From Flavobacterium alvei (GTDB taxonomy: Bacteria; Bacteroidota; Bacteroidia; Flavobacteriales; Flavobacteriaceae), in NCBI RefSeq assembly GCF_002920895.1, contig NZ_PQVG01000005.1, positions 62,001-126,000 on the forward strand: a DNA stretch of 64,000 nt, given 5' to 3'. A program made the translations under genes and the position numbers. Below are positions 1 through 64,000 of this stretch, one piece after another. Numbering within the stretch: position 1 is the first letter of the stretch; every line of letters begins with the position of its first letter. The notes under the pieces were generated by a model that was given only the letters and a program-made list of their open reading frames with translations, made no database searches and was not told the origin of the DNA.

Positions 1-811
1 CACAAGCTTCGCCTAAACCGCCGTAAACGCTGTGTTCTTCGACCGTTATAATAGCACCAACTTCATTCGAAAGTGACTTCAACAAATTATAATCCAATGG
101 TTTTATGGTGTGCATACTAACCACCGTGGCTTCAATATTATGCTCTTCTTTTAACTTTTTGGCGGCTTGCAAAGCAGGATATACCGTTTCGCCAGTCGCA
201 ATTATGGCCAAATCTTTTCCTTTGGCAATGACCCTGCCTTTTCCAAATTCGAAGGTGTTTTCTTTGTCTTCGGTCAAAAGCGGCATTGGTTTTTTTCCAA
301 AACGAAGGTAAAAAGGCTTGTTGATTTGGCTCGCTTGTCGAATGGCTTGTTCGGTTTCGAAATTGTCCGCAGGTGCCACAATTATCAAATTGTTGATGGC
401 TCGCAAAGCGGCATAATCGTGCAAACTGTGATGCGTTGAACCCAAGGCACCATAACTTACTCCAGCACTAATACCAATCAATTTCACGGGATTATCGGAA
501 TAGGCCACGTCATTCTTGATTTGCTCGAACGATCGGGCAGCCAAAAAACAGGCTGGCGAAACGGCAAAAGTTTTTTTGCCTGTCGAAGCCAATCCTGCGG
601 CAACTCCAACCAATACTTGCTCTGCGATTCCTACTTCAATGATTTGTTTTGGATATTTTTTTGCAAAAGGAACCAATTTTCCCGATCCTCTGGAATCGCT
701 GGTAACGGCCAAAATATCTCGGTCATTTTCCGCCAATTCTTGCAAGGTCGAAGAAAAAACTTCGAGATTCGCTTTGGCATTATCTGCCGTAATTTCTATA
801 TGATTTCCCAT
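1..811 (-). CDS. Transketolase, C-terminal subunit (partial, runs off left edge)
   Basis: This is the second half of a split transketolase, holding the pyrimidine-binding and C-terminal domains of a thiamine-diphosphate enzyme that transfers two-carbon ketol units in the cytoplasm. The frame is open from the ATG at 811 to the window edge, about 270 residues; complete small subunits are usually a little over 300. Visible features are an IAEQ motif (EVGIAEQVLVG, with the Glu expected to activate ThDP), a TSDSRGSG segment near the start, and SYGALGSTHHSLHD. The gene starts 4 bp after the stop of the N-terminal subunit, so the two are surely co-translated into one heteromeric enzyme. The isomerase upstream suggests a dedicated sugar pathway rather than the housekeeping pentose phosphate pathway. 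The C-terminus is not in the window. Confidence 0.93.
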   Translation of the reverse strand, partial: MGNHIEITADNAKANLEVFSSTLQELAENDRDILAVTSDSRGSGKLVPFAKKYPKQIIEVGIAEQVLVGVAAGLASTGKKTFAVSPACFLAARSFEQIKNDVAYSDNPVKLIGISAGVSYGALGSTHHSLHDYAALRAINNLIIVAPADNFETEQAIRQASQINKPFYLRFGKKPMPLLTEDKENTFEFGKGRVIAKGKDLAIIATGETVYPALQAAKKLKEEHNIEATVVSMHTIKPLDYNLLKSLSNEVGAIITVEEHSVYGGLGEAC

Positions 812-815
812 TATT

Positions 816-1637
816 CTACTTGTTTGCTGCTGCCGTTAATTCTTCAATAGCTTGTGCATATTGTTCCTTGTTGGGAACGCCGTGATGCCAGTTCAATTGA
901 TTTTCCATAAAACTCACGCCTTTGCCTTTGACCGTGTGGGCAATAATCAAATTGGGTTTCCCTTTTTCGAATGGAAGACTGGCGAAGGCTTCTTGCAGTG
1001 CTTTTACATCATTCCCGTTTACGTGTTTCACTGCCCAACCAAAACTTTCGAACTTGGTATCAACAGGATCCGTATTGCACACATCAGCCGTTGGACCTGA
1101 AATTTGCAAGGTGTTTTTGTCGATGATGGCGCATAAATTGTCGAGTTTGTAATGCGCTCCCGTCAAAGCGGCTTCCCAATTCGAACCTTCGGGCAATTCG
1201 CCATCACCCAACAAGGTAAAAACGCGATAGTCTTTGTCGTCCAATTTTGCGGCAATCGCTGTTCCCACGGCAAGTGGCAAACCGTGTCCCAAAGCTCCCG
1301 TGTTTTGTTCGACACCTTTTATTTTGCGGGTTGGATGCCCGATATAATGGGATTTGTATTTACATAAAGAATTCAAATCGTCCTCCGGAAAAAATCCAAC
1401 ATCTGCCAAAACCACAAAAAGGGCTTCCACGCAATGACCTTTACTTTGAATGTAACGGTCTCTGTCTGGAGAAGCAAAAGTTTCCGGACTCACATTGAGA
1501 ACTTCATTGTACAAAACATTGATGATGTCAATACTGGAAAGGCTTCCGCCGGTATGTCCGGCATTTGCCCCGACAATATATTTCAATATTTTTTGGCGGT
1601 ATTGGTTCGATTTTTCTATCAATAAATTTTGATTCAT
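816..1637 (-). CDS. Transketolase, N-terminal subunit
   Basis: This is the ThDP-binding half of a split transketolase, 273 residues, the usual size of the separate N-terminal subunit. It shows the NAGHTGGSLS segment, the GALGHGLPLAVG motif, and a ThDP/Mg-binding motif (LLGDGELPEGSNWEA) followed by IIDKN. It lacks a signal peptide, so it is cytoplasmic. It lies 6 bp downstream of the FucI/AraA-type isomerase gene and 4 bp upstream of the C-terminal subunit, which fits one operon. Split transketolases of this kind are known in pentose metabolism and also as apulose-4-phosphate transketolase in D-apiose catabolism. The sequence alone does not separate these options. Confidence 0.93.
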   Translation of the reverse strand: MNQNLLIEKSNQYRQKILKYIVGANAGHTGGSLSSIDIINVLYNEVLNVSPETFASPDRDRYIQSKGHCVEALFVVLADVGFFPEDDLNSLCKYKSHYIGHPTRKIKGVEQNTGALGHGLPLAVGTAIAAKLDDKDYRVFTLLGDGELPEGSNWEAALTGAHYKLDNLCAIIDKNTLQISGPTADVCNTDPVDTKFESFGWAVKHVNGNDVKALQEAFASLPFEKGKPNLIIAHTVKGKGVSFMENQLNWHHGVPNKEQYAQAIEELTAAANK

Positions 1638-1643
1638 AATCGT

Positions 1644-3062
1644 TTATTTTGATTTTGAATGGTTGTAAACTTCCCAACCCATATAATTTCCAAGCGCTTC
1701 CTCAAGGATGGCTGCCGTTTTGGAAGCATTCATCACCACGTGATGCTCGAAACCGTTTTTGCACACATATTGCATCAAGTCTTGCAAGCCATCGATTTGA
1801 GCAACGGCCCTGTTTCCAAAAGTATTCAATGGATCATCGGTCAATTCGCCTTCACCCAAATATACTTTGATGACCCCTTTCGGATCGTCGGTGCTGATTC
1901 TTCCATAAGTCAATGGCGAAGCTGGCGTGCGACCGTCCAATGCGCCATACGTATTTTCCACTCCAACCGTTGTTCCTAAAATAGGTGCGTTGCTGATTTG
2001 AATGTCCGGCAAGAATGATTTTGCCCAGTTACCGCAGTGGAAAAGCACGCATTTTTCATCATCATCGGCGTAGTTGTTGTTCCAATCCACCAAAGCACTC
2101 GGCGAACCCGAAGCTAATTGCATTGCATACATTGTCAAAGTTCCCGTAACGTCAACCTCACAAGCACTTGGCAGCATATTTTCGCTCATCATACTCATAC
2201 TGGTACACACGTTGCAACCGTAATTTTGTTGCAAGGAAGTCCAACATTGAATGGCCGTGGCATCCAAGAAATTGTCGTCCATAAAGTGTTTCAAGACCAC
2301 GTCCAATTTGGCAATTTGAATCATTGCTTCGTCTGGCGTTTTTCCTTTTGGAGCATACGCCAAAATTTTGTCTAAATGTTCTTTTACTTCGGGATGGTCT
2401 TTGGTTAATTTGTTGGCGTTGCCCAAGATTTCGGATAAATCCACGGTGGTTACCGAAATCCCGTTGCGTTGCAATATTTTCTCGCTATATCTTACGGTAT
2501 TGAATCCGCCCGGTCTGGCGCCAACGGCTCCGATTCTTACTTTTCGCAAACCTCTCACCACGCGACAAACCGCCACGAAATCGGTTAGTTCTTTGGCAAA
2601 AGCCGGGTCTTTTGGATGCAAAACGTGATTATCGGTAAGCGTATATTTTATTCCAAATTGGTACAAATTGTTGCAAACCGAAATTTTGCCACACCAAGAA
2701 TCTCTTCTTCGGGCAACGTCCAATTTGGTCAATTCATCTGGATAAGCTTGAATCAAAACCGGTACATTCAAATCGGCTAGTTTCAAGGTTTCGGCTACAC
2801 CGCGTTCGTCACCGAAATTCGGAAGAATTACCAATACTCCGTTAATTTCGTCGGCGTGTTTCTTGAATAAATTGGCACATTTTTGGGCATCTTTGAAGGT
2901 TTCCACTCCGCCTAATTTGGTATCTTCTTCTCCAAGAATTACGTAGTTCAGTTTCAGTTTTTCGAATTGTTCGATAACGTCCAACCGGGCTTCTGCCACT
3001 AATTTATCCGGAAAAAAATCCCTGTTCCCTATAATGATTCCTATGCTTGCTTTCTGTTTCAT
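1644..3062 (-). CDS. L-fucose/L-arabinose isomerase-like sugar isomerase
   Basis: A 472-residue cytoplasmic protein resembling the FucI/AraA isomerase superfamily, which interconverts aldoses and ketoses with a divalent metal. The N-terminal part (IGIIIGNRDFFP, then ILPNFGDERGVAE) looks like the Rossmann-like FucI N-terminal domain. The middle carries conserved-looking acidic and Cys residues (DATAIQCWTSLQQNYG, then MLPSACEVDVTGTLTMYAMQLASG), and a C-terminal domain follows. It is shorter than classical FucI (about 590 residues) and nearer to AraA or the shorter FucI-like proteins. It lies 41 bp after the DeoR gene and 6 bp before the transketolase pair. The substrate is not readable from the sequence. 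Candidates are D-apiose, L-fucose or L-arabinose; apiose is favoured by the split transketolase and by the apiosidase-like gene in the adjacent PUL. Confidence 0.8.
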   Translation of the reverse strand: MKQKASIGIIIGNRDFFPDKLVAEARLDVIEQFEKLKLNYVILGEEDTKLGGVETFKDAQKCANLFKKHADEINGVLVILPNFGDERGVAETLKLADLNVPVLIQAYPDELTKLDVARRRDSWCGKISVCNNLYQFGIKYTLTDNHVLHPKDPAFAKELTDFVAVCRVVRGLRKVRIGAVGARPGGFNTVRYSEKILQRNGISVTTVDLSEILGNANKLTKDHPEVKEHLDKILAYAPKGKTPDEAMIQIAKLDVVLKHFMDDNFLDATAIQCWTSLQQNYGCNVCTSMSMMSENMLPSACEVDVTGTLTMYAMQLASGSPSALVDWNNNYADDDEKCVLFHCGNWAKSFLPDIQISNAPILGTTVGVENTYGALDGRTPASPLTYGRISTDDPKGVIKVYLGEGELTDDPLNTFGNRAVAQIDGLQDLMQYVCKNGFEHHVVMNASKTAAILEEALGNYMGWEVYNHSKSK

Positions 3063-3103
3063 TTTTGTAAATTTTTATTTGTAGGTAATTGTGTGTTGTC
3101 GTT

Positions 3104-3868
3104 TTATTTTGCTACTATTATTTCTATTTCGTTGTCTTTGAACACTTGTTTGTCTCGTTCTTTGATTCCAGAATCGGTAATCACGTAATCAATGAGTGAC
3201 AAGGCACCAAGACTGGCCAAGGAACTTTTGCCAATTTTGGTAGAATCGGCGACTAAAAAAGTGGTTTCTGCCGCATCAATCATCGCTTTTTTCACCACGA
3301 TGTCGCTGATGCTTGGATAAGTCAAACCAGCTTTAAGGGACAATCCTGCCGTGGCCAAAAAAAGTTTGTTGACATTCAATCCCTTGAAAAAATCGGCTGC
3401 TTTTTGACCTGTCAAGGATAAAGTGGGTGGTTTGAATTCACCGCCTGTTACAATCAATTCAATGCCGGGTTCAGTACCTAGCATCAAGGCGATGTTCAAC
3501 GCATTGGTAATTACCGTCAGGTTTTTGAATCCTTTTAGTTTCTTGGCAATTTCCGTCGTGGTCGAACCGGAATCCAGTATAATACTGTCGCCACTTTCGA
3601 TATATTCGAGACATTTATCGGCGATAGTTTCTTTTTTATCCAAATTCTCTTGATTCGAAAGCGAAAAACTGCGCACTTGATCTTCGATATTTTTCAGATA
3701 AGCGCCACCGTGTTCTCGCAAGAGCAAACCTTCTTTTTCCAATTTTTCCAAATCCTGCCTGATGGTCACTTCGGTCACCTTGAACAGCTTGGCCAGGTTG
3801 ATTACTTTGGCAGAACCATCTTCGGCCAAAAGTTCCAGTATTTTGTCTTTTCTCTGTTGAGGAAGCAT
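3104..3868 (-). CDS. DeoR/GlpR-family transcriptional regulator
   Basis: A 254-residue repressor-type regulator. Residues about 5-57 form the DeoR winged helix-turn-helix (RKDKILELLAEDG, then VTIRQDLEKLEKEGLLLREHGGA). The C-terminal sugar-phosphate sensor domain has the typical GDSIILDSGSTTTEIAKKL segment and a later LTGQKAADFFKGLNVNKLFL. Such proteins usually sense a phosphorylated sugar made by the pathway they control. It is the first gene of the isomerase-transketolase operon and has a good promoter and flanking inverted repeats just upstream (3910-3963), so autoregulation is likely. It probably does not control the large PUL, which ends at a terminator-like hairpin before this gene. Confidence 0.95.
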   Translation of the reverse strand: MLPQQRKDKILELLAEDGSAKVINLAKLFKVTEVTIRQDLEKLEKEGLLLREHGGAYLKNIEDQVRSFSLSNQENLDKKETIADKCLEYIESGDSIILDSGSTTTEIAKKLKGFKNLTVITNALNIALMLGTEPGIELIVTGGEFKPPTLSLTGQKAADFFKGLNVNKLFLATAGLSLKAGLTYPSISDIVVKKAMIDAAETTFLVADSTKIGKSSLASLGALSLIDYVITDSGIKERDKQVFKDNEIEIIVAK

Positions 3869-3909
3869 ATTAATTTTCTATAAAGAGTTTGTTTAAACCA
3901 AAAACAACC

Positions 3910-3963
3910 TTTCGTTTGTTTTCGATTTTCAAATATAACAACAAAAATGTAAAGCAAACGAAA
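3910..3963 (-). promoter_or_regulatory. Promoter of the deoR operon with bracketing inverted repeat
   Basis: Read on the minus strand, a TTTG (3958-3955) is followed after exactly 17 bp by TATATTTG (3937-3930). This matches the Bacteroidota -33 TTG / -7 TAnnTTTG consensus very well. A 9-bp inverted repeat brackets it: TTTCGTTTG at 3910-3918 and CAAACGAAA at 3955-3963 on the plus strand. One arm overlaps the -33 box and the other sits just past the expected start site, which suits a repressor operator pair. The DeoR start codon is at 3868. Confidence 0.75.
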
Positions 3964-4207
3964 ATTATAGTTAATTTTTTTATTAAAAAAGAAAAAAAAA
4001 CTGATTGTAACTAAAACATCTATTGTGATAAAGCAAAAAAGAGCTGCAACAAAATACTACAACTGAAATAGTATCCTTATCATTTCCTTCTTTAGGAAGA
4101 AAAGATATAATTGACAACCTCAGGATAACCATCGGGACAAACATAACTCCACAAAAAAACTCCACTATCACTAGCAGAGTTCTCAATACAATTATTTTCT
4201 AAAACAC
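3964..4207. other. Intergenic spacer between PUL and deoR operon
   Basis: Apart from the terminator-like hairpin at 4153-4181, this stretch is A/T-rich with homopolymer runs. I see no gene. A 67-residue reading frame at 3983-4186 has low-complexity composition, overlaps the hairpin and shows no recognisable motif, so it is not called. Confidence 0.6.
4153..4181 (-). terminator. Rho-independent-like terminator at the end of the PUL
   Basis: On the minus strand, about 27 nt after the GH2 stop codon, AACTC pairs with GAGTT around an inner CTA/TAG pairing and a short loop. Seven T residues follow directly (plus-strand A run at 4153-4159). The stem is short, but position and T-tract fit an intrinsic terminator. 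It would separate the PUL transcript from the deoR operon. Confidence 0.5.
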
Positions 4208-6637
4208 TTATTCCACTTTTACATCAATCGTTGATGGCGCAATTCTATTCCCAGTACTTGCTTTTAACTGAATGTTTTGTTTCTTTCCGTTCGACTGGAT
4301 GATGGCGATGCATTTTCCGTTATAGACTTTGCAGGAATTCGCTTTAAACGAATCCAAACCTGCCTGATAACCGTTGTCAACACCCACTAATTTTCCACCT
4401 CCTGTGACTTCAAATTGGATTAGGTCATTGGCGTTTGGAGAAAGGTTCCCGTCTTTATCTACAACAGAAACTGTTACGTAAACTAAATCGTAAGTATCAT
4501 TTTTGATGGTATTTTTATCGGCTTTCAAATCGATTTTAGAAGCAGTTCCAGCAGTGTGAATTTCTTTTTCCAAAACCACTTTTCCATCTTTTCTAGAAAT
4601 GGCTTTCAGTGTTCCTGGTTCGAATTTCACTCTCCAAGAAATATGCAAATCGTCGTTTTGTTTGGCTTTTTTGCCCAACGATTCTCCGTTGAGAAACAAT
4701 TCTACCTCATCGGCATTGTTGTAATACGCCCAAACATCAACTTCTTGTCCTGCGGTCCAGTTCCAATGCGGGAAAATATGCAAAACCGGTTTGGTCGTCC
4801 ATTCGCTTTGGTACATATAATAGACATCTTTTGGAAGTCCCGCCAAATCGATAATCCCGAAATAAGAACTTCTTGCCGGATACGGATATGGATCGGGTTC
4901 GCCAATGTAATCAAAGCCTGTCCAGATAAAAGTCCCCGCCATAAAATCCTGCTTTTTGATGGTTTTCCAGTTTTCTTCGTGCGTTGCACCCCAATAAGAC
5001 TTCACCTGATCGTAAGCCGAAACTGTCCAATCTTTGTTTCCGTCAAATGAAGCGCCATACTTGGTCGGCCACGCTTTAATGCCATCCGGAAAATCATAGT
5101 GTCCACGTGTTTCCAAAGCCGAAACACTTTCGGATGCCAGTATTTTTTGTCCTTTGAAACGTTCCGGAAAATCTTTGTAGTCTTCGTGTTTGTAATTGAA
5201 TCCCAACAAATCCAAAGCACCCGACTGGTAAATGAAATTTTTCTCGATTACATTCTCTGTCAAAGCCGAAGTTACCGGGCGGGTCGTGTCCAGCGATTTT
5301 ACGATTTTGGCCAATTCTCTCGTAATCGCGATTCCGGTACTGTCGAATTGCTCACGGATTTCGTTACCGATACTCCACATTATTACCGATGGATGGTTGC
5401 GGTCACGTTTAATAAAATCTTCCAAATCCTGTTTGTGCCACGCATCCCAATCTTTGTGGTAATCGTTGGTTACTTTTTTCTTTTTCCAAACATCAAAAGC
5501 TTCGTCCTGAACAATAAAACCCATTTCGTCGCACAGTTGCATCATTTCCAGCGAATGCGGATTATGCGACATTCGAATGGCGTTGCAACCCATTTCTTTC
5601 AGCAACTTCAGTTTTCTTCGAACGGCGTGAATATTTTCTACCGCTCCCAAAGCACCGTTGTCGTGATGCAGGCAAACCCCTAATATTTTGGTTGGTTTTC
5701 CGTTTAATGAAAATCCTTTTTCGCTATCAAAATTAAAATATCTAAAACCAAGCGGAGTTTCGTAATTGTCGATTAATTTCGAGTTTTCATAAATTTTGGT
5801 CACCACTTTGTACAGATTCGGGTTTTCGGTATCCCACAATTTTGGTTGGTTTACCGTTAAGTTGTGAATCTTTTTTGCTGAAGTTTTGGCTCCTATTTTT
5901 TCTGTTGAAGTGGTATTCGCAACCTCAACATTGTCTGCATTGAGGATAGAAGTCACGAGTTTGAATTCTTTTGCGGAAGCGTTTTCATTGTCAATGCTAA
6001 CCTCTAAACGAACAGTTGCTTTTGCTGCCGAAACTTCGGGCGCGGTTACATAAGTTCCCCATTTTGCCACGTGCAATTTCTCCGAAGCAACCAATCGCAC
6101 GTTTCTGTAAATTCCCGAACCGGTGTACCATCTAGAATTGGGTTGCGCATCGTTATCGACTTTTACCGCGATGATATTCTGTTTTCCAAAATGCAAATAT
6201 TGTGACAATTCGTAACTAAATGAAATATATCCGTTCGGGCGGATTCCCAACGAATGTCCATTAATAAAAACTTCGCTGTTCTTGAAAACACCGTCAAATT
6301 CAACCGAAACGGCTTTGTTTTTCCAATTCGCGGGAACGGTAAAAATTTTGCGATACCAGCCTTTTCCTGCCGGCAAAAATCCCTGAGCCTGTTTGGTTGG
6401 ATTGTCTTTATTGAATGCCCCTTCGATACTCCAATCGTGAGGCAATTGCAATGCTCTCCAATCGGCAGTGCTGAAATTCGCATTGATAGCCTTTGGATAA
6501 TCTCCTAGTTTGAAGTTCCAGTTTTTATTGAAATCTTCAACAATTCTGGCTTTTTTGGCTTGGGCGAAACAGGCCGTCGAAAGCAGTAATACCAATACAA
6601 TTCCTATTTTTTGTAAAATGTTTTTATATGACTTCAT
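4208..6637 (-). CDS. GH2 glycoside hydrolase, probable beta-galactosidase
   Basis: A secreted retaining GH2 enzyme that would remove terminal beta-linked sugars, probably galactose, from pectin side chains. I start it at the ATG at 6637, which opens a clear signal peptide (MKSYKNILQ, hydrophobic LVLLLSTACFAQA). A longer frame to 6685 would overlap the upstream gene. In order it has the N-terminal sugar-binding domain (LPHDWSIEG, GKGWYRK), an Ig-like domain, and the TIM barrel with acid/base Glu in WSIGNEI (about residue 424) and nucleophile Glu in ILASESV (about 501). A DUF4982-type domain and a C-terminal invasin-like Ig domain follow. It is the last PUL gene, 37 bp after the DUF4238 gene and just before a terminator-like hairpin. 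Substrate specificity within GH2 is inferred. Confidence 0.9.
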   Translation of the reverse strand: MKSYKNILQKIGIVLVLLLSTACFAQAKKARIVEDFNKNWNFKLGDYPKAINANFSTADWRALQLPHDWSIEGAFNKDNPTKQAQGFLPAGKGWYRKIFTVPANWKNKAVSVEFDGVFKNSEVFINGHSLGIRPNGYISFSYELSQYLHFGKQNIIAVKVDNDAQPNSRWYTGSGIYRNVRLVASEKLHVAKWGTYVTAPEVSAAKATVRLEVSIDNENASAKEFKLVTSILNADNVEVANTTSTEKIGAKTSAKKIHNLTVNQPKLWDTENPNLYKVVTKIYENSKLIDNYETPLGFRYFNFDSEKGFSLNGKPTKILGVCLHHDNGALGAVENIHAVRRKLKLLKEMGCNAIRMSHNPHSLEMMQLCDEMGFIVQDEAFDVWKKKKVTNDYHKDWDAWHKQDLEDFIKRDRNHPSVIMWSIGNEIREQFDSTGIAITRELAKIVKSLDTTRPVTSALTENVIEKNFIYQSGALDLLGFNYKHEDYKDFPERFKGQKILASESVSALETRGHYDFPDGIKAWPTKYGASFDGNKDWTVSAYDQVKSYWGATHEENWKTIKKQDFMAGTFIWTGFDYIGEPDPYPYPARSSYFGIIDLAGLPKDVYYMYQSEWTTKPVLHIFPHWNWTAGQEVDVWAYYNNADEVELFLNGESLGKKAKQNDDLHISWRVKFEPGTLKAISRKDGKVVLEKEIHTAGTASKIDLKADKNTIKNDTYDLVYVTVSVVDKDGNLSPNANDLIQFEVTGGGKLVGVDNGYQAGLDSFKANSCKVYNGKCIAIIQSNGKKQNIQLKASTGNRIAPSTIDVKVE

Positions 6638-6674
6638 AATTTTTGAATCTAATAAGACAATCTTTGCTGATTTT

Positions 6675-7652
6675 TTATTTCCCATTAACTAAAACAGTAG
6701 GTTTTTTTATAAATTTTTCATTCCCTCCATTTACATATTTTAAGAGTTCAATTAATTTAAAATTATCATTTTTAGAATAAACTTCATCATTTGCAAATAA
6801 ATATTGATAGCAATTATACTCATTCTTTGATTTACTATTTATTATATTAAATTTATTATCCTGAAAAATTTTGTCTTCAAAATGCTTCTTATCCCAAAGA
6901 GTTAATAAAACGGAGCTACTTATTGGAAAAATTATCTCAACACCCTCATCGTAAAAAGAAGATTGTTCTCCTATATGCGGTTTTAAGATAATAGGATTAT
7001 CAGAAGTATAAAAATCATCTTCATTACTTACATAAAAAATCCAAATTTTATCTAGAATACAATCTTGTAATTTGTATATTAAATTTTCGTTCGCAAAAGT
7101 TTTAGCGTGAAGAACTAATTTATATTCTTCATCAATTTCTAAATTAATAGTTTCCATAAAACTTTTATTCTCAGGGAATTCAGCACTCAAAATTGACTTT
7201 ACTATATCCAATCGCTCATTATTACTTTTTGTATAAAAAGACCAGTTCAGATCTCTAATATTCGGAAGTCTTAAATATTGAACAGCAATCAATCCTGCAA
7301 ACACTTCTTTATCAGACTTTTGAAGCACTTCGTTTTCTATCTTATTAGTTTTCCAATTTTCTACGGCACAATCTATAGTTTTTAATATTGGCCCAAGTAA
7401 TTTCTCAATGTTATCGTCAAAAAATTCTTTTTCAAAGAAATTTGGATGAAAAATTTGGTTATCTAGGTTTGCTATAAACTTTTCAGGTATTCTGTAAAAA
7501 TAGTCTTCACAAGCTGTTTTTGAAATTGCTTGAATGGGACTACTTCTATTCCTTTTCTTGCTATAAATATTGATAGATTTACGATTATTAGAAAAATATC
7601 TCAAGTAACATTGAGGTATAAAATGATGTTTTTTATTTTTTTCTCCTTTCAT
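6675..7652 (-). CDS. DUF4238-type protein of unknown function
   Basis: A 325-residue protein without a signal peptide. Its N-terminus (KKHHFIPQCYLRYFSNN) matches the HH-[FY]IPQ-x-[YL]LR-x-F hallmark of DUF4238 proteins. A later SDNPIILKPH segment is also typical, within the stretch that begins IWIFYVSNEDDFYTSDNP. DUF4238 proteins are cytoplasmic, have no known activity and are often found in accessory islands. It is a poor fit for a secreted CAZyme operon. Its base composition is visibly more A/T-rich than the enzymes around it, and a REP-like element lies directly upstream. It looks like a later insertion that kept the operon's orientation. Confidence 0.8.
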   Translation of the reverse strand: MKGEKNKKHHFIPQCYLRYFSNNRKSINIYSKKRNRSSPIQAISKTACEDYFYRIPEKFIANLDNQIFHPNFFEKEFFDDNIEKLLGPILKTIDCAVENWKTNKIENEVLQKSDKEVFAGLIAVQYLRLPNIRDLNWSFYTKSNNERLDIVKSILSAEFPENKSFMETINLEIDEEYKLVLHAKTFANENLIYKLQDCILDKIWIFYVSNEDDFYTSDNPIILKPHIGEQSSFYDEGVEIIFPISSSVLLTLWDKKHFEDKIFQDNKFNIINSKSKNEYNCYQYLFANDEVYSKNDNFKLIELLKYVNGGNEKFIKKPTVLVNGK

Positions 7653-7771
7653 TTTGACTTAATTTTTAAATTAATCTAACCAATCCTTTTTTGTAGTATT
7701 TTATATTTTTAACATTTCATTTTTGAAAAATTGAATACAACTAACATATATACAAATCTATTTTCAAATCA

Positions 7772-7909
7772 TTAAATTGCCTCCAGCTTTAGCTGGGGGA
7801 TTACTAGCATAATCGGAAATGGGGCTTTAGCCAAAACAAAATTCTTTTTGGCTAAAGCCTATTTGAAACTCATTCATTTCCCCTCCAGCTAAAGCTGGAG
7901 GCAATTTAA
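7772..7909. repeat. REP-like nested palindrome
   Basis: Two outer arms (7772-7796 and 7885-7909) are perfect 25-nt reverse complements, with a few more matching bases after one mismatch. Inside, a second pair (7823-7836 and 7846-7859) is a perfect 14-nt inverted repeat with core GGCTTTAGCC. Each outer arm is itself near-palindromic (CTCCAGCTTTAGCTGG). This is the architecture of REP/BIME elements, which are typically spread by RAYT (Y1 transposase-like) proteins. No transposase is in the window. The remainder of the 309-bp gap (7653-7771 and 7910-7961) is A/T-rich with no gene seen. Confidence 0.8.
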
Positions 7910-7961
7910 AACAATCTATGCTTTTCGGCTTCATACCCTGTTGCAACTGGAATGAAAACTT

Positions 7962-10900
7962 CTACTGAAACTCAAAAGAATCCAACAACAATCCTTTTAT
8001 ATCGTCTGATTCTATCGTGATTTTGTACGTTCCTGCGTTGATGTAACCGCCGGAAGTCGTATTCAACACTTTCCATTTTTCTGTTGCCGAAGGAAATTCG
8101 ATGTTGTCATTTCGCATCAGGATTCCGTAGGCATCTTCCATTTTGAATTTGACTTTTACAGGCGTTTCGTTTTTGTTCATAAAACGGAAGCGCATCAGAT
8201 AGATTCCTGCAACGCCCGGTTTCACCTCAAACTGGATGCTGTTTTTTGTTTTTTCCTTGAATTCGATGTAATCGGCTTTTTTGAAATTGCCTTTTTCGAT
8301 TCCGGTTCCGGTGGTTTTGGCAGTTTCTGCTTCCAAAAGCACAACCGGTCGTGAATCGTCTTTTTCGCCCATATCGTAGGTTGGAACAACAGCGATGGTA
8401 TTGTTTTCAAAAGGCACTTTTTCTCCTTTTTTTACTTTTTTATGGAAAACCGAAAATTCTACTCTATCTGAGTTTTTCGCTGTTTCATCCATTTTTTTGT
8501 AACCCGAAATAGAATCTTTGGATGTGCTAAATTGATAAATTTCAGAATCCTCTTTGGTTGTGAATGAACCAGAAACTTTAGAACGATTGGATAATTTCAA
8601 ATAATCAGCTCCAAAAACTTCAGAAGGCAATTGGGTAAAAACAACCTCCGAATCTGAATATTGTTTAGAATTGATATCCAGCCAAGAGCTTACTCCATTA
8701 GCTGTTTTATCATAAGAATCTCTGACAAAATTTTGAATATTTCTCGCCGATTCTTTTGCTGGTTGAACGTTTTTATTTTTAGTCGCAATGGCAATTGCCG
8801 AAATTATGGCTTCGCCTGCTTTTACATTTGGAAATGAAATAACGATTTTTCCGTTTACGCTTTTAACTATGAAGGTTTTCTTTAAAGCAGCATCGTGTCC
8901 GACTTCACTCCAAATATCCAAATCTTTCAACACCACATTGCCATTGATGGCTACGTCAAACAAACGCCAGCCTTTGCAATCCAGTCCTCCACCGGTTCCG
9001 TACCAAGGTTCCGTGAAATACAATTCGACCAAATATTCGCCGTCCGGTGCAGAGAATTCGTAACGCAATTTATCAACTCCGTATCTAAAACTTTGAAATA
9101 ATTCTTGTTCGTTTGTGCCAGCAATTAGGTCGAATGTTCTTCTTTGACTCGCATAAAAATCAGGCAATTGTTTGAAATTATCCGTCCACGACAAAGAACC
9201 CCAAGTATTTTTTCCACTTTTATGAACATCTGCATCCCAAGTATTCCATAACGAATCTGTAATAGCTGCACCACCACAATTTACTCTATAAATATAATTA
9301 TAGCCTTTTTGAGGTTGCAGCAACGTTTCTTTTTGGGTTTCCAATGCTTTAAAATTAGGTGCTTTTGGCAAACTGTTCAATACGATATAATCTTTGGCAA
9401 CCGCTTTACCGTTAACATAACCCACCGCATACAAAACATTGTATTGGATATTGACATTATTCCATTGAAAATGTTGTCCCAAACCCGGATTTTTTAATTT
9501 CCCGAGCGATGATTTATTCACGTCATTGAACAGTTCCACTTCATCACAATTGGAATACACATCGATGCCGTTTTTGATTCCCGGTGCATCCCAGCGATTC
9601 GGCCAAGTGTGCGAAACGATATACACCATCGGGTTGGTTTTGTTCGAAACATAATTGGCGCGGTACATATAATAGGCGTCCAAAGGTTCGCCCCAAATGC
9701 TGAAAAGTCCTTTGTAATTCACGGGTCCAACCTTGTCGATATCTCGGAAACCTTCACCGTTTTGGGTACGTCCCGGATTTTCGTGAGAGGCAAAAATCCA
9801 ATTGAATTGCCCTGCGATTTTATCTTTTACCGATTCAGCTTCGCGGACTTTGATTTCCATTAATTGCGAAAAACGATTCTCGCTCAAAGCTCCTTTTTGG
9901 TCAAATTCCCCTTCTGTGTGAAGGTCGTGTGAACGCCAGGCGCCGTATTCCCCGTTTAGCAATTGCTTGCTCATTTCGACATCGTAATTGAACGGATCAC
10001 CACCGTAGGTTCCCGACCAGTTTTGCACGACATTCCAGTCGGTTCCTTCTCCTCCGTTGCAGGTCGTAACGATGCGTTGCGAAGCGGACATTGGATCCAT
10101 TTCGCGAATGATTTGGGTACATTCTTCTGCAAATTCCTTCGGAATGGTGCTTTCGTTTTGCAATCCCCACATCACGACTGAGGCATTGTTTCGGCGTTCC
10201 TTAATCCATTCTCTCAACAAGGTTTTGAAGTTCTCCTTGAATTCGGGTGTGTCGTACCAAATGTGCGCCGAAAACTGACTCCAAAACAGGATTCCGTTTT
10301 CATCCAATTCTTTTTGGTATTCCAAATTATGGGGTTGGTGCGCTTCGCGAAAAGCATTGAAACCGCCTGCTTTTATTTGCTCGATTCTCGAATGAATTTG
10401 TTCTTTTGAAAACGAATGGCTGTTCCCAATTAAATGTTCGTATTCGCAGGTTCCGTTGATGAACAAAGGCTCGTCATTGATAAAAAAACGATTGTCTTTT
10501 CCGTCACGACTAACTGGCCAAGAAACCCAACGAATCCCGTAAGGCGTTTTTAATTCGTCAATTTTTTTCCCGTTTTCAGAAATCGTGGTGACCAATTGAT
10601 ACAAATACGGATGGGCAGGCGACCATAATTTTGGATTTGCAATTTCGGGAAGTGTCTGTGCAATTTCTTTAGTTTCTCCTGAAGTGTTTTTGACATCCTT
10701 TTTTACGCTAACAACTTTTTTTCCGTTTTCATCTAAAAGGGTATTTTCGATTGTTAGGTTTCTGATAGCATTTCCGTAATTTTTGATTTCGGTGGTAACA
10801 TTCAGAATCGCTTTCTCTATGGAAGTGGTTTTGTCATTCCAAATGTGAACGCCGAAAGGTTGTATTCTAACTTCATCGGTAACGACTAAAGTCACGGGTC

Positions 10901-11462
10901 TGAAAATCCCCATTGGCTGAGAGCCTTCGGAAAATCCCCATTCGCCGGAACAACCGCCACAAACCCAAGGCAAGTCAGCAATGAATGCTGGATGCGATGC
11001 TTTAACGATTATATCATTTGCTTTTTCGAAAGAAACGGCATTTGTAATATCGGCTGTAAAAGTTGTTCTTCCGCCTTTGTGTTCGCCTACTTTTTTGCCG
11101 TTAACCCAAACCGTGGCATAGGAACTAACACCCTCAAAATAAAGGAAAAGCCTTTTCCCCGAATCTGATTTATCCAGTTGCAAAGTTTTGTGATACCAAG
11201 CAGTACCGTGTAAATTGCCGTGTTTGGTTCTTCGGAAACCATAATATTGATCCCAATTGTGCGGTACGTTAACTTTTTGCCATTGAGCATCCACTTTTGG
11301 ATTTTGCACAAAGACTTCTTCTTGTTGCGAATTATTCTCCAAAACAATGGTTTCCCAAGAGGAGTTCAACGAGACTTCTTTACGAAAGGATGCTGCTTTT
11401 CCTTGGGTTTGTGACCAAGAAAAAGCAGTTATAAAAAATAATATGTAAATTAATTTCTTCAT
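7962..11462 (-). CDS. GH2 glycoside hydrolase with malectin and C-terminal CBM-like domain
   Basis: A large secreted GH2 enzyme of about 1166 residues. I start it at 11462 (MKKLIYILFFITAFSWSQ), which gives a proper signal peptide; a longer frame to 11549 would overlap the upstream gene. The order is a GH2 sugar-binding domain (VPHNWDQYYG, GTAWYHK), an Ig-like domain, then a TIM barrel. The acid/base Glu lies in MWGLQNES (about residue 436) and the probable nucleophile in LLNGEYG (about 504). A linker domain is followed by a malectin-like domain (about 717-894, NCGGAAITD, then YLVELYFTEPWYG) and a C-terminal beta-sandwich resembling CBM6/35. It lies 1 bp after the GH67-like gene, so the two are tightly coupled. 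It probably acts on a beta-linked galactose or uronic acid, which is inference. Confidence 0.9.
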   Translation of the reverse strand: MKKLIYILFFITAFSWSQTQGKAASFRKEVSLNSSWETIVLENNSQQEEVFVQNPKVDAQWQKVNVPHNWDQYYGFRRTKHGNLHGTAWYHKTLQLDKSDSGKRLFLYFEGVSSYATVWVNGKKVGEHKGGRTTFTADITNAVSFEKANDIIVKASHPAFIADLPWVCGGCSGEWGFSEGSQPMGIFRPVTLVVTDEVRIQPFGVHIWNDKTTSIEKAILNVTTEIKNYGNAIRNLTIENTLLDENGKKVVSVKKDVKNTSGETKEIAQTLPEIANPKLWSPAHPYLYQLVTTISENGKKIDELKTPYGIRWVSWPVSRDGKDNRFFINDEPLFINGTCEYEHLIGNSHSFSKEQIHSRIEQIKAGGFNAFREAHQPHNLEYQKELDENGILFWSQFSAHIWYDTPEFKENFKTLLREWIKERRNNASVVMWGLQNESTIPKEFAEECTQIIREMDPMSASQRIVTTCNGGEGTDWNVVQNWSGTYGGDPFNYDVEMSKQLLNGEYGAWRSHDLHTEGEFDQKGALSENRFSQLMEIKVREAESVKDKIAGQFNWIFASHENPGRTQNGEGFRDIDKVGPVNYKGLFSIWGEPLDAYYMYRANYVSNKTNPMVYIVSHTWPNRWDAPGIKNGIDVYSNCDEVELFNDVNKSSLGKLKNPGLGQHFQWNNVNIQYNVLYAVGYVNGKAVAKDYIVLNSLPKAPNFKALETQKETLLQPQKGYNYIYRVNCGGAAITDSLWNTWDADVHKSGKNTWGSLSWTDNFKQLPDFYASQRRTFDLIAGTNEQELFQSFRYGVDKLRYEFSAPDGEYLVELYFTEPWYGTGGGLDCKGWRLFDVAINGNVVLKDLDIWSEVGHDAALKKTFIVKSVNGKIVISFPNVKAGEAIISAIAIATKNKNVQPAKESARNIQNFVRDSYDKTANGVSSWLDINSKQYSDSEVVFTQLPSEVFGADYLKLSNRSKVSGSFTTKEDSEIYQFSTSKDSISGYKKMDETAKNSDRVEFSVFHKKVKKGEKVPFENNTIAVVPTYDMGEKDDSRPVVLLEAETAKTTGTGIEKGNFKKADYIEFKEKTKNSIQFEVKPGVAGIYLMRFRFMNKNETPVKVKFKMEDAYGILMRNDNIEFPSATEKWKVLNTTSGGYINAGTYKITIESDDIKGLLLDSFEFQ

Positions 11463-11463
11463 T

Positions 11464-14196
11464 TTAATAAAATAACCAATCGATAGCCCCTTTTTCGCCA
11501 GCATCAATATAACCGACATCGCGAGTTGTAATGGTTTGGTTCGCATCAATAAATCCTAAAATCAATACTTTCCCTTTGCCTAAATCCAGTTTATTTTCGC
11601 CGGGTTGAAAGGTGTACGTGTGAATATTTACCCTTGGTAATTCTTTCAAATTCATCGCGCTTGCCAAAATCACTTCGGCTTGACCGTAGGCATTTCCGGC
11701 CGCGTCTGTCTCCAAACTTGGTGGCAACAAGAATCTTTTTTGGTCGGAATTGAAATAACCCACAACCAATTTTACGGCTTTGGTATTTTTGAATTTCAGG
11801 TGAGTTCCATTTTCATTTTGAGCGGTTTCATCGAAAGTAATTCCTTTTAGATTTTGCAATTCAGGAGCTATTTTTACCAGTTCCGAGATTGGAGTTCCAT
11901 AAACTTGAGTTCCGTTTTTTACAGCATAAGTTCCTTTACTCTCGCTCAATAAAGTGACTTCGGCGGTTTGCCAAGGTTTGCCTTCCTTGGTTGCAATTTT
12001 CCCATCTTTCGACAATTTCAATAAAGCCAAATTTCGTTTGAAATTGGCCATTTCTCTTTCGTAATGCGGTAACAATTCTGCCCAGGTCTTGTTGTTTCCA
12101 TCGTCTCCGCCAATCGGGATTCTACGTTGTGCAGTTTGCATACTGTTGGCATACCAATAACTATCTTTGGTCAAATTGACCAATAATTGGTAATGCTCCA
12201 GACTTTTTTCAAGATGTGGCAAGGCTTGATCCAAATCGGAAATGTCGTTGGAATAGCTGTAACGCAAGACCAACATCGCGGCTTTTACTTTCTCCGAAAA
12301 GAAATCGGCGAAGGCTTTGTAAGCGTGCATATCGTTTTTAAGGCGCAAAAATTCTTCTTTGTCCTTGGTTACGCTTGCTTCGGCTTTGTCAATGGCTTCA
12401 ACGGCTAATTTTCCGTGTTGGGTAATTTCGCTTATGATTTGAGGCGGTGTTTCTCCAGCGTGTGCTTTGTGATTCCATTCTTTTTTGGCATAATCCAAAA
12501 GCAATTCAGTAATTGGTCCACAAGATTCGTGGAATCCAGGATAGACACGCCATTTTGCCGGGTTTACCAATTGACTTTCGAACATTCCCAACAGTAATGT
12601 TTGGCGATTTCCTTCGGTAATTCCAAATTGTCTTAATGTTTTTGGGGCTATTTCTCCGGCTTCTTCATAAGCTTTCAAAATATTGTTTCCGGCTTCATCA
12701 TCGGTTCCGTATTTTGCAGCCAAATCTTTGTCCCAGAATTTAACCTCTTCCTTTCGGTCTCTTTTACTGTCCCAAGCATATCTCGACCAGGCTTTGTACC
12801 AAATCCAATCGCGATCCATTTCTAACAATCGCTCACCCGTTTTCGTTTTATCAGCCGAATAGGGCCAATCCCAATACGATGCCTGCGGATACAAATGCAG
12901 CGCATTGGCACCGTGAATATTGTGCATTGCCTGAACGGTTTTTTGGATAAAATCTGGCGAACCATATCGGAAAGGCTCCAAGTTTGCCAAAATATGCACG
13001 TTTTCGATGTGAATGGATTTTAAAGCACTTAGTTGTCTGTGCGTTTCTCCCCAAGGGCCACCAGGTGCATAAGTTGTCAAAGATTCTCCCGTGTATTTGC
13101 TCTCCGTGTACAAGTTTTTATACAACGGAAGCGATTTTTCCATTACCAAAGGCGCATCGGTATCGTGGGAACGCAAAATAATTGGCGGTTCGTCTGTTCT
13201 TCCCAATGCTTTCAATCCGTCCTGCACTCCCGGAATAATGGTTTTTGTAAACCATTCCACGTCATCATCAACTGTGTTGATGGCTTCTCCCAAACAAACC
13301 AACAATCCCACATTGGGGTATTTTTCGATAAAAGCCGCGATTGATTTTCGAGTATAATCGGAAAGCAAAGGCGTAATTGGACGCGAACGATCTTGGGTTT
13401 TGATGTTGTAATGCTCCGCAAAAGGCTTGGAAACGATGATATTGTAAAACATTTGAATTACCCAAATTCCTCGTTTGTTGGCTTCTACGGTAAGGTATTT
13501 ATAGATTTCTTCATTTTTCTTGAAATCCTCTTCGCTGACTTCCATTGCAAACGGATAGTCTTTTAATTTCACCAAGGAGGCAAAAGGATGTCCGTTCCAC
13601 AAATACAAGGAATTCATTCTATTATCCACCATCATATCCAAGTACTTTGTCCACAATTTTTTGTCGTAAAACCAAGGAAAAGTTTCGGGAGTGTATGGAT
13701 ATTCGTAAACGTCTCTTCCGGGAAGATAAACCGGTTTTTGCATTCCGATACAGGCACCTCTCAACACCATTTCCGGACTGTCGTCGATATTGATTTCTGA
13801 GGGAATTTCGCCAGAGGTCTTGATGCGATCAACTAATTCCATTGTGCCATACAAAGCTCCCGTTGCATCGGTTCCTTCAATGTAAATGATGTTTTTCTGC
13901 GTACAAATTTGAAAACCTTCCTTTTTGGTTAATTGGCTGTCATCGATTTTAGCGTTTTTTGAATTTTGTTTCCAAAAGTCGGTTCCTTTTTCACCAATGA
14001 CGATTACTTTGTCTTTTGATTTTTTAGGAACTTTATCCGTAAAAACTACCTTGAATCCTTTGGTAGTTGCTATTTCTGATAATTTTTCAGCTCCGAAGGT
14101 TGCTCTAGGTGCATTGGCATCACGAACAATGGTGATGTTTTGCGCTGATGAAACAGACACGTAAAAACATAAAAAAAGTAAACTTAAATATTTCAT
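11464..14196 (-). CDS. Putative exo-glycosidase with GH67-type N-terminal domain
   Basis: A secreted protein of about 910 residues. I start it at 14196 (MKYLSLLFLCFYVSVSSAQ), the first codon giving a normal signal peptide; an in-frame extension to 14238 only translates an intergenic repeat. Residues about 20-130 resemble the alpha-glucuronidase (GH67/GH115-type) N-terminal domain: VRDANAPRATFGAEKL, VIVIGEKG, then IYIEGTDATGALYGTMEL. A probable TIM barrel follows (MVLRGACIGMQKPVYLPG, NRMNSLYLWNGHP, VGLLVCLGEAINTVDD), then a helical region and a C-terminal beta domain. The Glu in CLGEA is a candidate catalytic residue. I cannot place it in a characterised CAZy family. The context suggests an exo-acting enzyme on acidic pectin side chains. 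Confidence 0.65.
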   Translation of the reverse strand: MKYLSLLFLCFYVSVSSAQNITIVRDANAPRATFGAEKLSEIATTKGFKVVFTDKVPKKSKDKVIVIGEKGTDFWKQNSKNAKIDDSQLTKKEGFQICTQKNIIYIEGTDATGALYGTMELVDRIKTSGEIPSEINIDDSPEMVLRGACIGMQKPVYLPGRDVYEYPYTPETFPWFYDKKLWTKYLDMMVDNRMNSLYLWNGHPFASLVKLKDYPFAMEVSEEDFKKNEEIYKYLTVEANKRGIWVIQMFYNIIVSKPFAEHYNIKTQDRSRPITPLLSDYTRKSIAAFIEKYPNVGLLVCLGEAINTVDDDVEWFTKTIIPGVQDGLKALGRTDEPPIILRSHDTDAPLVMEKSLPLYKNLYTESKYTGESLTTYAPGGPWGETHRQLSALKSIHIENVHILANLEPFRYGSPDFIQKTVQAMHNIHGANALHLYPQASYWDWPYSADKTKTGERLLEMDRDWIWYKAWSRYAWDSKRDRKEEVKFWDKDLAAKYGTDDEAGNNILKAYEEAGEIAPKTLRQFGITEGNRQTLLLGMFESQLVNPAKWRVYPGFHESCGPITELLLDYAKKEWNHKAHAGETPPQIISEITQHGKLAVEAIDKAEASVTKDKEEFLRLKNDMHAYKAFADFFSEKVKAAMLVLRYSYSNDISDLDQALPHLEKSLEHYQLLVNLTKDSYWYANSMQTAQRRIPIGGDDGNNKTWAELLPHYEREMANFKRNLALLKLSKDGKIATKEGKPWQTAEVTLLSESKGTYAVKNGTQVYGTPISELVKIAPELQNLKGITFDETAQNENGTHLKFKNTKAVKLVVGYFNSDQKRFLLPPSLETDAAGNAYGQAEVILASAMNLKELPRVNIHTYTFQPGENKLDLGKGKVLILGFIDANQTITTRDVGYIDAGEKGAIDWLFY

Positions 14197-14213
14197 TTGT
14201 ATTGTTATTTTTT

Positions 14214-14345
14214 GACCACAAATTGCACAAATTAGCACAAATTATAATCTTGATTTTTTCGCCACAGATTACACAGATTTCCACAGATTTCCACAGATTT
14301 CCACAGATTTAAAAAATGCTTTTAACCTTTAAATCTGTGGTTAAA
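14214..14345. repeat. Intergenic '(c)cacagatt' dyad repeat with 10-bp tandem copies
   Basis: The 154-bp gap between two PUL genes holds CCACAAATTGCACAAATT-type sequence, then four 10-bp tandem units at 14271-14310 (three exact CCACAGATTT), and ends with the reverse complement TTTAAATCTGTGG at 14328-14340. The last tandem unit and this end can form a 13-bp stem. The same repeat family occurs at seven other gaps in the window. No gene is seen. Confidence 0.85.
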
Positions 14346-14350
14346 TATTT

Positions 14351-16279
14351 TTAATTCTTGAAAATGCTTTTTAAATATTCCACATTGGCACCATAATTCG
14401 CTTTCACATCGTGAACTTGATTTACATCTCTGGAACGTTCGATAATCAACCAGCCACCCCATTGCATTTTGTCTAAAGTTTTTTTGATTTCCGGCAAATT
14501 CACTGCTTTGTTGTTTTGCAACCAAACACCATCTGTAGTCGAAGCGTGAATTTGGGCAATATTGTCCCTTCCCAATGTTTTTAACTCTTTTGAAATATCT
14601 CTTCCGTTATCAACAGCATTGGCAAAATTGAATGAAATTTTGATGTTTCTATTGCCAATTTCTTCCAATAATTTTTTGTCTCCTGCAGCATCCAATGACG
14701 TTTCTACAGCAATAACACCTCCTATTTTGTTGACTTGTTCGCCAGCCCATCTTAATCTTTCGATAACCTTGGGACGCAATTCAGGATGTTTGGCTAAATC
14801 GCATTGTGTTCCTAATGGCAAATAAGCAATTTGAACATTCGTATTTTTCATCGTTTCGATACAATCGTTCACCATTTTCTCTACCGTTTCTCGCTCTGCG
14901 AAAGATTGGGCATAAAAACCAGACATTGCAATAGAACTAATTTCAACTCCAGTTTCTTTCGATTTGTCCAAAAACTTTTGCCTTTCAACAGGATCGCCTA
15001 ATTTACTATCGAAAGTTTCTCTATTTCCCAACCCGCCCATATCCAATTCGATTCCGTCAGAATTAATGGTTTTGGCCAATTCGAAAGCACCTAATTTTTG
15101 TCTTTTTAGAATCATCCAATCACAAACTGCAACTTGGTATATTTTTTTTGTTGGCCCCGGCCAAACTCCATTCACTATAGGAAATGAAACTAATTTTGAC
15201 GGATCGATTTTCACATATTTAATGCGTTGTCTTCTCCAAGTATAAACACAATGCAACATCCCGTCAGAGCCTTGAATTATGGCTGGATAAGAATACTGAC
15301 CAATTCTTGAATCTTCCAAAACCAAGGAAGCATTCCAATTAATACCGTCTTTTGAAACGGCAATATTTAGTGGCGTTCTAACCCCTTTTGGGTCATCTCC
15401 ATAAGGCAAAACGTGGTTGTAAATCAAAGCGTGTTCCCCGTTTTTCATTGTTACCGCATCGGTTCCTGAATTGTTGTTTGGCAGATTCAAAAGTTCTAAA
15501 GCCGACCAAGTTTTCCCATTATCATTCGAAAAAGTGCTAAACAAATGTCGGTTTCGTGTTCGTCCAATGGCTTGTATTTTGCCTTTTTTATGAAAAAGAA
15601 TACTCGGTTGGATGGCACTAATAGCGTTAATTGTATCTTGTTTTTTACCGATAGTATCGCCCATAATCCAAGTTTTTCCAAAATCGGGAGTCGATTCCAT
15701 ACGCAAATGCCAACCTCCTTTTCCTTCGATGCTTGAAGGACTCAACAAAGTACCATTGGCCAACAAAACAGGCTTGTTTTTGATAGGACCCAAAAAGTCA
15801 TTCGGCAATTTTTCGGGTTTCGACCAAGTTTCACCTCCATCAGAAGAGCGCAATAACATTCCCCACCAAGTTGATGGACTTGGACCAATTTTATAAAAAA
15901 GCAACAAATCTCCTTTTGGAATTTGGTACAAAACAGGATTCCAAGTAGGTAATCTTGGTCCTTCTTTCATAATTCCATTGGCAACTTCAATTCCTTCTGT
16001 CCATTTTCCGTTTTTGCGTTTGCTTACCCAAATCCCAACATCAGGATCTCTTTCGTTGGTACCACCAAACCAAGAAGCTATTAAATCGCCATTGGTCGTT
16101 TCGGCAATAGTTGCTGCGTGACAAGATGGATAAGGAGCGGTCTCAAATATAAATTCTTCGGACACAATTCCTTCTTTCCAAGTTTTGTCTTTTAAAGCTA
16201 TTTTGTTTTCAACTGCCGATTTGCAACTTCCTAAAAGTAGTATGGTTAAAAGGACAACCGAGATTTGTAACGTTTTCAT
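14351..16279 (-). CDS. Fusion lipoprotein: sialidase-like beta-propeller plus TIM-barrel isomerase/epimerase
   Basis: A 642-residue lipoprotein with lipobox LLLGSC (Cys about 19). Residues about 40-375 form a sialidase/BNR-type propeller: HAATIAETTNGDLIASWFGG, several Asp-box-like repeats (SSDGGETWSKP, SNDNGKTWSA, SKDGINWNA), and YSYPAIIQGSDGMLHCVYTW. Residues about 385-642 match the AP-endonuclease-2-fold sugar phosphate isomerase/epimerase family (IELDMGGLGN, ISSIAMSG, GGVIAVETSLD, IAQIHAS, GGWLIIERS). Its start codon overlaps the stop of the GH78 gene by one base, implying translational coupling. An isomerase-like barrel anchored outside the cytoplasm is unlikely to use sugar phosphates. 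Relatives with lyase or 3-keto-glycoside activity are better models. Each half is recognisable at family level; its substrate is unknown. Confidence 0.8.
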   Translation of the reverse strand: MKTLQISVVLLTILLLGSCKSAVENKIALKDKTWKEGIVSEEFIFETAPYPSCHAATIAETTNGDLIASWFGGTNERDPDVGIWVSKRKNGKWTEGIEVANGIMKEGPRLPTWNPVLYQIPKGDLLLFYKIGPSPSTWWGMLLRSSDGGETWSKPEKLPNDFLGPIKNKPVLLANGTLLSPSSIEGKGGWHLRMESTPDFGKTWIMGDTIGKKQDTINAISAIQPSILFHKKGKIQAIGRTRNRHLFSTFSNDNGKTWSALELLNLPNNNSGTDAVTMKNGEHALIYNHVLPYGDDPKGVRTPLNIAVSKDGINWNASLVLEDSRIGQYSYPAIIQGSDGMLHCVYTWRRQRIKYVKIDPSKLVSFPIVNGVWPGPTKKIYQVAVCDWMILKRQKLGAFELAKTINSDGIELDMGGLGNRETFDSKLGDPVERQKFLDKSKETGVEISSIAMSGFYAQSFAERETVEKMVNDCIETMKNTNVQIAYLPLGTQCDLAKHPELRPKVIERLRWAGEQVNKIGGVIAVETSLDAAGDKKLLEEIGNRNIKISFNFANAVDNGRDISKELKTLGRDNIAQIHASTTDGVWLQNNKAVNLPEIKKTLDKMQWGGWLIIERSRDVNQVHDVKANYGANVEYLKSIFKN

Positions 16280-19029
16280 TATTTTATATTATTTGCATTA
16301 ATTTCATAAGTCCCCGAAGGCAATTCAAGAACCACTTTGTTGTTTTCGATTTGATACGATTTGGATACTTTTACATTATTCACTTTCACGTCCGAAGCAT
16401 TTGTTGTTGGCAAATAAACGAGTGCTGTGGTGTTTGCTGGAATGGTAATTTTCCAAACTAAATTACTTTTACCTTTCTTCCAATCGCTTTTTATCAAACC
16501 GTGAATGGACTCGTAGGAAGCATTTACAAAAGTCAATCCGGCATTGAAATCTGGTTTCATAATGATTTGTTCAAAGCCCGGTTTTTCTGGATTGCTCTTG
16601 ATTCCCGCCATATTTTCGTAGTACCAAATCATCAAATCACCCAAAAGCATTACGTGATTTTGCGAATTCATCGTAGGATCGGCGGTATTTCCATTCCACA
16701 ATTCCCAAATAGTGGTAGCCCCATTTTCGACCATATAACCCCAACTTGGATAGGTTTTGTTGGAAGCCAATTTAAAAGCCAAATCACCTCTACCAAAATT
16801 GGTCAAAGTACGCATCAAAAATTGCGTTCCAATAACTCCCGTGCTGATATGCCCTTGTTTGGTCACTTCAATTTCGTGAACCATATTTTGGAATACTTTC
16901 TCTTTTACATTTTCAGGAACCATCCCGAAAGCCAAAGGCAAGACGTTTGCGGTTACCGTATTATTGGCGTAGCTATTGGTCGAAGTATTCAAATATTTGG
17001 CATTGAATGCTTTTTTAATTCTTACCGCCAAATCATCATAATGCGCAATATCATTTTCCTCATTTGCAATAGTTGCAAACTTTTTCATTATCCCCAACAA
17101 TTGATAATAAAAAGCACTTGACAAAACTTCACCATCTGTCATTCGAGCAGGATCTTTGGAACGAATCAATTCCAGCGATTCTGGCGGAACACACCAATCA
17201 CCGTATTTGTCCTTGTCCATCAAATCATTTCGCAGGTAATTTTCTTCCATATACACCATCCATTTTTTCATAGTTGGATACTGCTTTTTAATTACTTCTT
17301 TGTCGGAAAATTGCGTGTACAACATATCGGCAACGGTAATATACGTTCCCGGCCAAGTCACATTATCGCCATAATAACGCCAAAAAGCCGGTGCTACATC
17401 GGGTAATCCTCCATCTTGTGTTTGGGAATATTTAATATCATCGAGCCATTTGGCATACAAGGTTTGGTTATCGAATAAAAAACTTTCGCCATAAGCACCC
17501 GTTGTTCTATCGCCTAACCAAGGCTGACGCTCGTTACGTTGCGGACAATCAATTGGCATTCCTTTGTAATTTCCGCTGATTCCCCACCACGCATTTTTAA
17601 AAATCTGGTTCATCGTGGCATCCGAAGATTCGAAAGTTCCGGTGGTTTTGATATCGTCATACACCACTTTTCCAACGAAATTGTCCAAGGTTGGCTTGGT
17701 CAGAAAACCTGAAATTTCTACAAATCGGAAACCGTGAAATATAAAACGGGGTTCCCAGATTTCTTCGCCTTCGCCTTTCAATGTATAAACATCAGTCGTT
17801 TTGGCATCACGCAAATTGGCAATGTATAACGAACCATCTTTTTGCAAAGACTCGGCAAATTTCATCGTTATTTGGTCGCCGCTTTTCCCTTTAACTTTCA
17901 ATTGCAACCAGCCCACCATATTCTGGCCCATATCCAAAATGTAAGTTTCTTTGGCAGTTGCTTTAATCGAAATTGGTTTTACTTCGCCCATAATTTTCAT
18001 ATTCGGCGACATTTGGGCTTCAAAAAAACCGCCCGGTTCTTGCACATAACGAGCATTTACCCAAGATTTATCATCAAAATTGGTGGTGTTCCAACCTTTC
18101 ATTTCCTTGCGGGCATCGTATTCTTCACCGTCGTATTCGTTGTTGGACAAAATCGGTCCATCGGTGGTTAGTTTCCAACTATCATCGGTTCGAATAACTT
18201 CATTGCTTCCATCGGTATATTCCACGAATAACTGCAAAGCCATTTTTGGCATTCCAAACGACTTAATTTTATACGGTTTATAATCCTGACGCATTGCAAA
18301 AAATCGTCCGTTTCCTAAAATCGTTCCCAACATATTTTTGCCTTCTTTCAATTGGGCAGTCACATCAAAAACATTGTATTTTACGTTTTTGGTATAATCT
18401 GTTGGAACAGGTGCCAAAACCTGGTCTCCAATTTTATTTCCGTTGATGTACAACTCATACAAGCCCATACCCATAATATAGACCTTGGCACTTTTAACTT
18501 GTTTTTTCAAATCAATTTCTTTTCGCAAATAACGGGCTGACAATCTCGAATACTGGGAAACGCTATCATCTTTCGACAATTTTTCATAGCCAATCCAGCG
18601 TGTCGATTTCCAGTCGGCATAAGTTAAAATTCCTATGCTAAAATGGGCAGTTGTAGCCGATTTTATTTCGCCTTTATTGGTAAAAACGGTTACTTTCCAA
18701 AACGCATTTTGTCGGTCTCCCAATTTTTTTCCATTGTAAATAATATTGACCGATTCGTTACTAGTTACTTTTCCACTATCCCATAAATCCGCTTTGTTGG
18801 CATTCAGGTTTTCCAATGTTGAAGCCACCATAATTTGATAGGCTGTTTGTTTTACATCGTTTCCTTCTGCATTAATTTGCCAACTTAATCTTGGTTGCAA
18901 AACATCAATTCCTTCTGGATTGTCCAGCATTTCGGTTTGCAAATTGCTTACACCATTTTTTTGGGCTTGCGCCAAAGAAAAACTTAGCGATGCAATGAGG
19001 ATGAAGGTGTATAAAAATGTTTTTTTCAT
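16279..19029 (-). CDS. GH78 alpha-L-rhamnosidase
   Basis: A secreted inverting alpha-L-rhamnosidase of 916 residues, normal for Bacteroidota GH78, with signal peptide MKKTFLYTFILIASLSFSLAQA. Domains in order are a fibronectin-like domain (LSWQINAEGNDVKQTAYQIMVAS), a jelly-roll rhamnose-binding domain (YIMGMGLYELYINGNKIGD), the (alpha/alpha)6 barrel, and a C-terminal beta-sandwich. The catalytic acid region is IDCPQRNERQPWLGD (Glu about 498) and the catalytic base is in TTIWELWNG (Glu about 775). It would strip L-rhamnose from rhamnogalacturonan. It is 8 bp downstream of the T9SS protein gene and overlaps the propeller/TIM gene. It is a distant paralogue of the GH78 gene at 26346-29099. Confidence 0.96.
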   Translation of the reverse strand: MKKTFLYTFILIASLSFSLAQAQKNGVSNLQTEMLDNPEGIDVLQPRLSWQINAEGNDVKQTAYQIMVASTLENLNANKADLWDSGKVTSNESVNIIYNGKKLGDRQNAFWKVTVFTNKGEIKSATTAHFSIGILTYADWKSTRWIGYEKLSKDDSVSQYSRLSARYLRKEIDLKKQVKSAKVYIMGMGLYELYINGNKIGDQVLAPVPTDYTKNVKYNVFDVTAQLKEGKNMLGTILGNGRFFAMRQDYKPYKIKSFGMPKMALQLFVEYTDGSNEVIRTDDSWKLTTDGPILSNNEYDGEEYDARKEMKGWNTTNFDDKSWVNARYVQEPGGFFEAQMSPNMKIMGEVKPISIKATAKETYILDMGQNMVGWLQLKVKGKSGDQITMKFAESLQKDGSLYIANLRDAKTTDVYTLKGEGEEIWEPRFIFHGFRFVEISGFLTKPTLDNFVGKVVYDDIKTTGTFESSDATMNQIFKNAWWGISGNYKGMPIDCPQRNERQPWLGDRTTGAYGESFLFDNQTLYAKWLDDIKYSQTQDGGLPDVAPAFWRYYGDNVTWPGTYITVADMLYTQFSDKEVIKKQYPTMKKWMVYMEENYLRNDLMDKDKYGDWCVPPESLELIRSKDPARMTDGEVLSSAFYYQLLGIMKKFATIANEENDIAHYDDLAVRIKKAFNAKYLNTSTNSYANNTVTANVLPLAFGMVPENVKEKVFQNMVHEIEVTKQGHISTGVIGTQFLMRTLTNFGRGDLAFKLASNKTYPSWGYMVENGATTIWELWNGNTADPTMNSQNHVMLLGDLMIWYYENMAGIKSNPEKPGFEQIIMKPDFNAGLTFVNASYESIHGLIKSDWKKGKSNLVWKITIPANTTALVYLPTTNASDVKVNNVKVSKSYQIENNKVVLELPSGTYEINANNIK

Positions 19030-19037
19030 AAGTTTTA

Positions 19038-20492
19038 TTATTTGACAATCAATTTTTTAACAATTTCAGTATCTTTCAATTGTATTTTTAAAAAATAAAT
19101 TCCTTTATTTATTTTAGAGACATCATATGTATTGTCTTTTATTGAAAAAGAGACTAATTTTCCATCCGTCGAAAATAATTCTACCTTTTTTATTTCAAAA
19201 TTTGTCTCAATAGTAAAAGTATTTTCAGTTGGATTTGGATAAACAACCAAATTGACTTCCTTTTCAAATTTTTTAGTATTCAAAGTAATATTTTGACTGT
19301 TTGAAGGATTTGACACATTATAAGATCTGTCGTCAGCAACCACATAATAAGAATAGTTATTCCCTGTTGTGGTCGTTGCATCTAAATAATTACTAACATT
19401 AACATTTGTTGCAATTACAGAATAAGCCCCTCCGTTTGTTGCTCTAAAAATTTTATACGAATTAAAATCGGAATCTAGATTATCATTCCAATCTAAACTA
19501 ACTTGATTTGATAACGTTGTGACTACTAAATTTGCTGGACTAGCAGGCGGATTTGAGTCTAAAACGGTATAAAAATAATCATTGGCAATGGTAAAAGTTC
19601 CTGTATAAACCTCGTATCCTGCATTGATGTTTTTGATATACAAATTTGAATTACCTACTTTTTCTTGAGCCAAAGCACGTTCAGAATTGGTTAAATTTAC
19701 ATTTTGCAAATAGTCAACTGAAGTATCAATAAATTTCTTTAATGAATGATCTAAAAATGGTGCAACATTTGAATTGAACAAAGGTGTAAACTTTACGTGA
19801 ACCTTATTATTGTCGGCATAATTGGAATGTCCAACAGGATAGTTGACAAATTTATATCGAACTACCCAGCTATAAATTATTCCGTTGTAATTGAAATCCA
19901 AAGTCTTCAAAGTTTTATCTGTATTTCTAGCATAATACCAATAAACTTGATTTGTAGCACTAGGAACATCTACAAAATCTTCTTGCTCGTATCTATTGAG
20001 TTCAATAACTAAATCATAATCTCTATCGTCGCCAATGGGTTCCAAATTTGGGGCAGTCGAATCGAATATTACATTGATACTCGCCCACCACTTATCGTCT
20101 GGATCAGTTGCATTGAGTTGCGAAACCTTCCACTTCATTCTTAAATCATAATTCAAATCTTTAATTTGAATTGGCAATCCGCAAGCAGCTTTAATTCCTT
20201 GACTATAATTACCTCCTCCTTTGAAAGCACCAATCGAACCGTTTGGATATCCTTTATAACCTGGTGCTCCACTTTGATTGATAAAATTTAGCGAAAAAGC
20301 TCCTCCATTAGCATTTACCTGACCAGCATCATAAGTCATTAAACACCCTTCATTCCATACCGGATTGATTAAAGATATGTTATGATTTGATTTTATCAAG
20401 GTGCTAAATTGATTGATATTAACAGTCTGTGCGTAACAAAACACACAACTGAAAATAAAAAATACTGATATAATTTTATAGCTAATCTTCAT
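19038..20492 (-). CDS. T9SS-exported protein with unknown N-terminal domain and Fn3 domain
   Basis: A 484-residue protein exported by the type IX system. It has a signal peptide (MKISYKIISVFFIFSCVFCYAQ) and a typical C-terminal sorting domain (VYPNPTENTFTIETNF, then GIYFLKIQLKDTEIVKKLIVK). A fibronectin type III domain (PPASPANLVVTTLSNQVSLDW) precedes the tail. The N-terminal 300 residues are rich in aromatic residues and beta-strand patterns (DDKWWASINVIFDS, YDLVIELNRYEQED, YSWVVRYKF) and could be a concanavalin-like jelly roll such as GH12 or a lyase. I see no decisive motif. It is the only protein in the window with an obvious T9SS tail, so it probably acts at the cell surface or outside the cell. 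Confidence 0.8.
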   Translation of the reverse strand: MKISYKIISVFFIFSCVFCYAQTVNINQFSTLIKSNHNISLINPVWNEGCLMTYDAGQVNANGGAFSLNFINQSGAPGYKGYPNGSIGAFKGGGNYSQGIKAACGLPIQIKDLNYDLRMKWKVSQLNATDPDDKWWASINVIFDSTAPNLEPIGDDRDYDLVIELNRYEQEDFVDVPSATNQVYWYYARNTDKTLKTLDFNYNGIIYSWVVRYKFVNYPVGHSNYADNNKVHVKFTPLFNSNVAPFLDHSLKKFIDTSVDYLQNVNLTNSERALAQEKVGNSNLYIKNINAGYEVYTGTFTIANDYFYTVLDSNPPASPANLVVTTLSNQVSLDWNDNLDSDFNSYKIFRATNGGAYSVIATNVNVSNYLDATTTTGNNYSYYVVADDRSYNVSNPSNSQNITLNTKKFEKEVNLVVYPNPTENTFTIETNFEIKKVELFSTDGKLVSFSIKDNTYDVSKINKGIYFLKIQLKDTEIVKKLIVK

Positions 20493-20503
20493 CTTTTTTA
20501 GTT

Positions 20504-22072
20504 TTATTCCCCCACTAATTTCTCCAATTTTTCTGAAACTGCAATTTGTTTTCCATTTTTAAAGATTCTGAAACCTTTTCCTTTATGGTATTTCTCTCCT
20601 GTTTTATCCCAAAGAATCGTGATGATATTGCCGTGATACAAAACATTATCCAGACAAAACCAATCCCATTTTTCCTGTGGAATCAACGGATTCACCTCAA
20701 TCTTTTCATCTGCTCTCGGGCGTAAACCAACCAATCCCGTAATTATTAAATCGTTAAAAGTCGAGTGATTGTAATAACGGCTTCTTTCCTTGTCGCCCAT
20801 CAGCCAATACCCTGTTGTTTCATCCAGATATTCTCCAATGTATGGCTTTCCTCGGTAATATTGTGATTGCACATACAAATCCATTTGCTTGAAATAATCG
20901 GTTTTGGCAACGAAAGTCTGATTGTAATTATTCAGAACATTGGCCAAAGCCGTCAATGTCTGTGAACTCGCAAAAGGCCAAATCGCTCCGTCCCATTCGC
21001 AGGTTCCGGTTCCGTGGGTTCTAAAACGCGGACTTCTGCGCTCGGCTGTTGTCAAACCAAAAGGTGCCGAAAACCCTTTATCATCCTTAATCTGTTCCCA
21101 GGCTTTTTCAAAACCTTTGCCTTTTTGTGGCAGATTAAAATACCACGGAATAAATCCAATTGCTTCTCTAACCTGTGCCAAAGTATCTTTTTCAGTGAAC
21201 GTTTCAAAGAATTCACTTTTAGGATTCCATAATTTGGTTTCCACCAATTGTTGCAAAACTTCGGCTTTGGCTTTAAATTTAGCCTCCACTTCTTTGTCGC
21301 CTTTCATCGATGCCATTTTCGAAATCGCCACAGCATTTCCATACATATAACTGTTAATCGTCGGTCTTGCATTTTGTACTTTTCGCCCGCCACTCAACGA
21401 TTCTTCCATTCCGTCTTTTACATCGTGTTGCCAAAACAAACCATCTTTGCGCTGGCGGTCTTTTTCCCAAACCGCATAATCCGTCACCATATCCGGGTAC
21501 ATATCCAACAAGAATTTTTCATCCTTATTCACCAAATACCGATTGTACAACGCATCAGCCGTCCAACTGCTGAATTTATACAACTTGTTCATCGGTTTTC
21601 CTTCATTGCCACGGTACCAAATTTTGACATCCTGCTCAATATACTGCGGATCGTGCACCCAACGAAATTCATTGATATGATGTCCCACCGCACAAGCAAT
21701 CAAATTGTATTTATCGGCATACGAACGATCCACTAAAAACTCTGTAATTCCGAAACCAAGAGGCGTTTTCTTGATGTGTTTTCGAGCCGTCCACCAACGA
21801 TAATAATAAATCTCCTCAAAATTCTGCTGTGGACATTCAAACAACGGAACATTCTTTTCCATCCACCTCCACGCACTGTCATTCGGAATCGCAAATTTCA
21901 GATTCTCGTCTTCCATCGTGTTGAAATAATCCACATAATGTTTGAAATTATTGGCTTTCAAAATAACGGCCGTTCCTTTTTTGGATGACGACGATGTTGA
22001 CTTGCAATTAATGCTCAAAGCAGAAACGACAATTGCCAATGCTATAATCTTGTATTTGATGTATGGAAACAT
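20504..22072 (-). CDS. Six-hairpin (MGH1/GH63-like) glycosidase lipoprotein
   Basis: A 522-residue lipoprotein (ALSINC, Cys about 23, followed by a Ser-rich linker). The body looks like an (alpha/alpha)6 glycosidase of the trehalase/GH63-like clan: YYYRWWTARKHI, DALYNRYLVNKDEKFLLDMYPD, GLFWQHDVKDGMEESLSGG, TCEWDGAIWPFASSQTLTAL (Asp about 361) and IGEYLDETTGYW (Glu/Asp about 415). A small C-terminal beta domain follows. Members of this group are exo-acting on diverse alpha-linked sugars, and the exact family is not clear to me. It lies 11 bp upstream of the T9SS gene and 26 bp downstream of GH95, inside the operon. A role in trimming a pectin side chain at the cell envelope is inferred. Confidence 0.75.
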   Translation of the reverse strand: MFPYIKYKIIALAIVVSALSINCKSTSSSSKKGTAVILKANNFKHYVDYFNTMEDENLKFAIPNDSAWRWMEKNVPLFECPQQNFEEIYYYRWWTARKHIKKTPLGFGITEFLVDRSYADKYNLIACAVGHHINEFRWVHDPQYIEQDVKIWYRGNEGKPMNKLYKFSSWTADALYNRYLVNKDEKFLLDMYPDMVTDYAVWEKDRQRKDGLFWQHDVKDGMEESLSGGRKVQNARPTINSYMYGNAVAISKMASMKGDKEVEAKFKAKAEVLQQLVETKLWNPKSEFFETFTEKDTLAQVREAIGFIPWYFNLPQKGKGFEKAWEQIKDDKGFSAPFGLTTAERRSPRFRTHGTGTCEWDGAIWPFASSQTLTALANVLNNYNQTFVAKTDYFKQMDLYVQSQYYRGKPYIGEYLDETTGYWLMGDKERSRYYNHSTFNDLIITGLVGLRPRADEKIEVNPLIPQEKWDWFCLDNVLYHGNIITILWDKTGEKYHKGKGFRIFKNGKQIAVSEKLEKLVGE

Positions 22073-22098
22073 ACTACTAAGTTAAGTTTTATTTTTCG

Positions 22099-24564
22099 TT
22101 AATTTACTGAAAAAGAATAGGTTTGCCCTGCTTTCATTTCCACATCGTATTCGTTGTATTTTGGTAATTTTACTGTTTTGATAACCGCTTTTTCCGAAAT
22201 GATTGGTTTCTTGATAGTCACGTCATAAAACAATGGATTTGGGTTTTTGCCTTTTGCTTTTTTAAGTTGGATTCCTTTCTCGGCTGTCAAAGTATTCTCC
22301 AATCGCAATCGGCAGTTTCCTCCAATTTTTGAATAAATTTTTAAAGTTGAAACTTTATTGTTTTTCCAAGTCATATCAATTACAAAACCACCTCTTGTTA
22401 CTAACCCTTTGATGCTTCCAGCTGCCCAAACGCTTGGCAAAGCTGGCAATAATTGAATCGCATCGTCATAACTTTGCATCAACATTTCGGCGATTCCGGC
22501 GGTGCAACCAAAGTTCCCGTCAATCTGAAACGGTTGGTGTGCATCGAGCATATTTGGATAGGTTCCACCACCCTTTTTTTGTTCGGCAGTAACCAAATGC
22601 ATTTGGTCTTGCAACAATTTGTAAGCGTGATTTCCGTCCAACAATCTTGCCCAATAATTCACTTTCCAACCCATCGACCATCCCGTCGATTCATCGCCTC
22701 TTTGCTTCAAAGTGGTTTTGGCGGCTTCTATCAATTCCGGAGTTTTGAAAGGCGAAATTTGGTTGCTTGGAAACAATCCGTACAAATGCGAAATGTGTCG
22801 GTGAATATCTTCAGGGTTGTCCCAATCTTCTTGCCATTCCTGCAATTGGCTGTGTTTTCCGATTTTCATTGGAGCCATTTTGGCCAAAGCTGCATTTACT
22901 TTTTTGGCATAATCTGCATCAGGAGCAACCAATTTTGAGGCTTCGATAACGTGGGTAAACAAATCAAAAACCAATTGATTATCCATCGTGGTTCCCGAAG
23001 CAATGGTTGATTTTCCTTTGCTGCCAGCGTGTACATTTTCAGGAGAAACGGATGGAACCACCACCAAATAACCTGTGTTTGGATCCATAATCATAAAATC
23101 CAGAAAGAAATCGGCAGCGCCTTTCATAATTGGATAAATTTCTTTTAGGTAATTTTTATCTCCAGTGTACAAATATCTTTCCCATAAATCCTGGCTAATC
23201 CAAGCGCCACCCGTAGGCCACATTCCCGAAGCAGCAGAATCGACTGGGGCAGTTGTACGCCAAATATCGGTGTTGTGGTGCAAGACCCAACCATTGGCAT
23301 TGTACATCATCTTGGCAGTTGCTGCTCCCGTAACGCTCAATTCTTTTGCCATTTGGATAAAAGGCTCGTGCATTTCCGAAAGATTGGTCACCTCAGCCGG
23401 CCAATAATTCATCTCGGCATTGATGTTTGTCGTGTATTTACTGTCCCAAGGAGGCGTTATCATATCATTCCAAATTCCTTGCAGATTGGCTGGTTGACCT
23501 CCAGGCTGTGAACACGAAATCAGCAAATAACGTCCAAATTGGAAGTACAAACTCGCCAGTTGCGGATCAAATTGTTTGGAGAAATCCCGAATTCTTTCGT
23601 TCGTTGGTTTTGAAACCAAATCATTTTTTCCTAAATCGAATGAAACCCTGTTGAAGAATTTTTGGTAATAAGCTACGTGCGCTTTTTTTATGGTTTCGAA
23701 ATCCTTTGTAATGGCTTGTTCCAAATACAATTTGCTTTTCGCTACTTCGTCTTCGGTAATATCTTGATAATTTTTAAAATTAGTGGCTATCGAAATGTAA
23801 AGCGTTACCTCATCGGCTTTGTTGATGCTAAGAATTCCGTTGCTTGCCGAAACTTCGCCTCCTTTATTTTTGGCTTCAATTCTTCCCTGAAATTCCACTT
23901 TCCCTTTTACGCCTTCGAAATTAGTCCCAATTCCCGAAAGAATAATTTGATTGCCTTCAGTCGAAGGAACCGTTTTGTCAATCGGACTGTTCATAAAAAC
24001 ATTGCAGGTAATTTGCCCTGGCTGACTCGCAGAAAGTTTTACCACAATCACCTGATCTGAAAACGAGCTCAATATTTCTCTGGTAAATTCTACTCCATTT
24101 ACGGTGTATTTTACTTTTGCCGTAGCATTGCCAATATTCAAATCACGGTAATAATTGGTATATTTTTGATGTCCCGGAAACGAAATATAGGCACTCCCAA
24201 AAGTTTGGTACGGCATTCCGTCATTGGTTTGCGACATAATATCCTGTGTTGCCAAAGCCTGTGCTTCGTCAAATTTACCTTCGAAAACCAGCTGTCGTAC
24301 TTTTGGCAAAGCTTCGATTGACTTTGTGTGAGCATTCGTGTTTGGCGAACCCGCCCAAATCGTTTCCTCGTTTAATTGCAAACGTTCCACGGATGGATCT
24401 CCAAAAACCATAACACCCAAACGGCCATTTCCCAAAGGCAAAGCTTCGTTCCAAATGGCAGCCGGTTTGTCATACCAAAGTTTTAACTCAGTTGTGGTTT
24501 GCGCAGTTGTGGCGAATGAAACAAGTCCGAAACAGATTGCCGTAATTTTACTTTTTAACTTCAT
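22099..24564 (-). CDS. GH95 alpha-L-fucosidase / alpha-L-galactosidase
   Basis: A secreted inverting exo-enzyme of 821 residues with signal peptide MKLKSKITAICFGLVSFATTAQ. The family is clear from the N-terminal domain (LWYDKPAAIWNEALPLGNGRLG, then LQLNEETIWAGSPN) and the helical barrel (NLQGIWND, TNINAEMNYWPAEVTN, GWVLHHNTDIWR, GMWPTGGAWISQDLWERY, NPEDIHRHISHLYGLFP, WKVNYWARLLDGNHAYKLL). GH95 enzymes remove terminal alpha-1,2-L-fucose or, in pectin loci, L-galactose from rhamnogalacturonan II. Given the setting, L-galactosidase is as likely as fucosidase. The gene begins a run of tightly spaced genes (GH95, six-hairpin, T9SS, GH78, fusion) after a 196-bp repeat-containing gap. Confidence 0.95.
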   Translation of the reverse strand: MKLKSKITAICFGLVSFATTAQTTTELKLWYDKPAAIWNEALPLGNGRLGVMVFGDPSVERLQLNEETIWAGSPNTNAHTKSIEALPKVRQLVFEGKFDEAQALATQDIMSQTNDGMPYQTFGSAYISFPGHQKYTNYYRDLNIGNATAKVKYTVNGVEFTREILSSFSDQVIVVKLSASQPGQITCNVFMNSPIDKTVPSTEGNQIILSGIGTNFEGVKGKVEFQGRIEAKNKGGEVSASNGILSINKADEVTLYISIATNFKNYQDITEDEVAKSKLYLEQAITKDFETIKKAHVAYYQKFFNRVSFDLGKNDLVSKPTNERIRDFSKQFDPQLASLYFQFGRYLLISCSQPGGQPANLQGIWNDMITPPWDSKYTTNINAEMNYWPAEVTNLSEMHEPFIQMAKELSVTGAATAKMMYNANGWVLHHNTDIWRTTAPVDSAASGMWPTGGAWISQDLWERYLYTGDKNYLKEIYPIMKGAADFFLDFMIMDPNTGYLVVVPSVSPENVHAGSKGKSTIASGTTMDNQLVFDLFTHVIEASKLVAPDADYAKKVNAALAKMAPMKIGKHSQLQEWQEDWDNPEDIHRHISHLYGLFPSNQISPFKTPELIEAAKTTLKQRGDESTGWSMGWKVNYWARLLDGNHAYKLLQDQMHLVTAEQKKGGGTYPNMLDAHQPFQIDGNFGCTAGIAEMLMQSYDDAIQLLPALPSVWAAGSIKGLVTRGGFVIDMTWKNNKVSTLKIYSKIGGNCRLRLENTLTAEKGIQLKKAKGKNPNPLFYDVTIKKPIISEKAVIKTVKLPKYNEYDVEMKAGQTYSFSVN

Positions 24565-24602
24565 ATTTTATTTTTTTTTGGTAAAGACCCGAGTTATTTT
24601 TT

Positions 24603-24760
24603 TAACCACAAATTGCACAAATTAGCACAAATTCATTTTTTACCTCAATAATCTACTAAATCTGCGAGAGTATTTTTTTTTCACGCAGATTTTTAAGATT
24701 TTTTAATCTGTGAGAATCATTTTAATCTGTGGCAGAAAAAAATAATTCGTGAATTCGTGG
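24603..24760. repeat. Intergenic dyad repeat
   Basis: The gap between GH95 and the esterase gene begins with CCACAAATTGCACAAATT-type sequence and ends with AATTCGTGAATTCGTGG, its imperfect reverse complement. Internal copies of CACGCAGATTTTTAAG and TTTTAATCTGTG lie between. It is the same family as the repeat at 14214-14345. No gene is seen. Confidence 0.8.
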
Positions 24761-26188
24761 CTATTTTTTAACCTCGTAAACTTTCAGATTTTTTTCTCCA
24801 AACATTTCATATAATTTATTGATATCTTTCAATGCATTTTTCGGCAGATTTTCAACTTTATTGCCAAAAACGTATAACTTATCGTAAGGTTCAATCACAC
24901 AAGTTGATTCGTCAATTTCGCCTTTATCATTTTGCACTTTCTTCAAATCCAAACCTAAATATTTCGCCATAAACGGATACAACGCCATACGTTTTGAAAC
25001 CCCGAAATCGTGTCCTTCATTCGCAAAATGGGCATTTTCGACCAAATCCTTTTTGCCGTACATTTCATAAGTGCGTTGGATAAAAGGGAATTCCAATTCG
25101 GGAACCGCCAGTGTCCAGTCTTTTCCGTCAGAAACTATTAGTTGTGGTTTTGGTGCCATCATTGCCGAGATTTCAGCATTATTGGTTCCGTTTCCGCAAA
25201 GGTGAATTCCGCGACCACTCTCGCACGGACATCCTCCCGAAAAATGCGAAGACACCATAACAACAGGAGCAGAAACCTTAATCCTGTCGTCCAAAGCTGC
25301 CAAAAACATCGTGTGCGAACCGCCACCAGAACCTCCGGTAACGCCAACTCTTGTAACATCGGCATTTTTGATGGTGGCCAGATAATCCAACAATCGGATT
25401 CCGCTCAACACCTGAACGGTTGATGCGATGCTGTTTCTATGTGTTTCTTCCGGGAATTGCAATAAGGATTCTCCCCAGGCAAATAAATCGTAACTCACTA
25501 CGATTGCTCCCATTTTGGCCATTATGGCACAACGGTATTGCTCATCTTTTCTATATCTTCCGTCGCCAAAATGTCCGTCTGGCGTCAAGATAATTGGGGC
25601 TTTTTTATTTAAAGGATACGGTTTATAAATCGAACCCGTTGCATAAACTCCGGGAAGAATTTCCAATCCAATATTTTCAACGCTGTAATCTTTATAAATT
25701 CTTTTCGGAGTTAAAATTGGTTTTGATTTGGGCATTAGCGGAGCTTTGTCCAAACCAAAAGACGTGATCATACAGGCTTTGATTTCCTTTTTTCTGGCTT
25801 CCCATTCTGTTGTATTGGAATACAAAGTGGTTAAATAATTTAAACGTTCTTTGCCTTTATCGACCGAAACTTTATGGTTTTCATATTTTCTGATGATGTA
25901 GGTTCCGTCGGGCTGTTTAAAATACATCAATTCGAACGGCGCCAGAATATTGGTCAATGAAACAGCGAGATTTCCGGGTTCGATTCTCCAATCGGCATAA
26001 TCGAGTTCTTTTCCTTTCAGTAAACCACGGTCGTCATTTATGGCAACATTAAAAATGGTTCCTATTTTTTGAATCGTTTCCGAAACGGGTTTTCTGAAAT
26101 TCGTATCCGATGTGCATTGTGCGTTTGCAAGTGTCAATGTGAAGATTGAGACTAGTAAAGTAAATGTTATGTTTTTTAAATTTTTCAT
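24761..26188 (-). CDS. STN-like domain fused to an acetylxylan-esterase-type alpha/beta hydrolase
   Basis: A secreted esterase of 475 residues with signal peptide MKNLKNITFTLLVSIFTLTLANAQ. The C-terminal alpha/beta hydrolase has its nucleophile Ser in GVTGGSGGG (about residue 287), Asp in DGKDWT (about 356) and His in EGHDFG (about 392). It resembles acetyl esterases of the AXE1/CE7 neighbourhood and would deacetylate pectin or rhamnogalacturonan. A CPCESGRGIHLCGNG segment gives several Cys near the active site. Residues about 30-105 (ETIQKIGTIFNVAIND, then ILAPFELMYFKQPDGTYIIRKY) resemble the STN/secretin N-terminal fold normally found on TonB receptors and secretins, which is unusual on an enzyme. 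The STN call is by pattern only. Confidence 0.8.
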   Translation of the reverse strand: MKNLKNITFTLLVSIFTLTLANAQCTSDTNFRKPVSETIQKIGTIFNVAINDDRGLLKGKELDYADWRIEPGNLAVSLTNILAPFELMYFKQPDGTYIIRKYENHKVSVDKGKERLNYLTTLYSNTTEWEARKKEIKACMITSFGLDKAPLMPKSKPILTPKRIYKDYSVENIGLEILPGVYATGSIYKPYPLNKKAPIILTPDGHFGDGRYRKDEQYRCAIMAKMGAIVVSYDLFAWGESLLQFPEETHRNSIASTVQVLSGIRLLDYLATIKNADVTRVGVTGGSGGGSHTMFLAALDDRIKVSAPVVMVSSHFSGGCPCESGRGIHLCGNGTNNAEISAMMAPKPQLIVSDGKDWTLAVPELEFPFIQRTYEMYGKKDLVENAHFANEGHDFGVSKRMALYPFMAKYLGLDLKKVQNDKGEIDESTCVIEPYDKLYVFGNKVENLPKNALKDINKLYEMFGEKNLKVYEVKK

Positions 26189-26210
26189 TTTAGTTTTATT
26201 GAGATTGGTT

Positions 26211-26329
26211 CGCGGATGACACGGATTTACTTCGTAAAAACGCGGATAAAAACGGATTTTTTTTAATTTTAAATATTAAAAATCCGTGACAACCTGCGTC
26301 TTCGCTTTAGCGAATCTGTTTCATCCGCG
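26211..26329. repeat. Intergenic dyad repeat ('cgcggat' type)
   Basis: Outer arms at 26211-26227 (CGCGGATGACACGGATT) and 26313-26329 (reverse complement with two mismatches) enclose smaller complementary pieces (ACGGATTTTT and AAAAATCCGT). It fills most of the 157-bp gap between GH78 and the STN-esterase gene. It belongs to the same broad repeat family as the other gaps, in a variant form. Confidence 0.8.
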
Positions 26330-26345
26330 TTCCATTTTTATCGTT

Positions 26346-29099
26346 CTATATTTTGCATTCAATTGTATATTTCCCTGATCCTAATTTCAAATTTTTAGTC
26401 AATTTTCCATTCACTTTTATTTCAGAATTTTTCGTCGAAACCGGCAATTTTACTGTTGCTGATGTATTCGCAGGAATCTCCACTTTCAGGATTAACTTTC
26501 CATCTTTCTTTTCCCAAGCCGAAGCAATAGTTCCGTAAATGGATTGGTACGTGGCTTTTACAAAAGTCATATCGCCCACGATTTCAGGCTGAATAAAGAA
26601 ATGCTTGAATCCCGGATTTTCTGCATCAGGCACAATTCCGGCTAAACTTTGATAGAACCATTCTTCGATTTGTCCCATCATAAAGTGATTCCACGAATTT
26701 CCTTTACGCGGATCCCATTGCTCGGTTAAGGTGGTCAAACCAAATTTAATCTGGAAACCATATCCCGGTGCATCATAATGATTGTTCATTTTGTACATCG
26801 TTTCGTTTTCGCCGTTTCGTGCCAATGCCTGAAACAAATAACGGTTTCCAACATCGCCAGTCGTCAATCGATCGCCTTTTGCTTTGATGTCGTTTAACAG
26901 ATTTTGCATCACCGCCGCTTTGTACTGCGGTTCCACGATGTCCATAAAAATCGGAACGGCGTTGCTAAACTGGCTGCTGGTTCCGTATTGTTTGGTTTCG
27001 GTATTGAAAAATTCCTTGTTGAAAGCCGTTTTTATATCCGAAGTCAAGGTTTCGTATTTCGCAATGTCTTCGGTTTTGTTCAATAATTTAGCGGCTTTTG
27101 CCACCAAACTGGCTCCATAAAAATAATGGGAAGTTGCCGAAAGTGCAATCGGACTGTTTTTCGAATATCCCGCTGCGTGTGTTCCGTAATCGTACCAATC
27201 GCCCAATCCGTGCGAAACGATATGATTGGTGGCTTTTGTACCTAAATAATCCACATACCTTTTCATTACGGGGTAATACTTTTCGATTAACGAAGCGTCG
27301 CCGTAATATTCGTAATACATCCAAGGCAGAATTACGCCTGTCACGCCCCATTCCGGAGAGTCGGTAAAGTCTCCTCCGAAAACTACATATTCGGGAACAA
27401 TCGTTGGAATCAAACCATTGTCACGTTGCGAATCCGAAATGTTTTGCATTGTGGCAGGAATGTAACTCTCCAGATTGTAATTGAACATCAAGCCTGGGCC
27501 GTTCAGATGGATTTCTTCTATCCAACCCAATTTTTCGCGCTGCGGACAATCGGTAAAAACACTCTGAAAATTACTTTTGATGGCGTTGTTTATCAACCAA
27601 TGCGTTTTGTTGAAAATATCATTCGAACATTCAAAAGTTCCTGCTTCTCCAGCCGAATTGTAAATAAAATTCGATTTCAAATCAACCAATGTCGGGAGAT
27701 TTTTATTCTTGACCTCTTTATAATTGATGTTCTCTATCTGAACATATTGAAAACCATAATAACTGAATTTCGGTTGCCATTCTTCAACTCCGTCACCTTT
27801 CAAAGTATAGTCGTAATAATAGGGTTTCCCTGTTTTTCCTTGCCCAACCGTTCCGTCTTCATTCAGGCTTTCACCCACCCAAACGCGAACGGTTTGTCCT
27901 TTTTTTCCTTTGACTTTTATGGTGGTAAATCCCGAAAGATTCTGTCCCATATTGAAAATATAGAAATTAGGTTTCAGTTTTTTTGCTTCCTTAACTTCAA
28001 ATTGTTTTTGCACGATAATTGGCGTTGTAGTCTGTGCTCTCAAAACACCTTTTGGCGCTTCCTGAACGACTACTTTTTTCCAATTGGCATCGTTGAATCC
28101 TTTTTCGTTCCAGCCTTTTTGTTCCAAATTGGCATTGTAATCTTCGCCACCAAAGATACTGTTGTAGGTAATTGGGCTTTTGCTGTATTTCCAACTTTCG
28201 TCTGATTTGATGATTTCCTCCGAACCGTCTTTATAAATCACTTTCATTTTGAAAAATAAAGTCGGCGGACCAAAACTCACATAGAATTTCGAATAGCGTT
28301 CGGCAAGCGTGTTGTACATTCCGTTGCCCAACAAAACTCCGATTACATTTTCACCTTTTTCAAGTTCATTAGCGGTTAATTCGTACGTATTGTAATTGAC
28401 GGTTTTGTCGTAATCTGTCCATAAAGGCGCAAACTCGCTGTTGCCGATTTTCTCGCCGTTAATAACCAACTCATAATGCCCCAAACCAGAAATATAGACT
28501 ACGGCTTCCTTAATTTCTTTGTTAACCGAAAATGGTTTGCGAAGCATGATACTTCTGCGGGACAACGAATCGGAAGCGTTGATTAATGAGGCTTTTTTCT
28601 CTTTGTTGAAAGTGGCCGTGTGGTAATTTCGGCCTTCCGGCAAATGACTGTCGGCTTTGGTAATGGCACCAATCCATATTGGATTCAAGTCGGATTCTGA
28701 AGGTGCTGTCCTGAAAAAGGCTGGCTTGCTCCAATGGGAAGCTTTGCTGTTTTGATTCCAAACTTTAACTTTCCAGAAGTATTTAGTTTCACTTTTTAAA
28801 GATTTTCCGTCATAAGATAGTTGCAGATTTTTATTGGAAACCACTTTTCCGCTATCCCAAACATCAGCTTCGTCATTGTGTAATTTTTTCTCGGAAGAAG
28901 CTACCATTATTTGATAAGCTGTTTGCAAGACATTAGACGTTCCCGAAACCAATTGCCAACTTAATCTTGGCTGGTTTTGACTAACGGCTAATGGATTTTC
29001 AGCCATTTCACATCTTAAATGGGCAACGGAAATCTGTCCATTAGAAATGAACGATATCAGAAGACAAAAAAGGATTACTATGTTTTTTAAAAACTTCAC
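26346..29099 (-). CDS. GH78 alpha-L-rhamnosidase (second copy)
   Basis: A secreted alpha-L-rhamnosidase of about 917 residues. I place the start at a GTG at 29099, giving (M)KFLKNIVILFCLLISFISNG as signal peptide. The ATG at 29138 is inside an intergenic inverted repeat and would add a spurious CxxC-like stretch. Domains are a fibronectin-like domain (LSWQLVSGTSNVLQTAYQIMVAS), the rhamnose-binding jelly roll (VYISGLGHYELVINGEKIGN), the helical barrel with FTDCPQREKLGWIEE (acid Glu about 521) and TTLTEQWDP (base Glu about 790), and a C-terminal beta domain. It differs from the other GH78 in the catalytic loops (REKLGW versus RNERQPW), so the two may attack different rhamnosyl linkages. Confidence 0.95.
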   Translation of the reverse strand: MKFLKNIVILFCLLISFISNGQISVAHLRCEMAENPLAVSQNQPRLSWQLVSGTSNVLQTAYQIMVASSEKKLHNDEADVWDSGKVVSNKNLQLSYDGKSLKSETKYFWKVKVWNQNSKASHWSKPAFFRTAPSESDLNPIWIGAITKADSHLPEGRNYHTATFNKEKKASLINASDSLSRRSIMLRKPFSVNKEIKEAVVYISGLGHYELVINGEKIGNSEFAPLWTDYDKTVNYNTYELTANELEKGENVIGVLLGNGMYNTLAERYSKFYVSFGPPTLFFKMKVIYKDGSEEIIKSDESWKYSKSPITYNSIFGGEDYNANLEQKGWNEKGFNDANWKKVVVQEAPKGVLRAQTTTPIIVQKQFEVKEAKKLKPNFYIFNMGQNLSGFTTIKVKGKKGQTVRVWVGESLNEDGTVGQGKTGKPYYYDYTLKGDGVEEWQPKFSYYGFQYVQIENINYKEVKNKNLPTLVDLKSNFIYNSAGEAGTFECSNDIFNKTHWLINNAIKSNFQSVFTDCPQREKLGWIEEIHLNGPGLMFNYNLESYIPATMQNISDSQRDNGLIPTIVPEYVVFGGDFTDSPEWGVTGVILPWMYYEYYGDASLIEKYYPVMKRYVDYLGTKATNHIVSHGLGDWYDYGTHAAGYSKNSPIALSATSHYFYGASLVAKAAKLLNKTEDIAKYETLTSDIKTAFNKEFFNTETKQYGTSSQFSNAVPIFMDIVEPQYKAAVMQNLLNDIKAKGDRLTTGDVGNRYLFQALARNGENETMYKMNNHYDAPGYGFQIKFGLTTLTEQWDPRKGNSWNHFMMGQIEEWFYQSLAGIVPDAENPGFKHFFIQPEIVGDMTFVKATYQSIYGTIASAWEKKDGKLILKVEIPANTSATVKLPVSTKNSEIKVNGKLTKNLKLGSGKYTIECKI

Positions 29100-29115
29100 G
29101 CTTTCTTTTTTTTTA

Positions 29116-29193
29116 CCACAAATTGCACAAATTTTCACAAATTATTCTTTTTATTTCAGCTAAAAGATTTGCGGGAATTTGTGCAATTTGTGG
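29116..29193. repeat. Perfect 18-bp inverted repeat between GH78 and propeller gene
   Basis: Arms CCACAAATTGCACAAATT at 29116-29133 and its exact reverse complement at 29176-29193 enclose a 42-nt loop. It occupies most of the 106-bp gap. The upstream arm, read in frame on the minus strand, creates an ICAICGKK-like peptide in front of the GH78 gene. Confidence 0.9.
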
Positions 29194-29205
29194 CGATATA
29201 TATTT

Positions 29206-31080
29206 TTATAACTTTTCCGTAATCAATGATTTAACATTAAATACTGCCTCCGGAATCAATTTTCCTGTATCTGGTAAATCAACAAAATCCGGTGTATCTG
29301 GTTCTGTATCGGCATTTGGTGTATAACGCTGATTGCCTGTACGGAACATTATTCTTGAAATACCATCAACGGGAGAATAGAATATTTTGTTCGTTTCCTT
29401 TCCATCATTCACTTTTACGGTGTAGGAACGGGAAGTAACGTCTAATTTTACGGTAACAGTGTACTCCTTTCCTGCCTCATATTTCGTGATTCCACCAAAA
29501 CGGGCACCATTTTTAGCTTTTAATTCTCCATCCGAATCGAACACCAATCGAATGGCGGGAAGTCCTTGTTTATTTTGAAATTCGATTTGTAACAAGCCGT
29601 GATTATTTTGCTCTGGCGTTACGATAAAAGTCGCTTCCATTTTTTGTGCAAACGGAATCACGCGTTCGGCACGGGAATAATCAAAAGCATCTTGGTCTCT
29701 CAAAGTTAGGCTTTTTTTGCCATCGGTTTTCTTTTCGATTTTGGCGGAAGCCCAAGCCAAATCGTAGGTATTCCATAATTTTAATTCTTCACCGTTTGGC
29801 AAATCATTAAACACATCGTTGGCATTTTCTTTCACTTCACTTGTCACCGGAACCGGAATCGAAGCCACCCAAATATCTTCCTTGTTCATACTGTAACTCA
29901 CCCAAAGTTTTCCGTCTGGCGGTGTTCCATCGGTTTCGGGAATCCCGCGAACGTATTGTGGGCCGGCTGATTTGTAATTTCCTCCGTAACGCATCGGAGA
30001 AATTTCACCGTGAACCAACAATAAATCTTTATAATTCAGTCCGTCGTCACTGGTTGAAATTGCCAATGGCCAACGGTATTCTGACGGATTATAAACCGTT
30101 GCATAACGATTATCGGAGGTTTTTTGACCCCAAATTTTGGCATTGCTGTTTACGAATCCTGGCGCCCTTGTCGGAATGTATTGCCAAGTTTTCCCTTCGT
30201 CTTTACTGATAGAGGTCAGGGCAAATTTCCATAAACCTACTACGTTTCCGTTTGGTAAATGGTAATAATTGAAGGCTTTGTATTGTTTTTTTAACGGAAT
30301 CAATTTATCATCACGATCGGCTTCTTCTACCCATTGTTGCATTAACAATGGTTTGGAAAGTAGCTCATCGCAGGCTTTGATAAACTTTTTGTCTTTGCTT
30401 TTGGTATAAAATGAAAAGGTTGTTGGCAACGGATTCCCATTTTTATTGTATCTGATAAAATAAATAGGGCCAAACGTTCCGTCTTTGTAAATTTCACGAA
30501 CCACGCGACCAATTCCTTTTCCGTCATTTGGGTCGTCTTTTTTGTCCATTGCGACTCCATAATAACCCAAAGCAAGCAATCTTTTATCGGACGTAACATA
30601 AAAACCCATTCGTTGGTGCATCACGGCATCGAGATTTTTGGCAACGCCTTCCACTCCCTCTTTTTTGAATCCGTCAGGAATGCGATAAATTGGGAAAAGC
30701 ACCGTCGGTTTTGTCCAAGTTACCCCATCTTTGGAAGTCATCAAAAAAGTTTGTCCCGGCGGAATGTGTTCGCCTGTTGGGTCACTCAAATAATGCAAAT
30801 AAAAGGTATTATTCCAATAGGCCATCATCGACTGGTGGTTGTAGGTCCAACCAAAACCATCGGCTTTTTCAGGATGTTCACGACTGGCTCGCATAATTTG
30901 CGTAGCGTGAACTCCAACTGCCGGACTCAATTGCCCGTGATGGTAATCGACATTGGAAAGTGTTTTACCTGTATATCGTATCGTGTCTTGTTGGGCTTGC
31001 GCCGAATTAACCGCGACACAGCTCAACAAAATGGTTGTTGCCGTTACGATATTGTTTTTTATGTTTTGAAATGCAATCAT
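29206..31080 (-). CDS. Sialidase/BNR-like beta-propeller protein with C-terminal beta-sandwich
   Basis: A secreted protein of about 624 residues. The start at 31080 gives the signal peptide MIAFQNIKNNIVTATTILLS; a longer frame to 31149 runs into repeat sequence. Residues about 40-420 form a propeller with aromatic, Asp-box-like repeats (SPAVGVHATQIMRASREHP, YNHQSMMAYWNNTFYLHYLS, MTSKDGVTWTKP, SISKDEGKTWQYIP, STSDDGLNYKDL, KLWVSYSMNKEDIWVASIP). Residues about 440-600 look like a concanavalin-type jelly roll (LLQIEFQNKQGLPAIRLVFDSDG). Related proteins in Bacteroidota pectin loci are annotated as exo-alpha-sialidase, but sialic acid is not expected here. It could be a hydrolase for another sugar, possibly a 2-keto sugar, or a polysaccharide lyase. 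No catalytic residues can be assigned safely. Confidence 0.7.
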   Translation of the reverse strand: MIAFQNIKNNIVTATTILLSCVAVNSAQAQQDTIRYTGKTLSNVDYHHGQLSPAVGVHATQIMRASREHPEKADGFGWTYNHQSMMAYWNNTFYLHYLSDPTGEHIPPGQTFLMTSKDGVTWTKPTVLFPIYRIPDGFKKEGVEGVAKNLDAVMHQRMGFYVTSDKRLLALGYYGVAMDKKDDPNDGKGIGRVVREIYKDGTFGPIYFIRYNKNGNPLPTTFSFYTKSKDKKFIKACDELLSKPLLMQQWVEEADRDDKLIPLKKQYKAFNYYHLPNGNVVGLWKFALTSISKDEGKTWQYIPTRAPGFVNSNAKIWGQKTSDNRYATVYNPSEYRWPLAISTSDDGLNYKDLLLVHGEISPMRYGGNYKSAGPQYVRGIPETDGTPPDGKLWVSYSMNKEDIWVASIPVPVTSEVKENANDVFNDLPNGEELKLWNTYDLAWASAKIEKKTDGKKSLTLRDQDAFDYSRAERVIPFAQKMEATFIVTPEQNNHGLLQIEFQNKQGLPAIRLVFDSDGELKAKNGARFGGITKYEAGKEYTVTVKLDVTSRSYTVKVNDGKETNKIFYSPVDGISRIMFRTGNQRYTPNADTEPDTPDFVDLPDTGKLIPEAVFNVKSLITEKL

Positions 31081-31095
31081 TGTTTTTATTTTTTT

Positions 31096-31254
31096 GCCAC
31101 AGATTTCACAGATTTTGCTTCGCCTGTTCGTCTTACAGACTCGAGTCACAGATTTTTTCTTGAATTTGCTTGTTTAATTTTTCACGCAGATTCAGCAGAT
31201 TTTCGCAGATTATCTTTTTTATTTTAATCCGTGTTAATCTTTAAAATCTGTGGC
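31096..31254. repeat. Intergenic dyad repeat, composite
   Basis: GCCACAGATTT at 31096-31106 and AAATCTGTGGC at 31244-31254 are perfect reverse complements closing a 183-bp gap. Inside are CACGCAGATTCAGCAGATTTTCGCAGATT-type pieces and the string CTTCGCCTGTTCG, which recurs at about 33800. It appears to be a mosaic of several repeat variants. No gene is seen. Confidence 0.8.
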
Positions 31255-31263
31255 ATTATATTT

Positions 31264-32187
31264 TTACTTCTTTTCAATTAATCCTTTTAAAACGGCTGAC
31301 GAAATTGTTGTTATGGTTCCGTGTTTGTGTCCTTCAGGAAGACTTATTTTGGATGAAACATCTTCGAAATGAACAAAATCGGAAGTGCTTAAGGCTTTAT
31401 AATTTTTTGACCCGTAATTGTCATAATACAATAACCAATTTTTACCGACTTTCACGACAGTTGGCCCTTCCGATAAATAAGCAGTCAAGGGTTCTGAAAT
31501 TTTTTCGAATGGTCCCAAAGGCGATTTTCCGAAAGCGACTTCTATGTTTCGCATCGGTCTGGTATTGTCTTTTAAAACCAAGACATAATCCTTTTTGCCT
31601 TTTTTGACAATCACGCAATCAATGACACTGAAACCGGGTTCATAATACAATTTCGTATCCGAGAAGGTTTTGAAATCCTTGGTCGTTACGTAATACATTC
31701 GATGATTGTTTTTCTCCTCTTCAACTCCTTTTGCAAATCGGAACGGAATTGTCGATGCCCAAATAACTATGTATTCTTTTTTGACATCGTCATAAAAAAT
31801 CTCGGGTGCCCAAACGTTTACCACATCCGGCTCGTTTTTCATCACGGGAATATATTGTTGTTCTGACCAATGAATCAAATCTTTGGAACTGGCATATCCA
31901 AAACCATTTCCGCCTTTCCAATCGGTTGTCCAAACCATATGATAGGTGCCGTCAGCGCCTTTGGTTATGGACGGATCACGCATAATTTTAGTTTCACCTG
32001 CGCCTATTTCTGGTTTTAGAAATGAACCCTCCAAACCTTTCCAATGATAGCCGTCTTCGCTGTATGCTAGATATAAACCTTCCGTAGCCGGTTCCCTGAA
32101 AGAAGTGAAAAGAAAAATTTCTTTCTTTTTCTGGGAATAGCTTAGAGCGCAAATGGCTATGCAAATGATTAAGAATATTTTTTTCAT
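31264..32187 (-). CDS. GH43-like five-bladed propeller glycosidase
   Basis: A 307-residue secreted protein (MKKIFLIICIAICALSYSQ) with the compact five-bladed propeller pattern of clan GH-F. The family's three acidic residues can be placed at MRDPSITKGADGTYHMVW (Asp about 70), VIDCVIVKKG (Asp about 190) and YLSEGPTVVKVGKNWLLYYD (Glu about 240). VVNVWAPEIFYDD and SLSTSDFVHFED-like segments are also typical. GH43 members release L-arabinofuranose, D-galactose or D-xylose, and alpha-L-arabinofuranosidase or exo-galactosidase on pectin side chains fits this locus. It lies 12 bp downstream of GH28, so the two form a pair. Confidence 0.85.
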   Translation of the reverse strand: MKKIFLIICIAICALSYSQKKKEIFLFTSFREPATEGLYLAYSEDGYHWKGLEGSFLKPEIGAGETKIMRDPSITKGADGTYHMVWTTDWKGGNGFGYASSKDLIHWSEQQYIPVMKNEPDVVNVWAPEIFYDDVKKEYIVIWASTIPFRFAKGVEEEKNNHRMYYVTTKDFKTFSDTKLYYEPGFSVIDCVIVKKGKKDYVLVLKDNTRPMRNIEVAFGKSPLGPFEKISEPLTAYLSEGPTVVKVGKNWLLYYDNYGSKNYKALSTSDFVHFEDVSSKISLPEGHKHGTITTISSAVLKGLIEKK

Positions 32188-32199
32188 ATGTGTGAATTG

Positions 32200-33774
32200 T
32201 TATTCTACAATTGCTTTTTTATCCAAGTCTTTTCCTTTTTTCACAACGGTACTTACGTTATTAAACACATTGTTTTTAAGGAAAATATTTTTCGTTTCTT
32301 TTCCGTCTGCTTCAAGAAATACATCTGTTGCATTGAATGGGAAATTATTGTTAATCATAATATTCGATGCGTTATCGATTTTGATAACCGGAATTCCTTT
32401 TATCGGTGTTGAAGAACCTGCGTTGTCCAAAATAAGGTTTTTGGCATCCGATATTTTAAACGAAGAACCTATGCTAGCATTTACTTTTACATCGTGAAAT
32501 TCAACGTCTGTTGCGGTAATTACCGTGAAGCCTTCTTTGGCATCCATATTAATGTTCGAAAAAGAAATGTTTTGAATTGGCATTTCAGAAATTCCGCGAA
32601 CGAATCCCGCTTTGTTTACATTTCCTCCCGTAACATTGCTAACGTGAATGTTTCTGAAAATTGGCGTGCGCTCTGTAACCGGCTCCACCGCATTGTCTTT
32701 GTCGTAGAACAAATCCAGGATAATGGCTTCTTCCTTGATGTTTTTCATCACGATATTATCCACGCGAATGTCTTCGACAACACCACCTCTACCACGTGCC
32801 GATTTGATGCGGATTCCTCTGTCTGTTCCATCAAAAACACAGTTCGAAATCGTGACTTTTTTGATTCCGCCCGACATTTCGCTTCCGATAACGACACCAC
32901 CGTGACCGCTTAACATCGTGCAATTGGTGATGGTAACATTTTCGGTTGCTTTCCCGTATTTGCGACCGTCTGCATCCCTGCCCGATTTAATGGTGATACA
33001 ATCGTCGCCCACGCTGATGTGACAATTCGAAATGTGAACGTTGGTACAAGATGAAGGGTTGATTCCGTCCGTGTTTGGAGAATGCGGATTATTAATCGTG
33101 ATACCCGTTACGGTTAGATTGTCGCAAAATTCAGGATTTATTGTCCAGAAAGGGGAGTTTTTGAACGTAACGCCTTCGATTAAAATATTTTTGCAATTGT
33201 AAGCCTGAAAAAAAGAAGGTCTGAAAAAATGTTTGTCAATCGTTCTTTTATAGTAAGGTTCATAGACAATTGCTTTGTTTTGCTCGGTCCACATTTTTTG
33301 GTATTTGGTTTCGGGAATTGGCCCTTTGGCAGTTTCGATTCGGTACACTTCATTCCACCACGCTTTTCCTTGTCCGTCGATGACACCTCTTCCTTTGATG
33401 GTGATGTTTTCGACATCTTTGGCATAAAATAATGGGGAGAAAGATTGCATCACGATTCCTTCATAACGCATTTCGACATACGGAAGGTAATCATCAAAAT
33501 TGTCCGAAAATTTCAAAAGCGCACCTGAATCCAAATAAATGGTGATGTTGCTTTTTAGTTTTAAAGCACCCGTTAAATATTCTCCGGCAGGGAAAAAAAT
33601 CGTTCCGCCACCGTTTACAGCCACTTTGTCAATGGCTTTTTGAATGGCTTCGGTGCATTTTATGCCTTTGTTGTTTCCACCTTCGTTCAGGATATTCAAC
33701 CAACCATCATTTGCGAAAGCGGTGTTCAATCCAGTTATGAAGAAAAGTATGATTATGATATTTTTGATTTTCAT
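32200..33774 (-). CDS. GH28 polygalacturonase-type hydrolase
   Basis: A 524-residue secreted parallel beta-helix enzyme (MKIKNIIIILFFITGLNTAFA) that hydrolyses alpha-1,4-galacturonan or related bonds. All GH28 signatures are visible: PNTDGINPSSC (Asp about 234), SVGDDCITIKSG (Asp pair about 256), SGHGGVVIGSEMSGG (His about 288) and RGIRIKSARGRGG (about 319). It ends with a long beta-helix tail and no extra domain. It may be an exo-polygalacturonase or a rhamnogalacturonase, which the motifs do not separate. It is 69 bp downstream of the GH140-like gene and 12 bp upstream of GH43. Confidence 0.96.
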   Translation of the reverse strand: MKIKNIIIILFFITGLNTAFANDGWLNILNEGGNNKGIKCTEAIQKAIDKVAVNGGGTIFFPAGEYLTGALKLKSNITIYLDSGALLKFSDNFDDYLPYVEMRYEGIVMQSFSPLFYAKDVENITIKGRGVIDGQGKAWWNEVYRIETAKGPIPETKYQKMWTEQNKAIVYEPYYKRTIDKHFFRPSFFQAYNCKNILIEGVTFKNSPFWTINPEFCDNLTVTGITINNPHSPNTDGINPSSCTNVHISNCHISVGDDCITIKSGRDADGRKYGKATENVTITNCTMLSGHGGVVIGSEMSGGIKKVTISNCVFDGTDRGIRIKSARGRGGVVEDIRVDNIVMKNIKEEAIILDLFYDKDNAVEPVTERTPIFRNIHVSNVTGGNVNKAGFVRGISEMPIQNISFSNINMDAKEGFTVITATDVEFHDVKVNASIGSSFKISDAKNLILDNAGSSTPIKGIPVIKIDNASNIMINNNFPFNATDVFLEADGKETKNIFLKNNVFNNVSTVVKKGKDLDKKAIVE

Positions 33775-33781
33775 AGTGTGT

Positions 33782-33842
33782 TTTTTGGCACGCAGATTAC
33801 TTCGCCTGTTCGCTTTTGCTCGGGTCCGCGGATTTTTGCAGA
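33782..33842. repeat. Intergenic '(c)gcagatt' repeat fragment
   Basis: The short gap between GH140-like and GH28 genes is filled by GGCACGCAGATTACTTCG, CCTGTTCG and GCGGATTTTTGCAGATTT pieces. They share CTTCGCCTGTTCG with the repeat at 31096-31254. It is a weaker dyad than its relatives. Confidence 0.7.
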
Positions 33843-33843
33843 T

Positions 33844-35241
33844 TTATTTGTTTGACGTTAGAATAAGCACCCAGTCGTTTCCGTCTTCTTTTTTGCCAGT
33901 AGGCTGAAATTCCTGAACTCCTTTATTAGCAACAATTCCGATTTTAGTTTTTTGTCCATTGCTTGGATTGTACCAAGTTGCCGTTACTTTATCTCCAGCG
34001 ATTTTACCCATATTTATGGCAATTTTTCGACCTGTATAAGTGTAAATCAAGGCATAATTCTTTCCTTTGGTGGCAACCAAATAGTCGTATTTTTCTCCTT
34101 GATTCGCAATCAATGATTGATCTGGAACTCTTTCGAAATATGGAAATTCTAACATTAATTTTTTAAGATAAACCATTTGTCCGGCTCCCGGCGCCTTGAT
34201 GGCATCGTACCAAAATACTTTGTTTCCGTAGGCTGGTTTGTCTCCTTTTCTGAACATCTGCATCACGGCATTATGACCGTACGTATAACCTGCAGCTCCA
34301 GCAAAAACAGACCAATAGCCATATCTTCTCACATCGCTTGCTTTCCATAATGGTTGCAAGGTATCGTGCAAACCGTGAGGAATTCCTTCGTAAGAGGGTT
34401 CTCCGTCAAGTGTTGGTTTGATAGGTTTTAAAGTCAAATCTCTTTGAACGAATTTGTAATTGTCTTCTTTAAAAGAACCCGGCAAGGTATCTTGATCATA
34501 TCTTCTGTGTCCTGATTGAAACATATTGAAATCCAACCAAGTCGCAGTATGATAATCATCCGAAGAATCTGTTCTCCCGAAAGGGTGGAAAGTCACCAAT
34601 TGATTTGGATTATTGGTTTTTAACGTACTTCCGATGCCATTCCAAATGTCTTTGAATTCGTTACCGTGCGTATCGCCACCATTCATCCAAATAACATTCG
34701 TTCTGTTTTTATAGCGATTCGCCAAAAACTGGGCATATTTTATAACTTGTTCTTTGCTGACTTTACTGTTTTTACTACTAATATTGGTCCCCCAAACCGG
34801 AACCATCCCAACGTAAATTCCGTTTTTCTGCGCCACGTCCAAAACATAATCTACGTGATCCCAATAATCGTATTCTGCTGCGTTATTGAAATTATTACCC
34901 GGAGTGGTTATCGGTTTCGAAATGTCTTCATTTACCAAAGCTGCGTCACCATACACATTCACCGCATTGATGTTATGCAAAACCATAATTTGAACCACGT
35001 TGAATCCTTTTGCTTTTCGATCTTGAAAATATTTATTTACACCTTCCCTGTCCAATTTTCCAAAAGTCAGCCAACCGGTATCACCCAACCAGAAAAAAGG
35101 TTTGCCGTCTTCGGTAACAAAATAATATTGGTTCTTGGAAACTTTGAGTTTTGGTAAATTTTTGGATTGCGAAAATCCGCTTTGTGCAGTAAACATAAAG
35201 CTTATGCAAAGAGCGTATAAATATTTAATTTTCAGATTCAT
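33844..35241 (-). CDS. GH140-like apiosidase-family enzyme (DUF4038)
   Basis: A 465-residue secreted protein (MNLKIKYLYALCISFMFTAQSGFS) matching the apiosidase-like/DUF4038 TIM barrel with a C-terminal collagen-binding-like domain. Diagnostic stretches are GKPFFWLGDTGWLTFGKL, KGFNVVQIMVLHNINAVN, NRTNVIWMNGGDTHGNEF (Asp about 189, candidate acid/base), KPTLDGEPSYEGIPHGLHD (Glu about 280, candidate nucleophile) and FAGAAGYTYGHNAVMQMF. GH140 members cleave the linkage between D-apiose and galacturonic acid in rhamnogalacturonan II. The C-terminal DWVLIL segment is also typical. Membership in the DUF4038 superfamily is strong; apiosidase activity is the best guess but not proven by motif. Confidence 0.85.
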   Translation of the reverse strand: MNLKIKYLYALCISFMFTAQSGFSQSKNLPKLKVSKNQYYFVTEDGKPFFWLGDTGWLTFGKLDREGVNKYFQDRKAKGFNVVQIMVLHNINAVNVYGDAALVNEDISKPITTPGNNFNNAAEYDYWDHVDYVLDVAQKNGIYVGMVPVWGTNISSKNSKVSKEQVIKYAQFLANRYKNRTNVIWMNGGDTHGNEFKDIWNGIGSTLKTNNPNQLVTFHPFGRTDSSDDYHTATWLDFNMFQSGHRRYDQDTLPGSFKEDNYKFVQRDLTLKPIKPTLDGEPSYEGIPHGLHDTLQPLWKASDVRRYGYWSVFAGAAGYTYGHNAVMQMFRKGDKPAYGNKVFWYDAIKAPGAGQMVYLKKLMLEFPYFERVPDQSLIANQGEKYDYLVATKGKNYALIYTYTGRKIAINMGKIAGDKVTATWYNPSNGQKTKIGIVANKGVQEFQPTGKKEDGNDWVLILTSNK

Positions 35242-35245
35242 TTTT

Positions 35246-35300
35246 TATCTTTTTTGGCCACGGATGGCACGGATTAAACGGATTTTACACCGAGATATTT
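35246..35300. repeat. Intergenic '(c)cacggatt' repeat fragment
   Basis: Just upstream of the GH140-like start codon, GGCCACGGATGGCACGGATT followed by AAACGGATTTTACACCGAG is a half-copy of the dyad repeat family. The pairing half is missing, perhaps because a REP-like element lies next to it. Confidence 0.65.
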
Positions 35301-35328
35301 ATTGTTTTTTACATTGATTCATTTATTA

Positions 35329-35391
35329 CCCACGGTTGAAACCGTGGGCTATAAAGATAACACAACCATAACCAACGGTTTCAACCGTTGG
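35329..35391. repeat. REP-like pair of short palindromes
   Basis: CCCACGGTT-GA-AACCGTGGG (35329-35348) and CCAACGGTT-TC-AACCGTTGG (35372-35391) are two perfect 9-bp-stem hairpins 23 nt apart, with loops that are reverse complements of each other. Each is linked to a GCTATAA string. This is the layout of bacterial interspersed mosaic (REP) elements. It lies in the 167-bp gap after the DUF4955-type gene. Confidence 0.85.
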
Positions 35392-35408
35392 AAACACGGC
35401 TATAATGA

Positions 35409-38400
35409 CTAATTTTTCTTCACTACAAAAAGTACTTTTTCCTTAACATCAGAAGAAGCAATTGTAACTTTTTTTCCTCCTCCAATGCTAGCTACTTTGG
35501 TTACACTTCCTTTTTCAGCATTTATCGCATAGACTTCGAAATTCCCTTTAGAATTAGTCAAGTCTATCGAAATATCTTGTGCTTTTTTTGCATAAAAAAG
35601 ATAGGCTTTCCCTTTATTTTCTAATATCCAAAGATTGTCTGAAAAAGTATTTCCACTAACCAATTTCATTTCGCCAACTTCTGAATAAAATGCAGGGAGT
35701 TCAATTTTTGGAATTGCAGTTAAGGAAGCTCCTCCCATTAATGCTGCCCAACCAAATCGTGGTGCTCCCATCGTAGAATACAACACTGCTTTATTGGGGT
35801 ATTTTTCACGGTATTCACGAACAGCCCTATAGACTTGGTCATCGGTTTCTTTACCCACTTTCAACTGACGAGCGTGTTGACGTGGGGCCAAATTTACGCC
35901 TCCCAGTGGTGCATAAAGCGTTCCATCTTCTTTATAATACCAATATCGAATGTCAATAACATCTACTGTTTTTGCTCTTGCTTCGTCATTCAAAATAGCA
36001 TCCTGAACATCTTTTGTAGCGCTCAAAGCTATTTTGGATTCATTTGGATGCGACTTTTCATAGTTGGCTACAACATCAATCCAGAATTGCATAAAAGATA
36101 AAGGTCCAGTATATTCGGCACTTGTCATTTGCAATACGTTGGCGTTATCTTTGAAATTCTCTAAATTTTTCTCGACAAATGCGGTATGCAATTTACGGAT
36201 GTTTGTATTTTTTACATCATAAAATTGTTCAGCGAGAAAAATCCTTTTATCACCAGCGTAAGGCGGTGGTTCGGGCAAACCAGTCGTATTGATATTATTT
36301 TCTGGACGCCAAGCAGAACTTGCCCAATGTGCTCCAGCTTCTATAATATTATGCTGAAAATAGTTTTCGTTTATTAAAATTTTATTCTCTGCCGCCGCTA
36401 ATTCTGCAAAGGTTTTCAATCGATTCCAATACCAAGCATTGTATCTTGTCAAATCGTATTTACTTAAATGATCCCAAGCAATTCCCTGGCCACTTCTGTC
36501 AAATGGCTGTTCATAGAACGGTGCCCAAACATCGGCATCGATTCTTCGGATGCGTTCGTGATCCGCCATTCTTTGTTCATACCAAAGTCCGTAATTATGA
36601 TCTATTGCCCCTTTATTGTTTTCAACTAAAAAGCTTACCGTTTCGTCCAAATTATCGGTGTAACCCACACCATAATGACCTGGAACAAATCGAGTAATAT
36701 GAGGTCTTGATTTTGAAATATCAGACTCACGCAAACTTCCTCTCCACCAAGGCACATCTATAATTTCTCCGGTAAGGACTCCTTTTGATGATGTTAAAAA
36801 TCCATTCGTAATTTTAATTTCAACAGGTTTTGCGTTAATAACTACTTCAGTATTTATTCCGTCAATTCGTTTTGCTTTGGCAAAATCAATTGCAATTGGA
36901 TTTCTTGTTGCCGCTTTGGTGATGTACTCTTTTAAAGTTTCATTTAAAGTATAGGCTGCTGCGGTCAAAACTTTAGCTTGTTCTATCGTGGGACTCGAGG
37001 AAGGCTCATTGCCCAAGTCCATAATTTGCGGTTTCATCGGTAATTTACCCAAACGTTGTTCGAGCAAAGCATAAAATAAACTTCTTGGATTGATGTGATT
37101 GTTCACGTCTTTCCAATGTCCGTTTCCTGCCCATTGCGCCCAAACTCCAAACGCCCAGTTATTAGCCGTTGGCGGACTGTAATTTTCTATTTTGGATGCC
37201 GAGGTTTCCCAAATGACGCTATTGGCCACATTCCAGCCCAAACCTCTACCATCTTGTTCTTTGTTTTTGAAACTGATTGCGTTTCCGTCAATTAGCGACA
37301 CATCGAAAAGAATTCCGGTTGCCCAGCTTCCAACAGATCCGCTAAAACTAAACGGCTGATGCGATTCGCATTGCAAGAAAACATTTGGTCCCGCAGTTGC
37401 ATATCCTCCAACCACAAAATCATTATAACCCAATTCTGAATTACAACGTTGAAACAAAGTTTGTGTTCCTTCTGTATAAAAGGTATTTCTTCTAAAAGCT
37501 GCGATTTCCGAAATAGGATTCAATGCCAAACAATCTTCAACAGTAATCCTTTTGGCCGTTTTTAAAATAGAAACTGCTCCGCCGGCAAACTGTTCAAAAT
37601 TGACTTGTCGCACCCAACTATCTTCCGCATTTGTGATAGAAATTCCATACCAACGGTGTTGTTCGTCTTTTAGATTTGTCGAATCATAATCCGATTTCAA
37701 ACTTAGATTTTCGACCCCAACATTATTGATTCTGCCTGACCAGATATAACTTACCACAGTTGATTTTGACAATTCTTCATCCAAAGCATTAGTCAAAGGT
37801 GCGTCGATTGTAATTTTATTGCCTTGAACTGCAGTAATTTCTCTATCAGCACGAATGACAAAATCATCAGATTTCCAACCAATCCAGCCACTTTCTCCGC
37901 CAAAATCATTCATTGATAAAAGATCAATCCAATTTTTGGTGATGGGTGTATTGATTAGGATGTGATCTCCTTTTTTTAGGGAAGTTCCATTTTTTACCGC
38001 TAAAACTGTCGCTCCTAATGGCGTGTAATTGGCCTCTAATTCAAACTTATCTTTAAAAACGAGATTGTTGATTCCGCTGATGTTGACAATCGCTTCTCTA
38101 TTGATTGATGTCCCTAAAAGTGTTGTTTTATCAATGCCACTTCCTCTTAGAACAATTCCGCTTTCCTTGATATTGATAACTCCCGAAACTTTGAAGATTC
38201 CTTTGTCTAAAAGGACTGTTCCTTTAAAACCAGCTGCATCGGGTTTGATTTTAGCCACATAATCTATTGCCGATTGAATAGTTTGGGTTGCGTCTCCATC
38301 GATATGAGGAACAAAAACTTTGATTTCTACAGATGGAATTGCTACCGAAGAAGCTTTATATCCTGCAAATGAAAAATCAGGAATTTGGTTTCCTTTTGCA

Positions 38401-38555
38401 TCAACAGTACGTTCCAGTTTTCCTTCTTTGGTTTTAACAATATCGGGAAATGTGTTTTGTGCCAAACTAATATTGGCACTAAAGAAAATAGCAAGACAGG
38501 ATAAAACTAGTAAATCCTTTTTTGCTACTCTATTTTTAAGTTGGATAAAATTCAC
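35409..38555 (-). CDS. Large parallel beta-helix protein, DUF4955-type, unknown activity
   Basis: A 1048-residue secreted protein (MNFIQLKNRVAKKDLLVLSCLAIFFSANISLAQ). Residues about 75-480 form a pectate-lyase-3-like beta-helix: GDATQTIQSAIDYVAK, GTVLLDKGIFKVSGVINIKESGIVLRGSG, AEDSWVRQVNFEQFAGGAVSIL. The C-terminal half has no fold I can name; it carries HRWYGIS earlier and NYGLWYEQRMADHERIRR and HASSAWRPENN-like segments later, matching my recollection of DUF4955 proteins in gut Bacteroides PULs. A helix plus a second large domain suggests a bifunctional lyase or hydrolase. It sits between the GH140-like and PL1 genes. No catalytic residue is assigned, and the DUF label is from memory of the family pattern. 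Confidence 0.7.
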   Translation of the reverse strand: MNFIQLKNRVAKKDLLVLSCLAIFFSANISLAQNTFPDIVKTKEGKLERTVDAKGNQIPDFSFAGYKASSVAIPSVEIKVFVPHIDGDATQTIQSAIDYVAKIKPDAAGFKGTVLLDKGIFKVSGVINIKESGIVLRGSGIDKTTLLGTSINREAIVNISGINNLVFKDKFELEANYTPLGATVLAVKNGTSLKKGDHILINTPITKNWIDLLSMNDFGGESGWIGWKSDDFVIRADREITAVQGNKITIDAPLTNALDEELSKSTVVSYIWSGRINNVGVENLSLKSDYDSTNLKDEQHRWYGISITNAEDSWVRQVNFEQFAGGAVSILKTAKRITVEDCLALNPISEIAAFRRNTFYTEGTQTLFQRCNSELGYNDFVVGGYATAGPNVFLQCESHQPFSFSGSVGSWATGILFDVSLIDGNAISFKNKEQDGRGLGWNVANSVIWETSASKIENYSPPTANNWAFGVWAQWAGNGHWKDVNNHINPRSLFYALLEQRLGKLPMKPQIMDLGNEPSSSPTIEQAKVLTAAAYTLNETLKEYITKAATRNPIAIDFAKAKRIDGINTEVVINAKPVEIKITNGFLTSSKGVLTGEIIDVPWWRGSLRESDISKSRPHITRFVPGHYGVGYTDNLDETVSFLVENNKGAIDHNYGLWYEQRMADHERIRRIDADVWAPFYEQPFDRSGQGIAWDHLSKYDLTRYNAWYWNRLKTFAELAAAENKILINENYFQHNIIEAGAHWASSAWRPENNINTTGLPEPPPYAGDKRIFLAEQFYDVKNTNIRKLHTAFVEKNLENFKDNANVLQMTSAEYTGPLSFMQFWIDVVANYEKSHPNESKIALSATKDVQDAILNDEARAKTVDVIDIRYWYYKEDGTLYAPLGGVNLAPRQHARQLKVGKETDDQVYRAVREYREKYPNKAVLYSTMGAPRFGWAALMGGASLTAIPKIELPAFYSEVGEMKLVSGNTFSDNLWILENKGKAYLFYAKKAQDISIDLTNSKGNFEVYAINAEKGSVTKVASIGGGKKVTIASSDVKEKVLFVVKKN

Positions 38556-38660
38556 TTCAATTTTATTTTTGATTTTTTAGAATATGGAAAATAGAATAAA
38601 GATTATAGATTTCTAATGAACTCTCTCTTTCTATTTTCAACAATCTATTTTCTCTGCTCT
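38556..38660. other. Short gap with weak stem
   Basis: The 105-bp gap contains GAAAATAGA near 38586 and TCTATTTTC near 38630, which could pair weakly. No promoter or repeat of the main family is seen. Confidence 0.35.
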
Positions 38661-40340
38661 TTACTGTACTAATGCTTTTAACTGTGCCAGCGTATCGGTG
38701 TTATTTTCAATTTTCGTCCAATCCGTTTTTTTGGTTGGGTCGATTCCGTTAATATATTTCTCGATATTGGTATAACCGTCGCCATTCAAATCTTTGTTGG
38801 CATCGGAGGCATCTTTTGGATTCAACCCATATTTAGTTTCCCAAGCATCAGGAATTCCGTCATTATCCGAATCTTTATAAGCTTTCCCTTTGTATTCTGG
38901 ATAACCGCCCACTTGATTTGGATTGGTTATAATTCCTCTTTTATACGAATCGGCAGGCAATCTTCTTTTGATGAATTCTTTGCCAATTGAATTTTCCAAT
39001 CCGTCTTTAACTTCAATTTTTCCAGTACGAACCTGTTTAACGATTCTTTCATCTACTGCATCACGTTTTGGTAAAGTCGCTCCTGCATTTTCTAATACAA
39101 AATCGTAAGCTTGTTCCGCTTTCATAATAGCAATTGGCGGCATTCTAAAAGCTTTATTTTGTTTAATTTGTGCCAAAAAGTCTTTGGTAATTTCAGGCGA
39201 CAAATCTTCTAATTGCACTCCACCATTCCAGTTATCGGCTGTTACTTCTGGCGAACCCACAATAAAGTTTCCGTCAACAAAGGCTTTTCCGTACTGTTTT
39301 GGACTAATATAACCTGATTCGGGTTTGATGATTCGATAACGAATCGGCTGATCGGTTGGCGTGATTGGTCCCGGTTTGAAATAATTATTGATAATGTTGT
39401 ATTGCGAACGATAGTCTCCACCATCAAGGGTACGATTCCACCAATTGAAAACGACATTATTTACAAAGTTAAAGCTTCCATACATTCCAACCGAGGCATT
39501 TCTCGAAATATTATCGGCCCATAAATTGCGGATAAACATACTATTCAAACCACCGATAGTACTTCCGAAAGCGTGATTGTAAGTATCCAGACCTTCTGAC
39601 GAAATGGTATTCTGAATGGTCACATTAACAGCCGGGAGTTTTTCTAACTTTGATTTTTCGTTAGCCTGAAACTGGTGGCGGTATAACGAAATATTTTCGT
39701 CTAATCCCCAACTCATCGAGCAGTGATCAATAATTACGTTTCCAATCACGTTTCCTCCCAAAGCATCGTCACGACGGGTCACTTCGGTTTCTCCACGGCG
39801 AAAACGCATATAACGGATGATAATATCGTGAGTGTCTAATAAAACCGATTCTCCTGCAACGCAAATTCCGTCGCCCGGTGCTGTTTGTCCCGCGATTGTG
39901 ATGTAAGGCGCACGAACAGTAATTGGTTTTTTAAGACGAATAATTCCCGAAACATTAAACACTACGGCACGAGCTCCAACGGCTTCAAGCGCTTCACGGA
40001 AAGTTCCTTTTCCGCTGTCTTCCAAACTTGTGACAACAAATATTTTACCTCCACGACCACCTGGAGTCTGAGCTCCGCCTCCCATTGCGCCGGGAAAAGC
40101 TGGGATATCAGCATGAACCAAATCGGTTGGCAATGACGCCCAAGGCACATAAGGGCGGCCCTGTAAGGCTTCGGCTTTAATGATATGTTCATTTTCTTTC
40201 CAAACCTGATCCAGACGATCACTTTCAGCTTTCATCATAGCATCGGTTTTTTCTTGAAGCGGTTTTGGAATATCTGGATATTGGGCAAATACAGACGAAA
40301 AAGACAAGCAGCAAACAACTGCCGTAAAAACTTTATTCAT
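38661..40340 (-). CDS. PL1-type pectate lyase with calcium-binding C-terminal repeats
   Basis: A secreted beta-eliminating pectate lyase of about 559 residues. I start at 40340 (MNKVFTAVVCCLSFSSVFA) rather than 40367. The catalytic beta-helix shows FPGAMGGGAQTPGGRGGKIFVVTSLEDSG, ITIAGQTAPGDGICVAGES, IIIRYMRFRRGE, IIDHCSMSWGLDENIS and a long asparagine-rich rung region (NFVNNVVFNWWNRTLDGGDY). A C-terminal DSDNDGIPDAWETKYGLNP and NKDLNGDGYTNIEKYING pair forms calcium-binding, thrombospondin-3/dockerin-like loops. It would cleave de-esterified homogalacturonan. It is paralogous to the PL1 gene at 41151-42860, with DUF3826 between them. Confidence 0.92.
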   Translation of the reverse strand: MNKVFTAVVCCLSFSSVFAQYPDIPKPLQEKTDAMMKAESDRLDQVWKENEHIIKAEALQGRPYVPWASLPTDLVHADIPAFPGAMGGGAQTPGGRGGKIFVVTSLEDSGKGTFREALEAVGARAVVFNVSGIIRLKKPITVRAPYITIAGQTAPGDGICVAGESVLLDTHDIIIRYMRFRRGETEVTRRDDALGGNVIGNVIIDHCSMSWGLDENISLYRHQFQANEKSKLEKLPAVNVTIQNTISSEGLDTYNHAFGSTIGGLNSMFIRNLWADNISRNASVGMYGSFNFVNNVVFNWWNRTLDGGDYRSQYNIINNYFKPGPITPTDQPIRYRIIKPESGYISPKQYGKAFVDGNFIVGSPEVTADNWNGGVQLEDLSPEITKDFLAQIKQNKAFRMPPIAIMKAEQAYDFVLENAGATLPKRDAVDERIVKQVRTGKIEVKDGLENSIGKEFIKRRLPADSYKRGIITNPNQVGGYPEYKGKAYKDSDNDGIPDAWETKYGLNPKDASDANKDLNGDGYTNIEKYINGIDPTKKTDWTKIENNTDTLAQLKALVQ

Positions 40341-40400
40341 GCTTTTATTTTGAAAAGTGCTACGCATTGGAATCTTTGTTAAAATTAAATTTATAAATGA

Positions 40401-41063
40401 TTACTTGGTTGCTTCCGCTTTTTTGCGTTCTGCAATGCGTTTGTTCCAACCTTCACGTTCTTTGGTCAAATCATATCCTCGTTTGGACAGGTAATTGTTG
40501 ATTCTCCCTTTGTATTTTCCAAACCAAGCATGTTTTTCATCAGCAGAGCCACCATCCATTGCATGTTCTCTGGCTTCCACCAATGTATTGTAAATATACT
40601 CTTTTTCCTCCTTGGTCAAAGTAGGTATCATATCGTTGTAGGCTGTTACCGTAACTGGAAGCACTCCATAAGTCATTCCATCCTTCACCTCGGTGATTTT
40701 GGCTTCGTTCAAGTGTTTGCCCAATTTTTTCAAATAATTTGCGTGCAATTTGTCGATTGTCTTGTCTACATCGGCTTTCAATTTATCGATTTTCTCGTTT
40801 TGCTTTTCTTTAGGCAAGGTTGCGTCTTCCTTTACTTTTTTGATTTCGGCATCTCTTTCTCCTTGAATTTTGCTTAAATCACGAAACTGCTGTGCAATTA
40901 CATTGGCTACGACTGCTTCTTTTTCTTTGTTACCCAAGGCTAATTTATCTACAATTTTGGCCGCTCTTTCATTGGTAACCTTGATGTATTCTGGGTCTGC
41001 ATATTGTTGTGCGCTTAATTTGCAAAAAGCAAATAGCAAGAACAACACAGTTAATTTCTTCAT
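40401..41063 (-). CDS. DUF3826 protein of unknown function
   Basis: A small secreted protein of about 220 residues (MKKLTVLFLLFAFCKLSA), taking the ATG at 41063; an ATG at 41072 is equally possible. It is helix-rich and highly charged (GERDAEIKKVKEDATLPKEKQNEKIDKLKADVDKTIDKLH), with a more conserved-looking C-terminal half (YGVLPVTVTAYNDMIP, EAREHAMDGGSADEKHAWFGKYKGRINNYL, KRGYDLTKEREGW). This matches DUF3826, which I recall as a companion gene of pectate lyases in Bacteroidota PULs. Its role is unknown; an accessory or binding function is more likely than catalysis. It sits between two paralogous PL1 genes. Confidence 0.8.
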   Translation of the reverse strand: MKKLTVLFLLFAFCKLSAQQYADPEYIKVTNERAAKIVDKLALGNKEKEAVVANVIAQQFRDLSKIQGERDAEIKKVKEDATLPKEKQNEKIDKLKADVDKTIDKLHANYLKKLGKHLNEAKITEVKDGMTYGVLPVTVTAYNDMIPTLTKEEKEYIYNTLVEAREHAMDGGSADEKHAWFGKYKGRINNYLSKRGYDLTKEREGWNKRIAERKKAEATK

Positions 41064-41150
41064 TGAGGTCATCTTTACATTATTTTAGTAATTGAAAACA
41101 CTCTCATCCCATAAAGGTATTTATAGAACAAGAATGTTTCAAAATATTTC

Positions 41151-42860
41151 TTAATTCAAATCCAATAAAGGTCTAACCAAAGTTTCTTTGTTATTGGCTA
41201 AATCTGTCCAATCTACTTTTATAGCTGGATTTACACCATTGATGTAATCTTCGATGTTTGAATAACCATCACCGTTTAAATCGCCTTTGGCATCGGATGA
41301 GTCTTTTGGATTTAGACCGTATTTTTTCTCCCAAGCGTCCGGCATTCCATCTTTATCTGTATCTACATAAGGTTTTCCTTTGTATTCTGGATAACCACCC
41401 ACTTGCGAAATATCGGTGATGATACCTTGTTTATAAGAATCCATAGGCAAACGACGGTGCTCAAATTGGTAGAATGTTTTTCCTTCAACTTTTTTATCAT
41501 ATTCAGGAACTCCTGTTTTTACGGTTCTTACGATTCTTTCGTCAACTTTGTCCCTGATTGGCAATGTTGCACCCACATTTTTCAAAACAAATTCATAAGC
41601 CTCTTCCGCTTTCATCAAAGGACGGAACCAAGGCATCGGGAAAGGTTTGTCACTTTTCATTTTATCGAAATAGGTTTTAGCTTCATCATAACCCATCAAC
41701 TCTCCTTTTTTGTTTTCGATTTGAACGCCACCATCCCAGTTGTTTTTGGTTACTTTTTCGTTATTGTTAATAACGTTTCCGTTAACATAAGCTCTACCAT
41801 AAACCATATAAGGCAATTTGCTTCTTCCTGATTCTGGTTTCAAGATTCTGTAGCTGATTGGTTCTGCTAAATTCGTAACAGGTCCTGGCTTGTAAAAGTT
41901 ATTGATGATGTTGTAATTGGCAGTATAATCACCTCCATCTGTAGACCGGTTGTACCAATTGTAAACTACGTTATTTACAAAATTGAAAATTCCATTCCAC
42001 CCGATTGATGGATTTCTACCTGCATTGCTCGCCCACATATTACGCATAAAAGAGCAATTTTCTCCTCCTAAAGTACTACCGAAAGCGTGGTTGTAAGTAT
42101 CCAATGCTTCTCCGAATAAACTGTTTTGAATCGTAATATTTACAGTCGGTTTCTTTTCGTCTGGATAACCCGCACCTGGACTGTACATATGGCGGTACAT
42201 TGACATATTTTCGTCTAATCCCCAAGTGGCCGATACGTGATCGATCATAATGTTTCCAACTGGATTTCCTCCAATAGAATCATCTCTTCGGCCTACGAAA
42301 GTTTCACCTCTGCGAAAACGCATATGACGAATAATTACATCGTGAGTATTGATCCAAATGGATTCTCCTGCCACACAAATACCATCGCCTGGAGCAGTTT
42401 GACCTGCAATTGTGATATAAGGCGCACGAATAATTAATGGACTTTTGATTTTGATAATTCCAGAAATATTGAAAACGACAATTCTAGCTCCACCTTGCTC
42501 ACAAGCTTCGCGCAAAGTTCCTGGTCCTCTGTCTTCTAGACTTGTAACGGTATAAACATTTCCACCACGACCTCCATATGTGTACATCCCTCCTCCTTCA
42601 GCTCCTGGAAAAGCAGGAATAGTTGCTTGTGGCAAATCGTTTGGTCTTGATGCCCAAGGAATAAATGGTTTGCCTTGTTTTGCTTCTTGCTCGATAATTA
42701 CTAGTGCTTTTTGCCAAGCTTCGTCAGAACGTTTATCTGCTTCATCTATAAAAGCTTTGGATTCTGCTGCAACTTCCGGGCTAATTTTTGGGTATTGCGC
42801 AAATGATTTTGCATTCCCCAAAAACAGAAGTGGTAAAATAAATAAAATGTTTTTTTTCAT
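41151..42860 (-). CDS. PL1-type pectate lyase with calcium-binding C-terminal repeats (paralogue)
   Basis: A 569-residue secreted pectate lyase (MKKNILFILPLLFLGNAKSFA), the first enzyme gene after susD. It shares its plan with the PL1 at 38661-40340: FPGAEGGGMYTYGGRGGNVYTVTSLEDRG, ITIAGQTAPGDGICVAGES, IIIRHMRFRRGE, MIDHVSATWGLDENMS, NFVNNVVYNWYNRSTDGGDY, and a tail with DTDKDGMPDAWEKKYGLNP and KGDLNGDGYSNIEDYING. The two probably arose by duplication and differ in the substrate-groove loops. Following susCD after a stem-loop, it is likely strongly expressed. Confidence 0.92.
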   Translation of the reverse strand: MKKNILFILPLLFLGNAKSFAQYPKISPEVAAESKAFIDEADKRSDEAWQKALVIIEQEAKQGKPFIPWASRPNDLPQATIPAFPGAEGGGMYTYGGRGGNVYTVTSLEDRGPGTLREACEQGGARIVVFNISGIIKIKSPLIIRAPYITIAGQTAPGDGICVAGESIWINTHDVIIRHMRFRRGETFVGRRDDSIGGNPVGNIMIDHVSATWGLDENMSMYRHMYSPGAGYPDEKKPTVNITIQNSLFGEALDTYNHAFGSTLGGENCSFMRNMWASNAGRNPSIGWNGIFNFVNNVVYNWYNRSTDGGDYTANYNIINNFYKPGPVTNLAEPISYRILKPESGRSKLPYMVYGRAYVNGNVINNNEKVTKNNWDGGVQIENKKGELMGYDEAKTYFDKMKSDKPFPMPWFRPLMKAEEAYEFVLKNVGATLPIRDKVDERIVRTVKTGVPEYDKKVEGKTFYQFEHRRLPMDSYKQGIITDISQVGGYPEYKGKPYVDTDKDGMPDAWEKKYGLNPKDSSDAKGDLNGDGYSNIEDYINGVNPAIKVDWTDLANNKETLVRPLLDLN

Positions 42861-42893
42861 CTTAATTTTAGTGTTTGTATTGTGTCATAACTA

Positions 42894-42929
42894 AAATCAC
42901 CTGTATCTTTTTACGAATACAGGTGATTT
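42894..42929 (-). terminator. Stem-loop after susD (attenuator or mRNA-stabilising hairpin)
   Basis: A perfect 13-bp stem (42894-42906 with 42917-42929, core CACCTGTAT) and a 10-nt loop lie in the 191-bp gap between susD and the first PL1 gene. On the minus strand no long T-run follows, so it is more likely a partial terminator or an RNA 3'-end stabiliser than a full stop. Such a signal would make susCD mRNA more abundant than the downstream enzyme mRNA. Confidence 0.75.
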
Positions 42930-43051
42930 ATTATAACTAATTATTAATTATTAATCGGATTAATGAACCCTTGTCTTCGATAGGTTAAATTCAAAAATGA
43001 TGCCATAATGATTAATAATTGTAAAATTAACATTTATTATTTTTATCAAGA

Positions 43052-45055
43052 TTAATCTTGATAATTAAAGGTTCCTTCAGCACCTGAAGTGTCTTTCCAT
43101 CCTATGGTTTGTTTCAACCAAGAGTTTTGAGATAAAACAGTAGTACTAAGTCCATTAATATAATAATTAGATCTCCAAAGTATATTCTTTCCTGCTCCTG
43201 CACCAGAACTACCATTATTATCCATAGGAGTATCCAAAGGTTCCTCTACAAAATTAGCTGTATAAAAAGCCGCTAAATTTGTTATCTGAGTATCAAAAGT
43301 TGCTTTGGCTGCATCTGGATCTACTAAAGCAGCAAATGTAGCAGCATTACGAAGAGCAAGTAACGGATCTGCGGTAGCTATTGTTTTGCATTTTAAGTAA
43401 TATCCTGTACGTTGTGTACCATTTAGCGGTGCTACTCCTAATTTTGCACAAGTGTTGTTGTTAGCAAATGTATCATCGTTGTAAAGCATCCAACGTTGCA
43501 TATCCCAAAAACGTTTTCCTTCATAAGCTAATTCTATTCTGCGTTCTGTAAGACAAGCTCTTAATGCAGCATATTTATCAGCTAAAGTACCTAATCCATA
43601 ATTATTTGCCGAAGGAATACCTACACGGTTTCTAACTTTACCAATATATGCAATTGCATTAGTTACATCTCCTTTAGCTGCATAACATTCAGCAATATTT
43701 AACAATAGCTCTGCATAACGGTATTCAAAAATATCAGTAGGTGGAACATAACCACCTGCACTACTGGCTTGAGGATTTGACATTTTACGAACATATACTG
43801 GACTTCCTTCTTGATTATTGTCACTGTAGCCACCAACAGCTCCTGCGGCATCTTTTTTCCAACGGTAACCCCAAATAGCATTAGTTGCAGTAGTACCTTC
43901 TTTATAAGTCCATTTACTTCCTGTAAAAGCAAATGTTCTATAAAAACGAGGATCGCGGTTTTTAAAGAATAGAAATGAATCATAACCGTTTGCAACTGTT
44001 GGGCTAGAACCATCAGCCATAGGAAACAAATCAATCATTTGTCTTGGAGCTTCAATCGCACTTGAACCAGTTTGACTTTTTGGACGTATTCCTTTTTCCC
44101 AAGCATTACTAACTGTTAAAGTAGTTACTGCTGAAGAATTACCTAAAAGTTGTACCGTAATGGCTTCTTTACAAAAAACATTATCAATTAAAAACATATT
44201 TTCCCAATCTTTAGCCGTTGTACCATACAAGCCATAACCATCGGCGGTAAGTTGTGTTTCTGCAGCTAAACCAGCTTTCAATGCTGCATCCCAATGATCA
44301 TCATTTGCATTATCCCAATTTTTATTAAATAATGGACTTGCAGCTGTTAATAATACTCTAGCTTTTTGTGCTAAAGCAGCACCTTTAGTAAATCGACCAT
44401 AGTTAGCCGCATTCCATTTCCCTGGCAACAAACTAGCTGCCATGTCTAAATCCTTTACTATCTGAGCAACAACTTCTGTAACAGACGCTCTAGGCAATTG
44501 TATGGATGGATCCGTAGATGTTGCATTTTGAACAGTAGTAACAATCGGTACACCACCATACATACGCATTAAATCAAAATATTGAATGGCACGCAAATAA
44601 TACATTTGTCCTTTTGCCTGATCACGGTAGGTTTTGTCTAAACTAGCTCCTTTTACATCTATATTTTCTAAAAATGAATTTATATCTCGAATACGAGTAT
44701 AAGGTACATTAGTAACCTTGTCGTTTAATGTTGTTCCATAATATGTTGATCCATTAGCCGATTCGGTATAATTAATCGCAGGATCAATAAGAGGCTGTAT
44801 TCCTCCCGTTTCCTCTGTTAATTTAGAATAGTCTGTAGTAAACAAACCTACCACTGTTGCAGAAGGAGAAGTGTATCCGAAGAAAAAATTATAAGATAGT
44901 TTAGCTATATACCAATCTACAGCAGAAGGAGACTGATAAAATGAATCATCAATTTGAGCGTAGTTTTTCTTTTCTTGCAAGAACTCATCACTACAAGAAA
45001 CACCCAAAACTACTAAAAGTGCTAAGGTTAAATATTTAAAAATCTTTGTTTTCAT
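43052..45055 (-). CDS. susD: SusD/RagB-family outer-membrane glycan-binding lipoprotein
   Basis: A 667-residue surface lipoprotein with signal peptide and lipobox MKTKIFKYLTLALLVVLGVSCSDE (Cys 21). The SusD/RagB pattern is present: DDSFYQSPSAVDWYIAKLSYNFF, TPR-like helices around FLENIDVKGASLDKTYRDQAKGQMYYLRAIQYFDLMRMYGGVP, and the C-terminal domain with YRYAELLLNIAECYAAKGDVTNAIAYIGKVRNRVG and RRIELAYEGKRFWDMQRW. It caps the SusC transporter and binds the oligosaccharide for import. It starts 19 bp after susC ends and is somewhat longer than a typical SusD (500-600 residues), perhaps for a large branched ligand. Confidence 0.97.
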   Translation of the reverse strand: MKTKIFKYLTLALLVVLGVSCSDEFLQEKKNYAQIDDSFYQSPSAVDWYIAKLSYNFFFGYTSPSATVVGLFTTDYSKLTEETGGIQPLIDPAINYTESANGSTYYGTTLNDKVTNVPYTRIRDINSFLENIDVKGASLDKTYRDQAKGQMYYLRAIQYFDLMRMYGGVPIVTTVQNATSTDPSIQLPRASVTEVVAQIVKDLDMAASLLPGKWNAANYGRFTKGAALAQKARVLLTAASPLFNKNWDNANDDHWDAALKAGLAAETQLTADGYGLYGTTAKDWENMFLIDNVFCKEAITVQLLGNSSAVTTLTVSNAWEKGIRPKSQTGSSAIEAPRQMIDLFPMADGSSPTVANGYDSFLFFKNRDPRFYRTFAFTGSKWTYKEGTTATNAIWGYRWKKDAAGAVGGYSDNNQEGSPVYVRKMSNPQASSAGGYVPPTDIFEYRYAELLLNIAECYAAKGDVTNAIAYIGKVRNRVGIPSANNYGLGTLADKYAALRACLTERRIELAYEGKRFWDMQRWMLYNDDTFANNNTCAKLGVAPLNGTQRTGYYLKCKTIATADPLLALRNAATFAALVDPDAAKATFDTQITNLAAFYTANFVEEPLDTPMDNNGSSGAGAGKNILWRSNYYINGLSTTVLSQNSWLKQTIGWKDTSGAEGTFNYQD

Positions 45056-45074
45056 AATTAACTTTTTAATTGAA

Positions 45075-48000
45075 TTAGAATGTAATATTTATATTAAGCG
45101 ACCAAGTTCTAAGTGTAGGATATCCAGCAGTAGAACTATCATACATATTACGATAATGATCTGGAAACGGATTATTAAAATACCAAAGATTATACCCTGT
45201 TACTCCAAATGTTGCTCGTGATATTCCCAATTGAGAGGTAAATAATTCTGGAAACTCATAGCCTAATGTTAGGTTTCTAACTGAACAACTAAATGTGCTA
45301 ATTTGCCAAAAATCAGATGGATTAGACACATTATCTCTAAAAGCAACATTAGGATATTTTCCGTTCACATTGTCATACCCATACATGTCTTTCCAAAAAG
45401 TCTCACGAGCCCAATAGGCATCATTCGTACTAGTCCTTTGCTCTACGTTATCTATATTACGGATACCACCCCATGAGGTACCTATTTGTGTATTTAAGTA
45501 AACTGAGCTGTATTTAAAACCTAAATTAGTTGTAAAACCATAAGTTCTATTGCTATTTACTAATTTTCCATAATCATCATTCCTAGCAATTTTACCATCA
45601 ACCCCTGGTTTAAGTCCTGTAGCAGGTACAAAAGTTCCAGCTAAATCTTGGTAGGCAAGCATTCCTTTTTTAACATTTATAACATCTATTATCCCTAAAA
45701 AGTTAGGTTTTGCTCCAGCAACTCCTGATGCCGTAGCGTTTGCTGTTAAATAATTCCAGTAATTCGTAATATCCTCATCGGTACGTAAAATACCATCACC
45801 AGTAGAGGTTCCTTTCCAAACTTTGAAACCCCAAATTGGATTATAACTTGAAGCTCCTGTTCTTTGCTGATTATTTGAAGGATCTGTCAAAGCTCCATCA
45901 GGATAAGCTGTTGTTTCATTCCCTGCAAACAAACCAAAGTTTACTCCTATGTTATAACTAAAGTTATCTTTAATATGATCGCTCCATTTAAGAGAAAATT
46001 CTGTTCCCCATGAATTTACTCCTGCTATATTTGCTTCTGCAAAAGCTCCTCCAACAGAAATAGGCACATCAAGAATTCCAGCACCAGAAACCAACATATC
46101 TGTTCCTTTATCATAATAGTAATCTGCCGAAACTTGTAATCTGTTATTGAATACATTAAAATCGATTCCCAAATCATGTTTAATGTGTGTATCCCAAGTT
46201 GCATTCCTATTTGGATTAGGTCTTGGTGCAATAGCATTTCCTAATGTCCCTCCATTAGGCCCAAACTGCAATCCTTTGTCAGAAATAATGTCATAAAAGG
46301 TTGCCCATCTCCAAGCTCCAATGTTGTCATTTCCTGTTTTCCCTAGAGAGTAGCGAAATTTCAAGTAGTCAATAGCTGGCAAGGCTTTTTCAAACCAATC
46401 TTCTTTAGAGACAACCCAACCTGCTTGAAGTCCTGGAAAGGTTCCCCAATAATTTTCGGGAGCAAATTTTGTAGAAGCATCTCTTCTAACAATAAATTGT
46501 AGCAAATACTTTGATTTATAACTATAATTAACACGTCCTAAATAAGACATAGTCCCCGATTCTGATAAGAAATTATTTGAAAATCCTGGTGTTAAATCAC
46601 CCGCTGTTAGTGATGTTCCTAAATAAAGATCTTTTGAAGTTTTTGTACCACGGTCAAAATACAAAATAGCAGAATCATAGTTTGTTTCCGAACGTTCGAC
46701 AGAAAACATAGCGTCAATATCATGATTACCAAAAGTTCTTGCATATGTTGCAAAAAAGTTAGCTTGTGTACTTTTGCTATTTGTATTGTCGTACGTAACT
46801 CTGGCTTGTCTCACATTGTCAGCAATACTATAATCAGCATCTGTAGCTGCACTAGCAAGGTGATGACCTGCAGCTGTAAAGTTTGTAATTCTTGCCAAAG
46901 GAAACGCCAAAGCTACCTGTGATGTTGAAGAAGAAGTTTGGGTTCTAGCAAAAGACCCTCTCAATGCCAAGCCTTTTATAAAAGGCACTTTGTAGTTTAT
47001 AGCAGCATTTACATTGTATGAAAAATCAGAACTAACTGATTTAGAACCATTATTTAATAAGGCAAAATAATTCCATCCTGCAATAGAACTATTTGAATTT
47101 TGAGTTCCACCTAAATTTCCATCCGCCCTATTAAAAGGAGACATATAATATTCCCGACCATTAACTATAGTCGTAATTGGAACAAATTTTGGCATGTGTA
47201 ACAAATGTCCATAATCCGCTTGTTCTGCATTGGTAGCTCCATAAGGATTCGCAACCGAACTATTTGATTTTGTAAATGATTTTTCGATATCTCCTGAATT
47301 TCCAGAAACCGAAGCAGTAAAATCTAAATCTTTTGTTATTTTAGCATTCATTCCTGTTCTAAAATTCCATTTTTGATAGTCTTGCTCTCCAAGATTAGCT
47401 CCTTGAGTAAAATAAGTAAGCCCTGCAAAATAGGTAGCTTTTTCGTCTCCACCACTTATAGTAAGCGAGTGTTTTTGTTGCTCTGCAGGCTTCCAAGCTT
47501 TATCTAACCAATTGTAATTCAATGATTTCATCTCCTCCAATTCTGCTGGCGAATAAAATTTACTGCTGGTAGCTGGATCATTACCAAGAGCCTGCATTAC
47601 CCTATTAGAATAAATACCTGACTCATAAGCATTCATTGTTTTTACGTGACTTACCGCATCATTGATACCAAATTGATTGATATAAGAAAACCTCATTTTT
47701 CCTGCTTTACCTCTTTTTGTTTTTACAACAATAGCACCTTGAGAAGCACGAGATCCATAAATGGCAGCAGAACCGTCTTTCAAAACTGTAATACTTTCTA
47801 TTTCAGAAGGATCTAATCTATTAAAAGCATCTAAAGTTGATAAACCTGTTTGAGGATCTACTTGAATTTGGTCATCAATAACGATTAACGGAATAGTATT
47901 AGTAGCACCTGTAAAACCAAAAGTTTGACGAATCTGTAAAGTTGATGTTTCTCCAGGACGTCGTGTACCATTACCTCCAACATTTAAACCAACTATTTGA

Positions 48001-48452
48001 CCTCTTAAAGATTCGGCCAAGTTAGAAACTGGTAGATCTTGAAGTTTTTCAGCATTAATTGTTTCAATTGCACCTGTTAAATTACCTTTCTTCTGTGTAC
48101 CATATCCCACAACAACAACTTGCTCTAATTGTGTTGCATCATCTTTCATAGTTACATTGATAACAGTAGCAGTATTCCCTACTGTTTTTTCTACCTTATT
48201 CATTCCAATAAATGCGAATGAAAGTACAGCACCTTTATTTACCGATATTTTATAATTTCCGTCAATATCAGTAACTGTGCTACTTTTCGCTCCCTTTTCG
48301 ACGATATTAACCCCTGGCATCCCCAGATTAGTGTTATCGATTACCTTCCCAGTGATAATTATCCTTTCTCCATTAGTTTGCTGAGCATAACTCGATAAAC
48401 TTAACAGAGTGAATAACAGTAAACCACACACCTGTTTAATTGTTTGTTTCAT
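45075..48452 (-). CDS. susC: SusC/RagA-family TonB-dependent outer-membrane transporter
   Basis: A 1125-residue TonB-dependent glycan importer. The signal peptide is MKQTIKQVCGLLLFTLLSLSSYAQ. Then come a carboxypeptidase-regulatory-like beta-sandwich (ITGKVIDNTNLGMPGVNIVEKG, then TVTDIDGNYKIS), a TonB-box region (QLEQVVVVGYGTQKKGNLTGAIETI), the plug (LQDLPVSNLAESLRGQIVGLNVGGNGTRRPG, ESITVLKDGSAAIYGSRASQGAIVVKTKRG), and a 22-strand barrel ending in WSLNINITF. No N-terminal STN domain is present, so direct anti-sigma signalling is not expected. It is the first gene after a 452-bp gap and pairs with the SusD 19 bp downstream. This is the only transporter pair in the window. Confidence 0.98.
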   Translation of the reverse strand: MKQTIKQVCGLLLFTLLSLSSYAQQTNGERIIITGKVIDNTNLGMPGVNIVEKGAKSSTVTDIDGNYKISVNKGAVLSFAFIGMNKVEKTVGNTATVINVTMKDDATQLEQVVVVGYGTQKKGNLTGAIETINAEKLQDLPVSNLAESLRGQIVGLNVGGNGTRRPGETSTLQIRQTFGFTGATNTIPLIVIDDQIQVDPQTGLSTLDAFNRLDPSEIESITVLKDGSAAIYGSRASQGAIVVKTKRGKAGKMRFSYINQFGINDAVSHVKTMNAYESGIYSNRVMQALGNDPATSSKFYSPAELEEMKSLNYNWLDKAWKPAEQQKHSLTISGGDEKATYFAGLTYFTQGANLGEQDYQKWNFRTGMNAKITKDLDFTASVSGNSGDIEKSFTKSNSSVANPYGATNAEQADYGHLLHMPKFVPITTIVNGREYYMSPFNRADGNLGGTQNSNSSIAGWNYFALLNNGSKSVSSDFSYNVNAAINYKVPFIKGLALRGSFARTQTSSSTSQVALAFPLARITNFTAAGHHLASAATDADYSIADNVRQARVTYDNTNSKSTQANFFATYARTFGNHDIDAMFSVERSETNYDSAILYFDRGTKTSKDLYLGTSLTAGDLTPGFSNNFLSESGTMSYLGRVNYSYKSKYLLQFIVRRDASTKFAPENYWGTFPGLQAGWVVSKEDWFEKALPAIDYLKFRYSLGKTGNDNIGAWRWATFYDIISDKGLQFGPNGGTLGNAIAPRPNPNRNATWDTHIKHDLGIDFNVFNNRLQVSADYYYDKGTDMLVSGAGILDVPISVGGAFAEANIAGVNSWGTEFSLKWSDHIKDNFSYNIGVNFGLFAGNETTAYPDGALTDPSNNQQRTGASSYNPIWGFKVWKGTSTGDGILRTDEDITNYWNYLTANATASGVAGAKPNFLGIIDVINVKKGMLAYQDLAGTFVPATGLKPGVDGKIARNDDYGKLVNSNRTYGFTTNLGFKYSSVYLNTQIGTSWGGIRNIDNVEQRTSTNDAYWARETFWKDMYGYDNVNGKYPNVAFRDNVSNPSDFWQISTFSCSVRNLTLGYEFPELFTSQLGISRATFGVTGYNLWYFNNPFPDHYRNMYDSSTAGYPTLRTWSLNINITF

Positions 48453-48904
48453 AAGTGTTTTTAGTTAAATTAATTGTTAGTTTAGTTATTATTAAAATTT
48501 TTAAGTACAGCTATAAAATCATTTCAAATAGCTGTGAAATTTGTTCAAAAAAATAAGTGTCGATAAAACATTTAATATTTGGTTCAAATTTAAAATGTAA
48601 TACCTTTTCAACTATCCTGTACTATCCTGAAATAATAGCAATATTAAATAAAAAAAAGATAAAAAAACCATATTCTCAAAAAAAACAGTAAAAAATTAAA
48701 TAATTAGCAATAAAAAAAGAAGGTATTAACTTACAAATATAACTTAATTCCTTATTATATAATCGTTCACAGGGTTTTTTTGTAAAAATTTGTGTATTTA
48801 TATAAAAAACACCTCATTTTTTCCAATTTTAACTCTCCCAAAAGGGCTGTAATCGACTCAAAATTTCATTTTTTTAATATAATTTAATTAGATAAAAGAC
48901 GAAC
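48453..48904. other. Main regulatory intergenic region upstream of susC
   Basis: This 452-bp stretch is very A/T-rich and holds no gene. It contains the tandem-repeat/promoter candidate at 48585-48629. A second -7-like box, TATATTTG (48741-48734 on the minus strand), has no TTG at a proper distance. There is also a weak hairpin near 48780-48815 (GTGT paired with ACAC around a TTTATATAAA palindrome) that could end the upstream CE8 transcript. It is the longest gene-free gap in the window and the natural place for control of the susCD transcript. Confidence 0.65.
48585..48629 (-). promoter_or_regulatory. Candidate susC promoter with a 10-bp-spaced direct repeat
   Basis: On the minus strand, CAGGATAGT occurs twice with a start-to-start distance of exactly 10 bp (plus strand ACTATCCTGTACTATCCTG at 48611-48629). 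It is followed at once by a TTG (48611-48609) and, 16 bp later, TAAATTTG (48592-48585), a match to the Bacteroidota -7 box. The spacer is one base shorter than the usual 17-23. One-turn direct repeats abutting a -33 box are typical of an activator site. Start codon distance is about 130 nt. Confidence 0.45.
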
Positions 48905-49897
48905 TTAATTTTTAGGATTCCAACCATTTAAAACTATATTCAAATCGTATTTTTTCAGCTCGGCTTTTTTCAATTGATATGACCAAGAAACTCTTTTGGA
49001 AACATCATTTCCTCCTGGACCTTTACTTCCAAATTCTGCATAATAAACTGTTTTTTCTTTGTCTGGAAAATTCTTGTCGCCTTTCCACGGATTCCAGCCA
49101 TCTGGAACAATATGTGAACCCATTTCGGTATTGATAAAAACCGTTTGGGCATAAGGTCGCCAAGGTCTTCCTAGGAAAACTTTGTTTACAGTTTCGTCTT
49201 TTGCGGTAAGTTTGCAATCCACAAATACAAATCCATAGGTATCTTGCTGATAGGTTGAGGCTGCCGTAACATACGAATTGGTCAAACTTTCGATGGTACA
49301 GTTATAAAAATAAGCTGTTGCCGCTCCGAAAATAAAATCGGTAGTTCCGTTGATAAAACAGTTTTCGAAATAATTTCTGGTTCCGCCTTTGGCTAAATAC
49401 AAGGTATCTTGATTGCCTAAAATGGAACAATTTTTAATAGCCACTCTATCGCCTTCGGTATGCAAAGCCACCGCTTGACCTACTTTGCCAGCGGTATTTT
49501 CGATAGTCAAGTTTTCTACAGTACAATCATTTCCTTGAACCAATAGCGTATAAGATGTATAAGTACTGTACTTTTCATTACCCGTTACATCAATGCCTCG
49601 GAACGGTTTTCCGGAATAATCGTCATAAGAAATAATCGTTTTTTCTCTGTCAGTTCCTCTTAAAGTAATGTTTCTCTTGAAGGATGGAATGACCACTTTT
49701 TCGTTGTAAGTTCCCGCCTTAATGGTAATAACCACTCTCATTTCGGCGTGGTCTCTCACTTTATTGATGGCTTCCTGAATCGTTTTGAAATCGCCGGAAC
49801 CATCTTGGGCAACAGTTAATGCAAATAGATTATCGGTGGTTTGTGCCGTTAAAAAAAACGTGGTCAAAAATAGCAATGTGGTTAAAAAATGTTTCAT
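48905..49897 (-). CDS. CE8 pectin methylesterase
   Basis: A secreted pectin methylesterase of about 330 residues. The ATG at 49897 (MKHFLTTLLFLTTFFLTAQ) gives a signal peptide; a longer frame to 49978 would overlap the upstream esterase gene. Classic CE8 motifs in order: VAQDGSGDFKTIQEAI, GQAVALHTEGDR, GNQDTLYL (Asp about 163, acid/base), GTTDFIFGAATAYF (Asp about 187, nucleophile), and FLGRPWRPYAQTVF (Arg about 244). It removes methyl esters from homogalacturonan and so opens it to the PL1 lyases and GH28. It is the last gene of the upstream enzyme cluster, 26 bp after the acetylesterase gene. Confidence 0.97.
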   Translation of the reverse strand: MKHFLTTLLFLTTFFLTAQTTDNLFALTVAQDGSGDFKTIQEAINKVRDHAEMRVVITIKAGTYNEKVVIPSFKRNITLRGTDREKTIISYDDYSGKPFRGIDVTGNEKYSTYTSYTLLVQGNDCTVENLTIENTAGKVGQAVALHTEGDRVAIKNCSILGNQDTLYLAKGGTRNYFENCFINGTTDFIFGAATAYFYNCTIESLTNSYVTAASTYQQDTYGFVFVDCKLTAKDETVNKVFLGRPWRPYAQTVFINTEMGSHIVPDGWNPWKGDKNFPDKEKTVYYAEFGSKGPGGNDVSKRVSWSYQLKKAELKKYDLNIVLNGWNPKN

Positions 49898-49923
49898 AAA
49901 TGATTTGTAGTTAGTTTTAAATT

Positions 49924-50832
49924 TTAGTTTTTCAGAATATTTATTTCCATCAGCCATTGTTCGCAAATAGCTGTCCAAATATTAGTCGAGCCGGGATTAT
50001 TTCGCAAAGCAATGGCGTGAGCGCCTTGATTGAAAATATGCAAACTCGAAGGGATTTTGTTTTCTAACAATGCATTATAAAATAGCAAACTGTTTTTTGG
50101 AGAAACGGTTTTGTCGTCAAAAGCGTGTGCCATAAAAGTAGGCGGCGTATAACTGCTTACTTGAAACTGTAGGGAATATTTTTTGAGTAATTCCGCAGAT
50201 GGATTGGGTCCAAGCAAATTTTCCGTGCTTGCCTTATGTCCCAAAACCCCCATATCGATTACCGGAGATATCAAAATCATAAAATTGGGTTGAAAAGAAT
50301 AGGCATCGAATTCATCACCTACTACAGCAAAATCATCTTTGATTGTTCCCAAACTTGCCGCCAAATGTCCTCCTGCAGAACAACCCATCACGCCAATTTT
50401 ATTGGTGTCAATTTTCCAAGCAACCGCGTTTTTACGAATAATTCGCATTGCTCTTTCGGCATCTTGCAACGGTGCTTTTTCTCTTTCCTTAAGGTCTGGC
50501 GAAATCGGCAATCGATGTGTCAAAACAAATGCATTGATTCCAATGGTGTTGAACCATTTTGCCAATTGAAAGCCACTGATGTTATAAGACAAATGATGGT
50601 AACCCCCACCCGGAATTATCAAAACCGCCGCTCCTTTGTTTTCTTGATTGGAAGTAAAAAAAGCGTGAATACCCGGCATTCCCACCTGCATTACACGCTC
50701 ATTATTGATGCTGTCTTTTATAACCAGTCCTTTTGAATTGGGCATCTTGCCTTTTGTCCAAAGGGGTATAAATTCCTGTGCTTGAATTTGAACTATTGCC
50801 AATAGCAACAGAAATGTTATTGTTTTTTTCAT
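49924..50832 (-). CDS. Secreted alpha/beta-hydrolase acetylesterase (BD-FAE/AXE-like)
   Basis: A roughly 302-residue secreted esterase; the ATG at 50832 (MKKTITFLLLLAIVQIQA) starts a signal peptide. The hydrolase fold shows the oxyanion strand IIPGGGYHHLSY, nucleophile Ser in GVMGCSAGGHLAASLG (about 151), Asp in AHAFDDKTVSP (about 238) and His in NQGAHAIA (about 272). It also has FNTIGINAFVLTHRLP and DAERAMRIIRKNA, typical of the acetyl-xylan/pectin esterases of PULs. Acetyl removal from galacturonic acid or a side-chain sugar fits the CE8 neighbour 26 bp downstream. Substrate not readable from sequence. Confidence 0.9.
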   Translation of the reverse strand: MKKTITFLLLLAIVQIQAQEFIPLWTKGKMPNSKGLVIKDSINNERVMQVGMPGIHAFFTSNQENKGAAVLIIPGGGYHHLSYNISGFQLAKWFNTIGINAFVLTHRLPISPDLKEREKAPLQDAERAMRIIRKNAVAWKIDTNKIGVMGCSAGGHLAASLGTIKDDFAVVGDEFDAYSFQPNFMILISPVIDMGVLGHKASTENLLGPNPSAELLKKYSLQFQVSSYTPPTFMAHAFDDKTVSPKNSLLFYNALLENKIPSSLHIFNQGAHAIALRNNPGSTNIWTAICEQWLMEINILKN

Positions 50833-50901
50833 TTTTGGTTGGTGGTTAGTTTTAAAATACTTTTTAATAACCTGAATTCGGTTAATAATCCTATTTTTTA
50901 C

Positions 50902-50937
50902 CAAAAGTATTTTATTAAAGCAATAACTCCTTTCAAA
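50902..50937 (-). promoter_or_regulatory. Possible promoter of the acetylesterase-CE8 pair
   Basis: On the minus strand a TTTG (50937-50934) is followed, 24 bp later, by TACTTTTG (50909-50902), matching TAnnTTTG. The spacer is slightly long. It sits in the 221-bp gap after GH127, about 70 nt before the start codon at 50832. The rest of that gap shows nothing notable. Confidence 0.4.
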
Positions 50938-51053
50938 TTTTAGTCATTTACTTCCATTTTTTTACTGCCAAATCTATTTTATCGCTATTCCTGTTTGAAA
51001 ATATTGCAAACAGAACTAAATACATTTCAACTTTGTACTTACGTGACAAAACA

Positions 51054-53075
51054 TTAATGCGACAACCAAACCGACATTTCGCCTTTGCCTTGATTTCCCC
51101 ACGCAAAATACGGAATTAATTTTATGGAATAGGTTTTACCTTCTTCTTTAGGAATCGGTTGGTACAACTTTTGGTTCCAGGAATTATCTGGAGTTACGGA
51201 TGAACTGGCGGTAATGCTGAGTAAATTTCTATTGTCGATTTTAATGAAATCGGTGGTGAATTTAGAATTTAGATTCAAAATCACATCATTCACTTTGGTA
51301 TTTGCTGGAAGCTCGTTTGATTCCAAACAATACACAATAGGCCCTCTTTTTACGGCAACCTGATTCTTGATTTCTTCCACCAATGGATTGGCTTGCATCA
51401 ATTCAACCGGCATTGGAATATTCAATTCGATAACATCTCCTTTTTTCCATTTTTGGGTAATTTTGAAATAAGAACCCGAAACCATTTTATCATTGATTGT
51501 ATTTCCGTTTACGGCAATTGTAGTACCTTGACTCCAGCCCGGAATTCTCAAGAAAAAAGCTTGGTCCCCTTTTGGGGCTTTCACAATTTTCAAGGTTATT
51601 TTTTCATCCCAAGGATAATTGGTTTGTTGTTCCACTTCCAGTTTTTCGCCGTTTAACAGAACCGTATTCAAATGATTGCTGCCGTATAAATTGACATAAA
51701 CTCCTTCTTTCGAAAGATTATAGGCGTAATTGCTGACCTCGGCTATGGTTCTGGTCACGTTTGGCGCACAACAATTGGATAAAGCGATATAACCTTCACG
51801 CTCTTTGCTCCATCTTTGTTTAAAAGGCAAATCCTTGGAAACATTCAACGGATTGTTATAGAAAAATTCTTTTCCTTCCAAACTGATTCCCGACAACACG
51901 CTATTATACAATGCCAACTCCACAATATCGGCGTATTTTGCATCGGCGGTAATTTGAAGCATTCTCCAATTCCACAACACATTCCCGATATTGGCGCAAG
52001 TTTCCGTGTGAGCAGTCGCATTTGGCAATTGAAAAGGTCTTCCATACGCCTGATGAATTTTTTGCACATCGGCAGGATTATACGAAGTTCCGTCTGGCGA
52101 AACACCGTCATACAATGAACCACAAGCTCCCGTAATGTACATTTTTCGATAAGCAACGTCATCCCAAATGGATTCCAGATTATCCAGTAATTTTTTCTCT
52201 CCCGTTTCCGCATATAAATCGGCTACTCCGGCGTACAAGTAATTCGCTCTTACGGCGTGCCCCATTGCGGTGGTTTGTTGCCTGAACGGAATTCGGTCTT
52301 GATTGTCGTCTGTTCCATCATTAGTGGTTCCTCGAATGTCAATTAAATTATTTGCCAATTCCAAATATTTTGGATTTTTGGTTGTGCGATACATTTCGAC
52401 AATTCCCATATAATGCGAAGGACAAATGGCATTTCTGGCCAATTCCGGCGAGGCTTTTTTGTAGAAATCATACAGGAAATCGGCAACACCTTTGGCTATA
52501 TCCAAAAAATTGGTTTTTCCGGTCGCACGATAATGAATACAGGCGGCAGTCATCAAATGTCCCATATTGTATTTCTCGAAACCCAATTGTTTTTTCACTT
52601 CTTCCGGCCCCAAAGTTCCCCAGCGTTCATCGATTAAAACCGGAGTGTGCAAATAGCCGTCTTTGCGTTGTGTTTTGGCAAATAATGCAATGGCTTTGTC
52701 CATTTCTACATCTAATTTCTTGTCTTTGGTTACGGCATAAGTGGCCGCCATTCCTTCAAAAATCTTGTAAAAATCACCGTCGTGAAAAGAAGGTCCTTTG
52801 AAAGTTCCTTTGCTTTCACCCGCAGCAATTTCGAAGTTTTTGTAAGCGTGTGATACTTCATCGTTATGATACAAATCCCACATATACGGCAAAGTATTTT
52901 TGGTTTCCACATCAAATTGTTCTTTCCAAAAACCGTTAGTCCATTTTACATCTTGCAAACCTACGCTCTGTAATTTAGAATACGGACTTTCAGAATTGGC
53001 TACCAAGCCTTTATTCTGCGCCATAAAAGCTGTCGAAAAAAGTACCGCCGATAATAGAATGATTTTCTTTCTCAT
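51054..53075 (-). CDS. GH127-family (DUF1680) beta-L-arabinofuranosidase-like enzyme
   Basis: A 673-residue secreted enzyme (MRKKIILLSAVLFSTAFMA) with the (alpha/alpha)6 barrel of the GH127 superfamily. Family marks are VKWTNGFWKEQFDVETKNTLP, SFHDGDFYKIFEGMAATYAVT, MGHAVRANYLYAGVADLYAETG, TAHTETCANIGNVLWNWRM (Glu and Cys about 357) and YIALSNCCAPNVTRTIAEVSNYAY (adjacent Cys pair about 435). The Glu plus three Cys are the zinc ligands, one of the Cys pair being the nucleophile in characterised GH127. All four are kept, so it should be active. Beta-L-arabinofuranosidase on pectin side chains is likely; related subgroups act on other sugars. A 26-bp hairpin lies just upstream. Confidence 0.93.
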   Translation of the reverse strand: MRKKIILLSAVLFSTAFMAQNKGLVANSESPYSKLQSVGLQDVKWTNGFWKEQFDVETKNTLPYMWDLYHNDEVSHAYKNFEIAAGESKGTFKGPSFHDGDFYKIFEGMAATYAVTKDKKLDVEMDKAIALFAKTQRKDGYLHTPVLIDERWGTLGPEEVKKQLGFEKYNMGHLMTAACIHYRATGKTNFLDIAKGVADFLYDFYKKASPELARNAICPSHYMGIVEMYRTTKNPKYLELANNLIDIRGTTNDGTDDNQDRIPFRQQTTAMGHAVRANYLYAGVADLYAETGEKKLLDNLESIWDDVAYRKMYITGACGSLYDGVSPDGTSYNPADVQKIHQAYGRPFQLPNATAHTETCANIGNVLWNWRMLQITADAKYADIVELALYNSVLSGISLEGKEFFYNNPLNVSKDLPFKQRWSKEREGYIALSNCCAPNVTRTIAEVSNYAYNLSKEGVYVNLYGSNHLNTVLLNGEKLEVEQQTNYPWDEKITLKIVKAPKGDQAFFLRIPGWSQGTTIAVNGNTINDKMVSGSYFKITQKWKKGDVIELNIPMPVELMQANPLVEEIKNQVAVKRGPIVYCLESNELPANTKVNDVILNLNSKFTTDFIKIDNRNLLSITASSSVTPDNSWNQKLYQPIPKEEGKTYSIKLIPYFAWGNQGKGEMSVWLSH

Positions 53076-53100
53076 ATTAATATTTTTTATATTTTTTGAA

Positions 53101-53165
53101 TCTGCGAAAATCTGCTAAATCTGCGTAAAAAATAATGGCACGCAGATTTAGCAGATTTTCGCAGA
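53101..53165. repeat. Perfect 26-bp inverted repeat (long hairpin)
   Basis: Arms at 53101-53126 and 53140-53165 are exact reverse complements (core GATTTAGCAGATTTTCGCAGA on one side) with a 13-nt loop. It fills the gap between the PL1 stop and GH127 start. No T-run follows on the minus strand, so it is not a standard terminator. It is the most perfect member of the window's dyad repeat family and would form a very stable RNA hairpin. Confidence 0.95.
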
Positions 53166-53176
53166 TGAAAACTTCT

Positions 53177-55618
53177 TTATTTTACGAAGAAATTAATTGT
53201 ACGGCTCATTGAATCTCCATCAGCGTCTTTAACGGCAATAACAAAAGAACCGAAGCCTTTACTGCCTGCCGTAAATTGAATTTCTTTTCCTTTTAAAACG
53301 ACTTTTCCATTTTTCACTTCCGAAAAAGTATATACTGGTTTTTTCTCGTATCCTTTGAAAAAATCTACCACAATTAAACTTGTTTTTTCACTGGCATTTA
53401 CAAAATAATGAGGCTGTGCAAGCCAGTCTAAATAATTATCCAACTGTGTAAATCCGTCTTTATCGGTATCTTTATTGGCATCTGAAAAATCTCCTGCTTT
53501 TGAATTTTCGTTCAAGCCAAAAGCTCTTTCCCACCAATTTGGCAATCCATCGTGGTCGGTATCCCAATCTGTTGGGCGTGTTTCATTGGCAAAATTCGGA
53601 AATCCTCCAGCATCGGCTTCGTTGTCTATCAATCCTCCCAAACCGCTTTTGCTTCCTTTATAAGTAAATGTTCCTTTTAAAGTTTCATCCACAATTCTCT
53701 TATCGTGTTTGTCGAAAAATGGCTGATTCGCTCCCACGTCAGAAAGTACGTCTTTATAAGCAGCCTCGGCAGTTTGATTGGTTACAAAAGATTCGAAAAA
53801 TGGTTTTGGTAAAAAGACATCATAATCTGCAGTTGCCTTATTGGATAAGGTAAACTTTCTGCCTTTATCTTGATTTTTTTCATTGAAATAACCCGGCATT
53901 ACATTTCCATCAAAATAATATTGTTGTTTCCCTTTTCCAACACCTTCAATTTGGGCATTCAAAGCCACAAAAATTTTAGTTGAAACTCCCGGTTTATAAA
54001 AATTGTTGACAAAATTCACTTCGCTGGCACCGCCATCCGTGGCTCGATGTCCCCAATTGTACACCACGTTGTTGCGGATATCCACTCTTCCTCCATAAAA
54101 ACCATCACCATTCAAACCACCACCGATACTCCAGTTCCTGCCTTCATTGTGTGCCAATAAATTATGGTGAAAACTTCCCACATCACCACCAATTGTAGCC
54201 GCATAACCGTGCATTTTTCCTGCTGGATATTTGTCGTGACCCGCAATATTTAAGGCTTCAGAAATCAAAGTGCGTTGCAAGGTAATGTTGTGTGATCCTC
54301 TAGAACTAAAAGATTCATCAATCGTCCAACTGATGGAACAATGGTCAATAATACTGTGATTCGCTCCTGTCAATCCCATTCCGTCAAAAGTTGTTCCACC
54401 ACCGATTCTAACTTTCAAAAATCGGATTACTCCATCATTTCCTGTTAATCCAACAGGCGCTCTACTGATAGTGATTCCTTCGCCCGGAGCGGTTTGACCC
54501 GCAATGGTAATATAGGGTTGATTGACCACCAATCTTGAAGCTAATTTTATATTTCCAGAAACATTAAAAACAATCGTTCTTGGTCCGATAGGTTGGTCTA
54601 CGGCATCACGCAAACTGCCCTGTCCACTATCATTCAAGTTGGTCACTTCGACCACTTTTCCACCTCTTCCTCCAACGGCAAAACGACCGTAACCTTCCGC
54701 TCCTGGGAAAGCCAATTGAGCTGGTTTGAATGACCAAACCGTTCCCAATGTCACTATTCCTTTGGCATCCAATTCGTCCACACGCCAGTAATATTTTGTT
54801 CCGCTGTATAATTTTCCAAGCTCGAATTGGTTCGAGGTCAATTTTCCTTTAAATTCAGAAGATTTTTCGGTGGCATTGGCAACTGCATTTTTATCGGTTC
54901 CAAAATAGATTTGGTGCGACATAGCATCTTTAGCCGATTGCCAAGTCAATAGCATTTTATTGTCCATCACCACGTGTTCATCCGCATTTTCAGGCTTTGG
55001 CGTATGCGATTGCTTTTTCAAATTTGGAGTGTCAATTTCGAATCCGTTGATGATCATTTGTTGAATCATATCGGTTGCTTTTGCATCCAATTCGAAACGA
55101 ATCACCACGTCTTTGTTTGCCTCGGCATTAAACAAAATATAAGCCGTAGCCGTTTCAATTTTAGAATTGGAACGATTGCTTGGTGTAACGGTTTCCGCCA
55201 ATTTATCATTCACGTAAATTTTTACCGGCGCAAATGTTTTGCCTTCAATTTTATCGAAAGTGTTGTGAAAAGTCAGCAACGAGTGTTGTCCCGCTTTTAG
55301 TCCACTGATGGTTAATTCCAAATTTTCGGCTGTAGCCAAACCATCACTCGCCAATTTGCTGTAAAATGGCGCATTCATCCCCACCTTGTACCATTTCGAA
55401 TTGAAATTTCCTTTCAATTTAAAAGTCAGGTTATTAATAGCTTTCTCCGCAGCTTTTTGTTCGCTGATTGGCCAAGAACTATAATTTGTATCGTTTACTT
55501 CCTCGATTCTCCGTTGCGAAAAATCGAAATCGACTTTCACGATTTGTTTATTCTGTGCATTACCATTTGCTGCCAAAAGCATTATCAAAGCAGCAGCCCC
55601 CACTAATTTCTTTATCAT
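53177..55618 (-). CDS. Multidomain PL1-type pectate lyase with N-terminal binding and Fn3-like domains
   Basis: An 813-residue secreted lyase (MIKKLVGAAALIMLLAANGNA). Residues about 20-200 are a beta-sandwich with carbohydrate-binding character (WYKVGMNAPFYSKLASDGL, LTISGLKAGQHSLLTFHNTFD). An Fn3-like segment follows (MLLTWQSAKDAMSHQIYFGTDKNA, YYWRVDELDAKG). The PL1 helix then shows FPGAEGYGRFAVGGRGGKVVEVTNLNDSGQGSLRDAV, ITIAGQTAPGEGITISRAP, IIDHCSISWTIDESFSSRG and NVVYNWGHRATDGGASEVNFVNNFYKPG. The C-terminus has a calcium-loop segment (DWDTDHDGLPNWWERAFGLN) and a short beta domain. It is more divergent from the other two PL1 than they are from each other. It lies 6 bp after the DUF5703 gene. 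Confidence 0.9.
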   Translation of the reverse strand: MIKKLVGAAALIMLLAANGNAQNKQIVKVDFDFSQRRIEEVNDTNYSSWPISEQKAAEKAINNLTFKLKGNFNSKWYKVGMNAPFYSKLASDGLATAENLELTISGLKAGQHSLLTFHNTFDKIEGKTFAPVKIYVNDKLAETVTPSNRSNSKIETATAYILFNAEANKDVVIRFELDAKATDMIQQMIINGFEIDTPNLKKQSHTPKPENADEHVVMDNKMLLTWQSAKDAMSHQIYFGTDKNAVANATEKSSEFKGKLTSNQFELGKLYSGTKYYWRVDELDAKGIVTLGTVWSFKPAQLAFPGAEGYGRFAVGGRGGKVVEVTNLNDSGQGSLRDAVDQPIGPRTIVFNVSGNIKLASRLVVNQPYITIAGQTAPGEGITISRAPVGLTGNDGVIRFLKVRIGGGTTFDGMGLTGANHSIIDHCSISWTIDESFSSRGSHNITLQRTLISEALNIAGHDKYPAGKMHGYAATIGGDVGSFHHNLLAHNEGRNWSIGGGLNGDGFYGGRVDIRNNVVYNWGHRATDGGASEVNFVNNFYKPGVSTKIFVALNAQIEGVGKGKQQYYFDGNVMPGYFNEKNQDKGRKFTLSNKATADYDVFLPKPFFESFVTNQTAEAAYKDVLSDVGANQPFFDKHDKRIVDETLKGTFTYKGSKSGLGGLIDNEADAGGFPNFANETRPTDWDTDHDGLPNWWERAFGLNENSKAGDFSDANKDTDKDGFTQLDNYLDWLAQPHYFVNASEKTSLIVVDFFKGYEKKPVYTFSEVKNGKVVLKGKEIQFTAGSKGFGSFVIAVKDADGDSMSRTINFFVK

Positions 55619-55624
55619 TTTCTT

Positions 55625-57949
55625 CTAATTTAATTTGATTTTTTCTACTTCTGATTTGCCAATCAGATTGATTATATCTTTTTTCCGTTCTTCAGGAACA
55701 ACTTTTAAAACTTTCAATTTGCCATTTACAAGCTGCGCCTCAACAGTTGTATTTTGAGTAGCGTACAACTTGAAATGCACATTCCAGTCTTTTGGCCAAG
55801 CGGAGAAAAGGTAAATTTTCCCATTGGCTTCCTGCAAAAGCATTTCCTGCATTCCAATCATTCCTGAACCTCCCCAATTATGGTCTGGAACCCAATCGTA
55901 TCCTGGTCCCCAAAACGCTGGAAATCTTCGGTCGGAATTCGCCATTTTCAACAAATTGTATTTCGCTGCTTCATTTGTCAAACCCAAACGTGCCGCAAAA
56001 ATATTGTCCTGTTTCCAACCAATGTGACTTCGGAATTTTATCGCATCGGTATCGTATTTCCAAGTATTCAAAGCGGTTTCCAAATCAGGTTTTCCGATTC
56101 CGTAAATTCCATAAGGAAACACGGGATACAATTGTGCCGCTTCGGAATTATTAATACGTTCCCAAGTTTTGGCTGGAGCTAATGTTTTATGCCCATCAAA
56201 ATCTCTGAAATTCAAAGGTGGAATTCGAGTTTGAAACCCTTGTAAATAAGCTAAATCCTCTTTTAACAATTCTTTTTCCGACAGTAACAATAACTGTTCC
56301 GTAATTACGGTCAAAGCTGAAATGGTGCTGTTGGCGTTATTTGCCATCTTATAGGTTTCGGCTCCCGAACCTGGAAAAAGAATCAAATGTCCATCGCCAT
56401 CCAAGGCTTTTCGACCTCTTTGTTTCGCCAAATATTGGTAATGTTCATCGAAAAAACGAAGGCAACTGATGATAAACGAATGGTATTTTTGGATGTCTTC
56501 GCCATTATATTCTTTCTGTTGCAGCATCATTTTGCAAAACTCAAAAACCGTGTCCCATTCGTATTCCAGCCAGGCGTTGTATTCCATTCCCGGGTCGTAA
56601 TCGGCCGGGCGTTTCCATTCGTATTCGGCAGGATTGGGCAAGCCAAAGTTTTCCAACTGTTCCGTAAAAGCTGCTCCGCCGTGTTTCCAATAGACTTGTG
56701 AACGCAATTCTGCCGTTTTTTGGAGGCTCAAATAATAATCCAACTGCGATTTCATCATATCAAAATCACCGCTTTTCAGCATCGGAAAATAAACCAACCG
56801 TTGGTTCTGTGCAGTCATCGTTCCGCCTCCCCAATTTCTGAAATCAGGCGTAAAATTCAAATCTTTGTTGGTAAAAACGGGATCGACCGTAAACAGTCCA
56901 CCATTAAATTTGGTTGGATATTTTCCGTAGGCATTGCACCCAAGCATATAGCGGAACAATTGATAATTTTGCCCTATTTGATAAACCGAATCCCTTTCTG
57001 TTTTCGATTTTTGGGTATAAATAAAACTACGATTCCAGAAATTATTCCACCATTTTATTGTGTTTTTTTTAGCTTGATTTGCTCTATTCTTATTCAAAGA
57101 AATCAAACTTTTCAAACCGTTACTCCAAGTATTCAAATCAAATTGGCTGGTATTTAAATAAATTTCCAATGACTGTTTTTTCGAAGGGTTTATACTCGAA
57201 AGACTGAATCCTTTACAATCGGTTTCCTGATATTTTCCAAGGTAAGTTCCGTCCGGTTTTAGATTGTCCCCTTTCATAAATCCGCCGAAAGTCAAATTCG
57301 CAATCGGGTTCATCATTTGATCCTTAACCGATTCTAATTTTTGTTGTTTTACCGCAACGTCAAAAACGGTTTGTTCTCTGTTTCGGTGGTAAAATTTAAT
57401 TCCGTTATTTTCAAAAGAAATAGAATCCTTAAAAGTTACAATATCTCCCTGTGGAGCCCATTTATAGGAATTCGCATTATTGGCTTTTCCTTTGGAATCG
57501 CGGTTTTTGTAACGCCAACTTTCGTAAGAAGCCGTCATTTTCAGCGGATTTTCACTTTCTAAATCCAAATGGATTATCGGCTTGAAAACATCGACCCAAA
57601 GTTTGATTTTAACATCATTTTGTCCAATCAAAATACAACCATCTTTGAGTTTCAGTTCTTGACGAAAACCTTCTTCTCCGGTAAATGGATTAGGCGACAA
57701 GCTAACTTTTACGCGACCTAATTTCAGCAACGTATTATGTTCGTCAAAAGTTCCGCTTCGCGAAAAATAGAAGTATAAATCCCCTTTTTCTACCCAAACA
57801 TTCAAGCCAATATCGCCACCTCCCAAAGGCATCGACTCGGAGGAATTGGCGCTTTGGGTTGTCCATATTTGGTTGTAATTATCAAGCACGGGAATTTGCG
57901 CTTTGACTAAAAGCGTAGTGAAGAGAAGTATGTATTTTATGTATTTCAA
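55625..57949 (-). CDS. DUF5703-type putative six-hairpin glycoside hydrolase
   Basis: A 774-residue secreted protein with a short signal peptide (MKYIKYILLFTTLLVKA). The N-terminal beta domain (SESMPLGGGDIGLNVWVEKGDLYFYFSRSGTFDEHNTLLKLGRVKV) corresponds to DUF5703 and recalls the GH95/GH65-like N-terminal sandwich. The C-terminal two-thirds is helix-rich and barrel-like (NYQLFRYMLGCNAYGKYPTKFNGGLFTVDP, LENFGLPNPAEYEWKRPADYDPGMEYNAWLEYEWDTVFEFC, GIGKPDLETALNTWKYD, GWKQDNIFAARLGLTNEAAKYNLLKM). This suggests an inverting (alpha/alpha)6 exo-glycosidase with unassigned substrate. Acidic candidates are in EYEWDTVFEF. It is 6 bp upstream of the PL1 gene. Confidence 0.75.
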   Translation of the reverse strand: MKYIKYILLFTTLLVKAQIPVLDNYNQIWTTQSANSSESMPLGGGDIGLNVWVEKGDLYFYFSRSGTFDEHNTLLKLGRVKVSLSPNPFTGEEGFRQELKLKDGCILIGQNDVKIKLWVDVFKPIIHLDLESENPLKMTASYESWRYKNRDSKGKANNANSYKWAPQGDIVTFKDSISFENNGIKFYHRNREQTVFDVAVKQQKLESVKDQMMNPIANLTFGGFMKGDNLKPDGTYLGKYQETDCKGFSLSSINPSKKQSLEIYLNTSQFDLNTWSNGLKSLISLNKNRANQAKKNTIKWWNNFWNRSFIYTQKSKTERDSVYQIGQNYQLFRYMLGCNAYGKYPTKFNGGLFTVDPVFTNKDLNFTPDFRNWGGGTMTAQNQRLVYFPMLKSGDFDMMKSQLDYYLSLQKTAELRSQVYWKHGGAAFTEQLENFGLPNPAEYEWKRPADYDPGMEYNAWLEYEWDTVFEFCKMMLQQKEYNGEDIQKYHSFIISCLRFFDEHYQYLAKQRGRKALDGDGHLILFPGSGAETYKMANNANSTISALTVITEQLLLLSEKELLKEDLAYLQGFQTRIPPLNFRDFDGHKTLAPAKTWERINNSEAAQLYPVFPYGIYGIGKPDLETALNTWKYDTDAIKFRSHIGWKQDNIFAARLGLTNEAAKYNLLKMANSDRRFPAFWGPGYDWVPDHNWGGSGMIGMQEMLLQEANGKIYLFSAWPKDWNVHFKLYATQNTTVEAQLVNGKLKVLKVVPEERKKDIINLIGKSEVEKIKLN

Positions 57950-57980
57950 TTTCCTTTGTTTTTTTGTGTTTTTGTGTTTT

Positions 57981-58007
57981 TGTCATTCCGAGGAACGAGG
58001 AATGACA
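57981..58007. repeat. Short hairpin repeat TGTCATTCC...GGAATGACA
   Basis: A 9-bp perfect stem with a 9-nt loop (GAGGAACGA) in the 106-bp gap before DUF5703. The motif resembles REP-like sequences common in Bacteroidota. Directly beside it (58024-58050) TAACTCATAAC occurs twice in tandem. No promoter is evident. Confidence 0.75.
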
Positions 58008-58055
58008 AACTAAACGAAAACTCCTAACTCATAACCCTTAACTCATAACTGCAAA

Positions 58056-59489
58056 CTACCACTCATCTGTCCTAAACGAGGACATCGGCAATCCGCCATT
58101 ACTGAATAATTCCGCTTTTGCAAAATCTTTGAACAAATAGCGAACGGCAACGGGTTTCTCCACTTTATCCGAAGTCAAAACCACCGATTTTCTACGAACT
58201 TCAGCTTTGGCAGGATAAAAAACCTTGTCTTCTCCCGCGATTTCAAAACCGTTCACCTCTTTTCCGTAAGACGTAATCCCATTTGGGACATCGTCAAAAG
58301 AAACCGTAACCGAATTGTCTTTTATTTCCATTGCCTTATATTTCGGGCTTTCAAACTCGAAGCCTTCGATTCCGTAGGTTTTTGCCAAAGCCTGAAAAGC
58401 CAAACGGTTTCCGCCTTTTTCCTTGTCGGTTGGGTGAATGTTGTTTTCTTCTCCAACATCCATCAAAACCGCCATTCCTGAATTCGGAATTACTTCCGAA
58501 GCCTTCAATTGTGCTTCTCTCAAATAAGCCGAATTGTATTTCTCTAAATTGTCTTTTGGATGAAATTGGGCATAATTAAATGGAGCGATTTGCGCATAGT
58601 AAAACGGGAAATCGCCTTGTTTCCACAAGCCTCTCCAACTGCTGACCATCTTTTTCATCAAAGGGGTATATTCCGAAGCTCGTTCGTAATTCGATTCGCC
58701 TTGATACCAAATACAACCTTTGATTCCGTAACCAATCACTGGCGAAAGCATTCCGTTGAACAAAGTCGTCGGAACTCGATTGGGGTCTTTTGCCAAATCT
58801 TCTTTTTTGGTCGGAATCTTGGCGCTTGCAAAATCTTTCAGCATTTCCTGATTCATCCAGGCTTCCATACTCGAACCGCCGTACGAAACGTGAATCAGTC
58901 CCACCGGAACTTGTAAAACTTCCTGCAAAAGCGAACCAAAATACCAAGCCGTGGCACTGAAATTAGCCGTAGACTTAGGTGAAGCTGTTTCCCATTTGCC
59001 TTCAAAATTATCCAAAGGTTCCAAAACTGTAGCTCTTGGAATCGTGATAAAATGAATGTTTTTATTGGTTGACCTGACAATTATTTCGTTGCCATTTCTA
59101 ACGGATTGTCCCGGAAAACCTTTCAATGGCATTTCCATATTCGACTGACCCGAACACAACCAAACTTCACCAATCAAAACGTTTTTAACGACTACTTTTT
59201 CGCTTCCTTCCGAAACTTCAATCGTAAATGGCCCACCAAAAGAGGGTGTCTGCAATTCTGTTTTCCATTTTCCAGAATTATCTGCTTTTACTTTGTAGAT
59301 TTTTGCGTTCCAAGATGTTTTTATCGTAACATTTGCATTGGTTGAAGCCCAACCCCAGATTGGTGCATTCGACTTTTGCTGCAACATCATATTGTCCGAA
59401 AACAAAGCCGGCAATTTGATTTTTGCGTTGATTTGAAAGCTTGTTAAAAGCAATACAATGGCAATAATATGATTTCTAAATTTATTCAT
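58056..59489 (-). CDS. SGNH/SASA-type acetylesterase (sialate O-acetylesterase-like)
   Basis: A 477-residue secreted esterase (MNKFRNHIIAIVLLLTSFQINA). It has an N-terminal beta domain (LPALFSDNMMLQQKSNAPIWGWAS), then the SGNH fold: nucleophile Ser in WLCSGQSNMEMPLKG (about 115), block SYGGSSMEAWM, block CIWYQGESNYERASEY, and catalytic His in NIHPTDKEKGG (about 352). Relatives are called sialate O-acetylesterase, but in PULs they deacetylate plant polysaccharides; pectin or rhamnogalacturonan acetyl groups are the likely target. Its start codon overlaps the end of the GH106 gene by 8 bp, so the pair is translationally coupled. Confidence 0.93.
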   Translation of the reverse strand: MNKFRNHIIAIVLLLTSFQINAKIKLPALFSDNMMLQQKSNAPIWGWASTNANVTIKTSWNAKIYKVKADNSGKWKTELQTPSFGGPFTIEVSEGSEKVVVKNVLIGEVWLCSGQSNMEMPLKGFPGQSVRNGNEIIVRSTNKNIHFITIPRATVLEPLDNFEGKWETASPKSTANFSATAWYFGSLLQEVLQVPVGLIHVSYGGSSMEAWMNQEMLKDFASAKIPTKKEDLAKDPNRVPTTLFNGMLSPVIGYGIKGCIWYQGESNYERASEYTPLMKKMVSSWRGLWKQGDFPFYYAQIAPFNYAQFHPKDNLEKYNSAYLREAQLKASEVIPNSGMAVLMDVGEENNIHPTDKEKGGNRLAFQALAKTYGIEGFEFESPKYKAMEIKDNSVTVSFDDVPNGITSYGKEVNGFEIAGEDKVFYPAKAEVRRKSVVLTSDKVEKPVAVRYLFKDFAKAELFSNGGLPMSSFRTDEW

Positions 59490-62400
59490 TTCTTTTACTT
59501 TTTTCTTTTACAATCGTTACTGGCCCCAACAAACCTGCTTTCAGCAATGAATTTCCTTCCAATCTAAAAGGAGCCGTTGTCCAGGTTAATCTTTCTTCTT
59601 TGGGCAATTTTTGATCGCCAATTAATCGGTTTGCCCAAGTATTGGTAATCTTTATAATAATGGTGTTTTTACCTTTTTTCAATGCATTTGAAACATCCAC
59701 TTTATAAGGAAAAGTCCAAAGTGTTCCGCAATCTTTTCCGTTGATGCTTACCTCGGCAATATTAGCAATAGTGCCCAAATCCAACCAAATTTTGTCTGTG
59801 GATTTTTCTTTCCAAACCACTTCTTTTTGATAAGTTGCCGTTCCCGAATAATATTTGATTTTATCATTTTCAGAAGTGCTCCAATCGAAAAGCTGGTTAA
59901 TTTTTATTGGTTTTTCAGGTCCGTGAAAAGCGGAATCAAATTGCAATTCCCAGTTTTCATCCAAGGTTTGAACGGTTTCGAAAGTTGTAGTTTTAATTTC
60001 GCTAGTTGTCGCTTTATCTTTAAAAATCACAAAACCGGATTCATTTGCTTCTAAATTTATCGAAACAATTGTTCTTCCATTTTCGATTTTCCAATTGGCC
60101 AATGTTGTCGTTTTATCAGTTACAGGATTGTACCAAACCGGAATTTTTCCAATTACACGAAACGAAGCTTCAAAAAATCGTTTCCCCTCTTTTTGGTTGG
60201 AAAGAAAGTAAACATCTTCTGTTTCCGATTTACGGTGTGTCCAAGCGATAGTTTCGGATTCGGTTCTGTTTAATTTTGGAAAATAAACATCTTGTTGAAT
60301 CCCGATTTCATTAAAATCATTTCCCAAATAAGGCAACTTAATAATCGTTCCTTTTCCGATTTTCCAAGATGTTGCATTCGATTTGTTGTTCCAAATTTCA
60401 TCAATGGTATTTTGCCATTTTTTTTGATCAACTTCTGATTGAATTCCCGGTTGCAGATTCGGTTTTTCGTCAATAAAAACAGTTGCTCCGTCTTTTACCA
60501 ACTCCAATATTTTTTGGGCTACAGCCAAAGAAATCATTTTGTTCGGCGCCATTTTATGACTCCCCGGAAACAGTAAAGCTCCATATTGAATACTCTCGCT
60601 GAAAACTACTTTTCCGTTTACGACTTTCGCATTATTCAATAAAACATCGGCATTGAACGAATCATATTGGTAACCGTTCATCGCGTTTACCCATTGCGAC
60701 AAATCTGTTGAATTTTTAGTCGAAGTCACTTCTTTGGGCATTTTAATGCTTGGCTGACCTTCGTTTTTCAATCGAATGGCTTCACTTTCCAATCTTTCCT
60801 TTCCAAAAACATTCGGAATAAACGGCACCAATCGATCCGGAAGCACCGAACGCGACGGAAAATCTTCGCCAATAAAAACCGCCAAATCAATTACCGGTTT
60901 CCCTTTTTGCAACTGAAATTGCACTCTTTGACAATAATCCACCCAGGCTTTTCCGGGTTTCCACCAAGTTTGGTCTCTTTGAAAATAACAACCCACGCCA
61001 TCCAATGTCATTCCCGGTTTTCTGTCCGTCCACGGATTGTGCACAAAAACGTGGTAAAAAAATCGGTTGATTCCGATGGCATAATTTCGGTCTGCCAAAG
61101 TTTTTAAATTTCCCGGATGTTCATCCCAATCCATTTTCAATTCGGTAAAAGCTTCAGTTTGAATAATGTCTTTTCCATAAATATGCCCGCCCGAAATCGC
61201 ATCAAGCATATCGTTTGGTTTGTCGTGGGTTGGACTTTTTAACCAAAATTCACCACTTGGATAATCGATGTGTTTAAAATGCAACAATCCGTCGCTCATC
61301 ATTGTTGGTGCCACATTTTCGGAACTGAATTTTACGTTGGCTTTTTGGGCGATATCGGCCAATGTTCCAAAAAAATTGTCGGCTACTAATTCGGCAATGG
61401 TTTTTCGAACATCGTACAAAACCTTTTCAGAAGTTTCGGCGCTTTCGATTGGAATCCCCGCCATAACTGGCAAATAATCTACCAAATCATAACCTCTTCT
61501 TTTTTTGAATTCGGCTTGAAAAACAGGCGACCAGTTTTGGCTGCCGCATTCCCAACTGTCGATATGCAATATTTTGACCACTTTGGATGCCAATTCTGGT
61601 CCCGCAATTCGGAGCATTTCGCCAAACCAATGATCCAGTTGAAAACGAACCGCTTCGGGATTAAACTTGTCCACTTCCAATCCTCTTGCCGCTCCAGCGG
61701 TGGCATTTTCGTGCCCTGTGGAAGTGTATCCCATTCGAACAATCTTCCATTTTCCTTTTGGCGAAAGCCAAGAAAGAGTTCCGTTTGCATCGACAAATTT
61801 CGAAATATTGATGATTCCCGATTTGGGAACGCAGTCGGAATTCGGAATTTGGGCTTCCGTGGTTTGTGGACTCAAACGCCAAACAGCACCTGATTTTCCT
61901 TGGTAATTGTCAACCAGCGGTTCATTCGACAAATAAATTTTGGCAACTTTCAATCCTTGGTTCCATTTGGCTGGATCTAAATCTTCCGCGCCCGGTTCGG
62001 TACCTTCGGGATTGTAAACAAACCGGAAATATTTGGCTTTTGTCGGAACGATGCTGTGGGTATAAAATGCATCATCATCTTGCCAGCCGTGGCGCGGCGT
62101 TGTCAATCGACCCAAGCTTTTAAAATTAACGCCATCATCACTAACCTCAACTATTAAACGATGTGCTTGAAAGTTGTTTCCCTTGGTTTCTATTTGAATG
62201 GATTTACATAAAAATGGTTGGTCAAATTCATATTGAATCCATCCTTTTTCCTTTAACCTAAATTGATCGTCCTTATTGGAATCGCTTAAAAAGGAAGCGT
62301 CAAAATCTGCCAATGTAGAAGTAATTTTGGGACGATTTTGATTTGACGTGATATAACTTTCCTTTACCGGAATAGCAAACACAGCGATATCTTGATAATA

Positions 62401-62889
62401 GTCTTTATAATAATTTGGAACCGCTAATTTCGTTTGAATCTTGGCTCCACCATTCACGAAAGTGTCTGCCCAAACGACTTTTTGCATCGACTTTTCGGGT
62501 GTTATCCAAGGACCTCCAGCAACTGCAAAACCGTCGGCGGGATGGAACGCAATTTTTACGCCCAATCGGTCTGCTTCGGTCAATGCCCAGTATACCAAAT
62601 TCCAGAATTCCGGGCTTAATTGCAATACTGGTGGATCCATCAACGGTGGATTTGCCGGGCCTTTAATCGTCATCAAATAAGCACCTCCAATTCCGGCCTG
62701 TTGCATCGCTTCCAAATCAGCCGTTATTCCTTCTTTTGAATAAGCACTTTGCATCCAATACCAATACACCCAAGGTCTTGAGGATTCTAGTGTCGGTTGA
62801 AACAAGCTGTTTTCTTTTTTAGGATTTTCCTGTGCTGAAACCAATCCCGCAAGAAGTAAAATAAAAAAGAAGTGTTTTTTATTGAACAT
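59482..62889 (-). CDS. GH106 alpha-L-rhamnosidase
   Basis: An 1135-residue secreted enzyme (MFNKKHFFFILLLAGLVSA), the usual length for Bacteroidota GH106. N-terminal TIM-barrel marks are SRPWVYWYWMQSAYSKEGITADLEAMQQAGIGGAYLM, KIAFHPADGFAVAGGPWITPE, LHIDSWECGSQNWSP (Glu about 446) and IQTEAFTELKMDWDEHP (Glu about 579), the expected region of the acid and base. The C-terminal sugar-binding domain has KIWLDLGTIANIAEVSINGKDCGTLWTFPY. GH106 enzymes remove alpha-1,2-linked L-rhamnose in rhamnogalacturonan II and I. It lies 5 bp after the GH2 gene and overlaps the SGNH esterase gene. Confidence 0.96.
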   Translation of the reverse strand: MFNKKHFFFILLLAGLVSAQENPKKENSLFQPTLESSRPWVYWYWMQSAYSKEGITADLEAMQQAGIGGAYLMTIKGPANPPLMDPPVLQLSPEFWNLVYWALTEADRLGVKIAFHPADGFAVAGGPWITPEKSMQKVVWADTFVNGGAKIQTKLAVPNYYKDYYQDIAVFAIPVKESYITSNQNRPKITSTLADFDASFLSDSNKDDQFRLKEKGWIQYEFDQPFLCKSIQIETKGNNFQAHRLIVEVSDDGVNFKSLGRLTTPRHGWQDDDAFYTHSIVPTKAKYFRFVYNPEGTEPGAEDLDPAKWNQGLKVAKIYLSNEPLVDNYQGKSGAVWRLSPQTTEAQIPNSDCVPKSGIINISKFVDANGTLSWLSPKGKWKIVRMGYTSTGHENATAGAARGLEVDKFNPEAVRFQLDHWFGEMLRIAGPELASKVVKILHIDSWECGSQNWSPVFQAEFKKRRGYDLVDYLPVMAGIPIESAETSEKVLYDVRKTIAELVADNFFGTLADIAQKANVKFSSENVAPTMMSDGLLHFKHIDYPSGEFWLKSPTHDKPNDMLDAISGGHIYGKDIIQTEAFTELKMDWDEHPGNLKTLADRNYAIGINRFFYHVFVHNPWTDRKPGMTLDGVGCYFQRDQTWWKPGKAWVDYCQRVQFQLQKGKPVIDLAVFIGEDFPSRSVLPDRLVPFIPNVFGKERLESEAIRLKNEGQPSIKMPKEVTSTKNSTDLSQWVNAMNGYQYDSFNADVLLNNAKVVNGKVVFSESIQYGALLFPGSHKMAPNKMISLAVAQKILELVKDGATVFIDEKPNLQPGIQSEVDQKKWQNTIDEIWNNKSNATSWKIGKGTIIKLPYLGNDFNEIGIQQDVYFPKLNRTESETIAWTHRKSETEDVYFLSNQKEGKRFFEASFRVIGKIPVWYNPVTDKTTTLANWKIENGRTIVSINLEANESGFVIFKDKATTSEIKTTTFETVQTLDENWELQFDSAFHGPEKPIKINQLFDWSTSENDKIKYYSGTATYQKEVVWKEKSTDKIWLDLGTIANIAEVSINGKDCGTLWTFPYKVDVSNALKKGKNTIIIKITNTWANRLIGDQKLPKEERLTWTTAPFRLEGNSLLKAGLLGPVTIVKEKSKRNE

Positions 62890-62894
62890 TGGAA

Positions 62895-64000
62895 CTAATA
62901 TTTAAACTTTTTCAGGCTGCTTTCCAATTCATTTTTTGAACCCATAAAAGGAACCAAATAAAAACTGTATTGATAATTTCCAGACTTAATTTGATATTGT
63001 TCCAAAGGTTGTGCTACCAAAGTCCAGCTGTCGTTTCCTCCAACACCCATTTGAACCAAATCAATATTTACAGTTAAAAACCCCGGATCTTTTAAGTCAT
63101 ACGTATGTCCCGCAGCACTCAGATTTTCCTGCGTGTAAGGCCACGCGCTCATACTCAACACTTTTGTGTCATTTGCAATTACAAATCCTTTGTTTTTCTG
63201 TGGAGTGGTTAATGCCATCCATCTCACATCGCATCGATTTCCGTTTTCTTGAGGTTTTGGGTAATGCTCGATAAAGTCATTGATTGGGAGTGAATATTTT
63301 CCAACGAATGAACCAAAACTTCTGTCGCTGTAATTCTCCAATTCTCCTTTTCCATACCACGAAATCTGATCAAACTTTCTTTGAACGCCCATTTGCATTC
63401 CAATTTTCGGAATGTTTGGCAATTTATTCGAGGCTTTCAAGCTGTAATCCACTTTTATGGTCCCGTCAGGTTTGATGTTGTACACCACGCTCACATTGGC
63501 ACTGTCTTTTATAATTTCGTAATCGCTTGTGATTTTAATTTCAGAATTGGACTTGTCCATTTTGATATTCGTCAATTTTGGCTTGGCTTTGTACCATTGT
63601 TTCAAAAGCTTTTGTGATTTCCAACCTCTTTTGTCATTGTCCGTAAGCGGTCGAACGAAATTTGGCAACAAAGGCGCAAAAACCTGTTCTTCTCCATTGA
63701 AAACATACGAACTCAACGCTCCGTTTGCTTTACTTATATTGATGTCAAACGTCTTTCCTTTGATTTTAAAATCAGAATCCGTTTCGGAAACATTTGTGTT
63801 TTCTTTTTTGGAAACCAATGAAACCGCTTCTTTCTTTTTCAACAAAAATTGGTCTTCGGCCACAACATACCCTTTTGAAGCCCAAAGTTCTTCTTTCGAA
63901 AGTTGGAATTCGATATTCAAAAGGTATTCTGCACCAGATTTCATTTTTGGCAAATACGGACTGACATTGAAAGTTGTCGATTGCCCCGCTTCTACATTGA
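62895..64000 (-). CDS. GH2 beta-galactosidase, C-terminal part (partial, runs off right edge)
   Basis: About 368 residues of the C-terminal end of an LacZ-like GH2 enzyme. The frame stays open to the edge; the first residues in the window read NVEAGQSTTFNVSPYLPKMK, typical of the Ig-like domain 4. The rest is the beta-galactosidase small-chain domain: FDINISKANGALSSYVFNGEEQVFAPLLPNFVRPLTDNDKRG, then RKFDQISWYGKGELENYSDRSFGSFVGKY, then RCDVRWMALTTPQKNKGFVIAN and MGVGGNDSWTLVAQPLEQYQI. The catalytic barrel and N-terminus are outside the window. It would trim beta-galactose from galactan or arabinogalactan side chains, and it lies 5 bp before GH106. Confidence 0.93.
   Translation of the reverse strand, partial: NVEAGQSTTFNVSPYLPKMKSGAEYLLNIEFQLSKEELWASKGYVVAEDQFLLKKKEAVSLVSKKENTNVSETDSDFKIKGKTFDINISKANGALSSYVFNGEEQVFAPLLPNFVRPLTDNDKRGWKSQKLLKQWYKAKPKLTNIKMDKSNSEIKITSDYEIIKDSANVSVVYNIKPDGTIKVDYSLKASNKLPNIPKIGMQMGVQRKFDQISWYGKGELENYSDRSFGSFVGKYSLPINDFIEHYPKPQENGNRCDVRWMALTTPQKNKGFVIANDTKVLSMSAWPYTQENLSAAGHTYDLKDPGFLTVNIDLVQMGVGGNDSWTLVAQPLEQYQIKSGNYQYSFYLVPFMGSKNELESSLKKFKY

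Follow-up and report, generated by a model that had tools for sequence, protein, structure and literature searches.

The gene at positions 14351–16279 (minus strand) of the window, the whole 64,000-nucleotide stretch of Flavobacterium alvei DNA that was analysed, was found to encode a lipoprotein of 642 amino acids in which a sialidase-fold propeller and a xylose-isomerase-like TIM barrel are joined in one chain. The fusion is old and conserved, with a single origin within the sample, and the most interesting result of the analysis is that its barrel marks degraders of rhamnogalacturonan II (RG-II). We put at about one half the probability of the overall explanation, in which a lipoprotein of an RG-II locus arose by one old fusion of neighbouring genes, the propeller releases Kdo and the barrel acts on the released sugar.

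The open reading frame was shown to be real and intact, with no internal stops in the minus-strand frame from 14351 to 16279. In a Pfam scan of the fused protein, BNR_2 covered residues 64–344 (E 5.9e-85; 285 bits compared to a cut-off of 31.4) and AP_endonuc_2 covered residues 399–638 of the same chain (E 1.3e-14; 55 bits compared to a cut-off of 31.1), the latter match spanning profile positions 1–248 of 249. An NCBIfam scan of the protein gave matches below the cut-off only. The N-terminus is a lipoprotein signal peptide (16223–16279) with the sequence LLLGSC, a lipobox (LGSC) ending at Cys19, and G-S-C is kept in the propeller genes of four relatives in which the two halves are split. The signal peptide is followed by a six-bladed propeller (residues 36–366; 15182–16174), delimited from BNR_2, Foldseek and VIA-align, by a short junction, NGVWPGPTKKI (residues 370–380; 15140–15172), recognized by comparison with split loci, and by the TIM barrel (residues 381–642; 14354–15139), delimited from AP_endonuc_2, the structural model and VIA-align, all of them on the minus strand. 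The AlphaFold2 model of the full-length protein had a mean pLDDT of 89.7 and a pTM of 0.83, and that of the barrel alone a pLDDT of 93.8 and a pTM of 0.92. The sequence-only reading of this DNA, which had proposed a sialidase-like propeller and an isomerase-type TIM barrel within one lipobox protein, was borne out by the two Pfam domains, Cys19 and the model. It had also called the protein a surface lipoprotein, of which the lipobox cysteine stands and the surface location was not shown: the residues after Cys19, KSAVEN, lack the acidic surface-export signal that we take as the yardstick for lipoproteins of Bacteroidetes, and a periplasm-facing orientation would for this reason be at least as likely as a surface-facing one.

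Among the matches listed, the full-length fused chain was present in three of 398 Flavobacterium genomes (one per species, window genome included), namely the window genome and two others with 96% (G315) and 86% (G256) identity, and both halves were found as separate matches in at least 63 further genomes of this sample. A draw of 397 genomes from the family contained seven fused cases besides the window genome, all outside Flavobacterium, and four split ones (two Flavobacterium, two other genera). Three candidates per genome were scored in these two surveys and in the barrel–propeller survey outside Flavobacteriaceae, and seven per genome in the class-level draws for the barrel and GH143, each species being represented by one genome throughout. 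Besides, 274 relatives were confirmed when named genomes were scanned with the barrel alignment; the 80 loci kept from these comprised 76 split and four fused loci, the latter from F. fluvii, F. cellulosilyticum, Wenyingzhuangia gilva and a Bacteroidia MAG. The fusions of F. fluvii and F. cellulosilyticum showed a junction identical to that of the window gene, and an assembly error in the window genome is therefore very unlikely. In most Flavobacterium species found with both halves, propeller and barrel are encoded by neighbouring genes, the barrel with an export signal to itself; among the matches listed for Flavobacteriaceae in the genus and family surveys, the two were either adjacent or fused.

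Four split relatives were inspected closely, and in these the propeller stops a few residues past a conserved WPG and the barrel gene opens with its own signal peptide. The distance from the WPG codons to the first Tyr of the barrel was 163–1045 bp (median 298) in the 76 split named loci versus 15 bp in the four fused ones, a difference that is explained by a deletion between neighbouring genes and rules out a frameshift. A 38-row tree built on both halves (quick search with SH-aLRT support only), with distant split rows as outgroup, placed the 12 fused proteins in one clade (SH-aLRT 98), the split state being ancestral and a single change sufficing for the fused/split label. This clade of 12 genomes rules out a strain-specific or artefactual fusion. 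Thus the fusion recurs in other genomes, and it is neither unique to one strain nor made by a frameshift, as the sequence-only reading had considered it might be. The three fused Flavobacterium genes grouped with other genera and not with the remaining Flavobacterium, an indication that the locus moved between genera. Open frames of about 700–766 aa in several split genomes had hinted at extra fusions; in 28 of 28 such genomes inspected (14 among the fetched loci, including L004 and L005, and 14 extra) the barrel occupied a separate frame bounded by stops.

Both halves are under purifying selection, since dN/dS was below 0.1 wherever it could be measured. Nei–Gojobori estimates were 0.055–0.089 for the propeller where unsaturated (compared to F. 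fluvii, F. cellulosilyticum, Wenyingzhuangia and G481) and 0.013–0.092 for the barrel (compared to F. fluvii, Wenyingzhuangia and G481), with saturation for the barrel compared to F. cellulosilyticum and for both halves compared to G720. At title and abstract level, no report of a fusion of a sialidase with a xylose-isomerase-like barrel was found in the literature.

There seems little doubt that the substrate of the locus is RG-II, since the window encodes relatives of BT1017, BPa0997, BT_1012 and BT_1020 besides a set of pectin glycoside hydrolases, in agreement with the pectin locus proposed earlier from the sequence. Directly upstream of the fused gene, a GH78-type alpha-L-rhamnosidase gene (GH78a; 16279–19029; identified by Pfam and locus comparison) overlaps its ATG by one base, and directly downstream lies a gene for a BPa0997-like enzyme (11464–14238; phmmer E 0 to PDB 6HZE–6HZG), which we take to be a GH138 RG-II galacturonidase. 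A BT_1020-like propeller of GH143 type (29206–31149; PF24067, E 3e-123) is presumably the RG-II chain D enzyme acting on Dha, an apiosidase related to 3KZS (BT_1012) is encoded at 33844–35241, and a SusD and SusC-type (Plug) transport pair of the locus at 43052–48452 (Pfam). A BT1017-like RG-II pectin methylesterase is encoded at 24761–26188 (phmmer E 5.5e-121 to 6GOC, the structure of BT1017 according to PMC7939467). All these genes are on the minus strand, and GH106, GH127, GH95, GH28, GH43, two GH78, GH2 and pectinesterase families were also found in the window. Just outside it lie OiaX- and OiaK-like genes, both below the cut-off, a ribose-type transporter and one subunit of a split transketolase, the other half of which is at 816–1637 in the window; read on the basis of the apiose pathway, these genes fit apiose use. 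A Gfo/Idh gene, with no signal peptide evident by eye, adjoins an SSF symporter gene some 10 kb beyond the window on the same strand.

The top fold neighbours of the propeller in Foldseek and VIA-align were bacterial and human sialidases. Foldseek matched 1eur (E 5e-17), and VIA-align gave Z 37.2 to NanI (8u5o, 2bf6) and the Micromonospora viridifaciens sialidase (1w8o) over 317 residues, at 2.2–2.5 Å and 17–19% identity. Asp boxes were found at residues 145, 197 and 251, with a degenerate one at 309, and the genome contains two BNR_2 matches only, the fused gene and the GH143-type gene. Residues were counted in 35 of 50 alignment rows, those with more than 250 letters in the first 452 columns. 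The FRIP motif ([FYW]RIP) was present in none of the 35, all of which have His54 at the position of its Arg; E76, Q224, R240, D274, R301, Y331 and R350 were likewise invariant, and Y329 was present in 32. The firm correspondences come from an hhalign comparison (Prob 99) with two sialidases of FRIP type: His54 stands opposite the Arg of FRIP, R301 opposite an Arg, and Y331 opposite the Tyr in an AYSD stretch. Two others are by spacing only: R240, unpaired in hhalign, fits the second triad Arg by a Glu-to-Arg spacing of 16, and Q224 sits where the sialidase Glu is expected. The sialidase acid Asp has no in-register counterpart in the propeller, where the neighbouring E76 is invariant, and the spacing that we presume for the Micromonospora sialidase picks Y329, not Y331, as the catalytic Tyr. 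A local profile register that placed the second blade of the propeller on the first blade of the sialidase was set aside for the global hhalign register. Because FRIP is absent from all 35 rows, with His54 in its place, the propeller is called sialidase-like here; it appears to lie outside the site pattern of canonical GH33 sialidases, and Kdo hydrolase is to be taken as a putative label.

GH78a was adjacent to the propeller, one gene off or fused to it in 19 of the 21 loci compared (the exceptions being L184 and L186), and L188, L189 and L191 each encode a GH78a protein of about 1,270 residues that ends in the propeller (for L188, also from Pfam). Chain C of RG-II is described as ending with alpha1,5-Rha (PMC12282258) and as holding Kdo (PMC12168206), and the RG-II enzymes named in PMC11214529 include rhamnosidases (GH78) and a Kdo hydrolase (GH33). 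The pairing with GH78a, the Rha-on-Kdo order of chain C and the named GH33 hydrolase together make the propeller a probable Kdo-releasing enzyme of this side chain. Its step would then probably be an activity already named for RG-II (PMC11214529) and not a new one; thus, of the undescribed two-step side-chain activity that had been suggested for the protein, the two-step action remains plausible, and the novelty of the propeller step is probably lost.

For the barrel, VIA-align gave Z 25.7 to the isomerase Art22 (8z1i), Z 24–26 to ketose 3-epimerases and Z 23.9 to AtHYD, and the 3-keto-glucoside 4-epimerase YcjR was among the Foldseek matches. A PDB profile search with a five-row barrel alignment gave no match at E 0.01; with 29 rows it found only D-tagatose 3-epimerases (E 0.007) and one chance match (0.85). 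The HMM alignment, whose correspondences are likewise firm, matched E526 to the first Glu, N551 to the Asp, H578 to the His and E614 to the second Glu of D-tagatose 3-epimerase, and the metal and catalytic positions are named here by the ligand numbering that we assume for ketose epimerases. H578 and E614 were present in all 29 rows, as were R393, R420, R615 and R617. E526 was present in 28 (Arg in one distant row), and the tetrad of ketose 3-epimerases is incomplete at the metal Asp, which is replaced by Asn (N551) in 28 rows and by Lys in one distant row. The catalytic residues thus gave a mixed picture, the Glu, His and Glu of the barrel being kept, and its metal Asp and the FRIP Arg of the propeller being replaced. 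The two-glutamate set points to a predicted proton transfer next to a carbonyl, and the invariant arginines would suit a carboxylate substrate. The barrel is a plausible RG-II enzyme not yet assigned an activity, and only tentatively would we call it a putative enolising isomerase, epimerase or dehydratase acting on an acidic RG-II sugar, perhaps free Kdo.

At 50% identity or more, the barrel was found in 10 of 345 class-level genomes, with relatives at 25–31% in three more, and GH143 was above the cut-off in 11 of 345 and below it in one more; the two sets of 345 were taken as the same draw since the printed genomes agree. The barrel was present in 10 of the 11 GH143 genomes versus none of the 334 others (Fisher p 2e-18, a value uncorrected for kinship and overstated because the genomes are related), and the remaining GH143 genome (G988) has a 31% relative only. 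By genus codes, the 10 barrel genomes span seven genera. In the seven of these 10 that lie outside Flavobacterium, barrel, propeller and GH143 were on one contig within about 13–67 kb.

The sequence-only reading had found it surprising that a barrel of a cytoplasmic type should stand outside the cell. This surprise was not upheld, since the split homologues are exported too: a lipobox pattern was present in 58 of the 76 split named barrel loci and missing from 18, as counted by pattern match without a signal-peptide predictor, and a Tat-like motif (RRxF[IL]) was present in five of 11 split barrel rows outside Flavobacterium. As close homologues bear these signals of their own, an exported barrel is normal for the subfamily and not peculiar to the fusion, which only ties two neighbours together. 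Folding round a metal before export would be in keeping with a Tat-like signal.

In the proposed mechanism, the upstream GH78 enzyme would take off the terminal L-Rha of chain C, whereupon the propeller would hydrolyse the Kdo ketoside, gripping the Kdo carboxylate by R240 and R301, with His54 replacing the third sialidase Arg and Tyr331 (or Tyr329) as the probable nucleophile. The barrel would receive the released acidic ketose and deprotonate it next to the keto group, using E526, E614, His578 and a divalent metal held partly by Asn551; R393, R420, R615 and R617 may bind the sugar carboxylate. Kdo or another acidic RG-II sugar would in this way be turned into an importable or usable form, and the fusion would hold both steps at one membrane-anchored site. 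The absence of FRIP, the Gln at the Glu position, the Asp-to-Asn change at the barrel metal site and the absence of GH78a near two of 21 propellers speak against this explanation. A further proposal makes the barrel a core enzyme of RG-II breakdown that has so far escaped recognition: exported, it would act outside the cytoplasm as an enolising enzyme on an ulosonic acid, the likeliest released sugar being Kdo, and in some Flavobacteriaceae it would be physically coupled to the releasing hydrolase. This proposal is rather doubtful at present.

It is quite possible that the barrel acts instead on another RG-II product, such as apiose, aceric acid, Dha or a methylated sugar, or that it works with the BT1017-like esterase on the backbone, and that it was fused to the propeller by neighbourhood only. 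Outside Flavobacteriaceae, about 10–48 kb separate the barrel from the propeller in four of nine genomes; in the other five the distance is one to three genes, and the barrel adjoins a BT1017-like esterase. In G887, G937 and G843 the esterase stands between the two. In addition, PMC7939467 describes BT1017-type modules joined to xylose-isomerase-like barrels, so that the fusion partners of the barrel may follow gene order. The fusion therefore shows that both products work in one place and one pathway; a hand-over of product between them does not follow from it. Against this alternative stand the adjacency or fusion of propeller and barrel in the Flavobacteriaceae rows listed and the retention of one fusion event in several genera. 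Regarding the propeller, the sialidase fold (Z 37) and the seemingly kept two Arg and Tyr of the sialidase site would also suit an ordinary sialidase, or an enzyme cleaving another acidic RG-II sugar such as a uronic acid or Dha. We consider this unlikely, given that no FRIP motif was found in the 35 rows and, for Dha, that the locus has a separate GH143-type gene, to which we assign that sugar by presumption.

Two other roles of the barrel were weighed against Kdo conversion. A non-catalytic binding or scaffold domain would agree with the Asp-to-Asn change in 28 of 29 rows and with the loss of E526 and of N551 in one distant row each; retention of both epimerase Glu and the His in 28–29 of 29 rows, four invariant Arg and dN/dS values of 0.01–0.09 where measurable make this improbable. 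The 3-keto-glycoside-type activity mentioned in the sequence-only reading, in which the barrel would be a beta-eliminase on an oxidised RG-II sugar, draws on AtHYD, a 2-hydroxy-3-keto-glucal hydratase of the same superfamily, and on YcjR among the barrel matches. It fared badly here. AtOGE is described as a 3-keto-O-glycoside eliminase with a catalytic His (PMC10628242), which has no counterpart in the barrel: its position, two residues after the beta5 metal ligand in a register taken from E526, is Ser in 22, Thr in three and Ala in four of the 29 rows. Pfam matched no oxidoreductase family in the 32 window proteins that were scanned, and the Gfo/Idh gene outside has no evident signal peptide, so that this activity is very improbable.

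Compared by description only, the RG-II Kdo hydrolase (GH33) named in PMC11214529 resembles the window propeller in its sialidase-type propeller, RG-II locus and GH78 partner, and differs in that the window propeller shares a lipoprotein chain with a TIM barrel. NanI and the M. viridifaciens sialidase (GH33) have the same six-bladed fold; R301 and Y331 pair with a sialidase Arg and Tyr in hhalign, and R240 would fit by spacing, whereas the window propeller has His54 for the FRIP Arg, Gln224 for the Glu (by spacing) and the acid Asp out of register. Ketose 3-epimerases (of D-allulose, D-tagatose and L-ribulose, and UlaE) resemble the barrel, which keeps their two catalytic Glu and their metal His; in contrast to these, the window barrel is exported and linked to RG-II, has the Asp-to-Asn change and four invariant Arg, and shows 10–16% identity. 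With AtOGE and AtHYD it has the superfamily in common, but not the catalytic His, and no partner oxidoreductase was found in the window. We take BT_1020 (GH143 and GH142) to be one protein that trims the two-sugar chain D of RG-II with an exo-glycosidase and a propeller; the GH78a–propeller fusions look like its chain C counterpart, whereas the window protein consists of propeller and barrel and does not include the glycosidase.

Few plant polysaccharides are as complex as RG-II, and the system of B. thetaiotaomicron is reported to break all of its linkages but one (PMC12282258). With its presence in 10 of 11 GH143 genomes, the exported barrel would be a part hitherto missing from the RG-II pathway. 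The fusion is a natural pairing of two RG-II proteins, and the GH78a–propeller fusions provide an immediate candidate for the enzyme of chain C.

Fusions of a GH78 rhamnosidase to a sialidase-like propeller of the same kind as the one in the window were found as single proteins of about 1,270 aa in three loci from other genomes (L188:5790–9569, L189:13007–16828 and L191:5571–9377), and this fusion protein is a candidate for a complete enzyme for chain C of rhamnogalacturonan II (RG-II). Another fusion, in a further locus (L172:1435–3852), joined a propeller paralogue (48% identical) with two other domains, alpha-L-fucosidase (PF01120) and F5/8 type C.

Separate genes for the xylose-isomerase-like barrel with a Tat-like RRxF[IL] signal were present in loci from several lineages (L192, L193, L180, L181, and L182), whereas the lipobox pattern was matched in most of the named Flavobacterium barrel copies.

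Two window proteins of 568 aa (38661–40367) and 569 aa (41151–42860) gave no match in a Pfam scan. Their counterparts in distant RG-II loci were 62–67% conserved; the former had a counterpart in L184 and the latter in L182, L184, and L187.

A transketolase encoded by two separate subunit genes (window 816–1637 and L205:17843–18811, the latter in the region of the same genome left of the window) was located at the edge of the RG-II locus, adjoining a gene (window 1644–3062) whose product contains the C-terminal domain of L-fucose isomerase. About 9–12 kb left of the window, genes for an OiaX-like RuBisCO-like protein (L205:7728–8966) and an OiaK-like kinase (L205:6346–7725), both with NCBIfam matches below the cut-off, were found in the same region as a ribose-type ABC transporter and an FGGY kinase. 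Apiose catabolism is possibly encoded here, beside the RG-II locus.
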